From the IMG/VR virus record IMGVR_UViG_3300032053_000144, positions 1 to 45,630 of that record: a DNA stretch of 45,630 nt, one strand, 5' to 3'. The notes below the pieces were generated by a model. The model was not told the DNA's origin, did no database searches, and worked only from the letters and a program-made list of their open reading frames with translations. This DNA is from a virus. Shown piece after piece: positions 1 to 45,630 of this stretch; within the stretch, counting starts at the first letter, position 1, and each line of letters begins with the position of its first letter. The position numbers and the translations under genes were made by a program.

Positions 1-317
1 GCTATTTTAGCAATTGGTTTTTTATCATTCAATATAGAATAAATTTCTTCTTTTGTGAATTCGTGTCTATTATGAGCTTTTTTTCCAATGTTAGCAATTC
101 CACATTTTTTTCTTACATCTTCTGGCATAGGATTACTTTCACTATATTTAAATGCTGGTTTGGTTTCTAAAGTTCCGTTTCTTTTAATACGTGATCCGTG
201 TTTAGCACAATATCTAATATCATTTACAATAAGATAATCTCTATAAATTCCAATTATTTTACATCCGGGAGCGTTACATTTAAGTTCGCCATATCACTCA
301 AAATATTGTATAGTCAC
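1..317 (-). pseudogene. HNH/homing-endonuclease-like gene, TGA-interrupted, runs off left edge
   Basis: Reading leftwards from a GTG at 317 that overlaps the TGA stop of the upstream gene (GTGA junction), the frame gives VTIQYFE, then an in-frame TGA at 294..296, then YGELKCNAPGCK and a long open stretch to the window edge. The residues after the stop contain a C-x4-C pair and, about 20 residues on, YCAKHGSRIKRNG. This is the Cys/Cys...Cys/His N-terminal knuckle common in phage HNH homing endonucleases. Further on, HEFTKEEIYSIL looks like the start of an HTH. The codon at the stop would read naturally as Trp (FE-W-YGE), so this is either a decayed gene or a sequence error. The 3' end lies outside the window. 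The family is inferred from motifs only. Confidence 0.5.
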
Positions 318-1006
318 AAATAAAGGAACTCCAACCACGAAAAAAGCGGGGTCGGAGGACTTGTAACCAATCCAACTGAAGGGTGATTCGGCGTAGGTTG
401 CGTCGTTGTCAACATTCCTTTTTCATTCACAAACAAATTTGCATTTAGTGGATATGAGGCGGCAGTATCAAATACATCTGTTTGATAGATGCCACGCTGA
501 AACCATACAGTAACTCTATGCGATCCTTGCGTAGAATCATCGCCTATAATATTTGGAATTTGATATGTATATCTAACGTTAGTCTTAATGGAGTTAAAAG
601 TGCCGGTGCCGCCGTCGTCAAGATTTAATGTGGTGCCAACTGGAAAAATAACTACACCATTTCGGGGAATTAATTGAACGCTAACCGGAATAGAGACAAA
701 GCTATCCGGAGAGATGTTAGGATTGCGTAATTCTGCTTTAATTTCAACATCTGTAATTAATGTGCCACCGGGTCCAGGAACGCCTACGGCGGGCACAACA
801 ACCAATTCATCCCAAGATACGGAGGTAAAAGCCTTGGTTTTGATATCATCTATAATACCAATAGGAGCCGTTCCATTAGAAACGGTAGCTACAACTGCAT
901 TGCCTGATGCTGTTAATTGAGCCACGTTCCCAGGCGTAAACGTTGCACTAATATCAACTGGCCAACTATATGGAAGACTATTGCCAACACTAATTAAACG
1001 AAGCAT
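314..1006 (-). CDS. Virion structural (decoration/head-fibre-like) protein
   Basis: A 230-residue protein rich in beta-forming residues, Gly, Pro and Thr, without Cys. It starts MLRLISVGNSLPYSWPVD and ends in LEFLYL followed by TGA. The aromatic C-terminal tip and the Gly/Thr-rich body are typical of small virion surface proteins, but I recognise no defined domain. The ATG is preceded by TAAGGA at a good distance. It is the last complete gene of the virion block in this window. Upstream lies a 49-base gap shared with a divergent plus-strand ORF. Virion localisation is inferred from composition and neighbours; decoration protein versus fibre cannot be decided here. Confidence 0.6.
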   Translation of the reverse strand: MLRLISVGNSLPYSWPVDISATFTPGNVAQLTASGNAVVATVSNGTAPIGIIDDIKTKAFTSVSWDELVVVPAVGVPGPGGTLITDVEIKAELRNPNISPDSFVSIPVSVQLIPRNGVVIFPVGTTLNLDDGGTGTFNSIKTNVRYTYQIPNIIGDDSTQGSHRVTVWFQRGIYQTDVFDTAASYPLNANLFVNEKGMLTTTQPTPNHPSVGLVTSPPTPLFSWLEFLYL

Positions 1007-1055
1007 ATAATTCCTTACTTTACAATACCACTATACTACTTATTATATATCACAT

Positions 1056-1244
1056 ATGAGTGTAAAATTTTCACAAAAACAAGAACAAATTGTAATAACT
1101 ATCTATCATTCTTGTCAAAATTTGAATGAAACTGCGCGAAAATGTGGTTTTCTTTCTAATGTATCAGTTAAAAATATTTTAAAAAGAAATAAAATCGATG
1201 CAGTTTCTTTGGTCCTTAAACAATTTATAAATGAAAAATATTGA
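1056..1244 (+). CDS. Small HTH protein, the only convincing plus-strand gene
   Basis: A 62-residue ORF on the strand opposite to every other gene. It lies between two minus-strand virion genes and its TGA ends two bases before the neighbouring stop codon. The segment NLNETARKCGFLSNVSVKNI followed by LKRNKID has the spacing of a helix-turn-helix like those at the C-termini of homing endonucleases (compare the GIY-YIG gene at 43416). I see no clear ribosome-binding site upstream of the ATG. It could be a free-standing small DNA-binding protein or the surviving HTH of a decayed homing endonuclease. Against its being a shadow ORF, there is no gene on the other strand here. Confidence 0.5.
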   Translation: MSVKFSQKQEQIVITIYHSCQNLNETARKCGFLSNVSVKNILKRNKIDAVSLVLKQFINEKY

Positions 1245-1246
1245 AT

Positions 1247-2275
1247 TTATTCAGTATCCCAGCCGCGCGGGCCGGATGGGCGGGGAGCCAAAGGTAACCC
1301 CATAGATTTGCGTCGATCTTGTCTTAATTGATGCGTTAGCGCGCCGCCAAGATCGTCGAGTTCAGCATCTTCATCATCCAACATACGACGATATTCTTCA
1401 TTTTGTTTTTGTTGAATAGGATCGCGTCTTACATTGAATTGCATAGGTTCTTCGTGTAAATCTGGATATGCTGCATCTTCTAAATCAACTTTATTCAATT
1501 TAAAATCTGGATGATATGCTTCTTCTGAAAACGTATCTGGATCGTTTAAATCCTCATCTTCAAAATCCTCGTCTCCTGAACGAGTTTTAAAATCATCTAA
1601 CATAGACAGTAATTCTGATTCATCTACCGGTTCGTCGGTGTCTTTAGCATCAGAATCATCATATATTTTTATTGACCCATCGCCTTTAAACCAATTTGGA
1701 TAATGTTTTTTTTCCAACTCATCGTGAGATTCATATGGTCCGTGAGTATTCCATTTACCACTAAATGGTTCTGTAACGTGTAAACGTTTATCTAACTCTT
1801 CTTTAGAACCAGTAAATCTAGAGGTATGATTAGGATCATTTGGCTTATCTAGATGCCAGTGTTCTCTTTTTTTATCTTTAGAATATGAAATATCGCCACA
1901 TAAGGCGCAGTTATCATCTATGAAGTTTGCATCATTTGCATCAGATTCGTCAAAAACCCAGCCTTTTTCTTTTAAATTTTTAACCATCTTCTCGCTGGAA
2001 GGGGCTTTTTTTGCTTTGGGGGCTGACTTGGCTTTTGGTTTATCTTTTTTCTTCTTTTTAGATTTTTTAGCAGCTAATGACTCTAATACTGCAGTGATTA
2101 GCTCGGCGTGAACGCCCAATCCAGATTCATCAAAAATCTCCGCTGCAGCATTTAAATAATTTGCCGCCTTAACAAGCTGCTCTTCTTGTGCAGCCCGTTT
2201 ATTTATAACGCCATCAACTAATTGACGTTCCATAGAATTAGCAATTTCATCAACAAAAGATTTTTTAATAAACAT
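1247..2275 (-). CDS. Virion/scaffold-like protein of unknown function with acidic C-terminal half
   Basis: 342 residues from the ATG at 2275, chosen because it forms a TAATG overlap with the upstream stop and has CAGGAAA before it; an in-frame start at 2299 lies upstream. The N-terminal helical part ends in a run of Lys (about residues 72-92, KKSKKKKKDKPKAK). The middle contains CALCGD and HWHLDKP, a possible Cys/His metal site. The C-terminal half is very acidic (DDSDAKDTDEP, GDEDFEDEDLNDPD). The helix before the Lys run (NYLNAAAEIFDESGL) resembles a segment of the protein at 2538..3209, suggesting a shared virion module. It lies downstream of the prohead protease/scaffold gene, so a head-assembly role is plausible but unproven. 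Confidence 0.6.
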   Translation of the reverse strand: MFIKKSFVDEIANSMERQLVDGVINKRAAQEEQLVKAANYLNAAAEIFDESGLGVHAELITAVLESLAAKKSKKKKKDKPKAKSAPKAKKAPSSEKMVKNLKEKGWVFDESDANDANFIDDNCALCGDISYSKDKKREHWHLDKPNDPNHTSRFTGSKEELDKRLHVTEPFSGKWNTHGPYESHDELEKKHYPNWFKGDGSIKIYDDSDAKDTDEPVDESELLSMLDDFKTRSGDEDFEDEDLNDPDTFSEEAYHPDFKLNKVDLEDAAYPDLHEEPMQFNVRRDPIQQKQNEEYRRMLDDEDAELDDLGGALTHQLRQDRRKSMGLPLAPRPSGPRGWDTE

Positions 2276-2511
2276 TAAATTTCCTGAGCTCTTAAGCATT
2301 GTAGCAAAAATTTCAACTGTTTGTGCGTCCAGCCTGGATAATATTGTTTTTTTGTAACTTCATCTCTACCTTCAGATTCAAGTTCCAATTGTTCTAACAT
2401 ACAAGTTTCGAACATCCCTGTTTCGCCAGTAAGCTCTTCTGCTCGCTTAAATGATTTTTTCTCCCTTAAAAAAGCTTCAAATATTTCATTAAAATTTGCT
2501 GGCAATTTCAT
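2275..2511 (-). CDS. Small conserved-looking protein, function unknown
   Basis: 78 residues, mostly helical and charged, beginning MKLPANFNEIFEAFLREKK and containing YYPGWTHKQLKFLLQCL near the C-terminus. Its TAA overlaps the ATG of the next gene (TAATG), so the two are probably translationally coupled. No strong Shine-Dalgarno is visible, and 26 bases separate it from the upstream gene. I recognise no family. It sits in the head-gene cluster, which is the only hint to its role. Confidence 0.55.
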   Translation of the reverse strand: MKLPANFNEIFEAFLREKKSFKRAEELTGETGMFETCMLEQLELESEGRDEVTKKQYYPGWTHKQLKFLLQCLRAQEI

Positions 2512-2537
2512 TTTGGTGGCATCACCAGCAGCATTAC

Positions 2538-3209
2538 TTACTTTTTTTTTGAATCTTTAAGTGCCCGCAAAGCTTCCATCTTTGCTTTGGCTTTTGCTTT
2601 CGCATCTTTGGCATCATTCATATCTTTTTTAGCCTTGGCATCCGCTTTCATTTTCTTGGCTTTTTCTGCTTCAGCTTTTGCCTTTACTTTGGCTTTTGCT
2701 TCATCAGCTTTTGCTTTTGCTTTTGCCTTATCTTCTTTGCTCATTTTGGCTTTTTTAGCCTCAACGATAAGATGATTCATAAGAATGAGAGTATTAGCTG
2801 ATAAGTTTTCCAAACCAGCTTCTTCTAAATCAGAAGAGGCGCTTAATAAAGAATCAAATGCAGATTTAATTAACATATCATTCATTTCAACCCCAGCCTT
2901 TTTTGTTTTACATCCGCAAGTGCAGCCTTTTTTGCAACTACCCTCACAGCCACTTTTAGCGCATTTGCAAGTGCCTTTAATCGGCTTATCGCATACTTTA
3001 CATTTTTTAGCAGCTGTAACCTCTAATGGCTCTCCCATTAATTCGGCAGAAAGTTCAACTTCGATTTCGGTAGGTTGATCTTCATCTGCAACTCTTTTAA
3101 AAGCTAACTTTTCAAGAACAGCAGACGATGAAAACATACTTTTGTATTCAGGATCTTTTAATATTGCGTCCATATTAGAAGCAATATCATACATATTATT
3201 CTGTTTCAT
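2538..3209 (-). CDS. Cysteine-cluster protein with a Lys/Ala-rich histone-like tail
   Basis: 223 residues. The N-terminal third is ordinary and helical. A central segment starting KKCKVCDKPIKGTCKC packs nine Cys into about 32 residues (CxxC, CxC, TCGC spacing), which looks like a multinuclear metal site of metallothionein or zinc-knuckle type. A helical piece follows (LLSASSDLEEAGL), similar to one in the 1247..2275 protein. The last ~65 residues are almost only Lys, Ala, Asp, Glu and Met with repeated KAKAKA, resembling histone-H1/HC1-like tails. The ATG at 3209 has TAGGAAAA upstream. Position just after the protease/scaffold gene suggests a packaged or head-internal protein; DNA binding is inferred from composition alone. 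Confidence 0.6.
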   Translation of the reverse strand: MKQNNMYDIASNMDAILKDPEYKSMFSSSAVLEKLAFKRVADEDQPTEIEVELSAELMGEPLEVTAAKKCKVCDKPIKGTCKCAKSGCEGSCKKGCTCGCKTKKAGVEMNDMLIKSAFDSLLSASSDLEEAGLENLSANTLILMNHLIVEAKKAKMSKEDKAKAKAKADEAKAKVKAKAEAEKAKKMKADAKAKKDMNDAKDAKAKAKAKMEALRALKDSKKK

Positions 3210-3231
3210 AGTTTTCCTATTATTTACTTTA

Positions 3232-6200
3232 TTAGTATCTACGATTACCGAATGCCTGGTCTAAAGCATCTTGAAGAGTTGCTTCAGGCTGAAGCTGCGA
3301 CACTGTATCGCCGGAACCAATCATTCCAACTTGTGGAAAGGATGCAGACTTACGAAGTGGGTGTTTTGTAACAACGCGTTTCATTGCTTCAAAACCCTCA
3401 TCATTCCAAGACATCATATCTTCTACGTGTGCTGTAATGGCTGAGCGCTCATCGGCAACGAGACCACGACGAACCATTTCATTGGTTAATTCGTATGCGC
3501 GGGCAATCTTGACTTTGAAGGTATTAACTTCTTCTTCAATTTGAGCCTTTGCGTGTTCTTTGAGAAGATCGGTGGCAAATTCTGCACCCTCTTTACCCAT
3601 CTCGCCATAAAATGACTTCCAGTATTTGGCTACTGCAGCATCGAGCCCTTGTGCAACAAGCTGATCAAGATCAGATGCGGCAACTTTGCCCTCTACAATA
3701 AGCTCATTAAGGCGAGCCGCCTCTTTACGAACTTTTGGTCCGGCTTCGGCAACATCTAACATAGCCTTGTGTCGTTCTTCAATTGTTTCAACATACCCAA
3801 GATCACCGGAGGGCTTGACATCTAATTGTGTCTGACCGTCAGATAATTTATGTGCATCATTGAGAACTGGATTAAAGTTAACCGATTGAGCGGCTAATTT
3901 GGCTCGCGTTTCAGCGCGGGCTTCTTTAGTAGATACGTCAAATGCAAGCAATTTATTCAATTTCTCTGGATCGACATTTACATCATTCATATCTTCGTCC
4001 TCTTCGCCCTCTTCGCCCTCTTCGCCTTCGCCAACTTCGCCACTACCATCTTCGTCATCTCCGTCTGATGGATCTGAATCTGACGGATCTGAATCAGCAG
4101 CCATCATTTCCTCAAATGCTGCATCATTTTCATCGTCAGCTGCATTTGATGGTCCTGGAGCCGGAAGTCCGGGATTAACTGGAGCAAGTTGCGCTTGTTT
4201 TGCAAGTTGTTCTGAACCGCGGGCATATTTAACAAATGCGCCCATCAGGTTATGAACATCGGCAAGTGCACTCTTGGCATCAACAAAAGCCTCTTCAACA
4301 ACGGTATTGGTATAATCGTTGCTTACTGTGCCCTCATCAAGAATGTCAGAGATGAGACTTAACTCTTCACGATGTTCATTAAGTTCGGCGATAGCTTTCT
4401 TCATACCGACAATTAATGATGCGTTAAGAGTGCGTTTCATTTTAACAAGAGGCTTAAGTTCGGTAGAAGCTGCTTTTTCAGTTAAGCCTTCTAATTCGCC
4501 CATTTCAGCTTGTTCACCGGTTAATACGCGAACAGCCTCTAATAGATCAGAGGCGCGATCACGCATTTCTGTAGCAAGTTTAAGAGCAATTTCTTTAGGA
4601 TCGCCTTCTGCGTCTTCTGGCATTCCAGGAGCGGCAGCGGGAGCGCCCATATCAGGCATTGCGCCCATCATTGGAGGGGCTGGGGCAGCTCCACCGGCGT
4701 CAGGTGGCATTTCGGGCATTGCGCCCATACCAGCGACAGCTTGTGAGCTTTTATAAAGTGAAGCTGCTTTTTCGGCGCCGACTTTATAGACTTTTTCTAA
4801 AAGTTTAGTAGCAAATTCTTTAGTTGCCACTACTTCGTAGAGTCCGTCAACATTACCACCGGTAATTTCGTCAACCGTAGCTGTAAAGAGAGCCTCACCA
4901 TCACGTGAAACCTCCCAACCACTTTGACCTAAATCTTGTGTGCCATCTTCATTCGCCACGCGAACAAATCTAGCTTTGAGAGATGCACGGCTGTGCAACT
5001 CTTTCACTTTTAGATCGTCGCCATAAAGACCGTCTACGGCGCCAACACCTGGGAACGGCTTTGCGCCGACCATTTGTTTATCTTCTTTATTACGATCCTT
5101 CTCATTAAGTGGATCTTTTGTATATTTAACTTTTCCTGGGGTAGGCTCATTACCTTCGCCACCGCCCTGAAAATATGCCTCTTTAGATTTCATCAGGTTC
5201 TCCTTGGCTCTTTGTAGAGCGGACGTACGACGAAACGTACGTTCTTCTATCTCAGCTCGTTGCACCATTTCTTTACGTTCTTTATCGCCGGGATGCATTC
5301 CATCAACTGGTCCCATACTATCGGCACCAAGCATATGCTTGTCCTCTGTGTTACGATCCTTTTCGTTCTTTGGATCTTTGGGATATTTGACTTGGTGTGG
5401 GGTGGGTTCGTTTACGCCACCAGCACCTTGGAAGTAGCCCTCTTTGTTCATCCCATTATTTGAATTAACAGACATAATTTCCTCTTTGATTTTATGCGAT
5501 AAAGTTATTAAACTCTTTTCCATATCTTGAAACTTTGAATTGATAGAATTTCTCAAATCTTGCAATTCACTTCTTAATGCATTATTATTAGATGCAAATC
5601 GTGCCGGAGTATTCAGAGCTGCATCAGTATTAGGCAGATCCGTCTCTTTTACGGCTAAATCACCGGTCTGACCGTAGGCGGCAGTATCTGCTTCACTAAC
5701 GTCAGTTTTCTCTAAATTAGCCTTTAAATTGGCTAATTTTTCGGATATGGATTTTAAATCATCTTCTAATTCTTTGAATTTAGAAACAGATGTTTCATCC
5801 ATTGATAATTTTTTTAATTCTTGTTCTTTTACTTCAAGATTATGTCGTAAATTATTAGCAGCGGCTAATATTGTGCGAATTTTAGCTTGTGGATCTGCGC
5901 CATTTACAACAATAGAAAGTTCGATTGGATCAAGATCAATATTGATTTCGCCGTAGCAAGATTTATTACGCATATGTTGACAAAATTCACGCTCTGTGGT
6001 GGCAATTTGTCCGCAATCATAACAGATAGCTTTACCTACTCTTGTGCCCATCGATACGGAGGTCTTATAGCCGCTTGTAACGCCTCTGGCTAATTCTGGA
6101 TATGAAACCTTATCTAAAGCACAAAGTGCGATTACACGCTTATTTAGACGATCATAGTAGGTATCAAGAATAATACCACGAATAGAGTCTACCTGATCGG

Positions 6201-6612
6201 ACTTATGATCGACGCATAATGGCTTACCAACCCATTTTTTATAAGCTTTAAGCAATTCTGCTTCGGCAAAAATATCACCATTATGATTTTTATATGCTTT
6301 AATAGACGAATCATTAGAAACCCACTTCCAAGAGCCGTTAGCAGAGATATCCCAACTGACCGCAACAGGAGAACCGTCTTTAGTTAATTTAGTCGTACCA
6401 TCTGTATTAAGCGACGACGCTTCTGCGGCAGTCATCATAACGGCAGAAAAATAAAGAAAATCTTCTGCTTTGGGAGCAATACGCTTTAATTGCGTAGCAA
6501 ATTTTCTAAAATGCTCGTTAATTTCCGTATCATTTAGCTCTGCCAATACTGACTCAACTGTTTGAACATTATTAGAAGTAATCTCTGATAACTCGCCTAT
6601 TTTGATAAACAT
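3232..6612 (-). CDS. Prohead protease fused to a very long scaffold/core region
   Basis: 1126 residues. Residues ~105-250 resemble phage prohead (S78/gp21-like) serine proteases: PLCVDHK supplies the His (H136), SVSMGTRVG the Ser (S187), and a terminal LDPIELSIVVNGADPQAK segment ends the domain. A Cys/His pair set (CYDCG at 197-201, FCQHM at 210-214) may bind zinc. The remaining ~870 residues look like scaffold/core: coiled coil (~255-300 and ~345-380), a tandem repeat (390-550), Pro/Ala/Met-rich linker (~625-660), long helices, and a strongly acidic stretch (GEGEEGEEGEEDEDMND). Typical proteases of this kind are a few hundred residues, so the fusion is unusual. AAGGA precedes the ATG. It probably matures itself and the head core; catalytic residues are assigned by pattern only. 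Confidence 0.75.
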   Translation of the reverse strand: MFIKIGELSEITSNNVQTVESVLAELNDTEINEHFRKFATQLKRIAPKAEDFLYFSAVMMTAAEASSLNTDGTTKLTKDGSPVAVSWDISANGSWKWVSNDSSIKAYKNHNGDIFAEAELLKAYKKWVGKPLCVDHKSDQVDSIRGIILDTYYDRLNKRVIALCALDKVSYPELARGVTSGYKTSVSMGTRVGKAICYDCGQIATTEREFCQHMRNKSCYGEINIDLDPIELSIVVNGADPQAKIRTILAAANNLRHNLEVKEQELKKLSMDETSVSKFKELEDDLKSISEKLANLKANLEKTDVSEADTAAYGQTGDLAVKETDLPNTDAALNTPARFASNNNALRSELQDLRNSINSKFQDMEKSLITLSHKIKEEIMSVNSNNGMNKEGYFQGAGGVNEPTPHQVKYPKDPKNEKDRNTEDKHMLGADSMGPVDGMHPGDKERKEMVQRAEIEERTFRRTSALQRAKENLMKSKEAYFQGGGEGNEPTPGKVKYTKDPLNEKDRNKEDKQMVGAKPFPGVGAVDGLYGDDLKVKELHSRASLKARFVRVANEDGTQDLGQSGWEVSRDGEALFTATVDEITGGNVDGLYEVVATKEFATKLLEKVYKVGAEKAASLYKSSQAVAGMGAMPEMPPDAGGAAPAPPMMGAMPDMGAPAAAPGMPEDAEGDPKEIALKLATEMRDRASDLLEAVRVLTGEQAEMGELEGLTEKAASTELKPLVKMKRTLNASLIVGMKKAIAELNEHREELSLISDILDEGTVSNDYTNTVVEEAFVDAKSALADVHNLMGAFVKYARGSEQLAKQAQLAPVNPGLPAPGPSNAADDENDAAFEEMMAADSDPSDSDPSDGDDEDGSGEVGEGEEGEEGEEDEDMNDVNVDPEKLNKLLAFDVSTKEARAETRAKLAAQSVNFNPVLNDAHKLSDGQTQLDVKPSGDLGYVETIEERHKAMLDVAEAGPKVRKEAARLNELIVEGKVAASDLDQLVAQGLDAAVAKYWKSFYGEMGKEGAEFATDLLKEHAKAQIEEEVNTFKVKIARAYELTNEMVRRGLVADERSAITAHVEDMMSWNDEGFEAMKRVVTKHPLRKSASFPQVGMIGSGDTVSQLQPEATLQDALDQAFGNRRY
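4963..5445 (-). repeat. Two-copy tandem protein repeat inside the scaffold region
   Basis: Codons ~390-476 and ~477-550 of the protease/scaffold protein carry the same module: YFQGxGxxNEPTP, then VKYxKDPxNEKDRN and EDKxMxGA, then a variable linker, a VDGM/VDGL motif and a charged helix. The duplication is visible in protein, and partly in DNA around 5166..5190 and 5430..5451. The Gly/Pro-rich unstructured start of each copy could be a spacer or a protease-processing site. Confidence 0.75.
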
Positions 6613-6615
6613 TAG

Positions 6616-6762
6616 TTATCCTTGTTCCTGGTTAACTTGCTGTGGTTGTTCTTTATTCATTTCGCCTTTAAGATCTTCTAATTTCTTTAGAGTCTCTTCA
6701 TCTGTTAGATCAAGAGGCTGTATAACATTAATATTTTCAACATCGCCATATTTAATTATCAT
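6616..6762 (-). CDS. 48-residue small protein upstream of the prohead protease gene
   Basis: A short ORF starting ATG at 6762 with an excellent ribosome-binding site (TAGGAGAGACATT before the ATG) and ending TAA at 6616, three bases before the protease start. It encodes an acidic N-terminal part (MIIKYGDVENINVIQPLDL), a short helix (DEETLKKLEDLKGEM) and a Gln-rich end (EQPQQVNQEQG). It fills the only gap of the local operon. Size and placement next to the protease suggest a small head or scaffold accessory, but no family is recognised. Confidence 0.65.
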   Translation of the reverse strand: MIIKYGDVENINVIQPLDLTDEETLKKLEDLKGEMNKEQPQQVNQEQG

Positions 6763-6793
6763 AATGTCTCTCCTAAAATAGGTAAATATTACC

Positions 6794-7426
6794 TTAATGC
6801 CTTGACTCGTCTCGCATTTTCACACGATCTTCAACTAATTGCATTACAAGTGGCGATTTTTTTTCTACTTTTTCTTGTAATTCATTACTTATACTATCAA
6901 CCCAATTTCTTGCCAAAATGTTAGTTTGTAAATGGTTTTTAACTCTTTCATTAACAATTTGTTCTAATTGAACTATTTCTTTTTTAATATTATCAATGGC
7001 TGTAATTACGCCTTTAGAGAAATCTTCTGATTGTAAATTGTCAAACAAATCTACAAATCTATTTACCTGAATTTCAATATCTTCAATAGAAGCAACAAAT
7101 GATTTTAATAATTTTTCAGTTTGTGTATCAGATGTAAAAGGCTGCATTATAACATAGGCTTTAAAGGCTGCTTTTTTAAATTTATTAAAATTATTAACAA
7201 CCTTATCTCTATAACGACGTAACATAGCACGATGTTTAAAAATTACTTCTGGAGTAGTATCTGGGCTTTTCTTAAATGGATTATAAATAAGATTTAAATG
7301 TTTATCGCATTGTTCTACAATCTTTAAACAATGATTAAACCATCGCATAGCTTTTTCGGCTCGCTCTTTTTCACTATCAGAAATCTGATACGTCAGCATT
7401 GAATTATAGGCTTGTTTTTTAAACAT
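6794..7426 (-). CDS. Helical protein of unknown function in the virion block
   Basis: 210 residues, almost entirely predicted helix, Lys/Glu/Asn-rich, with no Cys cluster or catalytic motif except one Cys pair region (CLKIVEQC). It begins MFKKQAYNSMLTYQISDSEKE. The ATG at 7426 overlaps the TAA of the upstream phosphatase-like gene (TAATG). Possible roles include a tail or head completion protein, but nothing specific can be shown. Confidence 0.6.
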   Translation of the reverse strand: MFKKQAYNSMLTYQISDSEKERAEKAMRWFNHCLKIVEQCDKHLNLIYNPFKKSPDTTPEVIFKHRAMLRRYRDKVVNNFNKFKKAAFKAYVIMQPFTSDTQTEKLLKSFVASIEDIEIQVNRFVDLFDNLQSEDFSKGVITAIDNIKKEIVQLEQIVNERVKNHLQTNILARNWVDSISNELQEKVEKKSPLVMQLVEDRVKMRDESRH

Positions 7427-8187
7427 TATACAAATCCTCCGCCTATTACCGATGGTCCAACCATATTAGTTATTTGCGTATTCTGATCAAAAACGCCAAC
7501 TGCTGGAATTTGAGTAGATTTCATCTCTTCATCATTAATGTCTTTTAAGCCGTAATTCTCTCTGGTCTGTTCTGGATTATCAGTATAATAAGTATCGGTA
7601 AAAGCTAATGGATATGTTCTAATAGCGGGGTCCGCATAAGGAGCCCAAGACCCTCTTTCTTGCGTATCAAGAGTATAATCTCTTGATGTTTCATTTCCAT
7701 CGTGCGTATTAGTTACAATATCATAAGCATTATTGGTATCAATATTTTTATCTGCTTGACAAATAAGTTTTATAAAAAATTTTTCCATCTTGTTATCAAT
7801 ACGCATTCCAAAACCCAAATGTTTGGCTTCTTTAATTGCTTTTTTACAATTCCATTTATCTAATAAGCATCTCACTAATCCAATAAATAAGCCAGTACGA
7901 TCTTTGCCGTGAAGACAATGCACAAAAGTTGGAACTTTCTCATCTATTAAATTATAGATATTATGTTTTAATAAATATTTAACACTATTTTTATCGTGAC
8001 AATTAAGTGGAATTATTATTTGCTCAATATCTAATTTTTTACAAAGTGGTTTAATAAATTCTCCCGCTTGCTCGTCAAGTGAAATAATTTTTTTAATATT
8101 AAACTTTTTCTTCAAGGCAACAATATCCGATAAAGAGGGCTTGCCCCCTCTAAAAAGATTAGTTTTAACTTGATGAAAATTTTTCAT
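7426..8187 (-). CDS. Tyrosine/dual-specificity phosphatase-like protein with a virion-type tail
   Basis: 253 residues. The first ~150 have the fold pattern of cysteine-based phosphatases: an N-terminal NLFRGGKPS segment as in DSP enzymes, then the P-loop VHCLHGKDRTG with Cys91 and Arg97 in CX5R spacing. The expected chemistry is hydrolysis of phosphotyrosine/serine or a related phosphoester. The last ~100 residues (from about DNKMEK) have no phosphatase similarity. They are rich in Asp, Thr and Tyr (GSWAPYADPAIRTYPLAF) and end in GPSVIGGGFV, like virion tail peptides. It sits between head genes with TAATG coupling, so it may be packaged. The general acid is not assigned. Confidence 0.75.
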   Translation of the reverse strand: MKNFHQVKTNLFRGGKPSLSDIVALKKKFNIKKIISLDEQAGEFIKPLCKKLDIEQIIIPLNCHDKNSVKYLLKHNIYNLIDEKVPTFVHCLHGKDRTGLFIGLVRCLLDKWNCKKAIKEAKHLGFGMRIDNKMEKFFIKLICQADKNIDTNNAYDIVTNTHDGNETSRDYTLDTQERGSWAPYADPAIRTYPLAFTDTYYTDNPEQTRENYGLKDINDEEMKSTQIPAVGVFDQNTQITNMVGPSVIGGGFV

Positions 8188-8188
8188 T

Positions 8189-8887
8189 TTATAAATTTCT
8201 TACTATACTATTTAATACAGCTCTTACATAATTTGGAGAATGCATCATTAAAATATTTTTAGTTAATGATATTGCTTGTCCAATACTGGCAGAAGCTGGG
8301 ATTTTTTTATTAGAAATATTATATTCATTTAACATATATATTTTTTTCTTTAGCCCATTAATAGATTTTTCTCGACGTTCTCGAGATATGCGTCTCATAA
8401 GAAATTTGATAATTTCGGCTATATATTTTCCAGCATAAGACGGATCTCCCATTTCTATGGCTGATGCTACTTTAGCTAAATTATCTTCTAAACTATCTAT
8501 AAATTTTAATGCTTCTTGTAATGCTAATTCCTCTGGATTACTTTCTTCCTCTATTAATGCATTATCAAATACATTTTTATAAATTTGTTTAAATTGTTTT
8601 AATATTTCTGGTGGAAATTTAGCAGTTATTTGTCTAATAAGTGAAGAATAAGTAATCTCTTCATTAGTAATATTGGCTTTTTTATGTTTAAAAAATTCAA
8701 TTTGACGCAATCGTTTAACGGCTTGCGCTTTAGTTTTAAATTTACCTAAAAGCTTACCTTTTTTAGAATATACTCCCCAATAGCCTTTGGGTATTTTTTT
8801 AATAATAGCTATTTTAGATAAACCTATGGCGTCTGTTTTGCACAGCTCTTCAAATAATGAGCTATGGATTAACAGTGTATTAATCAT
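8189..8887 (-). CDS. Virion-block protein with a Gly/Lys-rich KTKAQAVKRL motif
   Basis: 232 residues. Residues ~32-70 contain KGYWGVYSKKGKLLGKF followed by TKAQAVKRLRQIEFFKH, a short basic beta-alpha motif I have often seen in phage structural or DNA-associated proteins. The rest is helical, with SRERREKS in a basic stretch. The ATG overlaps the end of the upstream gene, with TTAGGGTT as ribosome-binding site. Function unknown; the motif could bind nucleic acid or act as a small assembly domain. Confidence 0.6.
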   Translation of the reverse strand: MINTLLIHSSLFEELCKTDAIGLSKIAIIKKIPKGYWGVYSKKGKLLGKFKTKAQAVKRLRQIEFFKHKKANITNEEITYSSLIRQITAKFPPEILKQFKQIYKNVFDNALIEEESNPEELALQEALKFIDSLEDNLAKVASAIEMGDPSYAGKYIAEIIKFLMRRISRERREKSINGLKKKIYMLNEYNISNKKIPASASIGQAISLTKNILMMHSPNYVRAVLNSIVRNL

Positions 8888-9215
8888 TAAACCCTAACAT
8901 TGCTTTAATTTTTCTTGTATGCCCAGAACCCAACAATACATCATTCAAACTACCACTACTATTTACTTCTGTAAAGGCTTTAATAGCCCAAGTATTTATA
9001 TAAATAATATTACCAGATTTTATCTCATTTTGTTTATTAATATAAAAACAATCAAGAATTATAAAGTCATCTACTATATCTTTTAAAAACCCATAAATTA
9101 CACCGTTAACTTTTTTTACGTGATCGCTCATTACCAGCTCTTCGTAATCATCGCCAATGGAAATTTCTAATAATTTTTCTTTTAAGGTTGGTAATAATGC
9201 GTTTATTTTACTCAT
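8880..9215 (-). CDS. Small beta-rich virion-block protein, function unknown
   Basis: 111 residues with alternating hydrophobic strands (VNGVIYGFLKDIVDDFIIL, then GNIIYINTWAIKAF), a pattern that would suit a small barrel or Sm-like fold. The start overlaps the upstream TGA as ATGA, and the end overlaps the next gene by eight bases. No catalytic motif. Likely a late gene from its position. Confidence 0.55.
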   Translation of the reverse strand: MSKINALLPTLKEKLLEISIGDDYEELVMSDHVKKVNGVIYGFLKDIVDDFIILDCFYINKQNEIKSGNIIYINTWAIKAFTEVNSSGSLNDVLLGSGHTRKIKAMLGFND

Positions 9216-10066
9216 TTTTTATCTCGTAAATGTAAATCAAACCGCGAGGCGACGCGCATCAGCTCTTTTGAAGTATAAGGATATGAAGAGTTCTTTAATA
9301 TTGAATAATTATTACTTTCAGATGCAGAAATAAATTTACTCATTAGTGCCATTAATTTGTTCATAAAAGATGCCCAATATGATTGTTGGGGTTGTAATTG
9401 CGTTGGCACTGCTGCCGATGGCGCATGGGTATCACTAACTTGTACGCCGGTAGCATTATGCATGGCTTTTATAGCATTTTGATAAGTAGATCTTGATTTG
9501 GTTCGATCGACTTGAGCTTGCATATCTCTTAATCTAATAACTCCGGGCATTGAGCCGTGAAATAAGCTATTTTCTTTATATGCTTTTGATTCAAAATTAG
9601 GATCAAGTTTAACACCAATATCATAATACTTTTTACTCCATACGCGATTACCAACTCTAATCGTTTCTGGATGTTCTTCAACAAATATTGCATCAGGATC
9701 ATTGCGCTGTATGCCTGGTAATCGTAATCCAACTGGCAAATATGTGGCAATATAAAATTTTGCTGCGGATTCAAGTGGTCTGCCATTAAAGTTTGCTTGA
9801 GCTTGAATATATTTTTTTACATAATCTAATTGCTCTATGGCTGATACATTTCCAAATTCTTTCCAATTTTTATCATATCCTAAGCCTTTTAGAGTTCCCT
9901 CTGAAAATTGAATTAATCCAATTACGTGGGCTCCGGCTTGATTGGGAATATTAGGATTAATTCCTGATTCGGAAGCCATAATTGCAATTATATCTTCCGG
10001 CTTCATGCCTACTTCAGAGGCAATCTGCACCAATTTGGGATAAAAATTTGCACCTAGGTTTGCCAT
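9212..10066 (-). CDS. Lytic transglycosylase (SLT/lysozyme-like), virion-associated
   Basis: 284 residues. The N-terminal ~140 match the soluble lytic transglycosylase pattern: helix, then IMASESGINPNIPN with catalytic Glu33, then AGAHVIGLIQFSEGTLKGLG and an aromatic-rich helical region with AAKFYIATYLP. Such enzymes cleave glycan strands of peptidoglycan and in phage virions help the tail cross the wall. No signal peptide, and placement inside the structural operon favours a virion enzyme over a lysis protein. The C-terminal half (from ~150) is Gln/Ser-rich with helices and could be the structural anchor. Start TAATG-coupled to the upstream gene; it ends with TGA. Confidence 0.75.
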   Translation of the reverse strand: MANLGANFYPKLVQIASEVGMKPEDIIAIMASESGINPNIPNQAGAHVIGLIQFSEGTLKGLGYDKNWKEFGNVSAIEQLDYVKKYIQAQANFNGRPLESAAKFYIATYLPVGLRLPGIQRNDPDAIFVEEHPETIRVGNRVWSKKYYDIGVKLDPNFESKAYKENSLFHGSMPGVIRLRDMQAQVDRTKSRSTYQNAIKAMHNATGVQVSDTHAPSAAVPTQLQPQQSYWASFMNKLMALMSKFISASESNNYSILKNSSYPYTSKELMRVASRFDLHLRDKK

Positions 10067-12078
10067 TAGTCTTCATTATATTGGTCGATTTGATCTGAAA
10101 AATCTTCATCGCCAACACCCTCGGGTTGTTCTAATTCTTCATCTGTTTGTGGAATTTTAGCTGCCTCTATTCCAAATTGTCTTTTTATACTTCGAATAGT
10201 TAACATACCTTTTGTAGCCGAAACTCTGCATTTAATATGCAATTTAGCGACACCAGATAAATATGTATTAATATCAGCTAAATTAATTCTTGTATATATT
10301 TCTATAGACTTATCTCGTGGATTAAATTCATCCATTACAGGATCGGAGTGCGTAACCCAACCATTATATATGGCTTGTTTCATTAGTGGAATTAAATTTT
10401 GTTCTATAGATTCTATGTAGGGTTCTAAACTAGTAAATCTCTGAACAATACCCAAACGTGTTGCAAAATCTTTTATGACCGTTCTTGTTGTCTCTGGTGT
10501 AATTCTCATTTTATCAGGAGTAATAGCTCTTAATAAACCAAGATCAGTATATGATCTATCTATGCGCCCTTCAGGCAAATCAAGCGTAGGTGGGCGTAAA
10601 AAATTTTGCCTTTCCTCAACTAATTCTTGTGGCTTTGGTGCAACATATTGTAATCCGGATCGCATCGGTTGCTGAACTTGAGGAGTGCCTGTTGGAGGCG
10701 TCTTTCCCAATTCAACTTCTTCTGCCGGACTAGTTACAGCCGGCTTTGATTTTAAAAAATCAAAAATGCCCGCAGTCTTATAATTATTTATAACGTTATG
10801 GGCTATGGTGAGTAATTTGGCACTTGCCTCCGAATTAGTATCTTCTAGTTGTGCAGAATATTTTAATAATTCATTAACAAATAATGATGAATTATTTTGA
10901 TTTGCATAAATAGAAATTTGATCAAGAAATGCCATATGTGTTTTTTTAGTAACCGGATGAGGCAGATCCATTGTAGTGAATTCATCCACTGGACCTTGCG
11001 TTTTTTCAAATTCGTCTAATTTTTTAGTTTTTTCTTCATTCTCCGGCGGTTTCGGCTGTTGCTTTTTCCACTCTTCAAAAGACAATTCATTTATTTGGTT
11101 TTTTGGCACTACAGGTTGTCCTGGTAGCGGTGGAGCAACAAAAGGTGTTGGAGGCGTTGGAGGAGTTTTTTCTTTAATACTTTGCTCATATCGATCATTT
11201 TCCTCAACTTGTTTGATATTAAAATCATCATATGTTTGAGGTGTGCGCGTATTATAGTCTTGTTGTTTTTGCTGTTGTTCTTGTAAGGCTTGTGCCGCTT
11301 TAGCCGCCTTATGTTGTTTCAACGGTTCAATAACTTCTGCACGATAATGTGTATAAACCTTATGATATGCTTTAAATTTTGCCACAAAGTCTTTGGATTT
11401 AGCAATATAAAGCGTTGAATTGCGTCGAGATACGCCACTCTCTAATTCGCTAAATATTGATAAAAGATCTCTTAACATTTTATCTGATTTTTGCACTAAA
11501 TTTGTCGTTAAATTTTTAATTTTTTTAACGAAATCAGTATTGAATCTTTTTTCTAACAACCGACGTGAGAGACCTTTGCCAGTTAAAATATTAGCCGCCG
11601 TATCTGTAACTATATCTTTGCCTGATAAAAATTTCTCTTTCGTCCAATCAAGAATACCGGCTTCTTTAACTAAAGCGTCAAACTCTTCACAAGCCTCTTT
11701 AATAGCGGCATCAGGATCGTATTGAAATAATTCTTCTTGCTCCGGACCTTCAAAATCACTTAAAAAGTAATCATAATTGCCTATTTCAATATTTTTATAA
11801 AATTGTTCTAAAATATGAGCAATGGTTCTTACGCGGGCATGAAATCCGGTAATTTGATGAGCTGCATTTAAATAATCACGTTGACGTACGTTGGATTTTG
11901 CAAATCTAATAAGAGGTCTAACATCTGCAGCTATATCTCTAATTTCTTTATCAACATCTCTCATCTTTTGCATTATTGCTGCAAATTCATCGTTACGATA
12001 CTCTAACGCTTTACCTGAAAGGTTAGCCGTTTCCCAAACCCTACTACGTAATGATCGTTTTTGAGCGAACTTATCCAT
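10066..12078 (-). CDS. Large virion structural protein with central Pro/Gln-rich linker
   Basis: 670 residues. N-terminal ~260 are helical and highly charged. Residues ~265-380 are Gln- and Pro-rich low complexity (EEQQQKQQ-type tract, TPPTPPTPFVAPPLPGQP). A helical segment follows, then a second Pro-rich linker, and the last ~170 contain a more ordered alpha/beta region (PYIESIEQNLIPLMKQAIYN, AKLHIKCRVSATKGMLTIRS). The two-linker architecture recurs in the protein at 20204..21907, suggesting similar virion roles. It lies just downstream of the portal, where neck, adaptor or inner-head proteins are often coded, but no defined family is recognised. TTGAGG is not at this start; the ATG at 12078 follows GTTTTTAA. 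Confidence 0.65.
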   Translation of the reverse strand: MDKFAQKRSLRSRVWETANLSGKALEYRNDEFAAIMQKMRDVDKEIRDIAADVRPLIRFAKSNVRQRDYLNAAHQITGFHARVRTIAHILEQFYKNIEIGNYDYFLSDFEGPEQEELFQYDPDAAIKEACEEFDALVKEAGILDWTKEKFLSGKDIVTDTAANILTGKGLSRRLLEKRFNTDFVKKIKNLTTNLVQKSDKMLRDLLSIFSELESGVSRRNSTLYIAKSKDFVAKFKAYHKVYTHYRAEVIEPLKQHKAAKAAQALQEQQQKQQDYNTRTPQTYDDFNIKQVEENDRYEQSIKEKTPPTPPTPFVAPPLPGQPVVPKNQINELSFEEWKKQQPKPPENEEKTKKLDEFEKTQGPVDEFTTMDLPHPVTKKTHMAFLDQISIYANQNNSSLFVNELLKYSAQLEDTNSEASAKLLTIAHNVINNYKTAGIFDFLKSKPAVTSPAEEVELGKTPPTGTPQVQQPMRSGLQYVAPKPQELVEERQNFLRPPTLDLPEGRIDRSYTDLGLLRAITPDKMRITPETTRTVIKDFATRLGIVQRFTSLEPYIESIEQNLIPLMKQAIYNGWVTHSDPVMDEFNPRDKSIEIYTRINLADINTYLSGVAKLHIKCRVSATKGMLTIRSIKRQFGIEAAKIPQTDEELEQPEGVGDEDFSDQIDQYNED

Positions 12079-12143
12079 TTAAAAACCTCAAGAGACTATA
12101 ATTCAGAAGAATGCAAAATTATGGAGTATTGAAGCTTAAATAA

Positions 12144-13898
12144 TTATGGTGCGGGCGGAGATGCGGGACCGCCAGCTTCAGGGGGAGGAGGTAATCCTGG
12201 GGGCGCTTCAAGTCCAGGCATTCCACCACCACCACCACCATCACCACCGCCGCCAGAGGGCTCATCGTAAGGACTCATGCCTGGAAGAGGAGCGTCTAAG
12301 GTTTCCGGAATTTCATCCTCTTCATTAAGAGTGCGCAATTCATTTAAATTCATTTGTTTTAGAGATGCTTGTTCTTTTTCACGAATAGCATCCGCTATGT
12401 CTTCTTTACGAATTTTACGGCGCTCTTCCTCCCATTCTAAGCCTAATGAGCGATATAAAGTATGAACCGAGACTCTCTTTTGTTCGCCGGTTAAATCTTT
12501 TAGACTCTGAACATATGATTCAAGATCAAATAAACTCATATGATTCCAATCAATTTCTGGAATAATTAAAGTTTTTTCACCATCCACATAATCATAAAAT
12601 TCATTTAGTTTAGCAATGGGTTGAAAAATCTTTTTTCGCAACCAGGCTGACATCATATTTCTAAATTGCATATAGCGTTGACGCAAAACATCCAATGATA
12701 TTCCACCGTTAGCATAGCTAATATCACCGCCACCCTCAATAACAATTTGAGGAATCATAAGACCGGCATACATTTCTTTTAACAACTGCGCAAAGTCATT
12801 AGTTGTATCGTATATGCCGGCTCCGGCGCCTACTGTTTCAACAGTTACAGCATCGTGAGTAAAAATTTTGAAATTTTTATCTGAAGTTGCGGCTGACCAC
12901 ACTTCACGCCAAGCGTCTAAATCTACCGGACTAGCGCGATAATCAGATGTGCCGCCGCCTATTTTAACAATTCTCATAGGATTGATCATATCTTGCGCTT
13001 GTGCAAATTTACACTCTTTGATCATATCAAATAACATTAAAGAGCGAAAAATACTTACCGGCAATCCGGTTCCTCTCACTTCATAAGGACTAATACGACG
13101 AGCCAAATGAGAGACATATAAATTATCTAATGGAATATTTTGTCCGCGGCGCACATAATTAATAATAGTATCATTTAATTGTTTGCGTTGTTCAATATCG
13201 GCAGGCAAATTGGACATACAAATACGACGCAAACTCTCATCTGGTCGTAACATTATAACCGGTTCGCTTGCTATAACCGAACGTTTAATTACGATATAAT
13301 CTGGATTTTGAATATGCAGCCGAGACCATTTGGCATTTCTCTCATCTAATTCGCCATAGATAACCGCTTCGCCTAATAGCCAATATTCTTGAGCTGCCTG
13401 CGAACAAATATTCATTAAGTCAATTTCTTCAATCATATTACTAAAGAATTTTTCTACTTTTTTATTTGGACATTTAATATTAAGCTTACTTATAGGATAA
13501 GTGCTGTGCAAATTAATTGCATTTTGCACAATGGGATTTAAAGCATAAAAGCTGCGACACCAAGCATTCATTGTAGCTCGATCGCGAGGTAAATTTAAAT
13601 TACTTGTTAGCCATAACGGTGAATAAACTTCTGGATTTTGATAAGTAGAGTTATTAACACTTCCTTTAAAGGAATTTGCCGCAGAATCTCCTGCAGATTG
13701 TGCGTATTTTTGGAATTCACTTACGCCACTAACAGCGTAAGATGCTGGTCCTAATGCAGTACCTCGAGAATTGCTCGCCGTACCATCGCGAAAAGTTCCC
13801 TGCTGCACCTCACCTTCTAGTTGTTCTCTGCGATATTGAGAAACAGCTTTATACATTTGGGGAGTTACAGGTGGTGCTAATTTATTATTGTCTGCCAT
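12144..13898 (-). CDS. Portal protein
   Basis: 584 residues. The order and composition fit phage portal proteins: N-terminal flexible region, a WLTSNLNLPRDRATMNAWCR segment, an alpha/beta clip and stem region, then ISLDVLRQRYMQFRNMMSAW and the conserved IPEIDWNHMSLFD and LEWEEERRKIRKEDIADA helices, ending in a Gly/Pro-only tail (GGGGDGGGGGGMPG type). The portal forms the dodecameric ring at the capsid vertex and the dock for the terminase. Immediate adjacency to the large terminase supports this. The Gly/Pro C-terminal tail is longer than usual. Identification is by pattern, not alignment. Confidence 0.8.
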   Translation of the reverse strand: MADNNKLAPPVTPQMYKAVSQYRREQLEGEVQQGTFRDGTASNSRGTALGPASYAVSGVSEFQKYAQSAGDSAANSFKGSVNNSTYQNPEVYSPLWLTSNLNLPRDRATMNAWCRSFYALNPIVQNAINLHSTYPISKLNIKCPNKKVEKFFSNMIEEIDLMNICSQAAQEYWLLGEAVIYGELDERNAKWSRLHIQNPDYIVIKRSVIASEPVIMLRPDESLRRICMSNLPADIEQRKQLNDTIINYVRRGQNIPLDNLYVSHLARRISPYEVRGTGLPVSIFRSLMLFDMIKECKFAQAQDMINPMRIVKIGGGTSDYRASPVDLDAWREVWSAATSDKNFKIFTHDAVTVETVGAGAGIYDTTNDFAQLLKEMYAGLMIPQIVIEGGGDISYANGGISLDVLRQRYMQFRNMMSAWLRKKIFQPIAKLNEFYDYVDGEKTLIIPEIDWNHMSLFDLESYVQSLKDLTGEQKRVSVHTLYRSLGLEWEEERRKIRKEDIADAIREKEQASLKQMNLNELRTLNEEDEIPETLDAPLPGMSPYDEPSGGGGDGGGGGGMPGLEAPPGLPPPPEAGGPASPPAP

Positions 13899-13935
13899 TT
13901 AAAACCTATGTCATTTAATATATATCATACAAATA

Positions 13936-16842
13936 TTATCTAGAAGAATAAACAGCCATCACTGATGCTTGTTTTTTCTTTCCAATATCATTTTGTAATA
14001 AAGAATTTCTTACTTGAAAACCTTGAGATAAAAAGAACTTATATGCTATATAAGCATTTAATAAAGCCATAAATCCATCATTTACGCCTGCTTTAATATA
14101 GTGAGGAGTCACTTCTCCGGTTCGCGAAAGGCTTGGTTTAATTTCCATATTAGCACAATGCTGAATGAGCCAAGCTATTTGTTCATAACTGCCCAGCGGA
14201 AATCTAATTAAACCTTGCTTCATCTGCTCATATAATTCCATAATCCAAAAATCTCTTTCAAATGTAATAACTTTAGGAAAGATATCTGCATTATATTTAA
14301 CTTTTTCTGTAACTCTACCTGCTGCCTGAGAGGCAAGAAATTTATCACCATATTCTGTTTGCATAATTTCATTAAAATCGTGCGCATATCCAATATCGCA
14401 AACTGCTAATTTGCATTTATATCTTTTCATTTCTTCATCTAAAACGCTTTTTTTACTCGCTAAATCATTTCTTTTAAATTTAAAAGCGTGTTCAATAGAT
14501 AATTTTCCGGGACCCGTAAGGGATAAAACTACCGCAGTGCTATAACTTTGTCCCTGTCCTCTAATTTTATCAGAATTAACCAACTGTTCCAGATCGGCTT
14601 TAGCGCCGATATCTATTCCAAGAAATGTGATAACTTCTTCGCCTGGAGCGACAGCCCCTCTAAATTTTCTTTCTGGATCGCCACATTTGATGCGAATTTC
14701 TTCTGGAGTAATAATTCCAGCTTCACCTTGAAAAAATTCTCCCAAAATTTCATTTTGATACGATCGCTCGGTGTTAATTGCCGAATTACCTGGCTTCTTA
14801 TCCATAATCTGTTCTTTGGTAAATTCTGGCAAATATAATTGATTTAAATGAAATCCAACGAATTTTGCCTCTGCTGGATCTTTTAATGGAATCCATTTGC
14901 CGCGATCAATGGCTTGTAACCGATCTTGTTCATAATTACAATGAGTGCATTTAACTATATTTCCATAAATCCAAATAGATTCCCAATCATTAGATCCAGG
15001 CGTATAAAGGGGGAAAGTTTTTTTACATTGCTCGCAGCCTAAATGATAAAATTGTTGCGAAGACTGTTGCCATAAATGCCAAAATTCAGAGCCCCGTTGC
15101 AATGGTGTGCCAAAAAATACCTGCACGCCTTCGCCAAGCATTCCATATTGTGCTTTAGTTAAAACTTTTGTTGAATTAGATAATGCCGCTGGCGGCATTT
15201 CTTGACAATTATGAACTATTGGTCCGCCACTATTCTTACTTCTTCTCGAAGGAGCAATAACAAAATTATGATTATCTGCAATTTCAATATCATAAACATT
15301 TTCCAATGTATTACATAGTTCAATACTATCTACTACTGTAAAATTATATGATTTATAATCATTATTCCATATATAGTCACTATTAATATAGTTACTTACT
15401 TTATATGATAAATTTTTATGAATATATGGTCGTATAATATTGCATAATTCGCTAAATCCTTTTTTATTAAAAAATAGTGAAAAATATTTTTTATTATTTG
15501 AAGCCTTATATAATTTATAATGACACTCAATACCTAATGATCTAAATTTTTCAACAAATCTTATGTGACTATCTTCATCAAAGGAGTTTGTAGATATGCA
15601 TCCGCTAGACCCAGTATTCCAAGTATTTCTATTACCATCATCCATAAACCATATTGCTATCCCGCGAGCGTCTAAATTATCTAAAATCCATTGAGGACAA
15701 GTAGTTTTAGTAAGAGGTAATTCTTCTTGTAATCCAAATGTTTTGGTGCAAAATTTAATTGCTTCTTTATTAGAATAACCATTTTTTTGTATTTTTATAG
15801 TTTTACAATTAAATTGTTCAGCTTTCCATTGACAATATTCTGTTTGTTTTATATCATGTATAATATTTAATCTATATCTATTATTTTTATAGGTGGATAA
15901 ATGACCATCTCCAAGAAATGATCCTAAAATAATTTGCATTTGATCATCATTAACCGCTCGAATACAAAGATTAGTTCCATTTGATGTTTTTAATAAAGTT
16001 CCGACAGTTAAATTATTAGCTTCTTTCCAACCATTTTCAGTTAGAAACCTATGATTTGGAGTACATTTAATTATTTTATTACCACATATTATTTTTAATA
16101 ATTGCCTTTCTCCCTTGTTCCAAGCATTTGTTATTTTTTTATATTCAAAAAGTTCAGTATTTTCATTAAATGATTTAATAAGGGGGGTTGTTTTTCCTAA
16201 AAGGAAATTATCATATAATTTTCCTATTTTTTCTTTTCCATCAGTAGTTTCAACATACTGATCATATGGAAAACATTCATCAAAGAACATAACATCAGCC
16301 GTTTTTCCACGTAATCTGGAACCCTCTAAACCAACCGACTCAATCCATAAATGATTACCACCAATAAATTGTTTAAATCCCATATTATCATTTGCTTGTG
16401 ATGAAGTATCAATCAATGACTTCATATATGGTTTTTGTCCTTTTTTACCATTAGTAAGATTAACTAAAATGGAGGACTCAATCATAGAGGCTAATTTTGT
16501 TTTTGAATATGCTGCTGCACGATCCAAAGTGGGCCAATTATGAATAATTCTCATAGGAGGATTATTAGCCGTGCCAAATAATCCAGAACCCATAAAATAC
16601 ATCTCTAATGCAGATGCAGTCGTTGTTCCGGCAACCTGGCGCGCCTTAACCCATACTACTGGCTTACCATCTCTATCTAACGCTTTAACACCTATGTATC
16701 TAAAAATATCAACTAACGGCTTATAGCCGCTGGCGGTTAATCTAAATGGCTTACCATCAAGAGTTAAATATTTTTCTGACCACGCAACTGGATCCATAGC
16801 TAATAATGAATCTCGTATCTTATTGAATATTTGGTCTGACAT
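13936..16842 (-). CDS. terL: Terminase large subunit containing an intein
   Basis: 968 residues from the ATG at 16842 (an in-frame GTG at 16872 adds ten). The ATPase half has a deviant Walker A, VKARQVAGTTTA, with the Lys before Arg rather than in GK(S/T), and Walker B ADVMFFDE. Directly after that Glu an intein (15208..16275) interrupts the gene; the extein resumes with CQEMPPAAL and a coupling motif region FFGTPLQRGS. The nuclease half has FLGIDIGAKADL, LAVCDIGYAHD and VNDGFMALLNAY, matching the acidic RNase H-like nuclease motifs. A CEQCKK...CTHCNYE pair set may be a zinc ribbon between domains. The spliced protein, about 612 residues, is normal for TerL. It drives DNA packaging with the portal encoded downstream. 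Confidence 0.9.
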   Translation of the reverse strand: MSDQIFNKIRDSLLAMDPVAWSEKYLTLDGKPFRLTASGYKPLVDIFRYIGVKALDRDGKPVVWVKARQVAGTTTASALEMYFMGSGLFGTANNPPMRIIHNWPTLDRAAAYSKTKLASMIESSILVNLTNGKKGQKPYMKSLIDTSSQANDNMGFKQFIGGNHLWIESVGLEGSRLRGKTADVMFFDECFPYDQYVETTDGKEKIGKLYDNFLLGKTTPLIKSFNENTELFEYKKITNAWNKGERQLLKIICGNKIIKCTPNHRFLTENGWKEANNLTVGTLLKTSNGTNLCIRAVNDDQMQIILGSFLGDGHLSTYKNNRYRLNIIHDIKQTEYCQWKAEQFNCKTIKIQKNGYSNKEAIKFCTKTFGLQEELPLTKTTCPQWILDNLDARGIAIWFMDDGNRNTWNTGSSGCISTNSFDEDSHIRFVEKFRSLGIECHYKLYKASNNKKYFSLFFNKKGFSELCNIIRPYIHKNLSYKVSNYINSDYIWNNDYKSYNFTVVDSIELCNTLENVYDIEIADNHNFVIAPSRRSKNSGGPIVHNCQEMPPAALSNSTKVLTKAQYGMLGEGVQVFFGTPLQRGSEFWHLWQQSSQQFYHLGCEQCKKTFPLYTPGSNDWESIWIYGNIVKCTHCNYEQDRLQAIDRGKWIPLKDPAEAKFVGFHLNQLYLPEFTKEQIMDKKPGNSAINTERSYQNEILGEFFQGEAGIITPEEIRIKCGDPERKFRGAVAPGEEVITFLGIDIGAKADLEQLVNSDKIRGQGQSYSTAVVLSLTGPGKLSIEHAFKFKRNDLASKKSVLDEEMKRYKCKLAVCDIGYAHDFNEIMQTEYGDKFLASQAAGRVTEKVKYNADIFPKVITFERDFWIMELYEQMKQGLIRFPLGSYEQIAWLIQHCANMEIKPSLSRTGEVTPHYIKAGVNDGFMALLNAYIAYKFFLSQGFQVRNSLLQNDIGKKKQASVMAVYSSR
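15208..16275 (-). other. Intein with LAGLIDADG homing endonuclease inside terminase
   Basis: Codes 356 residues. The N-terminal splice residue is Cys (FFDE|CFPYDQYVETTDG). Block B is CTPNHRFLTENGW. Two dodecapeptide motifs, IILGSFLGDGHLS and GIAIWFMDDGNRN, mark a single-chain LAGLIDADG endonuclease. The C-terminal splice region is VYDIEIADNHNFVIA ... GGPIVHN followed by Cys+1 (HN|CQEMP). All canonical catalytic residues for class 1 splicing (Cys1, penultimate His, terminal Asn, Cys+1) are present. The reading frame is open throughout. It sits exactly after the Walker B catalytic acid, so an unspliced terminase cannot be active. Confidence 0.92.
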
Positions 16843-16919
16843 ATAATGGCTTATTAAAAATAATTTTCTCACAAATTTAGGTTTGCAAGTTTTATGTTAT
16901 AACTGTAATTGTAGTAAAA

Positions 16920-17516
16920 TTACTGCTGCTTAAAAGGCTCACAAATAGATAACGGGTCATCTGTTGTTGCTGGCGCCGACTGATCGACTTTGCCAAGATG
17001 TAAATCTACTTTATTATGATCGGCTTGCTGCATTGTAGCTTCACCAATTCTTTTACTTATATAAGCCTTTACACCGTCATCTACATCGCTTCTATCTGGT
17101 AATTTATTGCGCACATCATCTAATTTCATTAATTCATGACATACGGATTCAACCGAAGTTCCGGGACGATCTGCAACATAATTATCAATAAAAACTTTCA
17201 TTTCTGGAATAGTTTTAAAACTCTCTGGCTCACTATCTAGTGAAGCTTTTACTCGCAATAATGCATTTAATCCGGTGCGCTCTTTTAGATCTTTAACAGC
17301 TTCATCTACATTTGAAAATTTAGATTTGGTATTACCTATGATAGCCGAAATATCATCATAAATGGATCGTTGTGCCTGCGATTGAGATTGGACGGATGTT
17401 TTTTCTAAATTACCAATAAAATCATCAATCCAAGAAGGATTATTGGCAGATTTTTCTGCAGAAGAATCATCTCTACTTACACTGGGTAATGCTCTTCGTG
17501 AATATTTATTAGACAT
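16920..17516 (-). CDS. Unknown late protein upstream of the large terminase
   Basis: 198 residues, soluble, Asp/Ser/Lys-rich, with helical segments (SIYDDISAIIGNTKSKF, DEAVKDLKERTGLNALLRV) and a polar C-terminus ending DDPLSICEPFKQQ. A gene just upstream of TerL is often the small terminase subunit, but I see no HTH, so that assignment is not made. Ribosome-binding site AGGAGC-like (TTAGGAGCTTA before the ATG). Confidence 0.55.
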   Translation of the reverse strand: MSNKYSRRALPSVSRDDSSAEKSANNPSWIDDFIGNLEKTSVQSQSQAQRSIYDDISAIIGNTKSKFSNVDEAVKDLKERTGLNALLRVKASLDSEPESFKTIPEMKVFIDNYVADRPGTSVESVCHELMKLDDVRNKLPDRSDVDDGVKAYISKRIGEATMQQADHNKVDLHLGKVDQSAPATTDDPLSICEPFKQQ

Positions 17517-17527
17517 TAAGCTCCTAA

Positions 17528-18394
17528 TTAGGCGTTATAATTGGGTGGATAATCAAAATTATTTTCAGAAGAACGTTGGTATGGCTCTTTATCATCAACC
17601 ATAAACCCTCTATCTGAACGGGGCATTGGGTAACCCATATCTTGTATTAATTGAATAACTTCTACTTTTTCTCTATCTGTTAATTTCCACTTATCTGCTT
17701 GACGTCGAAATAAATCCTCTATATCTTTACCACCAGATATTGTGCCATTGATGCATACTCTTGCAATACGTGAAATAAAAATAGGCACAGTTACAATAAT
17801 TCCACCAATACTAGCAATTTTTTGAGCTTCTTTGGTAATTCCAGAATTTAGAGCGGCTTTCTTTTTACGTCTCACTAATTCTTTATCTAAACGCCCCATA
17901 CCATCTTCCATTGAAATGCGGGCATCTTCGGCGTGTGATATATCTATTTTACCTTCGTGATCGTCTTGTAGCATTTTAGATAAAAGACCTAATCCCTTAC
18001 CCAAATATGATTTAGCTCTTTCAATGCCAAGCGTTTCGCCTTTATGTTTGGGTATTTTATTTAAATAATCTTTTACCCAATGCAAATCTTTGGGTTGATC
18101 GGCGGCTTTAGACTTATCCTCTTCTTTTTTATCTTCCTTATCACCTTTTGTTTCTACCACCAAATCATCGCCCAGAACTTCGACCAAATCATCGGCTCCT
18201 GGCAAAAAAGGTAAAGTAAAAGATAATTCGGCTTTGATGCCTGCTTCGCCTTCTGGCGCGTGCATTTCTACAACTTGTTCGGCGCTTGGCATATTATCAT
18301 AGAGAACGACCTCATTATCATCTTCCGCCTCTACTGGAAGAGCAACTATCATATCCTTGGCTAAATTAAGTTGAGCACCCTTATACATTGACAT
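17528..18394 (-). CDS. Unknown late protein with a charged linker
   Basis: 288 residues. The N-terminal ~85 include LSFTLPFLPGADDLVEVLG. A Lys/Asp/Glu-only linker follows (about 84-100, GDKEDKKEEDKSKAAD), then helical regions, a hydrophobic segment GGIIVTVPIFISRIARVCI near residue 195, and a C-terminus rich in Tyr, Pro and Asn. The hydrophobic stretch is too broken for a clear membrane helix. AGGATTTAA precedes the ATG. A 110-base noncoding gap follows upstream (18395..18504). No family recognised. Confidence 0.55.
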   Translation of the reverse strand: MSMYKGAQLNLAKDMIVALPVEAEDDNEVVLYDNMPSAEQVVEMHAPEGEAGIKAELSFTLPFLPGADDLVEVLGDDLVVETKGDKEDKKEEDKSKAADQPKDLHWVKDYLNKIPKHKGETLGIERAKSYLGKGLGLLSKMLQDDHEGKIDISHAEDARISMEDGMGRLDKELVRRKKKAALNSGITKEAQKIASIGGIIVTVPIFISRIARVCINGTISGGKDIEDLFRRQADKWKLTDREKVEVIQLIQDMGYPMPRSDRGFMVDDKEPYQRSSENNFDYPPNYNA

Positions 18395-18504
18395 TTAAAT
18401 CCTATTGATAAAATTCAAAAATATGCAAAAATATCACTTTTGTAATATTAAAATTTGATTTATATCTATCTTTTCCCCAGATATTAGTATTTAGCATACC
18501 TATT

Positions 18505-18990
18505 TTATATCGACAAAGTGCCAACTATTTGATTTAAAATAACTTTTCTTTTCAATAGTCTTTCTTTTCTTGTTGCCCAATTAGTCATCCCATAGTAAAG
18601 GTTACGATATTCTTGACCATCAGTATAGTAAGTAATAGGATAAGAATTTGTTCCACCCATACCAAGCCCTTCTCCCACTTGTGAGTAATATGGAGATCCG
18701 TTGAAACTTATCTGTTGTGCAATTCCGGCATCCGACTGTCCGTAGTTGCAATCCACTACTTTAGAACGTTTCTTGAACAAATGAGCTGCATATTTGCATT
18801 TTTTAGGCTCTACATTCTTGTCTAAAATATCCATATTGTGTGCAACAATATCATTGTTATTATCAGCGTCTGGATCAATTTCTTGCATTTCATCCATTGC
18901 ATCACCAGCTGTATGGCAAGCTGACGCAATGCTTAAACCAAATGGACACTTTGCATCTTCATTGTTTCTAATGACCGATAATTTAAACAT
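18505..18990 (-). CDS. Unknown late protein with conserved Cys and Tyr-rich C-terminus
   Basis: 161 residues. The N-terminal half has four Cys at intervals (KCPFGLSIASAC, KKCKYAAHLF, VVDCNYG) that could bind a metal or form structural contacts. The C-terminal half is Gly/Tyr/Ser-rich (GSPYYSQVGEGLGMGGT, YRNLYYGMTNW). Composition suits a virion protein. The upstream gene ends five bases before this start. Confidence 0.5.
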   Translation of the reverse strand: MFKLSVIRNNEDAKCPFGLSIASACHTAGDAMDEMQEIDPDADNNNDIVAHNMDILDKNVEPKKCKYAAHLFKKRSKVVDCNYGQSDAGIAQQISFNGSPYYSQVGEGLGMGGTNSYPITYYTDGQEYRNLYYGMTNWATRKERLLKRKVILNQIVGTLSI

Positions 18991-18995
18991 TTGCT

Positions 18996-19412
18996 TTATT
19001 TAGCCTTATATTTATCTGGACGAGAATTAAGTATATTATCTATGTCTTTTTTTCGCTTCTTTCTTCTTTTTGCTCGAAAATCAGATACGCTTTTATATTT
19101 ATCTAAATTTTGATAAAGACCCTCGCCATAATCATAGTTCTTGCGGATTTGAGCTTTTTTATCAATATCTATTTTACGAAAATCTCCATTTTCATCTTTG
19201 AAGTAACCTAACTCACTCATTGCATCAACCACTGCTTCGTAAGCAACCACGCTATAATAATAACTATCTCCGATATTCATCCTATCATCGCGCTGATTGG
19301 ATAAATAATCTCCAACACAAGATTGCACCTTATCTTCTGATAAAAAATCAGGACCTATAATAGACTTCAGTAATGTAATTAGATGATTACGCGGTTTCTT
19401 TTTGTCTGTCAT
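18996..19412 (-). CDS. Unknown basic protein with Arg/Lys-rich C-terminus
   Basis: 138 residues: an N-terminal helical region (HLITLLKSIIGPDFL), a central YYYSVVAYEAVVDAMSELGY helix and a very basic end (DFRAKRRKKRKKDIDN). The start overlaps the upstream TGA (ATGA). The basic tail suggests contact with nucleic acid, perhaps in packaging, but this is only inferred from charge. Confidence 0.5.
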   Translation of the reverse strand: MTDKKKPRNHLITLLKSIIGPDFLSEDKVQSCVGDYLSNQRDDRMNIGDSYYYSVVAYEAVVDAMSELGYFKDENGDFRKIDIDKKAQIRKNYDYGEGLYQNLDKYKSVSDFRAKRRKKRKKDIDNILNSRPDKYKAK

Positions 19413-20200
19413 AAAATCCTCTTTGACATAATTTTAGAATAATATGGCACTAATGCTTCGGTAATAGGTATAAATTTCCACATATTCATTTTATTTATTA
19501 AATAAACAGCCCTATCTGCATCAAGGGAAAGAGCTTTATTAATATTTTTAGATAGATAAGACTTTTCTGATTGCATAATATATTCTGGATTATGTTTAAT
19601 CCATTCAATAATTTTAGGATCAACATCAAAACCTAATTTAGCTGCTAAATATACTACTCTAATAATGCGGTTAGTATTATATTTAAATGTTAAATTTGGA
19701 GTTAAACAAGTTCTTATAATTTTATTTTCTAAATCTTTAATACCCTGACCAGTTATATCTTTAACCCTTTTAAAATCTAATGACATTAATAACGTATTAC
19801 AAAAGAAATCCCTACTATATAATTCTTGCTTCATTTCAGTTGGGTTTTCAATTCCCATTATTTGCAATATTTGAACTATATTAGGTGTTCTAAAATTACT
19901 GGAAAAATCTATTTTAAAATCTTTTAAATAAATAGATATATGTCCAGGATCTTCCGGAGCATGATCACGCGGGCGCGTATTCTTAACCAAGATTGGCATT
20001 TGCTTGCGCAATTCCATCGCATATGATGCCGCTAAATTAAAAACAGTCTTATCACCAGTAGTAATATCAATATCATTAAATGATTTTTGTAAATTCCCTA
20101 AAACTCGATCGCGGACGAGCCCTCCCACAATCAGGGGTTGTGAGGTGCCGCTTTCGGTGGCAACATCATCCAGTAAGGTAAGGAGTAATTTAAGTGACAT
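19409..20200 (-). CDS. cca: CCA-adding enzyme / tRNA nucleotidyltransferase-like protein
   Basis: 263 residues with the class II nucleotidyltransferase order: LIVGGLVRDRVLG (G-G and R-D substrate loop, ~23-35), FNDIDITTGD with the catalytic Asp43/Asp45 pair, YSRDFFCNTLL (~128-138), KDITGQGIKDLENKIIRT (~147-164) and RIIRVVYLAAKLGF (~178-191). These match bacterial CCA-adding or poly(A) polymerase head and neck. It ends after ~260 residues, so body and tail domains are short compared with bacterial enzymes of ~400. It adds nucleotides to RNA 3' ends, most likely repairing tRNA. It lies between virion genes with ATGA overlap downstream. No tRNA gene was seen in the window. Confidence 0.8.
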   Translation of the reverse strand: MSLKLLLTLLDDVATESGTSQPLIVGGLVRDRVLGNLQKSFNDIDITTGDKTVFNLAASYAMELRKQMPILVKNTRPRDHAPEDPGHISIYLKDFKIDFSSNFRTPNIVQILQIMGIENPTEMKQELYSRDFFCNTLLMSLDFKRVKDITGQGIKDLENKIIRTCLTPNLTFKYNTNRIIRVVYLAAKLGFDVDPKIIEWIKHNPEYIMQSEKSYLSKNINKALSLDADRAVYLINKMNMWKFIPITEALVPYYSKIMSKRIL

Positions 20201-20203
20201 TGG

Positions 20204-21907
20204 TTATGGTATTAATTGTGTTGGAACTTGAGATACTTCTTCGGCAGGCTCTGTCGGAGGGGTTAGCATTGCGGATTGTGCCGTAGGAGTCGGTTGCGAT
20301 GGAAGAGTTGGCTCCTTTGTTTGATCTTGTAATTCCTCACTTAAGGCATTGTCCTGTATTTGCTTACGCATTTCTTTGCGATTTTCATCTTTATCTTTAT
20401 CGAGCTGCAATTTATGCTGTAATTGCTGTACATCCGATCTTGTTTCAGGCTGTTCTGTAAGATCTATTTCAGCCGATATCGCGCCACGAAGTTTAGTTAA
20501 AATATCAGAAAGACGCGAAATAGAATAATTAGAAGCTTCGTGATTTTTTTGAATAATTTCACTCAAATTATTAAAATAACTAGATAGCCCCAAATTAAAT
20601 AACATCAAATCAATAATAGAAAGTTCGCGGACAATAGTTCTATTTTGAAAAATAGCATTAACATCTTCTATTTTTTTAACAATATCTTTAATAGAAATAC
20701 TAGATAAAGCACTATTAATAATAGCATCAATATCCTTATTTGAAGTTTCTGAAGATGGTGTTATGGTCTCTGGCAAAGACACTTCCATATTATCTTGAGG
20801 AATAGTTCCCGGCGACGGTGGTTTAGAGGGCATTGGCGGGGCAGGAAAGGGCGTAGGGGCGGTTTGCTGTGCTGGTGGGGCAAACTGCGCCTCAACAGAC
20901 AAATCATCATCTAATGTAATATCAGAGTCTAATTCATCTTTCTCTGTAGAGTCTGAAAAATTACTATCCGTAAATCCGCCTGTATTTAGATTTTCCAATA
21001 ATTCCTCAAATGGATCCTTTTCCTTGGGCGCGACGGGAGGAGAGGGAAGGGCAGCATCTTCTGTTAATGCTGGCGGTGGGGGTGCGGTGAGAGCATCGAC
21101 AGGTGGAGTGGGGTTTTCCAAAGAACCAGCAACACCATCTCCCGATTGAGATGCAATAGGAATTTCTCCTTGAGCAAAATCCATTTTACCCGGAACACCA
21201 GTAGTGGTGGGTGTGCCTGTGCTTTGGGCAAATTTCGTTAAAAATTTGGCAGATCGCGTAAAACCATCATTAGATAATCTGTTAGCCTGCCTAATAGTTA
21301 AATCATAATATAATTGATTGGAAAGGCTAACTTTATTTACAGTTTGAATTTGCTGTAATAATGTATACATACCTGAAAGTAATTTTTCAAACTCTTCTCC
21401 CACAAGGAGATGACCTTCATATGAAGTAAGATGTTTAATAGCTGCGTGTAGGCGTCCAATGATTTTTTTTCTCTGCTCTTCCATCATCTCGCGCTTTTGT
21501 TTCTTTTCATCTTTCTCTATTTGTGCGGCTTGAGCAGCAGTTTGAGCGACATTTTGAGCGGAAAGTTGCGCCTCGGCAGCAGCTTCATTAAAGTCTGGCA
21601 CTACGGGCGGAGGCACGTTACGCTGTATGTTTGGAAGCAAATATCCGGGAATACTATCATTAACATAAAATTGTGCTTTTTTATATTTAGTTTGATTACC
21701 AGACTGGTAATAAGTAATCCAGCTTGCAAAATCCTTTTTTTCAACAATCTCCCAATTAGAGGTAACATTACCAAATGATTCTTTAAATGGGGTTCCAAGA
21801 TATAATTTAGAATAGATTTCACGCATTGCATCAAGCCATTTATTTAAATTATAAACTGGCTTGATAAATATGCTATCTGGGGCAAAATTTGGATAGGCAT
21901 TCTTCAT
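20204..21907 (-). CDS. Large virion-like protein with Pro-rich linkers
   Basis: 567 residues. Start MKNAYPNFAPDSIFIKPVYN leads into a folded aromatic N-terminal domain (SWITYYQSGNQTKYK). A helical Ala/Gln segment follows (AAAEAQLSAQNVAQTAAQAA), then a helical domain, a long Pro/Ala linker (~240-400 with PTPFPAPPMPSKPPSPG), another helical domain and a Pro/Thr C-terminus. The linker style is the same as in 10066..12078. Function unknown; most likely a structural or injected protein. Confidence 0.6.
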   Translation of the reverse strand: MKNAYPNFAPDSIFIKPVYNLNKWLDAMREIYSKLYLGTPFKESFGNVTSNWEIVEKKDFASWITYYQSGNQTKYKKAQFYVNDSIPGYLLPNIQRNVPPPVVPDFNEAAAEAQLSAQNVAQTAAQAAQIEKDEKKQKREMMEEQRKKIIGRLHAAIKHLTSYEGHLLVGEEFEKLLSGMYTLLQQIQTVNKVSLSNQLYYDLTIRQANRLSNDGFTRSAKFLTKFAQSTGTPTTTGVPGKMDFAQGEIPIASQSGDGVAGSLENPTPPVDALTAPPPPALTEDAALPSPPVAPKEKDPFEELLENLNTGGFTDSNFSDSTEKDELDSDITLDDDLSVEAQFAPPAQQTAPTPFPAPPMPSKPPSPGTIPQDNMEVSLPETITPSSETSNKDIDAIINSALSSISIKDIVKKIEDVNAIFQNRTIVRELSIIDLMLFNLGLSSYFNNLSEIIQKNHEASNYSISRLSDILTKLRGAISAEIDLTEQPETRSDVQQLQHKLQLDKDKDENRKEMRKQIQDNALSEELQDQTKEPTLPSQPTPTAQSAMLTPPTEPAEEVSQVPTQLIP

Positions 21908-21954
21908 TAAGCAGACCTCAAAGAAAATACTAAAATAATGCCTGTAATCAATGT

Positions 21955-22713
21955 TTAGGCTGAAGGTATATCGAGTTGAACGGATACCTGATCTTCTAAT
22001 CTTCTTGCTTCTATTAGGCGGGCATCTACAGATAGAGTAGTTTCTGTAGGTTCTTTAAGTTTCTTTAATTCTTCATTAAGAATATCAACAAAAAGCAATG
22101 AAGTGTCATAATCTAATCTGGAAATTACCTCTCTAATCACTTTAGAGAACACTCCGATATGCTGATCAAGAATCTGAATATTAATAGTATTTTGCTGTAT
22201 TATCTTATCTGGACTACCATTAATAATGGTTTCTTGTTTTTCCAATAAATTAGTAATTGTTTGAATCCATTGCAAGATTACATAATCTGGTTTTGTATTA
22301 TTTGGATTAGATTGAATAATATTATATATTTGTTCTATTCTAAATTCTGATGCCACAATTAGATTTTTAATTAAAACTTTTATATCTACTTCTGTATTTA
22401 TATATTCTTGTAATTTATCACGATATGCGCTATTACTTTGAACTAATTTTTTAGGGTCTTGTTCGATATTAGATCGATAATTACTATATTCCTGCATAAT
22501 ATCTTGTTTTACAATATTATACATGTCTAAATACTCATCCTTAAATTTTTTTAAGGAAGCTATTCCAATTATTAATTGGGTGCTTTTTGTTTCTTTATAT
22601 TTATATTTTAACCATTTATTAATATCAGATGGACTAATATTTAATACTAATTTAGCAATTATTTCATCTTTATCTGGATGACAAGATATAGATTTTATAA
22701 TATTATCTTTCAT
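21955..22713 (-). CDS. Helical protein, function unknown
   Basis: 252 residues, predominantly helical and rich in Ile, Lys and Asn. The first ~40 residues (KDEIIAKLVLNISPSDINKWLKYKY) could form a small helix-turn-helix followed by long helices, an arrangement seen in some small terminase subunits, but the match is too weak to name it. A ribosome-binding site GAGG lies upstream of the ATG. It belongs to the virion block. Confidence 0.55.
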   Translation of the reverse strand: MKDNIIKSISCHPDKDEIIAKLVLNISPSDINKWLKYKYKETKSTQLIIGIASLKKFKDEYLDMYNIVKQDIMQEYSNYRSNIEQDPKKLVQSNSAYRDKLQEYINTEVDIKVLIKNLIVASEFRIEQIYNIIQSNPNNTKPDYVILQWIQTITNLLEKQETIINGSPDKIIQQNTINIQILDQHIGVFSKVIREVISRLDYDTSLLFVDILNEELKKLKEPTETTLSVDARLIEARRLEDQVSVQLDIPSA

Positions 22714-22718
22714 TTAAT

Positions 22719-22793
22719 CTAACCTCGTATCCCAAACAGAGCTTGAAATTTTTCGATCCTTTCAAATTGTTCGGCTAATTTGACTATCTTCAC
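22719..22793 (-). CDS. Possible 24-residue peptide gene
   Basis: GTG start at 22793 with AGAGAG five to ten bases upstream (at the end of the preceding gene), encoding VKIVKLAEQFERIEKFQALF plus four residues and ending TAG. It fills the gap between two genes almost exactly. The peptide would be one amphipathic helix. It may instead be chance coding in an intergenic gap. Confidence 0.3.
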   Translation of the reverse strand: MKIVKLAEQFERIEKFQALFGIRG

Positions 22794-22797
22794 AAGA

Positions 22798-23952
22798 TTA
22801 CTCTCTATAAATACCTAAACGTCCATCTCTATTATCAAACATTTGATGACCATCTTCGTGATATTTTGGGGTTTGTTCGCTAACTGAACCTCCGCCAATC
22901 TTATCGCCGTGCAAAGTGGTAAAGCCAGTATCATAATTATAAACTTTATGATCTAACGAACATTGCCAAGTGCCTTCGGCAATACGAGCTAATTGCGCTC
23001 CTGGATGATCGAAACAAGTGCGGCTACTTAAAGATGCCTCTAATGGTCGATATGTTTTAAAAGTTGGACTTTTTTTCAGAGCATCTAAAGCTTCTTTAAC
23101 GCCTATATTTTCGTCTAACTCTTCTTTGGGAGACTTATATTTTTTTTTTAAAGTATTAATTTTATCATCTTCTGCTTTTTTAAAATTAAAAGTATAATCT
23201 TTTGGAGTAGAGAGGGTTAATAAAATTTCATCAAGTACGGCGGCCTGCTTTTCTAATAACTCATCACCAGATTCATCAAAAGATGTTGCAAGAGCAGCCA
23301 TTTCGTCCAGGCTTTCTAGCGTAATTAATGATTGTGTAACTGGTTCGGTAGCTTTAATTTCTTCTGCCACCTCTTTGAGAATGTCGGATGCCTGCACTAA
23401 TGAAAGGGCTAAACTATCTAAATGCTCATCAGAAGCTTCTATTAAAAGTTCATTATCCTGGGCTTCTAACCATTTTGCTATAACTAAAATTTTATCTGAT
23501 AATTTTGAATTGGTCATTGTAATCCTGGTTTGCCCCTGCTTAGGAGTATCGCGCGTTATTGAAATAGGTTGGCGTATTTTTTTATTGTCGTCGGTCATGC
23601 CATCTAACTCTACTAGAGGTTTCTCTTTTTCAAACTTTCTTTTAGCCATATCTGCCTTTTGCTGTGGAGAAAGTACTGTATCTAAAATTTTGTTAGATAC
23701 GGCATCGACACCGGCGCCCATTGTATCTCTAATTTTTTCGATTACCGCATCGCCTTTTTGAATAGTTGGATTATTTTGCAATGACTGTAATTTTTTATCA
23801 ATTGATCGAATCGTCGGGCTTTCCTGTATTATTTGATGAGGTCTGGTAAGAGGATCTTCCAGAGTCATAGGTGCAGGTGTCGTTGGGGCACTCGGCGGAG
23901 CGACCGGAGATGTTGAAGCTGCTTGTCCTACACTTTTCAAATCGGCAATCAT
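22798..23952 (-). CDS. Virion-like protein with a C-terminal Cys/His domain
   Basis: 384 residues. A Pro/Ala/Thr N-terminus (SPVAPPSAPTTPAPM), helical middle with acidic segments (LDEMAALATSFDESGDEL), and a C-terminal ~90-residue region with SRTCFDHPGAQLARI and GTWQCSLDHKVYNYDTGF. The C-x2-HP and C-x3-H pattern looks like a small zinc-stabilised fold. It ends with Gly/Asp/Arg-rich residues. The adjacent upstream gene also ends in a Cys/His domain, suggesting the two work in the same structure. Confidence 0.6.
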   Translation of the reverse strand: MIADLKSVGQAASTSPVAPPSAPTTPAPMTLEDPLTRPHQIIQESPTIRSIDKKLQSLQNNPTIQKGDAVIEKIRDTMGAGVDAVSNKILDTVLSPQQKADMAKRKFEKEKPLVELDGMTDDNKKIRQPISITRDTPKQGQTRITMTNSKLSDKILVIAKWLEAQDNELLIEASDEHLDSLALSLVQASDILKEVAEEIKATEPVTQSLITLESLDEMAALATSFDESGDELLEKQAAVLDEILLTLSTPKDYTFNFKKAEDDKINTLKKKYKSPKEELDENIGVKEALDALKKSPTFKTYRPLEASLSSRTCFDHPGAQLARIAEGTWQCSLDHKVYNYDTGFTTLHGDKIGGGSVSEQTPKYHEDGHQMFDNRDGRLGIYRE

Positions 23953-23960
23953 AATTGACC

Positions 23961-25601
23961 TTAAAGATAAACTTTACTATCCATAAATGAGGCGCCTTCG
24001 TAACTTTCATCCATCCCTCGTCTATATAGGGGTTGGCAGTCGCCACGTTTATCCTGATAAACCTTATGTGTAGGTAATCCGGTATGTCCACAAATTTCGT
24101 GTTGACTGGACGAACTATTAATTATCATTGCACACTTACTTGGTTGCTCAACCTCTTCGCCCTTATGTCCAAGACCGTGGGTAAAGGCAGCTAATGCAAC
24201 TTCATATGCTTTTTCATCATCTGAATCAGATAATACATTCAAGGCATCTTCCGCTTTAATATAATTACTTTCAGCAATGGCATTTTTAACAATATTTACT
24301 AATTCCGAAGGTTTAATGCCATATAGTGGGGAAGCTGACAATGCGGCAACACGATCAAATCCTTCTGTGCGCAGAAGTAATGACAAAGATGCTTTATCAA
24401 AAGAGTTGATAGATCCATTACAAAGCAATACAGTTGGGGGCAATACATTATTGCTTTCAACTTTAAGCGGCACCTTAAAGGCAACGGAGCCGCCATTTAA
24501 TGCTACCGAATAGGTAATTGACTCATCATTACTTGATAAGACGGCTATATTATACGAATGCACACCACAGCTATTTAATTGTTTCTCTATAAGAGAATTG
24601 CCACGTTCAATAATTTTATTACCAAATTTAAAGCTTGCAAATCCTAATTCAGAATCAAATGTTTTAGCAATTGCGTCTATTTCAGAATCTTTAATTTGTG
24701 GTAAATTTAATATTAAATTAGGATTAACAACATCTACTTTAGTGCCCAATACTTGGGGTCCAAGATAATCTACCGCAGTTTCCTTTTGGGCATTTAATTT
24801 GGTTAAAGCTAAATCAACATTGCTAATTTCTTGATCATTACCCTTTGCAGTTAAAGAAGCGTTTAACACCTCTTCTGCATGAATTTGTAAACGATCTCCA
24901 GCTCTTGATGTTAAATAAGAATAAACCGTATCTTTGTTTAATTCCTCTGCGCCAGCATTACCGACAAACATTGAGGGACTATATAGCACCTTATTAGCTG
25001 CGGTTTCGACTGGAACCAATATTGAAGTAGTGCCACGAGGAGTTTCAAATGAAACGGCACAAACTAAAATATTATCTTTTCCACATAATACTTCTGACTG
25101 AACTGTAAATCCTAAATCTTTAAATCTATTAATACATACAGAAACAGCTTGTTTTATAGCAGTTTGACTATAATCTACGCCCTTTGTTCCGCCGAACGCT
25201 TTATCTAAAGCACCGGCAAGTATGGGATCAACAACATTATCAAATGCCTCTTGCATTACATCATTTGATGTATTCTCGCCCACACGATTATATATGGCGG
25301 GTTCAGCTTGCACTTCTGTTTTGCCCAGTTCTTCGGCAAATACTGCAGCAAATTTAGTATTACGGCTATAAAATTTTTCATATAAATCTTTTACTTCTGC
25401 GCGAGAAATAAATAATTTATCAGAATTTGCCATTTTACTCACAACTCTTGATAACATTCCAATAGTATGATCTTCTGGATATTGCTCTTGAGCTTTAACA
25501 AGTTTAACGGTAAGAAGAGGTAATGAAATTTTTTCATTATCTTCAGCGAATTTAGCCAAAGAATTGGCTAATTTTAATAGAGTTTGATGAGCATTCGACA
25601 T
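23961..25601 (-). CDS. Large virion-like protein with a Cys/His C-terminus
   Basis: 546 residues. N-terminal helices, two alpha/beta-like repeats in the middle (GFTVQSEVLCGKDNILVCAV ... TTSILVPVETA; and VHSYNIAVLSSNDESITYSV ... VAFKVPLKVES), which resemble each other in strand pattern and could be an internal duplication. The C-terminus has CAMIINSSSSQHEICGHTGL and a later CQPLYRRG, a probable metal site. TAATG-coupled to the upstream gene. No defined family. Confidence 0.6.
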   Translation of the reverse strand: MSNAHQTLLKLANSLAKFAEDNEKISLPLLTVKLVKAQEQYPEDHTIGMLSRVVSKMANSDKLFISRAEVKDLYEKFYSRNTKFAAVFAEELGKTEVQAEPAIYNRVGENTSNDVMQEAFDNVVDPILAGALDKAFGGTKGVDYSQTAIKQAVSVCINRFKDLGFTVQSEVLCGKDNILVCAVSFETPRGTTSILVPVETAANKVLYSPSMFVGNAGAEELNKDTVYSYLTSRAGDRLQIHAEEVLNASLTAKGNDQEISNVDLALTKLNAQKETAVDYLGPQVLGTKVDVVNPNLILNLPQIKDSEIDAIAKTFDSELGFASFKFGNKIIERGNSLIEKQLNSCGVHSYNIAVLSSNDESITYSVALNGGSVAFKVPLKVESNNVLPPTVLLCNGSINSFDKASLSLLLRTEGFDRVAALSASPLYGIKPSELVNIVKNAIAESNYIKAEDALNVLSDSDDEKAYEVALAAFTHGLGHKGEEVEQPSKCAMIINSSSSQHEICGHTGLPTHKVYQDKRGDCQPLYRRGMDESYEGASFMDSKVYL

Positions 25602-26053
25602 TAGGCAAGCTCCGGATATTTAACTAATATACTTTTTTGCGTATCACGATCGATAGATTTTAATAATGATTGAACTAAATCTTTATTACTAGCAAGTTTT
25701 TTAGGTAAATATTGTTTAACTAATAATAAGTCTTTATCTTGCATACCTAACTGCGAAGCTGCAATCTTACAAAGATGTTCTTTTTTATAAAAAACGTGTA
25801 AATCTGCATTCTTTACAATAACAGACCAAGGTTGAAAACTTGCCGTTACAATCTTCTCCTCATCATATAGGGCAATAATATAATCACCATCATCTGAACT
25901 TTGTATTTGCCACAGCTCATCATCAGGAGCATCGCGAAATTTTACAACATCAAACGCAATTTTGACTATTTTATCTTTTACGTCAGATAGTTTATAAGAT
26001 TTTTTAGATACTACGCTTTCTACATTATCTAAATTGATTGAGAATTTCGGCAT
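25601..26053 (-). CDS. Unknown protein at the head of the virion operon
   Basis: 150 residues: beta-rich N-terminal ~95 (KIVKIAFDVVKFRDAPDDEL, DGDYIIALYDEEKIVTASF) and helical C-terminus (SQLGMQDKDLLLVKQYL). GGAG sits seven bases before the ATG. An 86-base gap separates it from the HTH gene upstream and would be a natural place for a late promoter, though no consensus was found there. It overlaps the next gene (TAATG). Confidence 0.55.
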   Translation of the reverse strand: MPKFSINLDNVESVVSKKSYKLSDVKDKIVKIAFDVVKFRDAPDDELWQIQSSDDGDYIIALYDEEKIVTASFQPWSVIVKNADLHVFYKKEHLCKIAASQLGMQDKDLLLVKQYLPKKLASNKDLVQSLLKSIDRDTQKSILVKYPELA

Positions 26054-26139
26054 TTCTACTCCAAAGAGGGATTTCAGAGAAATATGAAAATAATAGTAGG
26101 AAATAATTAGTTAACATATTAATAAACCTATTTTATTCT

Positions 26140-26610
26140 TCAAAACGGGTCACTATCTCTTAAATCAGCGATTTTTTGTAAAATCTCATTAACTTTCTGG
26201 TCTTCTTTTACAATTTTTTGTAATTTTAATCTTACACCACCATAAGTAATGGGCTTACCTTTATTGTCTTTATTCTTATAATCGACGTTCCCATTTATGC
26301 ATTTTGTTATTGATGATTGGTTTACGCCTAATGCTTTAGCAATTTCTATTTGCGTTTTGCCAGAAGCGGATAGCTTAACTACCTCTTTTTGACGCTCCGT
26401 GAGATTATCCTCTATAATACGCCAAAGCTCTACATTTAATTGTTCTTGTAATTCCGCAATATCGTCATTATATGAGAATGGGTTTAATTTTTTATATATA
26501 GAGTCATTATCGGAGAAGATATCTAATAATTCGTGAGGGTAGGATATTTCCAAAAGTAAATTTTGGTAGGAATCGCTTCGATTTTTTATTTTTTTATAAT
26601 CTCTCATCAT
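26140..26610 (-). CDS. Sigma-70 region-4-like HTH protein, possible late regulator
   Basis: 156 residues. Residues ~70-107 read LTERQKEVVKLSASGKTQIE then IAKALGVNQSSITKCING. This is the classical region-4/LuxR-like helix-turn-helix used to bind -35 elements or other DNA. The N-terminal ~60 and C-terminal ~45 residues are helical and charged, without recognisable sigma region 2, so it is not a full sigma factor. It lies at the junction of the replication block and the virion block, just downstream of a terminator, a good place for a late-gene activator. A small terminase subunit with HTH is an alternative. AAAGG precedes the ATGATG start; it ends TGA. Confidence 0.65.
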   Translation of the reverse strand: MMRDYKKIKNRSDSYQNLLLEISYPHELLDIFSDNDSIYKKLNPFSYNDDIAELQEQLNVELWRIIEDNLTERQKEVVKLSASGKTQIEIAKALGVNQSSITKCINGNVDYKNKDNKGKPITYGGVRLKLQKIVKEDQKVNEILQKIADLRDSDPF

Positions 26611-26611
26611 A

Positions 26612-26821
26612 TTAACCTTTAATATTATTTCTTAATAAAAGATTGCCAATAGTTGTTACACTACATTTATTAATTTTAGCCAATTCTCTTCTCGATACTG
26701 TCCCACTTTTATAAATATCACATATTTCCAATTCCTGCTCCAACGTAAATTTATTACAACCATTAGAAGATTTATTATAATCACTAACTATATATCCCTG
26801 TATTTCTCATAATTTAGACAA
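26612..26821 (-). pseudogene. Decayed HTH/homing-endonuclease-like fragment with in-frame TGA
   Basis: From a possible TTG at 26821 the frame reads LSKL, then TGA (26807..26809), then 64 open codons: EIQGYIVSDYNKSSNGCNKF and further, with the HTH GTVSRRELAKINKCSVTTIG followed by NLLLRN. The HTH is like those in NUMOD-type homing endonuclease tails. Replacing the TGA by Trp gives a natural protein start. There is no ATG in frame. It lies between the primase terminator and the sigma-like gene. Either a relic or a sequence error; no other gene occupies these bases. Confidence 0.45.
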
Positions 26822-26858
26822 AATAAAACCACCGTAGCAAATAGTTACTGCGGTGGTT
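26820..26858 (-). terminator. Intrinsic terminator after the primase gene
   Basis: On the minus strand AACCACCG pairs with CGGTGGTT (stem extended by three weaker pairs, loop about ten bases), followed directly by TTTTATTT. It begins 24 bases after the primase stop codon and closes the replication operon ahead of the regulator and virion genes. Confidence 0.85.
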
Positions 26859-26882
26859 GATTAAGCCAATATATTTAATTGA

Positions 26883-27650
26883 TTAATTAATTAATAATTT
26901 GTGTAATTCTTCATTGCTTGAAACCGGTATCTCGCTTAAAAAGTCATCTAAATCTTTAAAGCCCGATGGAACATATGCATTAGAGAAATTAGTATATTTA
27001 CCATACTTCTCTAATATTCTTTCCCTACCTATTTTACCCGCCTCATCATTGTCTAATAAAAGTTTAATATTATTAGTATAACGTAATATAAGCAACAGCT
27101 GTTCTGGCGACATATTTGATGAGCCTAAAGCAATTACATTATGTATGCCTTTATTGTGCGCTTGAATGCAATCAAATTGCCCCTCAACAAGATAAACATA
27201 CCCTTGATTAATAATTGATAATTTGGATTCAAATAACCCGAAGAGATGCTCACTTTTTTTAAAAGAAGTATTCTTATACTTTGGAATATTTAAAGTTGCC
27301 CTCTCCTCATCATTCAACAAAGATCGTCCTACAAGGGCAATAATATTGCCATATGCATCTTTATAGGGTAAAATTAAATTATGATCTTCCAATGAAGAGA
27401 AGAAAATCTTGTATTCAGAATCTATATTTTTTTCATAGATAAAATTATTCTCAATTAAAAATGCTTCACTTATAAATGAAAATAACATTTTCAATTGATC
27501 TTGGGGAGGGAAGAAGCCAAATCCAAATTTGACTTGAACCTCTGGTTTTAATCTTTGATTTAAATAAGCTAAAGCTTTATTTGCTATTGGACAAGTATAT
27601 AGCAGATTACTGCACACTTCTACTATAGAATTATATTTATTTATTTGCAT
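26883..27650 (-). CDS. DnaG-type primase catalytic core without zinc domain
   Basis: 255 residues. The TOPRIM motifs are clear: YLVEGQFDCIQAH (catalytic Glu), then ALGSSNMS and KLLLDNDEAGKIGR (DxD pair). The upstream part (YLNQRLKPEVQVKFGFGFFP, LILPYKDAYGNIIALVGRSL) matches the N-terminal half of the DnaG RNA polymerase domain. It would make RNA primers for DnaE. The usual CHC2 zinc-binding domain is missing: the protein starts directly at the polymerase domain. The preceding gene encodes a free zinc-ribbon protein and overlaps by 14 bases, suggesting the zinc function is supplied separately. The helicase-binding C-terminal domain is also absent. Confidence 0.85.
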   Translation of the reverse strand: MQINKYNSIVEVCSNLLYTCPIANKALAYLNQRLKPEVQVKFGFGFFPPQDQLKMLFSFISEAFLIENNFIYEKNIDSEYKIFFSSLEDHNLILPYKDAYGNIIALVGRSLLNDEERATLNIPKYKNTSFKKSEHLFGLFESKLSIINQGYVYLVEGQFDCIQAHNKGIHNVIALGSSNMSPEQLLLILRYTNNIKLLLDNDEAGKIGRERILEKYGKYTNFSNAYVPSGFKDLDDFLSEIPVSSNEELHKLLIN

Positions 27651-27975
27651 TTACCAACATACTTTGCAGCATTATTTTAAATGATGCGCTTATGTTTGTT
27701 AGTTCTTGTTTACAAATTTTACACATAAGCTTATCTTTCTCTAGGTATGGCACTCCTTCAGCTTCACATTTGAGGCACTTAACCGAATAAGCTTCGCTAG
27801 TTTTTTCTCGCTTAGTAGTTTGTCCTAATGTTTTTAATGTATTTTTAGTAAAAAAAGTAACATCTTTAATGACATTACCGCATTCTGCGCACAACACAGT
27901 ATTACTTAATATTTCTAATTTTGCTGCTTGAGGCTTCATACAACCTTTGTTATCGCAATTTATTATTACTGGCAT
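27637..27975 (-). CDS. Double zinc-ribbon protein next to primase
   Basis: 112 residues with eight Cys in two sets: C7/C12 with C29/C32 (CAECG), and C67/C70 (CLKC) with C85/C88 (CKIC). Each set has the spacing of a zinc ribbon. The remainder is basic, with KTLGQTTKREKTSEAYSVKC between the ribbons. It overlaps the DnaJ gene upstream by ten bases and the primase downstream by 14 bases, so the two are tightly co-translated. I infer a DNA- or primase-binding role; a transcription-related zinc ribbon is possible. Confidence 0.7.
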   Translation of the reverse strand: MPVIINCDNKGCMKPQAAKLEILSNTVLCAECGNVIKDVTFFTKNTLKTLGQTTKREKTSEAYSVKCLKCEAEGVPYLEKDKLMCKICKQELTNISASFKIMLQSMLVNANK

Positions 27976-28958
27976 TTTTTTAATGCTCCTATTAATATAG
28001 ATATATCATCTGGGTAATTTACATTTAGCTGTATAACGTGCGCCCCATCAGTATCTTTAACTCCGCATTTAGGTATTTGTATTTGATCAGAGTGTTTGCT
28101 CTGTGGTTGTATAATAATTTCTTTATTACCATAAACAGTTTCTATTTCTTTAGAAACACCCTCTAAAGCTTCTAATAAAGATATTGTAACACTAGAACAT
28201 ACATTCTTATCTTTTAGATATAAATCTTTATATGGCTCTACCTTCAATTGAACTAAAACATCAGTATAACTATCGCCTAACATATGTCTGCCTGCAAAAT
28301 TACCTTCGCCAGCTAATCGCAATACTTCATTATTATTACTTCCTGCAGGAATATTAATCATACCAGTTCTTTTATCGCTAATAACCTTTTTACCAGCACA
28401 GGTAACACATTTATCTTTTTTGGTATTTTTACCATAACATTTGTCACAAGATGTTTGAAAAATCATACCCTTATTATTTAAGGTGCGTCTTCCAAAACCA
28501 TCACATTTATCACAACCATTTCCGGTGTGTTTACTGCCAGCCCCTTGGCATAAAGAACATTTCAAATTTCTCTCATAAGATACTTCTTTAGTGCAACCCA
28601 AAACAGATTCGTGAAAAGAAATATTCAATATAATTTGAATATGTGTTGGTGGCGGTAGACGATCATCGTTATTTGATGCATTTCTAAAAAAATCTCCCCC
28701 ATTGAAGAAAATATCACCCAAATCAACAACATTATTCCAAAATCCACCACCTTGCATTTTAGGTTGATATTTTTCAGGATGCGCCCGATAATCAATAATT
28801 AATTGATGAGCTTCATTAATTTCCTTTAATTTATCAGGTTGATCTTTATTAACATCAGGATGATAAGTTCGCGCCAATTCTCTATATTTCTTTTTTAAGT
28901 CTTCGTCTGAAATATTTATATCTACTCCCAGAGTAGAATATGCTTTCTTAATATCCAT
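27966..28958 (-). CDS. dnaJ: DnaJ (Hsp40) co-chaperone
   Basis: 330 residues from the ATG at 28958 (a longer frame start at 29030 lies within the upstream gene and is rejected). It has the full type I arrangement: J domain with YHPDVNK (HPD), a short Gly/Phe region (GGGFWNN, FFNGGDFFRN), a zinc domain with four motifs (CSLCQGAG, CDKCDGFG, CDKCYGKN, CVTCAGKK; the last two lack the final Gly), and a C-terminal substrate-binding region (RLAGEGNF, VLVQLKVEP). It should activate the host DnaK ATPase. No DnaK or GrpE is in the window. The placement next to primase and trigger factor suggests help with replication-complex assembly or capsid folding. Confidence 0.92.
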   Translation of the reverse strand: MDIKKAYSTLGVDINISDEDLKKKYRELARTYHPDVNKDQPDKLKEINEAHQLIIDYRAHPEKYQPKMQGGGFWNNVVDLGDIFFNGGDFFRNASNNDDRLPPPTHIQIILNISFHESVLGCTKEVSYERNLKCSLCQGAGSKHTGNGCDKCDGFGRRTLNNKGMIFQTSCDKCYGKNTKKDKCVTCAGKKVISDKRTGMINIPAGSNNNEVLRLAGEGNFAGRHMLGDSYTDVLVQLKVEPYKDLYLKDKNVCSSVTISLLEALEGVSKEIETVYGNKEIIIQPQSKHSDQIQIPKCGVKDTDGAHVIQLNVNYPDDISILIGALKKCQ

Positions 28959-28959
28959 T

Positions 28960-29535
28960 TTATTTAGCTTCTTGTTGTTGTAAGAGTTTATAACAATAAT
29001 ATGCGACGGCAACTGCGTCAGCCATATCATTTCTTTCTTCTCTAATTTTTAGACCAGATCTAGTTTTTTTGGTGGGACTTGGAATTGTTATATTCAACAA
29101 TTTTTCTAAAATGTCCGGTATTTCTTCTTTGCCGGGCAGATCAGTTCTACCGATATCTTTTTTAATACGCGTGCGTATTGACATAACATTGCAAATGTAA
29201 AGCGGTGTTTTCGCGTATTGTTCATACATTGAAAGGCATATCGTCCTATTTAAACAACTTAGGGGAATAATTGTTCCTGCACCCGAATGACCTTTCATAA
29301 ATCTGATAAAATCCTCTATCGCAATATAATCCGGCTTATACTTTTCGACAAGCACCAAAATATGCTTTTTAGCTTCCGAGAGTGTAAATAAAAAATCTAT
29401 ATTTTTATCTTCAATAGTATGTTTAATTGGTTTATAGTAATCTATATAAACCAGTTTAGCTTTTCCTTTTTTATCAAAATCAATAACGCAAATGCCAATA
29501 GTAGATGTAGATATATCAAATGAAATAATACGCAT
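28960..29535 (-). CDS. RuvC-like RNase H-fold nuclease
   Basis: 191 residues from the ATG at 29535 (a TTG at 29541 is also in frame). The RuvC pattern is present: MRIISFDISTSTIGICV (first Asp), DYIAIEDFIRFMKG (Glu), and ERNDMADAVAVAYYC (Asp pair near the end). Phage and bacterial proteins of this type cut Holliday junctions or branched DNA. It is followed one base later by dnaJ and preceded by a terminator, so it probably starts a new transcript, though no clear ribosome-binding site is seen. Junction resolution during packaging or recombination fits its neighbours, but substrate is inferred. Confidence 0.75.
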   Translation of the reverse strand: MRIISFDISTSTIGICVIDFDKKGKAKLVYIDYYKPIKHTIEDKNIDFLFTLSEAKKHILVLVEKYKPDYIAIEDFIRFMKGHSGAGTIIPLSCLNRTICLSMYEQYAKTPLYICNVMSIRTRIKKDIGRTDLPGKEEIPDILEKLLNITIPSPTKKTRSGLKIREERNDMADAVAVAYYCYKLLQQQEAK

Positions 29536-29550
29536 ACACAATATATATCA

Positions 29551-29588
29551 ACAAAAAAAAAGAGAGACAGGTATTACCTGCCTCTCTT
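29551..29588 (-). terminator. Intrinsic terminator after ssb
   Basis: Minus strand AGAGAGGCAGGT / ACCTGTCTCTCT forms a 12-position stem with one mismatch and a three-base loop, followed by nine T. It starts about 20 bases after the ssb stop and before the RuvC-like gene. Confidence 0.9.
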
Positions 29589-29608
29589 ATACTTCGACTA
29601 ATTAATTA

Positions 29609-30313
29609 TTAAAAAGGAAGTGCTGCTGATTTTGCATCAGCATCTGGAAAATCTCCAGAATCTTCGTCGGCGGCAGAAGCGAATGAAACGGGTCTATCAA
29701 CTTGCGATGTCGATCCGCTATCACCACCTTTAAGGAAATCTGCATAGAGATTTTCGAAACGCTCTTCAGTTTTTGAAGGCTCAGGAGGGGTGCAACGACG
29801 TTCCAAATCAGCCAAATCTACCATCTCTTTAACAACTAGATCTGTGGCTGAAAGTGGACGTTTCGGTTTTGCGACACATTTATAATAATTCATTGGTCCT
29901 CCGTGTGGATTTACAACAATATCAAAATCATATTGAATTGGCTCTCCCCAATCTTCGTCGCTCGCATATGTCTGAATCCCACTTAAAATAGACCAACTTA
30001 CATCTAAAATCTTATAAGCATTAGATTGTCTATCAATGACACCCAGTAACCAACGTTTTTTGGGTTTATCGCCTTTAGCACAAACTACGCAAGAGCCGTG
30101 TTTGGCAGAACAATAAATGCGATGTCCAAATCCCTTTTCTCCTTCGAATTTATATTTATGTTGATAATATTGGTATGGCGCCGTAAGCACCCGGATAAGA
30201 TTCGAACCGGGCTTCAATTTAAGAAACCGATCCTTTCCATTTGCAGGACGATCTCCGCCTGCAAGAGAACTATCATTCCAAGGAACTTGACCGTGTATTA
30301 TTTGTGTTGACAT
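29609..30313 (-). CDS. ssb: gp32-like single-stranded DNA-binding protein
   Basis: 234 residues. The core has RFLKLKPGSNLIRVLTAPYQ, KGFGHRIYC, a Cys/His cluster CSAKHGSCVVCAKG that resembles the gp32 zinc site, and KKRWLLGVIDRQSNAYKILD, as in phage ssDNA-binding proteins of OB-fold type. The C-terminal ~60 residues are acidic and flexible, ending DADAKSAALPF. The hydrophobic tip after an acidic tail parallels the bacterial SSB tip that recruits partner proteins. It protects ssDNA in replication and recombination next to RecA. TAGGAAAAT lies before the ATG; an AT-rich leader with a small hairpin precedes it, and a strong terminator follows. Confidence 0.85.
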   Translation of the reverse strand: MSTQIIHGQVPWNDSSLAGGDRPANGKDRFLKLKPGSNLIRVLTAPYQYYQHKYKFEGEKGFGHRIYCSAKHGSCVVCAKGDKPKKRWLLGVIDRQSNAYKILDVSWSILSGIQTYASDEDWGEPIQYDFDIVVNPHGGPMNYYKCVAKPKRPLSATDLVVKEMVDLADLERRCTPPEPSKTEERFENLYADFLKGGDSGSTSQVDRPVSFASAADEDSGDFPDADAKSAALPF

Positions 30314-30341
30314 TTATTTTCCTATTTACGTTTGATCTTTT

Positions 30342-30357
30342 ATCATCAAAAGATGAT
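30342..30357 (-). promoter_or_regulatory. Small hairpin in the ssb leader
   Basis: ATCATC-loop-GATGAT inverted repeat (loop AAAA/TTTT) 29 bases before the ssb start codon in an 85-base untranslated gap. By analogy with the self-regulated gp32 leader of T4 it might be a translational operator, but the stem is short and AT-rich. Treat as a candidate only. Confidence 0.25.
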
Positions 30358-30398
30358 TATATGATCTTTATTATTAATTATTGTCTTTATTTGATAAA

Positions 30399-30683
30399 TC
30401 AACGAACTCGTGAAAAACTAACGACGCGTTTGCGATCGTGATCTGGAGTGCGAGTAAATAATACTCGGTATCCTTCTCTGCGAATGGCGGGAACAACCTT
30501 ATTAACTACTCGACGTAGTGAGCTGGCGGAACCGGGCCACATTGCTGGCGCCGTGCGTCCAGTAATGGCTGAAAGTAAATCTGTCATTGTTCCGCGCCAA
30601 TTACCATTACGGCGTTGGAGCAATGAAAGAACGCGAGAGCGAACTGTTGATACGACTTCTTTGTTTGTTAATATATTACGCAT
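30399..30683 (-). CDS. Arg-rich winged-helix-like protein of foreign composition
   Basis: 94 residues, 17 of them Arg. The pattern NWRGTMTDLLSAI, then MWPGSASSLRRVVNKVVPAI and EGYRVLFTRTPD followed by a basic strand, is that of the small winged-helix module often found at the ends of phage and plasmid primases or replication proteins. Its DNA is clearly richer in G and C than flanking genes and it uses CGN arginine codons instead of AGA. AAAGGAAAT precedes the ATG. It lies between ssb and recA genes, so a DNA-binding replication role is likely; the composition suggests recent transfer. Confidence 0.65.
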   Translation of the reverse strand: MRNILTNKEVVSTVRSRVLSLLQRRNGNWRGTMTDLLSAITGRTAPAMWPGSASSLRRVVNKVVPAIRREGYRVLFTRTPDHDRKRVVSFSRVR

Positions 30684-30703
30684 TTTATTATTTCCTTTGT
30701 TTC

Positions 30704-31015
30704 TTATTTTTGTTTATAAATAAGGTTTTGTATACTGATGATTCGTTGCCAAGGCAACTGCACCTCTTTATATAACCCCTTGTCCGTAGAATTTATTATT
30801 TCTTGATAATTTGTGATAATTTTATTTGTGTTTTCTTTTGTCTCAAACCCCACTATCTTCACAGAATATGGGAGCTCGTCAAGCTTAACTGCCAAAAATT
30901 GTTGCACTTTGGATACACCAAGTGGACTTTCTGTCAAGACCAGGTAAACGGGCACAACTTTTTTTTGCGGATCATACGATCTGCTACCGACTGGTGTAAT
31001 ATCAACAATTGGCAT
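30704..31015 (-). CDS. Small protein coupled to recA, function unknown
   Basis: 103 residues with a beta-rich centre (VVPVYLVLTESPLGVSKVQQ, ELPYSVKIVGFETKE) and a basic C-terminal helix ending LIYKQK. It overlaps the recA stop codon (TAATG), so it is co-translated with recA. I recognise no family; a recombination accessory role is possible. Confidence 0.55.
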   Translation of the reverse strand: MPIVDITPVGSRSYDPQKKVVPVYLVLTESPLGVSKVQQFLAVKLDELPYSVKIVGFETKENTNKIITNYQEIINSTDKGLYKEVQLPWQRIISIQNLIYKQK

Positions 31016-32004
31016 TATTCATCCCCCTCTTCATCATCCCATCCCTTTATATCCGGCTCCTTCTTAATTTCATCTAAAAGATGAATTCCAGCAGCACTAA
31101 CAACTATTTCCGTTTGTGCCAAACAATCAGCTCCATCAAAAAGATGGTTCTTTTTAGTGCGTGCAATGGTTTTAATACCGAATTTAATTTTTTCCCCGCC
31201 CTTTACTCTTGTCAAATCTTTTTTACGAGTTAATTGAATTATAAGGCTAGAAAGATATTGAAGCGCTTGCCCGCCCTTTTCAGTTACACCTACACTTCCA
31301 ATATTTGCATATACTTGATTGATACATAATAAAGCGATAGTTGCGTCTCCAGTATTTTTATCAGAAAAATCATTCATCATTCTACTAAATTTACGAATTG
31401 CCCATCCAGTTTCTTTAGCCGCTACGCCGGGCTGCCTAGATATATCCTCATCATCTTCATCACTTTCGGTAGAATTAATACTAGCGCCAACACTATCCCA
31501 TACAATAAGTATTTTAGCATTATAATTTTGTTCTTTAATTGCTTTAATATAATATGCAACAGCTCTTGCACCACCAGTAATATCATTAGTATCAACTACT
31601 AATAAATTAGCTGATGTTCCACCCATATGCCTATCAAATCTTTCTGCATTAAATTTACGCTCACTATCCCATAAGATAACTGAAACGTTCTGATCTTGTG
31701 CATCTTTCATAAAGGATAATGCGTGCGTCGATTTACCTGAATCTGGTCTGCCAGAAATTTGAATAATTTTACCAAATGGTATGCCTCTTAACCCGGTTAA
31801 CTTTAACCAATGATCTCCGCCTTTCCATAAAACAAAGTCACTATCTTTAGTTGGTCTAATAATAGTGCTACCAGTTGATAGTTGGCGCTTTAAACTTTTA
31901 TCTTCTTTGCCATAAAATTCTTGTGCTCTTTTAACTATTTTATTAATATCTAATCCAGATGATATAGTATCTGTTATTTTTGTAACTTCTGTATTTTTAA
32001 CCAT
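31015..32004 (-). CDS. recA: RecA/UvsX-like recombinase
   Basis: 329 residues. Walker A ISGRPDSGKST at ~84-93, the ATPase Glu region LWDSERKF, Walker B AKILIVWDSVGA, and the DNA-loop region with KFSRMMNDFSD, ALLCINQVY and GVTEKGGQALQY (L2-like). The acidic tail ends IKGWDDEEGDE, as in RecA proteins. The architecture is the RecA core without long extra domains. It would pair homologous DNA for recombination-dependent replication, with the SSB and the possible UvsY-like gene beside it. Confidence 0.9.
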   Translation of the reverse strand: MVKNTEVTKITDTISSGLDINKIVKRAQEFYGKEDKSLKRQLSTGSTIIRPTKDSDFVLWKGGDHWLKLTGLRGIPFGKIIQISGRPDSGKSTHALSFMKDAQDQNVSVILWDSERKFNAERFDRHMGGTSANLLVVDTNDITGGARAVAYYIKAIKEQNYNAKILIVWDSVGASINSTESDEDDEDISRQPGVAAKETGWAIRKFSRMMNDFSDKNTGDATIALLCINQVYANIGSVGVTEKGGQALQYLSSLIIQLTRKKDLTRVKGGEKIKFGIKTIARTKKNHLFDGADCLAQTEIVVSAAGIHLLDEIKKEPDIKGWDDEEGDE

Positions 32005-32022
32005 TTATTTCCTTTACTTAAG

Positions 32023-32445
32023 TTAAGAGCCGAATTCTCTTTTACCTAAATTTCTATAAAAAATATGTCCATTTGATAGCACATTTAATATGAAATTCCA
32101 TTTTTTATATTCGGCTTCTTTTTTAATCATTTCTTCTTTAATCTTAAAGATTTCTTCATCTTTAGATATTGCGTGATCTAAAGCTGCCTCCGTTAATTTT
32201 TTATCAGATCCCAGAGATCCGTTCTTATATTCGAAATATTTCTGTGAAGATAAACGTTCAACTTCATTTTTTGCCATTTTCGCCTTTAATTCGGCGTTAG
32301 CCAAATAAATAGATAGGCGTAATTGAATTTCTAAAAATAATGCTGCATTTTTTTCCGCTCTCTCCGGTTCGCAATCACCCTGATAAGCTAAATTTAATTC
32401 TGCTAAACATTTTTCAAGTAATTTTTCTAACTCTTCCTGGTTCAT
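32023..32445 (-). CDS. Possible UvsY-like recombination mediator
   Basis: 140 residues, all helical. The order of features parallels T4 UvsY (about 137 residues): an acidic N-terminal helix, a long helix (LSIYLANAELKAKMAKNEVE), a short aromatic stretch KYFEYKNGS, then helices ending IKEEMIKKEAEYKKWNFIL and NGHIFYRNLGKRE, where UvsY has its own basic aromatic C-terminal helix. Immediate adjacency to recA strengthens the idea. Sequence identity is low, so this is an inference from size, order and position. Confidence 0.45.
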   Translation of the reverse strand: MNQEELEKLLEKCLAELNLAYQGDCEPERAEKNAALFLEIQLRLSIYLANAELKAKMAKNEVERLSSQKYFEYKNGSLGSDKKLTEAALDHAISKDEEIFKIKEEMIKKEAEYKKWNFILNVLSNGHIFYRNLGKREFGS

Positions 32446-32450
32446 CTTTT

Positions 32451-32795
32451 TTATTCTTTCAATTTAGATAATTCAATTAATTTTTCATCAAGCTGTTTCA
32501 TTTTATTATTCATTTGCTTATACATAGAAGAAGCCGTGTCGTGCATTTGTCGCACGTGTTGGTGTAAGAAAATTGCAGATATAAATAGAAATACCTCTAT
32601 GCTTGTATATCGGGAGGATGGTGGTTTAAGAAAAATAATAATACCATCATTATCGCTTTCAAATAGATCTTTAAATAATTCTTCGCCTTTAAAATTAGCA
32701 CGATCATATGATCGGCAAATAGATTGATACATATCCCATTCCGATTGGGTTAATGCTAATTTTTTATTATCTATAATTCGTATCTGCGAGGACAT
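32451..32795 (-). CDS. Unknown protein of the recombination cluster
   Basis: 114 residues. The N-terminal half is compact with SEWDMYQSICRSYDRANFKG and GIIIFLKPPSSRYTSIEVF, the kind of aromatic, conserved-looking segment found in real families; the C-terminal half is a hydrophobic then charged helix (IFLHQHVRQMHDTASS). Start TAATG-coupled to the upstream gene. No family recognised. Confidence 0.55.
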   Translation of the reverse strand: MSSQIRIIDNKKLALTQSEWDMYQSICRSYDRANFKGEELFKDLFESDNDGIIIFLKPPSSRYTSIEVFLFISAIFLHQHVRQMHDTASSMYKQMNNKMKQLDEKLIELSKLKE

Positions 32796-33472
32796 TATGA
32801 TGATCTTCTTATCTTGCCCACGGAGCCGGTCATAGCTAATTGTTCTAATTTCTGAATTTTTTCTATTTCATTATAATTCATTTGACTATCCGGTGTTTCA
32901 AACAAACCGGACATTGCCCGTATTTCGTGATTTGAAAGAGGATCTGCATTAAAAGAAGACATATCTTCATCTCCCCCATCTCCATCCCCTATATCATTCA
33001 TATCCGTCGGTTCAGCGACTAATTCGCCTTGGATATCTTTTATAAGGGTTTCATATTTAATTTTATCTACGCCAGCGCGCTTACTAAATAGATTGGCTCT
33101 ATCGGTTGATAGAAGCGAATGCTCTTTATCAGCCGTTTGTGTGCGACGGACTTTTGATACAGGCTTCTTAACAGGAGCGGCTACACTTTGTGTAACCTCT
33201 TCTTCGGGCGCATCAGGCGGCTCTAATTCTTTTACTTCAACTTGAAGATCATTAGTTGAACTTTGTATAACTTTAGAATGACGAGTATTTACAAGCCAGA
33301 TAGCCAAATCCCCCAAATCATTACCATCTTGACTTAAGATGTTATTCATTTGAATATATAAATCTTTTACATCTTCTTGCATCATTGTTTGCCCGCATTT
33401 AGGGCAACAGTTAGTTGTAAAAGAATGTTTAAAGTCTGCCGAAACTTGACAATTACAATTTTTACATTTCAT
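32795..33472 (-). CDS. Zinc-ribbon protein with disordered tail
   Basis: 225 residues. N-terminal zinc ribbon: MKCKNCNCQVSAD with CxxC and later NCCPKCGQT giving the second pair. A helical part follows (VKDLYIQMNNILSQDGNDL), then a long polar region rich in Glu, Pro, Thr and Asp, and a C-terminal helix (NYNEIEKIQKLEQLAMTG). It is encoded between DnaE and the RecA cluster. A role as DNA-polymerase- or RNA-polymerase-binding factor is possible but only suggested by the ribbon. Confidence 0.55.
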   Translation of the reverse strand: MKCKNCNCQVSADFKHSFTTNCCPKCGQTMMQEDVKDLYIQMNNILSQDGNDLGDLAIWLVNTRHSKVIQSSTNDLQVEVKELEPPDAPEEEVTQSVAAPVKKPVSKVRRTQTADKEHSLLSTDRANLFSKRAGVDKIKYETLIKDIQGELVAEPTDMNDIGDGDGGDEDMSSFNADPLSNHEIRAMSGLFETPDSQMNYNEIEKIQKLEQLAMTGSVGKIRRSS

Positions 33473-33496
33473 TAAATTTATCCCTTTTCTTTCTAA

Positions 33497-36400
33497 TTAT
33501 ATATCCAAAGAAAACGGATCCTCATTCAAATCGACCAGTCCTTCTGCAAATAATTGATCTTCTAATTCTTGCGCCAAATCCGAAATTTCACCTATAATTG
33601 GCGTATTCCTAATAGATGTTTTTTTAGCCTTTAAATCTTTTGGCAAAGATGGAGGTGGAATTAATTCGTGTAAATTTTCCAAAATAACACCCATTTCATT
33701 TTCATATAAATTACAAGTGCCCGTAAAATGAATTACATATCCCGGCTCAAATGCTAAATGATTTTTGTTAACCTTAAGCTGTTGTTTAATGTCACTCCAA
33801 CGTTCTGGGAAAATAGTTAAACCACATTGAACGCCAAACTCATCTTCTAACATTATCTTTACCATCTCTTGTCCCAAGAAGCGGCTATTTTCTTTTTTAA
33901 CTTTTAATTCAAATAAAGTTTTGATTTCAGCCTTAATAGAAGGTAAAGTTGTTTTATTTTTACTTAATTTAATTGTAGACATATTTGCGTGCGCAGCGTC
34001 TTTAAAAAATTTACCAAATGCATCTTTTTTAGTGCAAATAAAAGCTTCGCCAAGGTAATGCTTTTCAAGAGCAAATAATTCCGGTTGAGTCCAATCCTCT
34101 TCTTTAACCCATGGGAATTCAAAGCGTTCAAGTTTAGGATCGTGTCTTTTAAGCCAAACTTGTAATTTTTTACGATAATCTGAACAATATAGATAAATGG
34201 CTTTTCGTGAAATTCCAAAATTATCTAAACATCCGCTCGCAGCTAACGCTTGTATGGCTGAAGAGCGAACTTTACGCGTATCACAACGAAGCATAAAATC
34301 ATCAAAATCTTTAAAAGGTCTTTTTTCTAAAATATCCTCAATAGCATCTTCCCCTACAAATTTTAAAGCATCTAGCCCCGTGACTAATACATTATGATCT
34401 AGTAATTGATAATGCATTAGAGATTTATTCAAATCTGGGGGCATTATTTTAACACGATGAGAGCGTAATTCCATTTTAGCGCGATCAATATTTAATGCAG
34501 CGTCGGGAGCATTAGAATCATTATCTGCCATCAAATTTGCTAATAAAAACTCTATTGGATAATTGGCTTTAAGATAGGCTGTAATATATGAAATAAATGA
34601 ATACATTATAGCGTGAGATTTGTTGAACGTATAACCTTGGAATTTATTAATTTCTTCATCCCAAATTTTGGTAGCCATAAGTCGCTCAATACCATTATTA
34701 ATAGCTCCCTCAATAAACTCTTCTCTTAACTCTTTTACTTTAGAAGGATTCTTACCTTTATCTTTAATTAATTTTCTAATACGATCGGATTCGTTAAGTG
34801 ACCACCCGGCAACATCTTTACCTAATTGAAGAATAGATTCATCAAATAATCCAAATCCATATGTTTTTTCAAAAGCATTACGAAGCGAAGGGTGAAGTAA
34901 TTTAAACTCTCTCTTACCTTCTCGAGTTTTAATAAAATCATCTACAATAGTTTTAGCAGCCGGTCTTGCTAATGTAGTAATAATTGCTAAATCTTCAATA
35001 TTTTTAGGTTTAATTTTTTTACATAAATCAATAGTTGCCGCGCTTGTTCCAAATTGGAACACGCCAAATGTATCACCCCTTGATATTAAATCATATGTTT
35101 TTTTATCATAATCTTCAAAATCAATATCTTCTAATAAAAGTTTAGGCTCTCTGTGTTTATTAATTAATTCAAGAGTTTTATCTATAAGATCTAAAGTAGA
35201 TAATCCCAATACGTCTAATTTAAGTAACCCATTCTCTTCTGTATTATATTTTTCATATTCTAAAGCTTGATTATTATCTTTATCTTTTCGGAGTGGAACT
35301 AATCCGGATAATGGTCTTCTGGATATTACTAGGGCGGCGGCATGAGTTGAAAAATTTCTTACTTTACCTAAAATATTAGCATTTTGAGAAAGTTGCGGAT
35401 AACGTTTGACATATTCCATAAATAATGGACTAGTTTTTAACTCATCAAATTCTATAGAGTTTTTTACTTCTTTAGAAATTGAATCAGCAATTAAATTGCC
35501 AATTCTGACCGCCTCTTTTCTATTACCGCCAAACTCTAAAGAACGAGCAATATCACGCGTATATACTTTTGGCGTAATACGACTAAAGTTAGATACAAAC
35601 GCCACCTTATCATTACCATATTTTTGTTGAAGATAGTTAATAACTTGGCTTCGCCCAGAGGTTGCAATATCTTGATCTATATCTGGCGGACTAGATCGTT
35701 CTCTATTTTGAAATCTAGCAAAAATTAAACCATAACGAAGCGGATCTGCTTTGTGAATATCTAATAAATATGCAATTAGACAACCACCGACCGAGCCACG
35801 CCCAGGTCCAATACCAATGCCTTTTTTACGTGCCCAAGCAATATAATCTGCAACAATTAACATATAGGAACTAAAGCCTTGAAAATCAAGAACAGATAAT
35901 TCTTCTTCAATTCTTTCCAAATACTCTCGCTCTTTAATAAGAGAGACTCGGTTTTTGATTTTACTATTGAATACTTGATAGCACTTATATCGCAGATAAG
36001 CTGAATCTTCAGATAGAGCTTGTATACTGCTGTTTTGCGAAGATAGCCATTCTTGAAACTCCGCATAGCCCTCTACTACTTTTACATCAAAAACCGGTAA
36101 TTCTTTACCGTGCGGATTAGAGTATTTCGGATCAATCCATTCTGGTTTTTCGCATTTATCTGCAAAATATAAAGTATTCTCACAAATTTCTTCTGCGAAT
36201 TTTTCGCCAAAATTACGAGAAAAGAAAGTTTTTACCTCATCATATGACTTAAGATAAAAATCAGGAACAGCATAACGCAATCTAGCATTTGAATATGTGG
36301 GTTGCATTGCTCCAATAGCCAATAATACATCATGCATTGATGCATCTTCTTTTTTAAGATAATGTGTATTGGTGGTGGGAACTACGCGGAGTCCAAATTT

Positions 36401-37009
36401 TTCAGCTAATTTTATTAGATGATAATTAGTAAATACTTGATTAATACTATTGTGATAAGGTGTAGCGGCTCTACTTAAAGCATTTGGCTGAACTTCAATT
36501 CCTAAATGTTCTTTGCCAAAGATATCTATAAGACGCTTTGCATCCGTTTCTGCTGCTTCAAAATTCTTTGCATTGATATGTTGTCCCAAAATACCGTTAC
36601 CACAAGATGTGAGACACGTTACGCCTTGAAAGCGTTCTTCTAAACTTTTCCAGTCTATTACTGGCAATACCTTGCGCCCAGTAATAATGGGATTTTCAAA
36701 TCCATCCCTATTCATAGAAAGCACGTTTTTATATCCTTCGGCATTTTCAGCCAATAGAATTACGTGTCTCATCTTTTCATCTTTTTTATTTACATCAGAT
36801 AAAAAATAAAATTCTGCGCCAACAATTAATTTAACACCAATTTCTTTAGACGCTTTATAAGCTTCCCAAATACCAGAAAAAGTCGCATGATCAGTTAGTG
36901 CTAATGCTGGTTGATGTAATTCTTTGGCTCGTATAAGCAAATCTTTTGGAGAAGGCAATGCGTCAAGAATAGAATAATACGAATGGTTGTGTAAACTTAC
37001 GAAACTCAT
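33497..37009 (-). CDS. dnaE: DNA polymerase III alpha subunit (DnaE type)
   Basis: 1170 residues, full length for a DnaE enzyme. PHP domain starts SLHNHSYYSILDALPSP, with ALALTDHATFSG and VPTTNTHYLKKEDA. Palm begins GFSSYMLIVADYIAWARKKG and GIGPGRGSVGG; the catalytic acids are in PPDIDQDI (Asp443, Asp445), followed by FSTHAAALVIS. The finger and helix-hairpin-helix regions follow (GVFQFGTS, YTFNKSHAIMYSFISYITAY, DALKFVGEDAIEDI). There is an OB-like C-terminal part. No PolC-type exonuclease insert is present. It is the phage replicative polymerase. A TATAAT hexamer and AAGGA lie before the start. No clamp or clamp loader is in the window. Confidence 0.95.
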   Translation of the reverse strand: MSFVSLHNHSYYSILDALPSPKDLLIRAKELHQPALALTDHATFSGIWEAYKASKEIGVKLIVGAEFYFLSDVNKKDEKMRHVILLAENAEGYKNVLSMNRDGFENPIITGRKVLPVIDWKSLEERFQGVTCLTSCGNGILGQHINAKNFEAAETDAKRLIDIFGKEHLGIEVQPNALSRAATPYHNSINQVFTNYHLIKLAEKFGLRVVPTTNTHYLKKEDASMHDVLLAIGAMQPTYSNARLRYAVPDFYLKSYDEVKTFFSRNFGEKFAEEICENTLYFADKCEKPEWIDPKYSNPHGKELPVFDVKVVEGYAEFQEWLSSQNSSIQALSEDSAYLRYKCYQVFNSKIKNRVSLIKEREYLERIEEELSVLDFQGFSSYMLIVADYIAWARKKGIGIGPGRGSVGGCLIAYLLDIHKADPLRYGLIFARFQNRERSSPPDIDQDIATSGRSQVINYLQQKYGNDKVAFVSNFSRITPKVYTRDIARSLEFGGNRKEAVRIGNLIADSISKEVKNSIEFDELKTSPLFMEYVKRYPQLSQNANILGKVRNFSTHAAALVISRRPLSGLVPLRKDKDNNQALEYEKYNTEENGLLKLDVLGLSTLDLIDKTLELINKHREPKLLLEDIDFEDYDKKTYDLISRGDTFGVFQFGTSAATIDLCKKIKPKNIEDLAIITTLARPAAKTIVDDFIKTREGKREFKLLHPSLRNAFEKTYGFGLFDESILQLGKDVAGWSLNESDRIRKLIKDKGKNPSKVKELREEFIEGAINNGIERLMATKIWDEEINKFQGYTFNKSHAIMYSFISYITAYLKANYPIEFLLANLMADNDSNAPDAALNIDRAKMELRSHRVKIMPPDLNKSLMHYQLLDHNVLVTGLDALKFVGEDAIEDILEKRPFKDFDDFMLRCDTRKVRSSAIQALAASGCLDNFGISRKAIYLYCSDYRKKLQVWLKRHDPKLERFEFPWVKEEDWTQPELFALEKHYLGEAFICTKKDAFGKFFKDAAHANMSTIKLSKNKTTLPSIKAEIKTLFELKVKKENSRFLGQEMVKIMLEDEFGVQCGLTIFPERWSDIKQQLKVNKNHLAFEPGYVIHFTGTCNLYENEMGVILENLHELIPPPSLPKDLKAKKTSIRNTPIIGEISDLAQELEDQLFAEGLVDLNEDPFSLDI

Positions 37010-37024
37010 ATCCGTGTCCTTTAT

Positions 37025-37030
37025 ATTATA
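37025..37030 (-). promoter_or_regulatory. Candidate -10 element upstream of dnaE
   Basis: Minus-strand TATAAT, a perfect -10 hexamer, lies 15 bases before the dnaE ATG, with AAGGA between them. The best -35-like words (TTGTTA, TTGAAC) are at spacings of 13 and 22, so the promoter may be of extended or unusual type. Candidate only. Confidence 0.35.
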
Positions 37031-37094
37031 CTCAACAAAAGCCTAACAAGTAGTTCAATAATCATAATGATTATTTTTGTTGTAGTAGTGAATA

Positions 37095-37751
37095 TTATAT
37101 TATAATAATTGAATTTTGAACGATAATTTCTTTTAAATATTTTTCATCTAAATCAGTAATATTACTGTAAATAGTTTTTATAGCTTTAAATCTGCTTCTC
37201 CAAAAATCTTTATTATCTGAATAGCGAGTTAAAAAATGTTTTAAATCTCCCTCATTAAGCTCTTTATGTTTATAGAGCATATGTGATATTAATTTTATAT
37301 CTTCCCAATAATTTATTAAAATATTATGCGTGTCATTTTGAATTTGTTTTTTAAACAAAAATCTTGCCTTACCGGGCAAGGCTAATTTATGAGTGCTAAT
37401 TAATTTAGCCGCATCTCTAATATCATCGGATGATCCGATACGCAAATGCATTGGAAAATTATCTGAACCACAAATTTCTTGATAATATAGTTTTTCACCC
37501 ACTAACCCAGCATATAGTGTTTGAACTTCAAAAATTAATAATATTTTAGCTAATAATTTATTAGTAATATTATCTGGATTATATATTTCATATGAAGTAT
37601 TTCCGTGATCATATTTTTCTGATATGACGCATACATCATATATGCGCATAAAATTATGCAAACCACATATTACGTGAGCAGCTTCGTGCCAGGACATCGC
37701 TATCAATTCGTAATCATTAGCTTGTTTGTTAATAATACTCGTGTTAGACAT
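37095..37751 (-). CDS. FtsH-M41-like peptidase domain without AAA ATPase
   Basis: 218 residues. SWHEAAHVICGLHN gives a HExxH zinc motif (H22, E23, H26), and further on TLYAGLVGEKLYY and IGSSDDIRDAAKLI (Asp110) match the FtsH helix and its third zinc ligand (family pattern GAxNDI). The order and spacing therefore fit the M41 peptidase domain. The AAA+ ATPase module and membrane anchors that normally precede it are absent, so it cannot unfold substrates alone. Possible roles: prohead or inhibitor processing, or acting with a host ATPase. It follows the short frameshift-containing gene, overlapping its end by eight bases. Confidence 0.75.
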   Translation of the reverse strand: MSNTSIINKQANDYELIAMSWHEAAHVICGLHNFMRIYDVCVISEKYDHGNTSYEIYNPDNITNKLLAKILLIFEVQTLYAGLVGEKLYYQEICGSDNFPMHLRIGSSDDIRDAAKLISTHKLALPGKARFLFKKQIQNDTHNILINYWEDIKLISHMLYKHKELNEGDLKHFLTRYSDNKDFWRSRFKAIKTIYSNITDLDEKYLKEIIVQNSIIII

Positions 37752-37877
37752 AATGTAATTTAATATCTTCTAATATTTCCTGAAGTAGCATCATATCTAT
37801 ATCTCTTCGAGCGCCTTTTTTCCGAATTCTTTTATAGATTTCGAAATATTACAAGCTTTACAAATCTTAAAAAACAT
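37744..37877 (-). CDS. 44-residue CxxC protein needing a -1 frameshift
   Basis: The ATG at 37877 is TAATG-coupled to the upstream gene. Frame 0 reads MFFKICKACNISKSIKEFGK then K and five more residues to TAG at 37797. Within it, A AAA AAG (37815..37821) is read in frame as GGA AAA AAG. A -1 slip there gives GARRDIDMMLLQEILEDIKL and HYV, ending TAA at 37744, which overlaps the next gene's start by eight bases. The CxxC opening is like short phage zinc proteins. The shifted product is the one that fits the operon spacing. A homopolymer sequencing or assembly error (one missing A) is the alternative. Confidence 0.55.
37815..37821 (-). promoter_or_regulatory. Slippery heptamer A AAA AAG
   Basis: In the reading frame of the short gene the minus strand reads GG A AAA AAG GCG. 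This is the X XXY YYZ form used in dnaX for efficient -1 shifting. The shifted frame stays open for 23 codons, to the next gene's start. No clear downstream hairpin or upstream Shine-Dalgarno-like stimulator was found by eye. Confidence 0.5.
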
Positions 37878-38158
37878 TATAGATAAATCAATATAGTTTT
37901 TTCAAGTAACTGACTACTTTCATTGCATTGAGAATTTTTACATTTTATTTTAATTTCATTTAAACCAAAAATACCGGTTGCTATTAACCCTTTATTTTCA
38001 ATATACATCATACCTGCATCCAGGTATGTGCGGACAAAAGAGAAACCGGCTTGTTGAAAAAAATCCAAATGTTCTTTTTTAAGCGGCACGCTTATTTTCC
38101 AAATCAATTGTTTTTTTCCACAACAAGATAAAATCTCTCTTTTGTCTATTTGAATCAA
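37877..38158 (-). CDS. Unknown Cys-containing protein, TTG start preferred
   Basis: 93 residues from the TTG at 38158, chosen because it overlaps the upstream TGA as TTGA and has GGAG seven bases before it; an ATG at 38194 would extend it by 12 residues inside the upstream gene without a ribosome-binding site. It holds SCCGKKQLIW and later KCKNSQCNESSQ, a possible four-Cys metal site, with beta strands between (GFSFVRTYLDAGMMYIENKG). No family recognised. Confidence 0.5.
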   Translation of the reverse strand: MIQIDKREILSCCGKKQLIWKISVPLKKEHLDFFQQAGFSFVRTYLDAGMMYIENKGLIATGIFGLNEIKIKCKNSQCNESSQLLEKTILIYL

Positions 38159-38445
38159 ATTCTCACTCCACGACTCTCCAACATAAATAAACAATATTTA
38201 ATTTTTGCCGTTTCTATTCCCTTTGCTTCTGCAAAGGGAGCCGTTGCCTCTTTCAAATCTTCTTTCATCTTTGCTAGTTTTTCATTAGCATCTCGCTCAT
38301 TTTCAATTTCATAAAGATTTCTTTCAGAGGAAAGAATAAATTTCTTTATTTCTTCCGTATCAGCTCCCTCTACAGTATCGGTATATCCGGCAGCTAATTC
38401 ATTCAATTTCTTTAAATATTTTTCTGGAAAATGTTTATCTTTCAT
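38155..38445 (-). CDS. Small acidic helical protein
   Basis: 96 residues, strongly helical and Glu/Lys-rich, with DAEKLAKMKEDLKEA-like heptads after a short N-terminal part; ends GVRI then TGA. It follows the trigger factor gene and ends in TTGA overlap with the next gene. No family recognised; could be a small regulatory or coiled-coil protein. Confidence 0.5.
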   Translation of the reverse strand: MKDKHFPEKYLKKLNELAAGYTDTVEGADTEEIKKFILSSERNLYEIENERDANEKLAKMKEDLKEATAPFAEAKGIETAKIKYCLFMLESRGVRI

Positions 38446-38513
38446 ACTCTTACCTTTTCGATCTTTCTTTGTTTTAATTCGCTTTTCTTATTATCTATTT
38501 GAGTCGTTTCATT

Positions 38514-39776
38514 TTATTCTACAATAGTAGAAGTTTTAGTAATAAAAGATATTGTAGCATCATCTTTAATAGATACCACCAAAGCTCCCATATATCCTGA
38601 TTTAATAATCATATCAAATATTTCTTCATCTGATTTTCCTTGCATTCCTGGTAATGCAGAATATTGTGAAACATTTGATTTAATTGTATTCATAACTTCC
38701 TCATCTGATAATTGCGCATCAGGCTCTGATTCTCTAATCTTATCCAGAATAATAGATAATTTTACATTTCTAGCGGCAGCTTGAATAAGGTGATTTTTTT
38801 CACCATCTACTAACTCTTCCCAATTTTTATTATTTTGCTTTGCAAGTAATTGCGCCTCAAAAGTAGATAACCAACTAGGTATTTCAAAAGTATGATTTGC
38901 CACTAGTCGATTAGATATTTGCTCTGCCAAATGTTTCTGCTCTAATTCTTGAACCCTTTTACTCGCCATACCTTGAGCTAAGGATATCATTTCAGCAACA
39001 TCTTTGGCTCCTATTTTGATGGCAAGGGTGTCATCAAGAGCGGCGGGACTTGATTTTGATGCCATCATCAATTCAACTTTAAAGGTTATTTCTTTGCCTA
39101 CAAATTCTGGAGCAGATACGTTATCTGGTATAACAGCGGTAAATTCTCTCGTCTCTCCAACTTTCAAGCCCAACATATTATCATTAAATGCTTCAATCGG
39201 AGATTTGCCAACTACAAATAACTCTCCATCAACACTAACGACCGGCTCCCGTTGTCCGGCAAGATGCCCGACATAATTTATAATAGCCGTATCATTAGCT
39301 TGAACAAAATCATCTACCTCAAAGGGAACAGTAGTCCCGTTGCGATTTCTTAATTCTTGAATAATTTTTTCAGACATTTCTATAGAATTAACAGTATTAC
39401 CTTTAGTGAGGTTGAAATTCTTATATTCTTGCAATTCTACTTCTGGAACTTTATTAACAGAAAAGTTGCATTTAAATTTTAAACCATCCAAGGTAAGCGA
39501 TGAAAACTGTGGCTGTCCGAAGGGTCTAATATTTTTTTCAGCTATTACGGTTTGAAATGCATTTTGTGCCAATTCATTTTTCAACACTTCATCAATTTTA
39601 TGCTTAAAATGATGAGTTATAGCAGAAAGGGTGGCTTTACCTGGTCTGAAGCCTGGCACTTGTTCTTTTTTAAAGTATTTAATAACTTCTGTTCTTTTAT
39701 CTTTAACTTGTTTAGTATCTGCCTCAAATTGCACATTTAAACGACAATAATCTATTTCTTTAACTTCTATAAGCAT
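38514..39776 (-). CDS. tig: Trigger factor (ribosome-associated chaperone)
   Basis: 420 residues with the three trigger-factor parts: ribosome-binding domain with VPGFRPGKATL (bacterial signature GFRxGxxP) at ~40-50, a PPIase-like middle (TAIINYVGHLAGQREP, FVVGKSPIEAFNDNMLGLKV, FTAVIPDNVSAPEFVGKEI), and a helical C-terminal cradle (TFEIPSWLSTFEAQLLAKQN). Length is close to bacterial proteins of ~430. It would bind the ribosome near the tunnel exit and hold nascent phage proteins. The stop TAA precedes the next small gene by 68 bases; the upstream neighbour is the decaying HNH gene. A phage copy is rare. Confidence 0.9.
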   Translation of the reverse strand: MLIEVKEIDYCRLNVQFEADTKQVKDKRTEVIKYFKKEQVPGFRPGKATLSAITHHFKHKIDEVLKNELAQNAFQTVIAEKNIRPFGQPQFSSLTLDGLKFKCNFSVNKVPEVELQEYKNFNLTKGNTVNSIEMSEKIIQELRNRNGTTVPFEVDDFVQANDTAIINYVGHLAGQREPVVSVDGELFVVGKSPIEAFNDNMLGLKVGETREFTAVIPDNVSAPEFVGKEITFKVELMMASKSSPAALDDTLAIKIGAKDVAEMISLAQGMASKRVQELEQKHLAEQISNRLVANHTFEIPSWLSTFEAQLLAKQNNKNWEELVDGEKNHLIQAAARNVKLSIILDKIRESEPDAQLSDEEVMNTIKSNVSQYSALPGMQGKSDEEIFDMIIKSGYMGALVVSIKDDATISFITKTSTIVE

Positions 39777-39777
39777 C

Positions 39778-40649
39778 TTACTTTTCCTTTTTGTGTCTTA
39801 CTCTTTGTGATCCATCTATAATATTTTGTTTAGCCGAAAATGGTCGTAAATTTGATAGTGCCCAACACTTTTTGAAATTTTCATCTTCCATCGAATAATA
39901 TGGTAAATCTGATTGCGGTATAATATGATCAATTTGCCACGTCCAAGTGGACGGGTTATTGTCATTCCAGGTTTTTCTATTATATAGACCCCAATTTTCC
40001 CACGTCATCCAAGGTGCAAATTGGGCTTCAAGGTGAAGTTTAAGTTTTTCTATTGTAAATAATAAATATTTTAGACAAGATTTTTCTTTTTTTGGAAACT
40101 TAATATTCCATCTAATTACATTAGAAATATTATGTCTTAACTTTATAAGAGGATCTTTTCTTTTTTCATTAAGCTTAATACTAATTTCTTTCTTATGATT
40201 TATTCTATAAATAGAATTTCTTTCTATTATCATCTCACTATTATTTATATAGTATTCTTTTTCTTGTTCTTTATGGGTTGTATGATATTTACTGATTGTG
40301 GCTTTATGTTTATCGGGATTATTTTCTTGCCACTCCTTGATTTTAGCCATTCGCTCTTCTTTACTTTGTTTATTTTTTAAAGGCAAAGGATTGGCTAATC
40401 TAAATTCATCTCTTTTTTCTTTTCTTTTCTTTTACGACTTATCTCTTCTTTATTTGTATAATATTTGACTTTATTTTTTAATAATATATTATCTCTATTT
40501 TTTTCTTTATATTCGATATTTCTATTTTTTTCACAACTTTTACATTCAGAATTTAAATATTCTATTATAGAATTTTTCTATATTCGTTTTCTTAACCTAA
40601 ATAGACTATCATCTTTTATGATTTGGCAATTTGAACATTTAGTTACCAT
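39778..40649 (-). pseudogene. HNH homing endonuclease gene, decayed
   Basis: The C-terminal part is open from a TTG at 40386 (202 codons) and carries the HNH core TWQIDHIIPQSDLPYY, then KKCWALSNLRPFSAKQNI. Upstream, the missing N-terminus is present in broken form: ATG at 40649 gives MVTKCSNCQIIKDDSLFRLR, a TAG at 40578, then EYLNSECKSCEKNR (the second CxxC), and then an A/G-rich tract (40409..40433) after which the frame changes to reach RDEFRLANPLPL. So the gene has a nonsense codon and a frameshift. The C-terminal piece could still be made, but without an ATG. It sits between trigger factor and the Fe-S nuclease. Confidence 0.75.
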
Positions 40650-40666
40650 TTAGTTACCATTTAGTT
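40636..40666. repeat. 11-base tandem repeat at the nuclease/HNH junction
   Basis: CATTTAGTTAC occurs in 2.8 consecutive copies. On the minus strand it duplicates the end of the nuclease gene (AAA TGG TAA) and the start of the HNH gene (ATG GTA ACT AAA), so the HNH start codon was apparently made from, or duplicated with, the nuclease end. Possible scar of insertion or slippage. Confidence 0.85.
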
Positions 40667-41433
40667 TGTCCAGTTTTATATTGTTTTCCAGCAAATTGCC
40701 TGCCCTCATTACATATGTCAAGATAATCACAAAAACGGCATAAAATTTGTGGTTGCGGTTTAAATTCTGTTTCCGTTAGCATCTCATTCGCATAATTTTC
40801 ATATATACTCTTAATAGATAAAATATCCTCTAAATCAAACTCTTTAGTAATAAATTCAATATCGTGTCTTAACATAATATAAGACACTCTCACCTTCTGA
40901 AGCTCTGGATGCTCATTATATATCACGTATGCATACGTGAGTAGCTGGAGTAAATCATCTTTTAAATATTTATTAGATTTACTAGTTTTATAATCAAGCA
41001 CGTGATATATACCATCTTCATCTAATTGAATTCTATCGATCATGCCGGTAAGTGTTAAATTTTGATTTAACTCTAAATTAAATGTTTTTTCAACACTTAA
41101 CACTTTTTCTATTTCACCTTGATTTAAGGATAAATGTTTTAAATATTTTTTGCAAATATCAAAAACCTCGTCTTTTGCCGCTTGTGTTAATTTTGATTTA
41201 AATTCAATTAACGCCTCATTGAATGAGGCGGACATTATTGCTGCATGCGGCTCCTTAGAGCCGTTAATATAAGCTAAATGAAATAGTTCCAAAATTCTGT
41301 GAGCAAATCTACCAAAAACGTGAAATTCCCACTCTTTACGGGGAAGTTTTTGAATATAGGAAAATTGATACTTGGCTTTACAACTTTTAAAGGTTGAAGT
41401 TTTAGAAACAGATAATTTTATAAAGTTGGACAT
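40654..41433 (-). CDS. RecB/Cas4-like PD-(D/E)XK nuclease with Fe-S cluster
   Basis: 259 residues. FKSCKAKYQFSY supplies the first Cys (C18), GRFAHRILELFH the conserved His45, LTGMIDRIQLDE the Asp133 and HVLDYKTSKSN the DxK (Asp147, Lys149). The C-terminal LCRFCDYLDICNEGRQ supplies C232, C235 and C241. One Cys at the start and three at the end is the Fe-S layout of Cas4 and AddB nucleases. It is therefore probably a 5'-3' exonuclease of the phage recombination set. AGGAAG precedes the ATG. No Cas1/Cas2 or repeats are nearby, so a CRISPR role is not supported. Confidence 0.85.
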   Translation of the reverse strand: MSNFIKLSVSKTSTFKSCKAKYQFSYIQKLPRKEWEFHVFGRFAHRILELFHLAYINGSKEPHAAIMSASFNEALIEFKSKLTQAAKDEVFDICKKYLKHLSLNQGEIEKVLSVEKTFNLELNQNLTLTGMIDRIQLDEDGIYHVLDYKTSKSNKYLKDDLLQLLTYAYVIYNEHPELQKVRVSYIMLRHDIEFITKEFDLEDILSIKSIYENYANEMLTETEFKPQPQILCRFCDYLDICNEGRQFAGKQYKTGQTKW

Positions 41434-41492
41434 TGCGATCTTCCTATATCACAAGAATATGATAGCAATGTTAATTTAACACTTAAAATATT

Positions 41493-42485
41493 TTACGTAA
41501 GAGTGCTATACCTAAATAAATTCCAACTGAACACTCTACCAGCGCCCTGATCATTGCGTGAAAATACCATTCCCGATAAATTGCCGGGATTGGGTTGTTT
41601 TGGTTCATATGGGGCTGATGAAATAATCCATCTATTGGTAGAGCTATCTCTATAATAAGAAGTAATCATTTGAGTTCGAGGATTATAATGTGAGCGCAAA
41701 AAAGAACCAGTTATTGTGGGTGTATCCAAACCACATGCATATAAAGGGCTACCATCTCTATTTATTTCTAAATTTTCTAATGAAAATACTTGTGGATTAA
41801 TTTGTGGCGGATTGGAAGGATCTTCCGTAGTTATATCTTGAAAAATAACCATCGCTTTAGAATTAAATAAAGCACTTTGACGAGTAGATTCTTTAGGAGA
41901 ATATTCTAATGCGCTACGACGTCCCACTATAGTTACCTTGCCTGGTAAATCGCCTACATTGGGTAAGGTCTTATTTTCATAATCGGTTGTTGAATAAATA
42001 TTCATATAGTCGTCAAATTTTTCATTTGTGCCTATAGGATTTCCATCCGCATCATATCCGTATGTAATGGCAGGTAGTGTGGGATCGTTGACCGTTACTC
42101 CGGCTTTACCTGGATTTAAATATTGGACGGTGGGCGAAGGTGAGTTGCTACCAAAGGGAAATTGAGAATAAGGGGCATTATTAGAATCATCTGATAAAGT
42201 AGCGTGAGGTAGCCGAGCGTTATCAAGGATATTTGTTGAATATGTTGTTGTAATAATTGAAGAACTGTCTACGCCATTTGTAGCAAATACTTTTAATATA
42301 AATTTAAGAACATCTGTTGGTAATACGATAGGAACAGTGTATACCGATGATAAAGTTGTTGGAGTTGAGTCATCTGTTGTATAGAAAATGGTTGCGGGCA
42401 CATTGGTAGAGAGCGCAATAGTTTTGGGAAATCCGGCTACCAACTGCTCTGATGATTCTGTTAAAAGAATAGAAATTACAACCAT
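41493..42485 (-). CDS. Beta-rich virion-like protein with CHB_HEX-type domain
   Basis: 330 residues, rich in Ser, Thr, Asn, Pro. The N-terminal ~75 has ATIFYTTDDSTPTTLSSVYT, the pattern of the chitobiase/beta-hexosaminidase C-terminal beta domain (FYTxDGSxPTxxSxxY), then long beta and loop regions with QYLNPGKAGVTV, AITYGYDADGNPIGTNEKFD and a C-terminal SWNLFRYSTLT. This is a surface-protein composition, yet its neighbours are replication genes. Possibly a fibre or head decoration protein. The upstream gene ends one base before its start. Confidence 0.65.
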   Translation of the reverse strand: MVVISILLTESSEQLVAGFPKTIALSTNVPATIFYTTDDSTPTTLSSVYTVPIVLPTDVLKFILKVFATNGVDSSSIITTTYSTNILDNARLPHATLSDDSNNAPYSQFPFGSNSPSPTVQYLNPGKAGVTVNDPTLPAITYGYDADGNPIGTNEKFDDYMNIYSTTDYENKTLPNVGDLPGKVTIVGRRSALEYSPKESTRQSALFNSKAMVIFQDITTEDPSNPPQINPQVFSLENLEINRDGSPLYACGLDTPTITGSFLRSHYNPRTQMITSYYRDSSTNRWIISSAPYEPKQPNPGNLSGMVFSRNDQGAGRVFSWNLFRYSTLT

Positions 42486-42486
42486 A

Positions 42487-42804
42487 TTATATTAATTGTA
42501 GAAATTTATTATTTTTCTCTACCAATCCCTTTTTTAACATTATACGATATATTCGGTGTCCAGCTTTTCTAAATTGATGTGATAATTCTAAATAAATTTC
42601 ATCACCTTCACGCCTATAAAGCTTTAAAAACATATCATAATAATCCATTAGCTCCAGGGCAGGATTAAGGGAATTTTTATCTTTTTCTACTGGCTCAACA
42701 ATACGGTTTAACGCATAAGTGATGAGAAATTTATAGAACTTTTCCTCACCTACAGTGGCGTATTTATTAATAAATAGTTTTTTGATATTGTCAGATTGCT
42801 GCAT
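42487..42804 (-). CDS. Helical protein, function unknown
   Basis: 105 residues, helical, with the aromatic and acidic segment LELMDYYDMFLKLYRREGDE and a basic end (FRKAGHRIYRIMLKKGL). It overlaps the end of the dNMP kinase gene by 14 bases. No family recognised. Confidence 0.5.
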   Translation of the reverse strand: MQQSDNIKKLFINKYATVGEEKFYKFLITYALNRIVEPVEKDKNSLNPALELMDYYDMFLKLYRREGDEIYLELSHQFRKAGHRIYRIMLKKGLVEKNNKFLQLI

Positions 42805-43414
42805 TGCGCGCTTGTAAATATGCCTTATTATTAGAAAAGTGTTTATCTAATACTAGTGTAACTTGTTTGCCTAATTCTTCTATAGGGCAGTTATTATCTA
42901 TAATAATATCAAATTGATTATCTTTCAACTCATCTTGTTCTGTTTCGGAAATATCATTTAATACTAGCTGCTCGTTGCGTTTGATGCGGCACATAATAAA
43001 ATTATTATTTTTAGCCCAAGTAAATTCATCCAGAAATCTTAAATCAGACACGATAAATAATTTAGTATTTGATGGCGCCGTTTTTAATTGATGTGCCATA
43101 TGCGCAATCCATATAAGCTGGTTATAACTTCTGCCTATTTTACCAATATCGCAACTTACCTGTCTATAAGTAACGTCCTTATTAAAGGGAATATCAAGAT
43201 CAGAAGTAATAACATTTTGTCTTAATGCACTGGCGCCATACAACGCATCCTCGTCGCATCCTGGAAATAAATTTTGAATAATTTGTTTAATACGAGCAGC
43301 AAATGCTACAATCATATATTCATTATTTTGTAAATGTAAAGTATCTTGTGCTATGAGCGAAGCGACCGTATTCTTACCGACCCCGCCTTTACCGGATAAA
43401 GCTATTTTTATCAT
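42791..43414 (-). CDS. Deoxynucleoside monophosphate kinase-like protein
   Basis: 207 residues. P-loop LSGKGGVGKNTVASL, with Asn instead of Ser/Thr after GK, as in T4-type dNMP kinases (GKD). Then FIVSDLRFLDEFTWAKN matches the DxRF..E motif that follows Walker B in this group, and CRIKRNEQL gives the lid Arg. It phosphorylates dNMPs for phage DNA synthesis. Neighbours are a GIY-YIG endonuclease upstream and an unknown gene downstream. Confidence 0.8.
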   Translation of the reverse strand: MIKIALSGKGGVGKNTVASLIAQDTLHLQNNEYMIVAFAARIKQIIQNLFPGCDEDALYGASALRQNVITSDLDIPFNKDVTYRQVSCDIGKIGRSYNQLIWIAHMAHQLKTAPSNTKLFIVSDLRFLDEFTWAKNNNFIMCRIKRNEQLVLNDISETEQDELKDNQFDIIIDNNCPIEELGKQVTLVLDKHFSNNKAYLQARNAAI

Positions 43415-43415
43415 A

Positions 43416-44036
43416 TTATTTTACCCATCTTTTATTATTTAAAATCATATTAATAGCTGGCTGACTTATATTATATTCTTGTGCCAATTGTTTTTGAGTA
43501 TAATTACCAGTTGCATATTTATTAATTATAATGATGATATCGTCATTTTTCAATAATGATTGAGGATTTTTTTCGCCCATTTTAGATCTACTTATATTTT
43601 TTCTTTCTTCTTCTGACTTAACTCTTCCCTTAGAAGATAAGCTTTTTTGAAGTCTTGTTTCTGCCGATTGCTTTATACCAGTATGTGATACTTTATTTCT
43701 AAAATTTTCTTCTTCTGAACAAATTCTACCACTTACCCCTTCACCACCTCTTGTAAAATTAGCCCCCCAACCAATTCCTTCAAACCAATCCGATTCAAAA
43801 GTTTTATGTTCATAAATTTTGGCAACTTCCATTTCTAATGCGCATTTTTCATCCTTGGTGCCAAGGATAATTTCACGACGCCAACCATATTTATCTGCTA
43901 TATGTTTCCAATATTTATTACGAGAAGTTTTATTGTTTACTCTTACTAATTCACCTTTACCACAATAAAATACTCTTGGTATATATTCTACCGTATAATC
44001 AAGATACACATACCAAATTTTTACCTCTTTACTCAC
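43416..44036 (-). CDS. GIY-YIG homing endonuclease
   Basis: 206 residues. Residues 8-28 read WYVYLDYT and FYCGKG, the GIY-YIG pair in the VYL/FYCGKG form. They are followed by RNKYWKHIADKYGWRREI, a Glu (ALEMEVAKIYEH) and the N/G-rich GANFTRGGEGVSGR segment. The middle has NUMOD-type repeats (HTGIKQSAETRLQKS, GRVKSEEERKNISRSKMG). The C-terminus is an HTH (YTQKQLAQEYNISQPAIN). All expected catalytic positions are present, so it looks functional, unlike the decayed genes at 1..317 and 39778..40649. It is free-standing between kinase and Rad50 genes; no intron was recognised. Confidence 0.85.
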   Translation of the reverse strand: MSKEVKIWYVYLDYTVEYIPRVFYCGKGELVRVNNKTSRNKYWKHIADKYGWRREIILGTKDEKCALEMEVAKIYEHKTFESDWFEGIGWGANFTRGGEGVSGRICSEEENFRNKVSHTGIKQSAETRLQKSLSSKGRVKSEEERKNISRSKMGEKNPQSLLKNDDIIIIINKYATGNYTQKQLAQEYNISQPAINMILNNKRWVK

Positions 44037-44050
44037 GCTAATCCTATTAT

Positions 44051-45630
44051 TTAATGTGTATTAATACACAATCGACCTTTAGATACATTGTTTTCATCTT
44101 GTTCGATTAAAATTGTGTGTGAAAATTTATATTTAAGATTTTCATCGTGTGTAATGACTAAAACTTTTAGTTCATTTTGAATAACTTTAATGATTTCTGC
44201 AAATATTTCGGTGCTACCAGGATCTAGCGGCTGATTTACTTCATCTAATAGCATTAACTTAATATCGACGCCCAATCTTTTATTTATTATAAATAATATT
44301 GCTAATTTAAGAGATAATGAAACTATAATTTTCTGGGCGCCAGAAAGTTGCTTATACTCTCTCTGATTGCCATCTATAAAATATAGTATATCTAATGTAT
44401 CTTCTTTGTCTTTGTCTTTATTTGTATTTTTATCATTAATAACAACAAATTGTAACTGTAGTCCGGGGCGTAATTTTAGTAACCATTTATTAGCTTCGCC
44501 TTGCAATTCATCGAGAATACTGTGCGTAATAAGTGAAGGAATTCCATTTGAACCAAATGCTTGAATTACTTTCGAATGTAATTGTAATGATTTCTCTAAT
44601 TCTTGAATGTCTTTTTTAAGATCTATAATCTTAATCCTATTAAGAATAGATTGTTCAACTTTATGTTTGATAATAGCCTGCTTACCTATCAAATTTGATA
44701 TTTCTGATGAAAGTTGTGTTTCTTTGTTTGAAGACTTTGTTATATCAAGCCTTAATTCATCTAATCTATTAAAAGTTAAATTATTTTTATCTAAAACAAT
44801 TAAGGCAGATAATTCTTGTTGAATAGTCTCTAATTCAATATTTTTAGAACGTAGGGATACTATATGATCTTCAAGAAGCACATTATAATTTTTATATAAT
44901 AATCTTTTTGCTTCTAATTCTTTAGATAAATAATCTATTTTAGATTCCCAAGTAGATAATGTATTTTTAATAGCTATACGTGTGCCGATAAGGGTATCTA
45001 CTTCGGTTCTACTATCTGCTAATTCTAGCAGATCTTTATTTAGAGTTATTTTATCTTTTTCTAACTTTAGAATTTCTTCTTTATTTTTAATAGTCCAATT
45101 ATGCTTATGTTCTTCTGATATATTTTGATGACAATGTGAGCAATTTTTTTCTTCTGTAATTGGATGATTTAATTCTTCAAGTTTTACTTTGACAATTATC
45201 AGTGCATTTTTTGCAATTAAGAACTTTTCTAATAACTTGGAGGCGTCAATATTTAAAGGCTCTATATCAATTTGTTCTTTTTTATGCTCATCTACCCAAG
45301 ATTGCATACTATCTAATTCTTTTTGAATGTCTTTTGCTTCTTTTGGTAGGGAGGCAATTTTTAATTTCAAATCTTCGATAGTTTTATGTGATTTTGCTAT
45401 ACCGTCTTTACAAATAGACTCTGTATTTGTAATACTTGAGATTTTTGCACGAGAGCCGGAAACTTTATCTGATAATAAAGTATATTCTGATTTTAATGAA
45501 GCCAACTTATCTTTAATAAATGAAATGTTTTTATTATATATAGTAAGTATTTTATCTGACTCTTCTTGTTCTTTTGTCAAGGAGACAAGTAATGTGTCCG
45601 GATCTCCAATAGTAGTTAAAATAACTTTTT
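44051..45630 (-). CDS. Rad50/SbcC (gp46)-like ATPase, 5' end outside window
   Basis: About 526 codons in the window; the reading frame runs open to the right edge, so the N-terminal Walker A is missing from view. The visible part has long coiled coils, a zinc hook CSHCHQNI around the middle, and a C-terminal ABC half with QLSGAQKIIVSLSLKLAIL (signature), IKLMLLDEVNQPLD (Walker B) and ITHDENLKY (switch His). This is the Rad50/SbcC/gp46 architecture. With a gp47-like partner it would process DNA ends for recombination-driven replication; that partner is not in the window. Confidence 0.9.
   Translation of the reverse strand, partial: KVILTTIGDPDTLLVSLTKEQEESDKILTIYNKNISFIKDKLASLKSEYTLLSDKVSGSRAKISSITNTESICKDGIAKSHKTIEDLKLKIASLPKEAKDIQKELDSMQSWVDEHKKEQIDIEPLNIDASKLLEKFLIAKNALIIVKVKLEELNHPITEEKNCSHCHQNISEEHKHNWTIKNKEEILKLEKDKITLNKDLLELADSRTEVDTLIGTRIAIKNTLSTWESKIDYLSKELEAKRLLYKNYNVLLEDHIVSLRSKNIELETIQQELSALIVLDKNNLTFNRLDELRLDITKSSNKETQLSSEISNLIGKQAIIKHKVEQSILNRIKIIDLKKDIQELEKSLQLHSKVIQAFGSNGIPSLITHSILDELQGEANKWLLKLRPGLQLQFVVINDKNTNKDKDKEDTLDILYFIDGNQREYKQLSGAQKIIVSLSLKLAILFIINKRLGVDIKLMLLDEVNQPLDPGSTEIFAEIIKVIQNELKVLVITHDENLKYKFSHTILIEQDENNVSKGRLCINTH

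Follow-up and report, generated by a model that had tools for sequence, protein, structure and literature searches.

The primase core encoded in the 45,630-nt stretch of viral DNA analysed here (IMG/VR virus record IMGVR_UViG_3300032053_000144, hereafter the window) is, with a probability that we put at about 0.85, the catalytic part of a DnaG primase split over two genes. Its template would be recognised in trans by a CHC2 protein encoded about 20 kb upstream, outside the fragment. Judged from sequence, the zinc half of this split primase is most likely the standalone CHC2 protein and not the product of the zinc-ribbon gene that adjoins the core. An earlier note on this DNA had read the locus as a split primase in which the overlapping neighbour supplies the zinc ribbons. 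The split holds, with the core as an ORF of its own in all relative loci and a separate zinc protein in the relatives, whereas the proposed supplier is not supported, since a CHC2 ORF lies elsewhere in 16 of 16 longer records. The finding is real, conserved and useful; the partner had been misidentified, and splits of this kind are known. It also corrects a tempting annotation, in which an adjoining zinc protein is taken for the missing primase domain.

A standalone DnaG-type primase core

The gene at 26883-27650 (minus strand) encodes a standalone DnaG-type primase catalytic core of 255 amino acids. The product matched DNAG_N from residue 23 on (E = 5.4e-11, covering profile positions 11-127 of 128) and Toprim_2 (E = 7.7e-14), with the Toprim domain ending at about residue 238, and its best match among solved structures was residues 125-344 of Aquifex aeolicus DnaG (2au3, E = 2.3e-25). 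Because residue 252 of 255 pairs with Aquifex residue 344, little sequence is left past the Toprim region. The EGQFD and LDNDEAG motifs are retained, and R109, K124, K132, E156, D160, D200, D202 and G205 are invariant in an alignment of 28 core sequences. A degenerate or dead primase was ruled out by this invariance of the catalytic motifs. Set against a complete DnaG, the 255-aa core has DNAG_N and Toprim with the acidic motifs, and it carries neither CHC2 nor a C-terminal helicase-binding domain in the same polypeptide: zinc-domain (PF01807/CHC2) and helicase-binding (DnaB-binding) families both gave zero matches at E ≤ 1. The earlier claim that the core starts at the polymerase domain, without a zinc domain, was borne out by these matches and by the lack of a zinc match at E ≤ 1.

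We scanned viral contigs with the core and found 171 relatives, of which 80, on contigs of up to 452 kb, were kept. Our counts refer to those 80 loci or to 63 distinct loci, obtained by counting loci with identical last 230 core residues once. All 80 loci encode the core as a separate ORF, 245-292 aa long. A search of the phage collection returned 128 distant matches to the core, each below 60% identity, and zero near DNA matches to positions 15000-38000 of the window. Among distant core relatives in IMG/VR (n = 32, L005-L036, duplicates included), 19 ORFs measured 306-323 aa and 16 carried a zinc-like motif in the same ORF, which places fused forms of the primase outside the lineage of the window's core. 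Two gut phage relatives were found to encode a fused primase, in ORFs of 1329 and 1332 aa.

A separate CHC2 zinc protein in the relatives

The relatives encode a DnaG-type zinc ribbon in a protein of its own. We searched for PF01807 (CHC2) in 16 longer records, in phage G and in the window. The 16 records represent 16 of the 17 contigs of at least 65 kb among the 80 kept of 171 relatives (L115 was left out), and every one of them contained a standalone ORF, with open frames of 196-231 aa, that scored over the curated cut-off. The 45.6-kb window gave no PF01807/CHC2 match.

A search with the zinc protein itself yielded 108 matches, 80 of which were kept as the basis for counting. From the 36 contigs of at least 100 kb, we counted 34 (L156 and L184 were left out; records G009 and G011, already PF01807-positive). 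A standalone core, with frames of 225-274 aa, accompanied the zinc protein in all 34, and 33 also encoded the double zinc-ribbon protein described below. In 33 of the 34, the zinc gene shares the strand of the core and is found 17.5-28.2 kb upstream of it (median 21.4 kb); in this count, as in that of the 16 records, the records are partly non-independent, with identical spacing in G007/G008, G036/G037 and G025/G034. The exception, G038, has the zinc gene and the core on opposite strands, with a partial core match (profile positions 122-246), and gave no ribbon-protein match. At a distance of 20 kb, the layout ties the zinc gene to the core by co-occurrence and fixed spacing only.

Both sequence and predicted fold relate the zinc protein to the zinc domain of DnaG. 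An alignment of 32 members showed C49, P50, H54, C75, G77 and C78 to be invariant, and PF01807 was matched by all 14 zinc proteins scanned, that is, the 16 minus L143 and L146, which duplicate the sequences of L142 and L140. A simple CP-x-H motif pattern was absent in several deep relatives (e.g. L199, L211 and L228), where the tblastn match holds. The zinc-protein profile matched residues 13-104 of Aquifex DnaG (2au3, E = 2.5e-11) and the B. stearothermophilus ZBD (1d0q, E = 3.2e-10). Because the matches of the two phage proteins to 2au3 (13-104 and 125-344) are adjacent and non-overlapping, the split point falls between the zinc and polymerase domains.

We utilized AlphaFold to model the zinc protein of the closest relative, with a pLDDT of 87. 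The best structural matches of the model were again 2au3 (Z 10.0, rmsd 3.5, 92 aligned) and 1d0q (Z 9.9, rmsd 3.7, 98 aligned), followed lower down by T4 primosome chain 8dvf_H (Z 5.3, rmsd 3.9, 80 aligned), which is presumably gp61. The C-terminal three-helix bundle matched generic helical bundles only. In the phage collection, 75 matches to the zinc protein were found, none covering 80% of it. A DnaB_C helicase exceeded the cut-off in 7 of the 16 longer records, all of at least 193 kb, and one 204-kb record was without it.

Expected position of the CHC2 gene

The window ends within an SbcC-like gene (44051-45580, minus strand), the frame of which is open to the record end and pairs with residues 222-725 of a relative in L154 that is 728 aa long. 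There, SbcC is preceded by a 394-aa metallophosphoesterase gene, which we read as SbcD-like, and a 187-aa CHC2 gene. In the closest relative of the window, contig 3300031885_002484, whose core is 79% identical, the CHC2 gene is located some 18 kb upstream of the core and is followed by the metallophosphoesterase and SbcC genes. Since the CHC2 gene is the second gene upstream of SbcC in the closest relative, and SbcC is truncated by the window, the CHC2 gene of the window's phage is probably located just outside the fragment, about 2 kb past the window end. Synteny thus points to the presence of this gene in a phage whose standalone core lies in the window and whose 16 longer relatives all encode the CHC2 protein.

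The split in an isolated phage

Bacillus phage G (JN638751), an isolated phage, also has the two-gene split, with gp419 as a core of 235 aa and gp229 as a zinc protein of 210 aa. The latter is the sole PF01807 match in the record and is encoded three genes after a gene annotated as helicase. As in the window's relatives, DnaG core and zinc protein are two genes; unlike in those relatives, the two genes are about 154 kb apart. No clear double-ribbon protein was found in phage G, where one weak match (E = 0.013) contained 2 stops. Because the split occurs without a clear ribbon copy in both phage G and G038, the sequences suggest that the ribbon protein is dispensable for a split primase. A stand-in among the other zinc ribbons of phage G is conceivable; about 35 copies of another zinc ribbon have been reported for it (PMC7824862). 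Being isolated, phage G is a place to study the split primase.

Comparison with known primases and proposed mechanism

The kind of split described here is already in print, in a paper by Iyer et al. It describes a standalone primase-type zinc ribbon that accompanies the DnaG-like primase in group 2 (T4-like) jumbo phages (PMC7824862, 2021), so that DnaG-type core and primase-type zinc ribbon are separate proteins there, as in the window's relatives. Those phages have a family B polymerase, whereas the replicase of the window is a PHP-type DNA polymerase III alpha, which the same paper puts in its subgroup 3.2. Section 3.4.1 of that paper gives no positions, fixed distance or double-ribbon neighbour, in contrast to what is found in the window's relatives. 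Among the open-licence papers listed, judged by title or abstract start, we found no description of the split in Pol III-alpha huge phages or of the double-ribbon family.

Both the zinc and the RNA-polymerase domain of bacterial DnaG (Aquifex aeolicus 2au3; B. stearothermophilus ZBD 1d0q) are matched in sequence by the two phage proteins, and the zinc protein matches in predicted fold as well. The phage version differs from bacterial DnaG in consisting of two polypeptides, a core for which no C-terminal helicase-binding domain was found and a zinc protein with an extra three-helix bundle. The title of a 2005 paper by Corn et al. suggests that zinc domains can act in trans between primase subunits. 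T4 gp61, like the phage pair, has a zinc domain and an RNA-polymerase domain as two working parts, which dock separately on the helicase (gp41), at two neighbouring sites with the template between them (PMC10359460). The T4 domains are joined by an 18-residue linker (PMC10359460), whereas the phage pair has none; the T4 linker between zinc and polymerase domains has been suggested to act as a tape measure that sets the 5-nt primer. For B. subtilis DnaG, isolated domains were reported to form no stable DNA complex and the joined pair to form one (PMC5429622).

In the mechanism that we propose, the 255-aa protein holds the RNA-polymerase (DNAG_N/Toprim) domain, and template recognition would be provided in trans by the separate protein of about 190-230 aa, with its DnaG-type CHC2 zinc ribbon and C-terminal three-helix bundle. 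Core and zinc protein would meet, probably docked side by side on the phage DnaB-type helicase as the T4 gp61 domains are, with the three-helix bundle as a putative docking domain. Separate docking of the T4 domains, unstable DNA binding by the isolated B. subtilis domains and zinc domains acting in trans suggest that the helicase may hold the two primase halves together. A natural linker-free two-gene primase, kept across a large phage lineage, would offer a direct test of the linker as a primer-length ruler: if primer length is still tightly set without a linker, docking or another factor measures it. This linker-free primase, along with the strongly conserved zinc protein beside the core, is the main interest of the system. 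More speculatively, and in our estimate improbably, the primase of Pol III-alpha huge phages could be a linker-free enzyme of three components (a bare DnaG core, a mobile CHC2 protein with a docking domain, and a bridging or regulating double-ribbon protein) in which helicase docking, not a tether, sets primer start and length.

The double-ribbon neighbour and its gene block

The gene at 27637-27975 (minus strand), which overlaps the core gene by 14 nt on its upstream side, encodes a conserved double zinc-ribbon protein of 112 aa. Its two four-cysteine ribbons comprise C7, C12, C29 and C32, and C67, C70, C85 and C88. All eight cysteines are invariant across 38 aligned homologues, the seed set of which was chosen by cysteine content and the later members by profile without that filter. 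The two halves of the protein align with each other (hhalign probability 96.1, E = 2.9e-9), and its AlphaFold model (pLDDT 75, pTM 0.40) has a helix after each ribbon, which together identify a tandem ribbon-helix repeat.

The ribbon protein had zero Pfam matches over cut-off, and none to PF01807 at E ≤ 1. Using the model (pLDDT 75), Foldseek found nothing in the PDB at E ≤ 0.001, and VIA-align gave a top Z of 2.9 (rmsd 2.7, 44 aligned), which rules nothing out. The top match of the profile among PDB sequences was ribosomal protein L34 (E = 0.0042), taken as generic, and the phage collection contained no match at E ≤ 1. Among the 17 PF01807 matches in the 16 longer records, none fell at the place of the ribbon gene. 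The earlier description of the overlapping upstream gene as encoding two zinc ribbons of a different type is therefore correct, given the 14-nt overlap, the eight cysteines and the lack of PF01807. In one relative (L041:4675-5000, G012), the ribbon gene is split into two overlapping frames, through a frameshift or a sequencing error.

The 112-aa protein is an additional conserved member of a replication/recombination block that is kept across huge-phage contigs, in which the genes are ordered UvsX-like recombinase, SSB, RuvC-like, DnaJ-like, ribbon protein, core, HTH protein and 150-aa protein. The DnaJ-like gene (27966-29030, minus strand), syntenic in the relatives, encodes a co-chaperone with a Cys-rich region (DnaJ_C 1.8e-21, DnaJ 1.2e-12); judged by eye, its true start is probably near 28958. 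The ribbon gene was present in 58 of the 63 distinct loci (from 80 of 171 relatives). Five loci lack an adjoining ribbon gene: four of them start close to a contig edge or right at it, and in the fifth (L051, record G003) the gene is 7.5 kb upstream of the core, directly behind dnaJ. With such exceptions, the pairing of core and ribbon gene is not due to chance. In G003 (L240), a 428-kb contig, the interval of about 7.4 kb between the two genes (about 5240 to 12685 of the reversed stretch) holds only ORFs of 78-129 aa on the coding strand in the filtered listing.

The earlier note had suggested checking whether the gene order is conserved. It is, but conservation extends over the entire block from UvsX to HTH. 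In 55 of 56 loci the ribbon gene directly adjoins dnaJ, with a gap above 60 nt in 1 of 56, and it adjoins the core (within 100 nt) in 45 of 58, overlapping it in 19 of 58 (longest starts assumed). In 13 of the 58 loci (12 if L041 is set aside), a gap above 100 nt separates it from the core, and 12 of these 13 intervals contain an ORF of at least 75 aa. Given conservation of the block as a whole and the more frequent contact with dnaJ, closeness to the core counts only weakly towards a partnership with it. In three deep lineages (L236, L238 and L239), a RecA-family gene lies between dnaJ and the ribbon gene, which is still beside the core. Gene order as proof of partnership was set aside, both neighbours of the ribbon gene being sometimes separated from it. 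Pairwise distances for six neighbours in 37 loci showed the ribbon protein tracking the core best (partial correlation 0.45, followed by SSB with 0.31), a weak hint, as such correlations come from related, non-independent sequences and are not a significance test. Linkage, in sequence terms, does not settle the partner of the ribbon protein.

Role of the double-ribbon protein

The earlier reading, in which the double-ribbon protein is the missing zinc domain of the core and chooses the template, agrees with its frequent proximity to or overlap with the core gene, with its place beside the core where a RecA-family gene parts it from dnaJ, and with its distances tracking those of the core best. 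This candidate was nevertheless weakened once a PF01807 ORF was found in whole records: all 16 carry a DnaG-type zinc ribbon elsewhere in the same genome. Phage G and G038, moreover, have core and CHC2 protein but no clear ribbon protein, although phage G may have a stand-in, and in G003 the ribbon gene has stayed behind dnaJ, 7.5 kb from the core. That neither family, profile nor Foldseek searches matched it to a primase zinc domain points the same way and alone shows little. We consider this reading very unlikely. Ribosomal frameshifting at the 14-nt overlap, fusing both ORFs into one protein, would fit the 19 of 58 loci in which the ORFs overlap, but 39 have no overlap, 13 of them a gap above 100 nt, mostly with an ORF inside, and a zinc domain gained by fusion would be redundant with the CHC2 protein. 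As the overlap is not conserved, we rejected this fusion, to which we give almost no credence.

The ribbon protein could instead be an accessory subunit, such as a clamp placed between the core and the zinc protein or an adaptor to SSB or helicase, with core and CHC2 protein as the enzyme. Of the 34 contigs with core and CHC2 protein, 33 also have the ribbon protein, which speaks for such a three-part primase, as do its core-adjacent gene in three deep lineages and the top rank of the core in distance tracking, although the latter draws on related sequences and is not a significance test. The more regular contact with dnaJ than with the core, and the lack of a clear copy in phage G and G038, speak against it, and we regard it as possible but rather doubtful. 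Alternatively, the ribbon protein may serve the DnaJ-like chaperone or phage transcription (an HTH gene follows the core), and lie near the core merely through the conserved operon. Conservation of the whole block fits this role, as does the wide spacing from the core in 13 of 58 loci compared with a separation from dnaJ in 1 of 56. The weak top profile matches, to ribosomal and other generic ribbons, agree with it, but being generic they name no pathway, and in the three lineages with an intervening RecA-family gene it is the core that the ribbon gene stays with. We hold this role plausible, at slightly less than an even chance.

Other features of the window and its relatives

Several further observations were made in and around the block. 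Directly downstream of the core, the window contains the decayed C-terminus of a GIY-YIG homing endonuclease (26609-26848, minus strand), an open relative of which is found at L001:6865-7701. In the window, the HTH (sigma-4/LuxR-like) gene that follows the core runs without interruption (26140-26610), whereas its counterparts in the two closest relatives (L001:7703-8632 and L002:6812-7738) each contain an intein (Intein_splicing 5.6e-16 and 2.8e-15). At L004:3630-4106, a 158-aa ORF rich in short Cys/Asn repeats lies between the SSB and RuvC genes. Elsewhere in the window, a trigger-factor-like protein (38514-39776, minus strand; Trigger_N 4.4e-21) is encoded in addition to the DnaJ-like protein, and the terminase large subunit gene (13936-16872, minus strand) contains an intein with a LAGLIDADG endonuclease at residues about 215-539.
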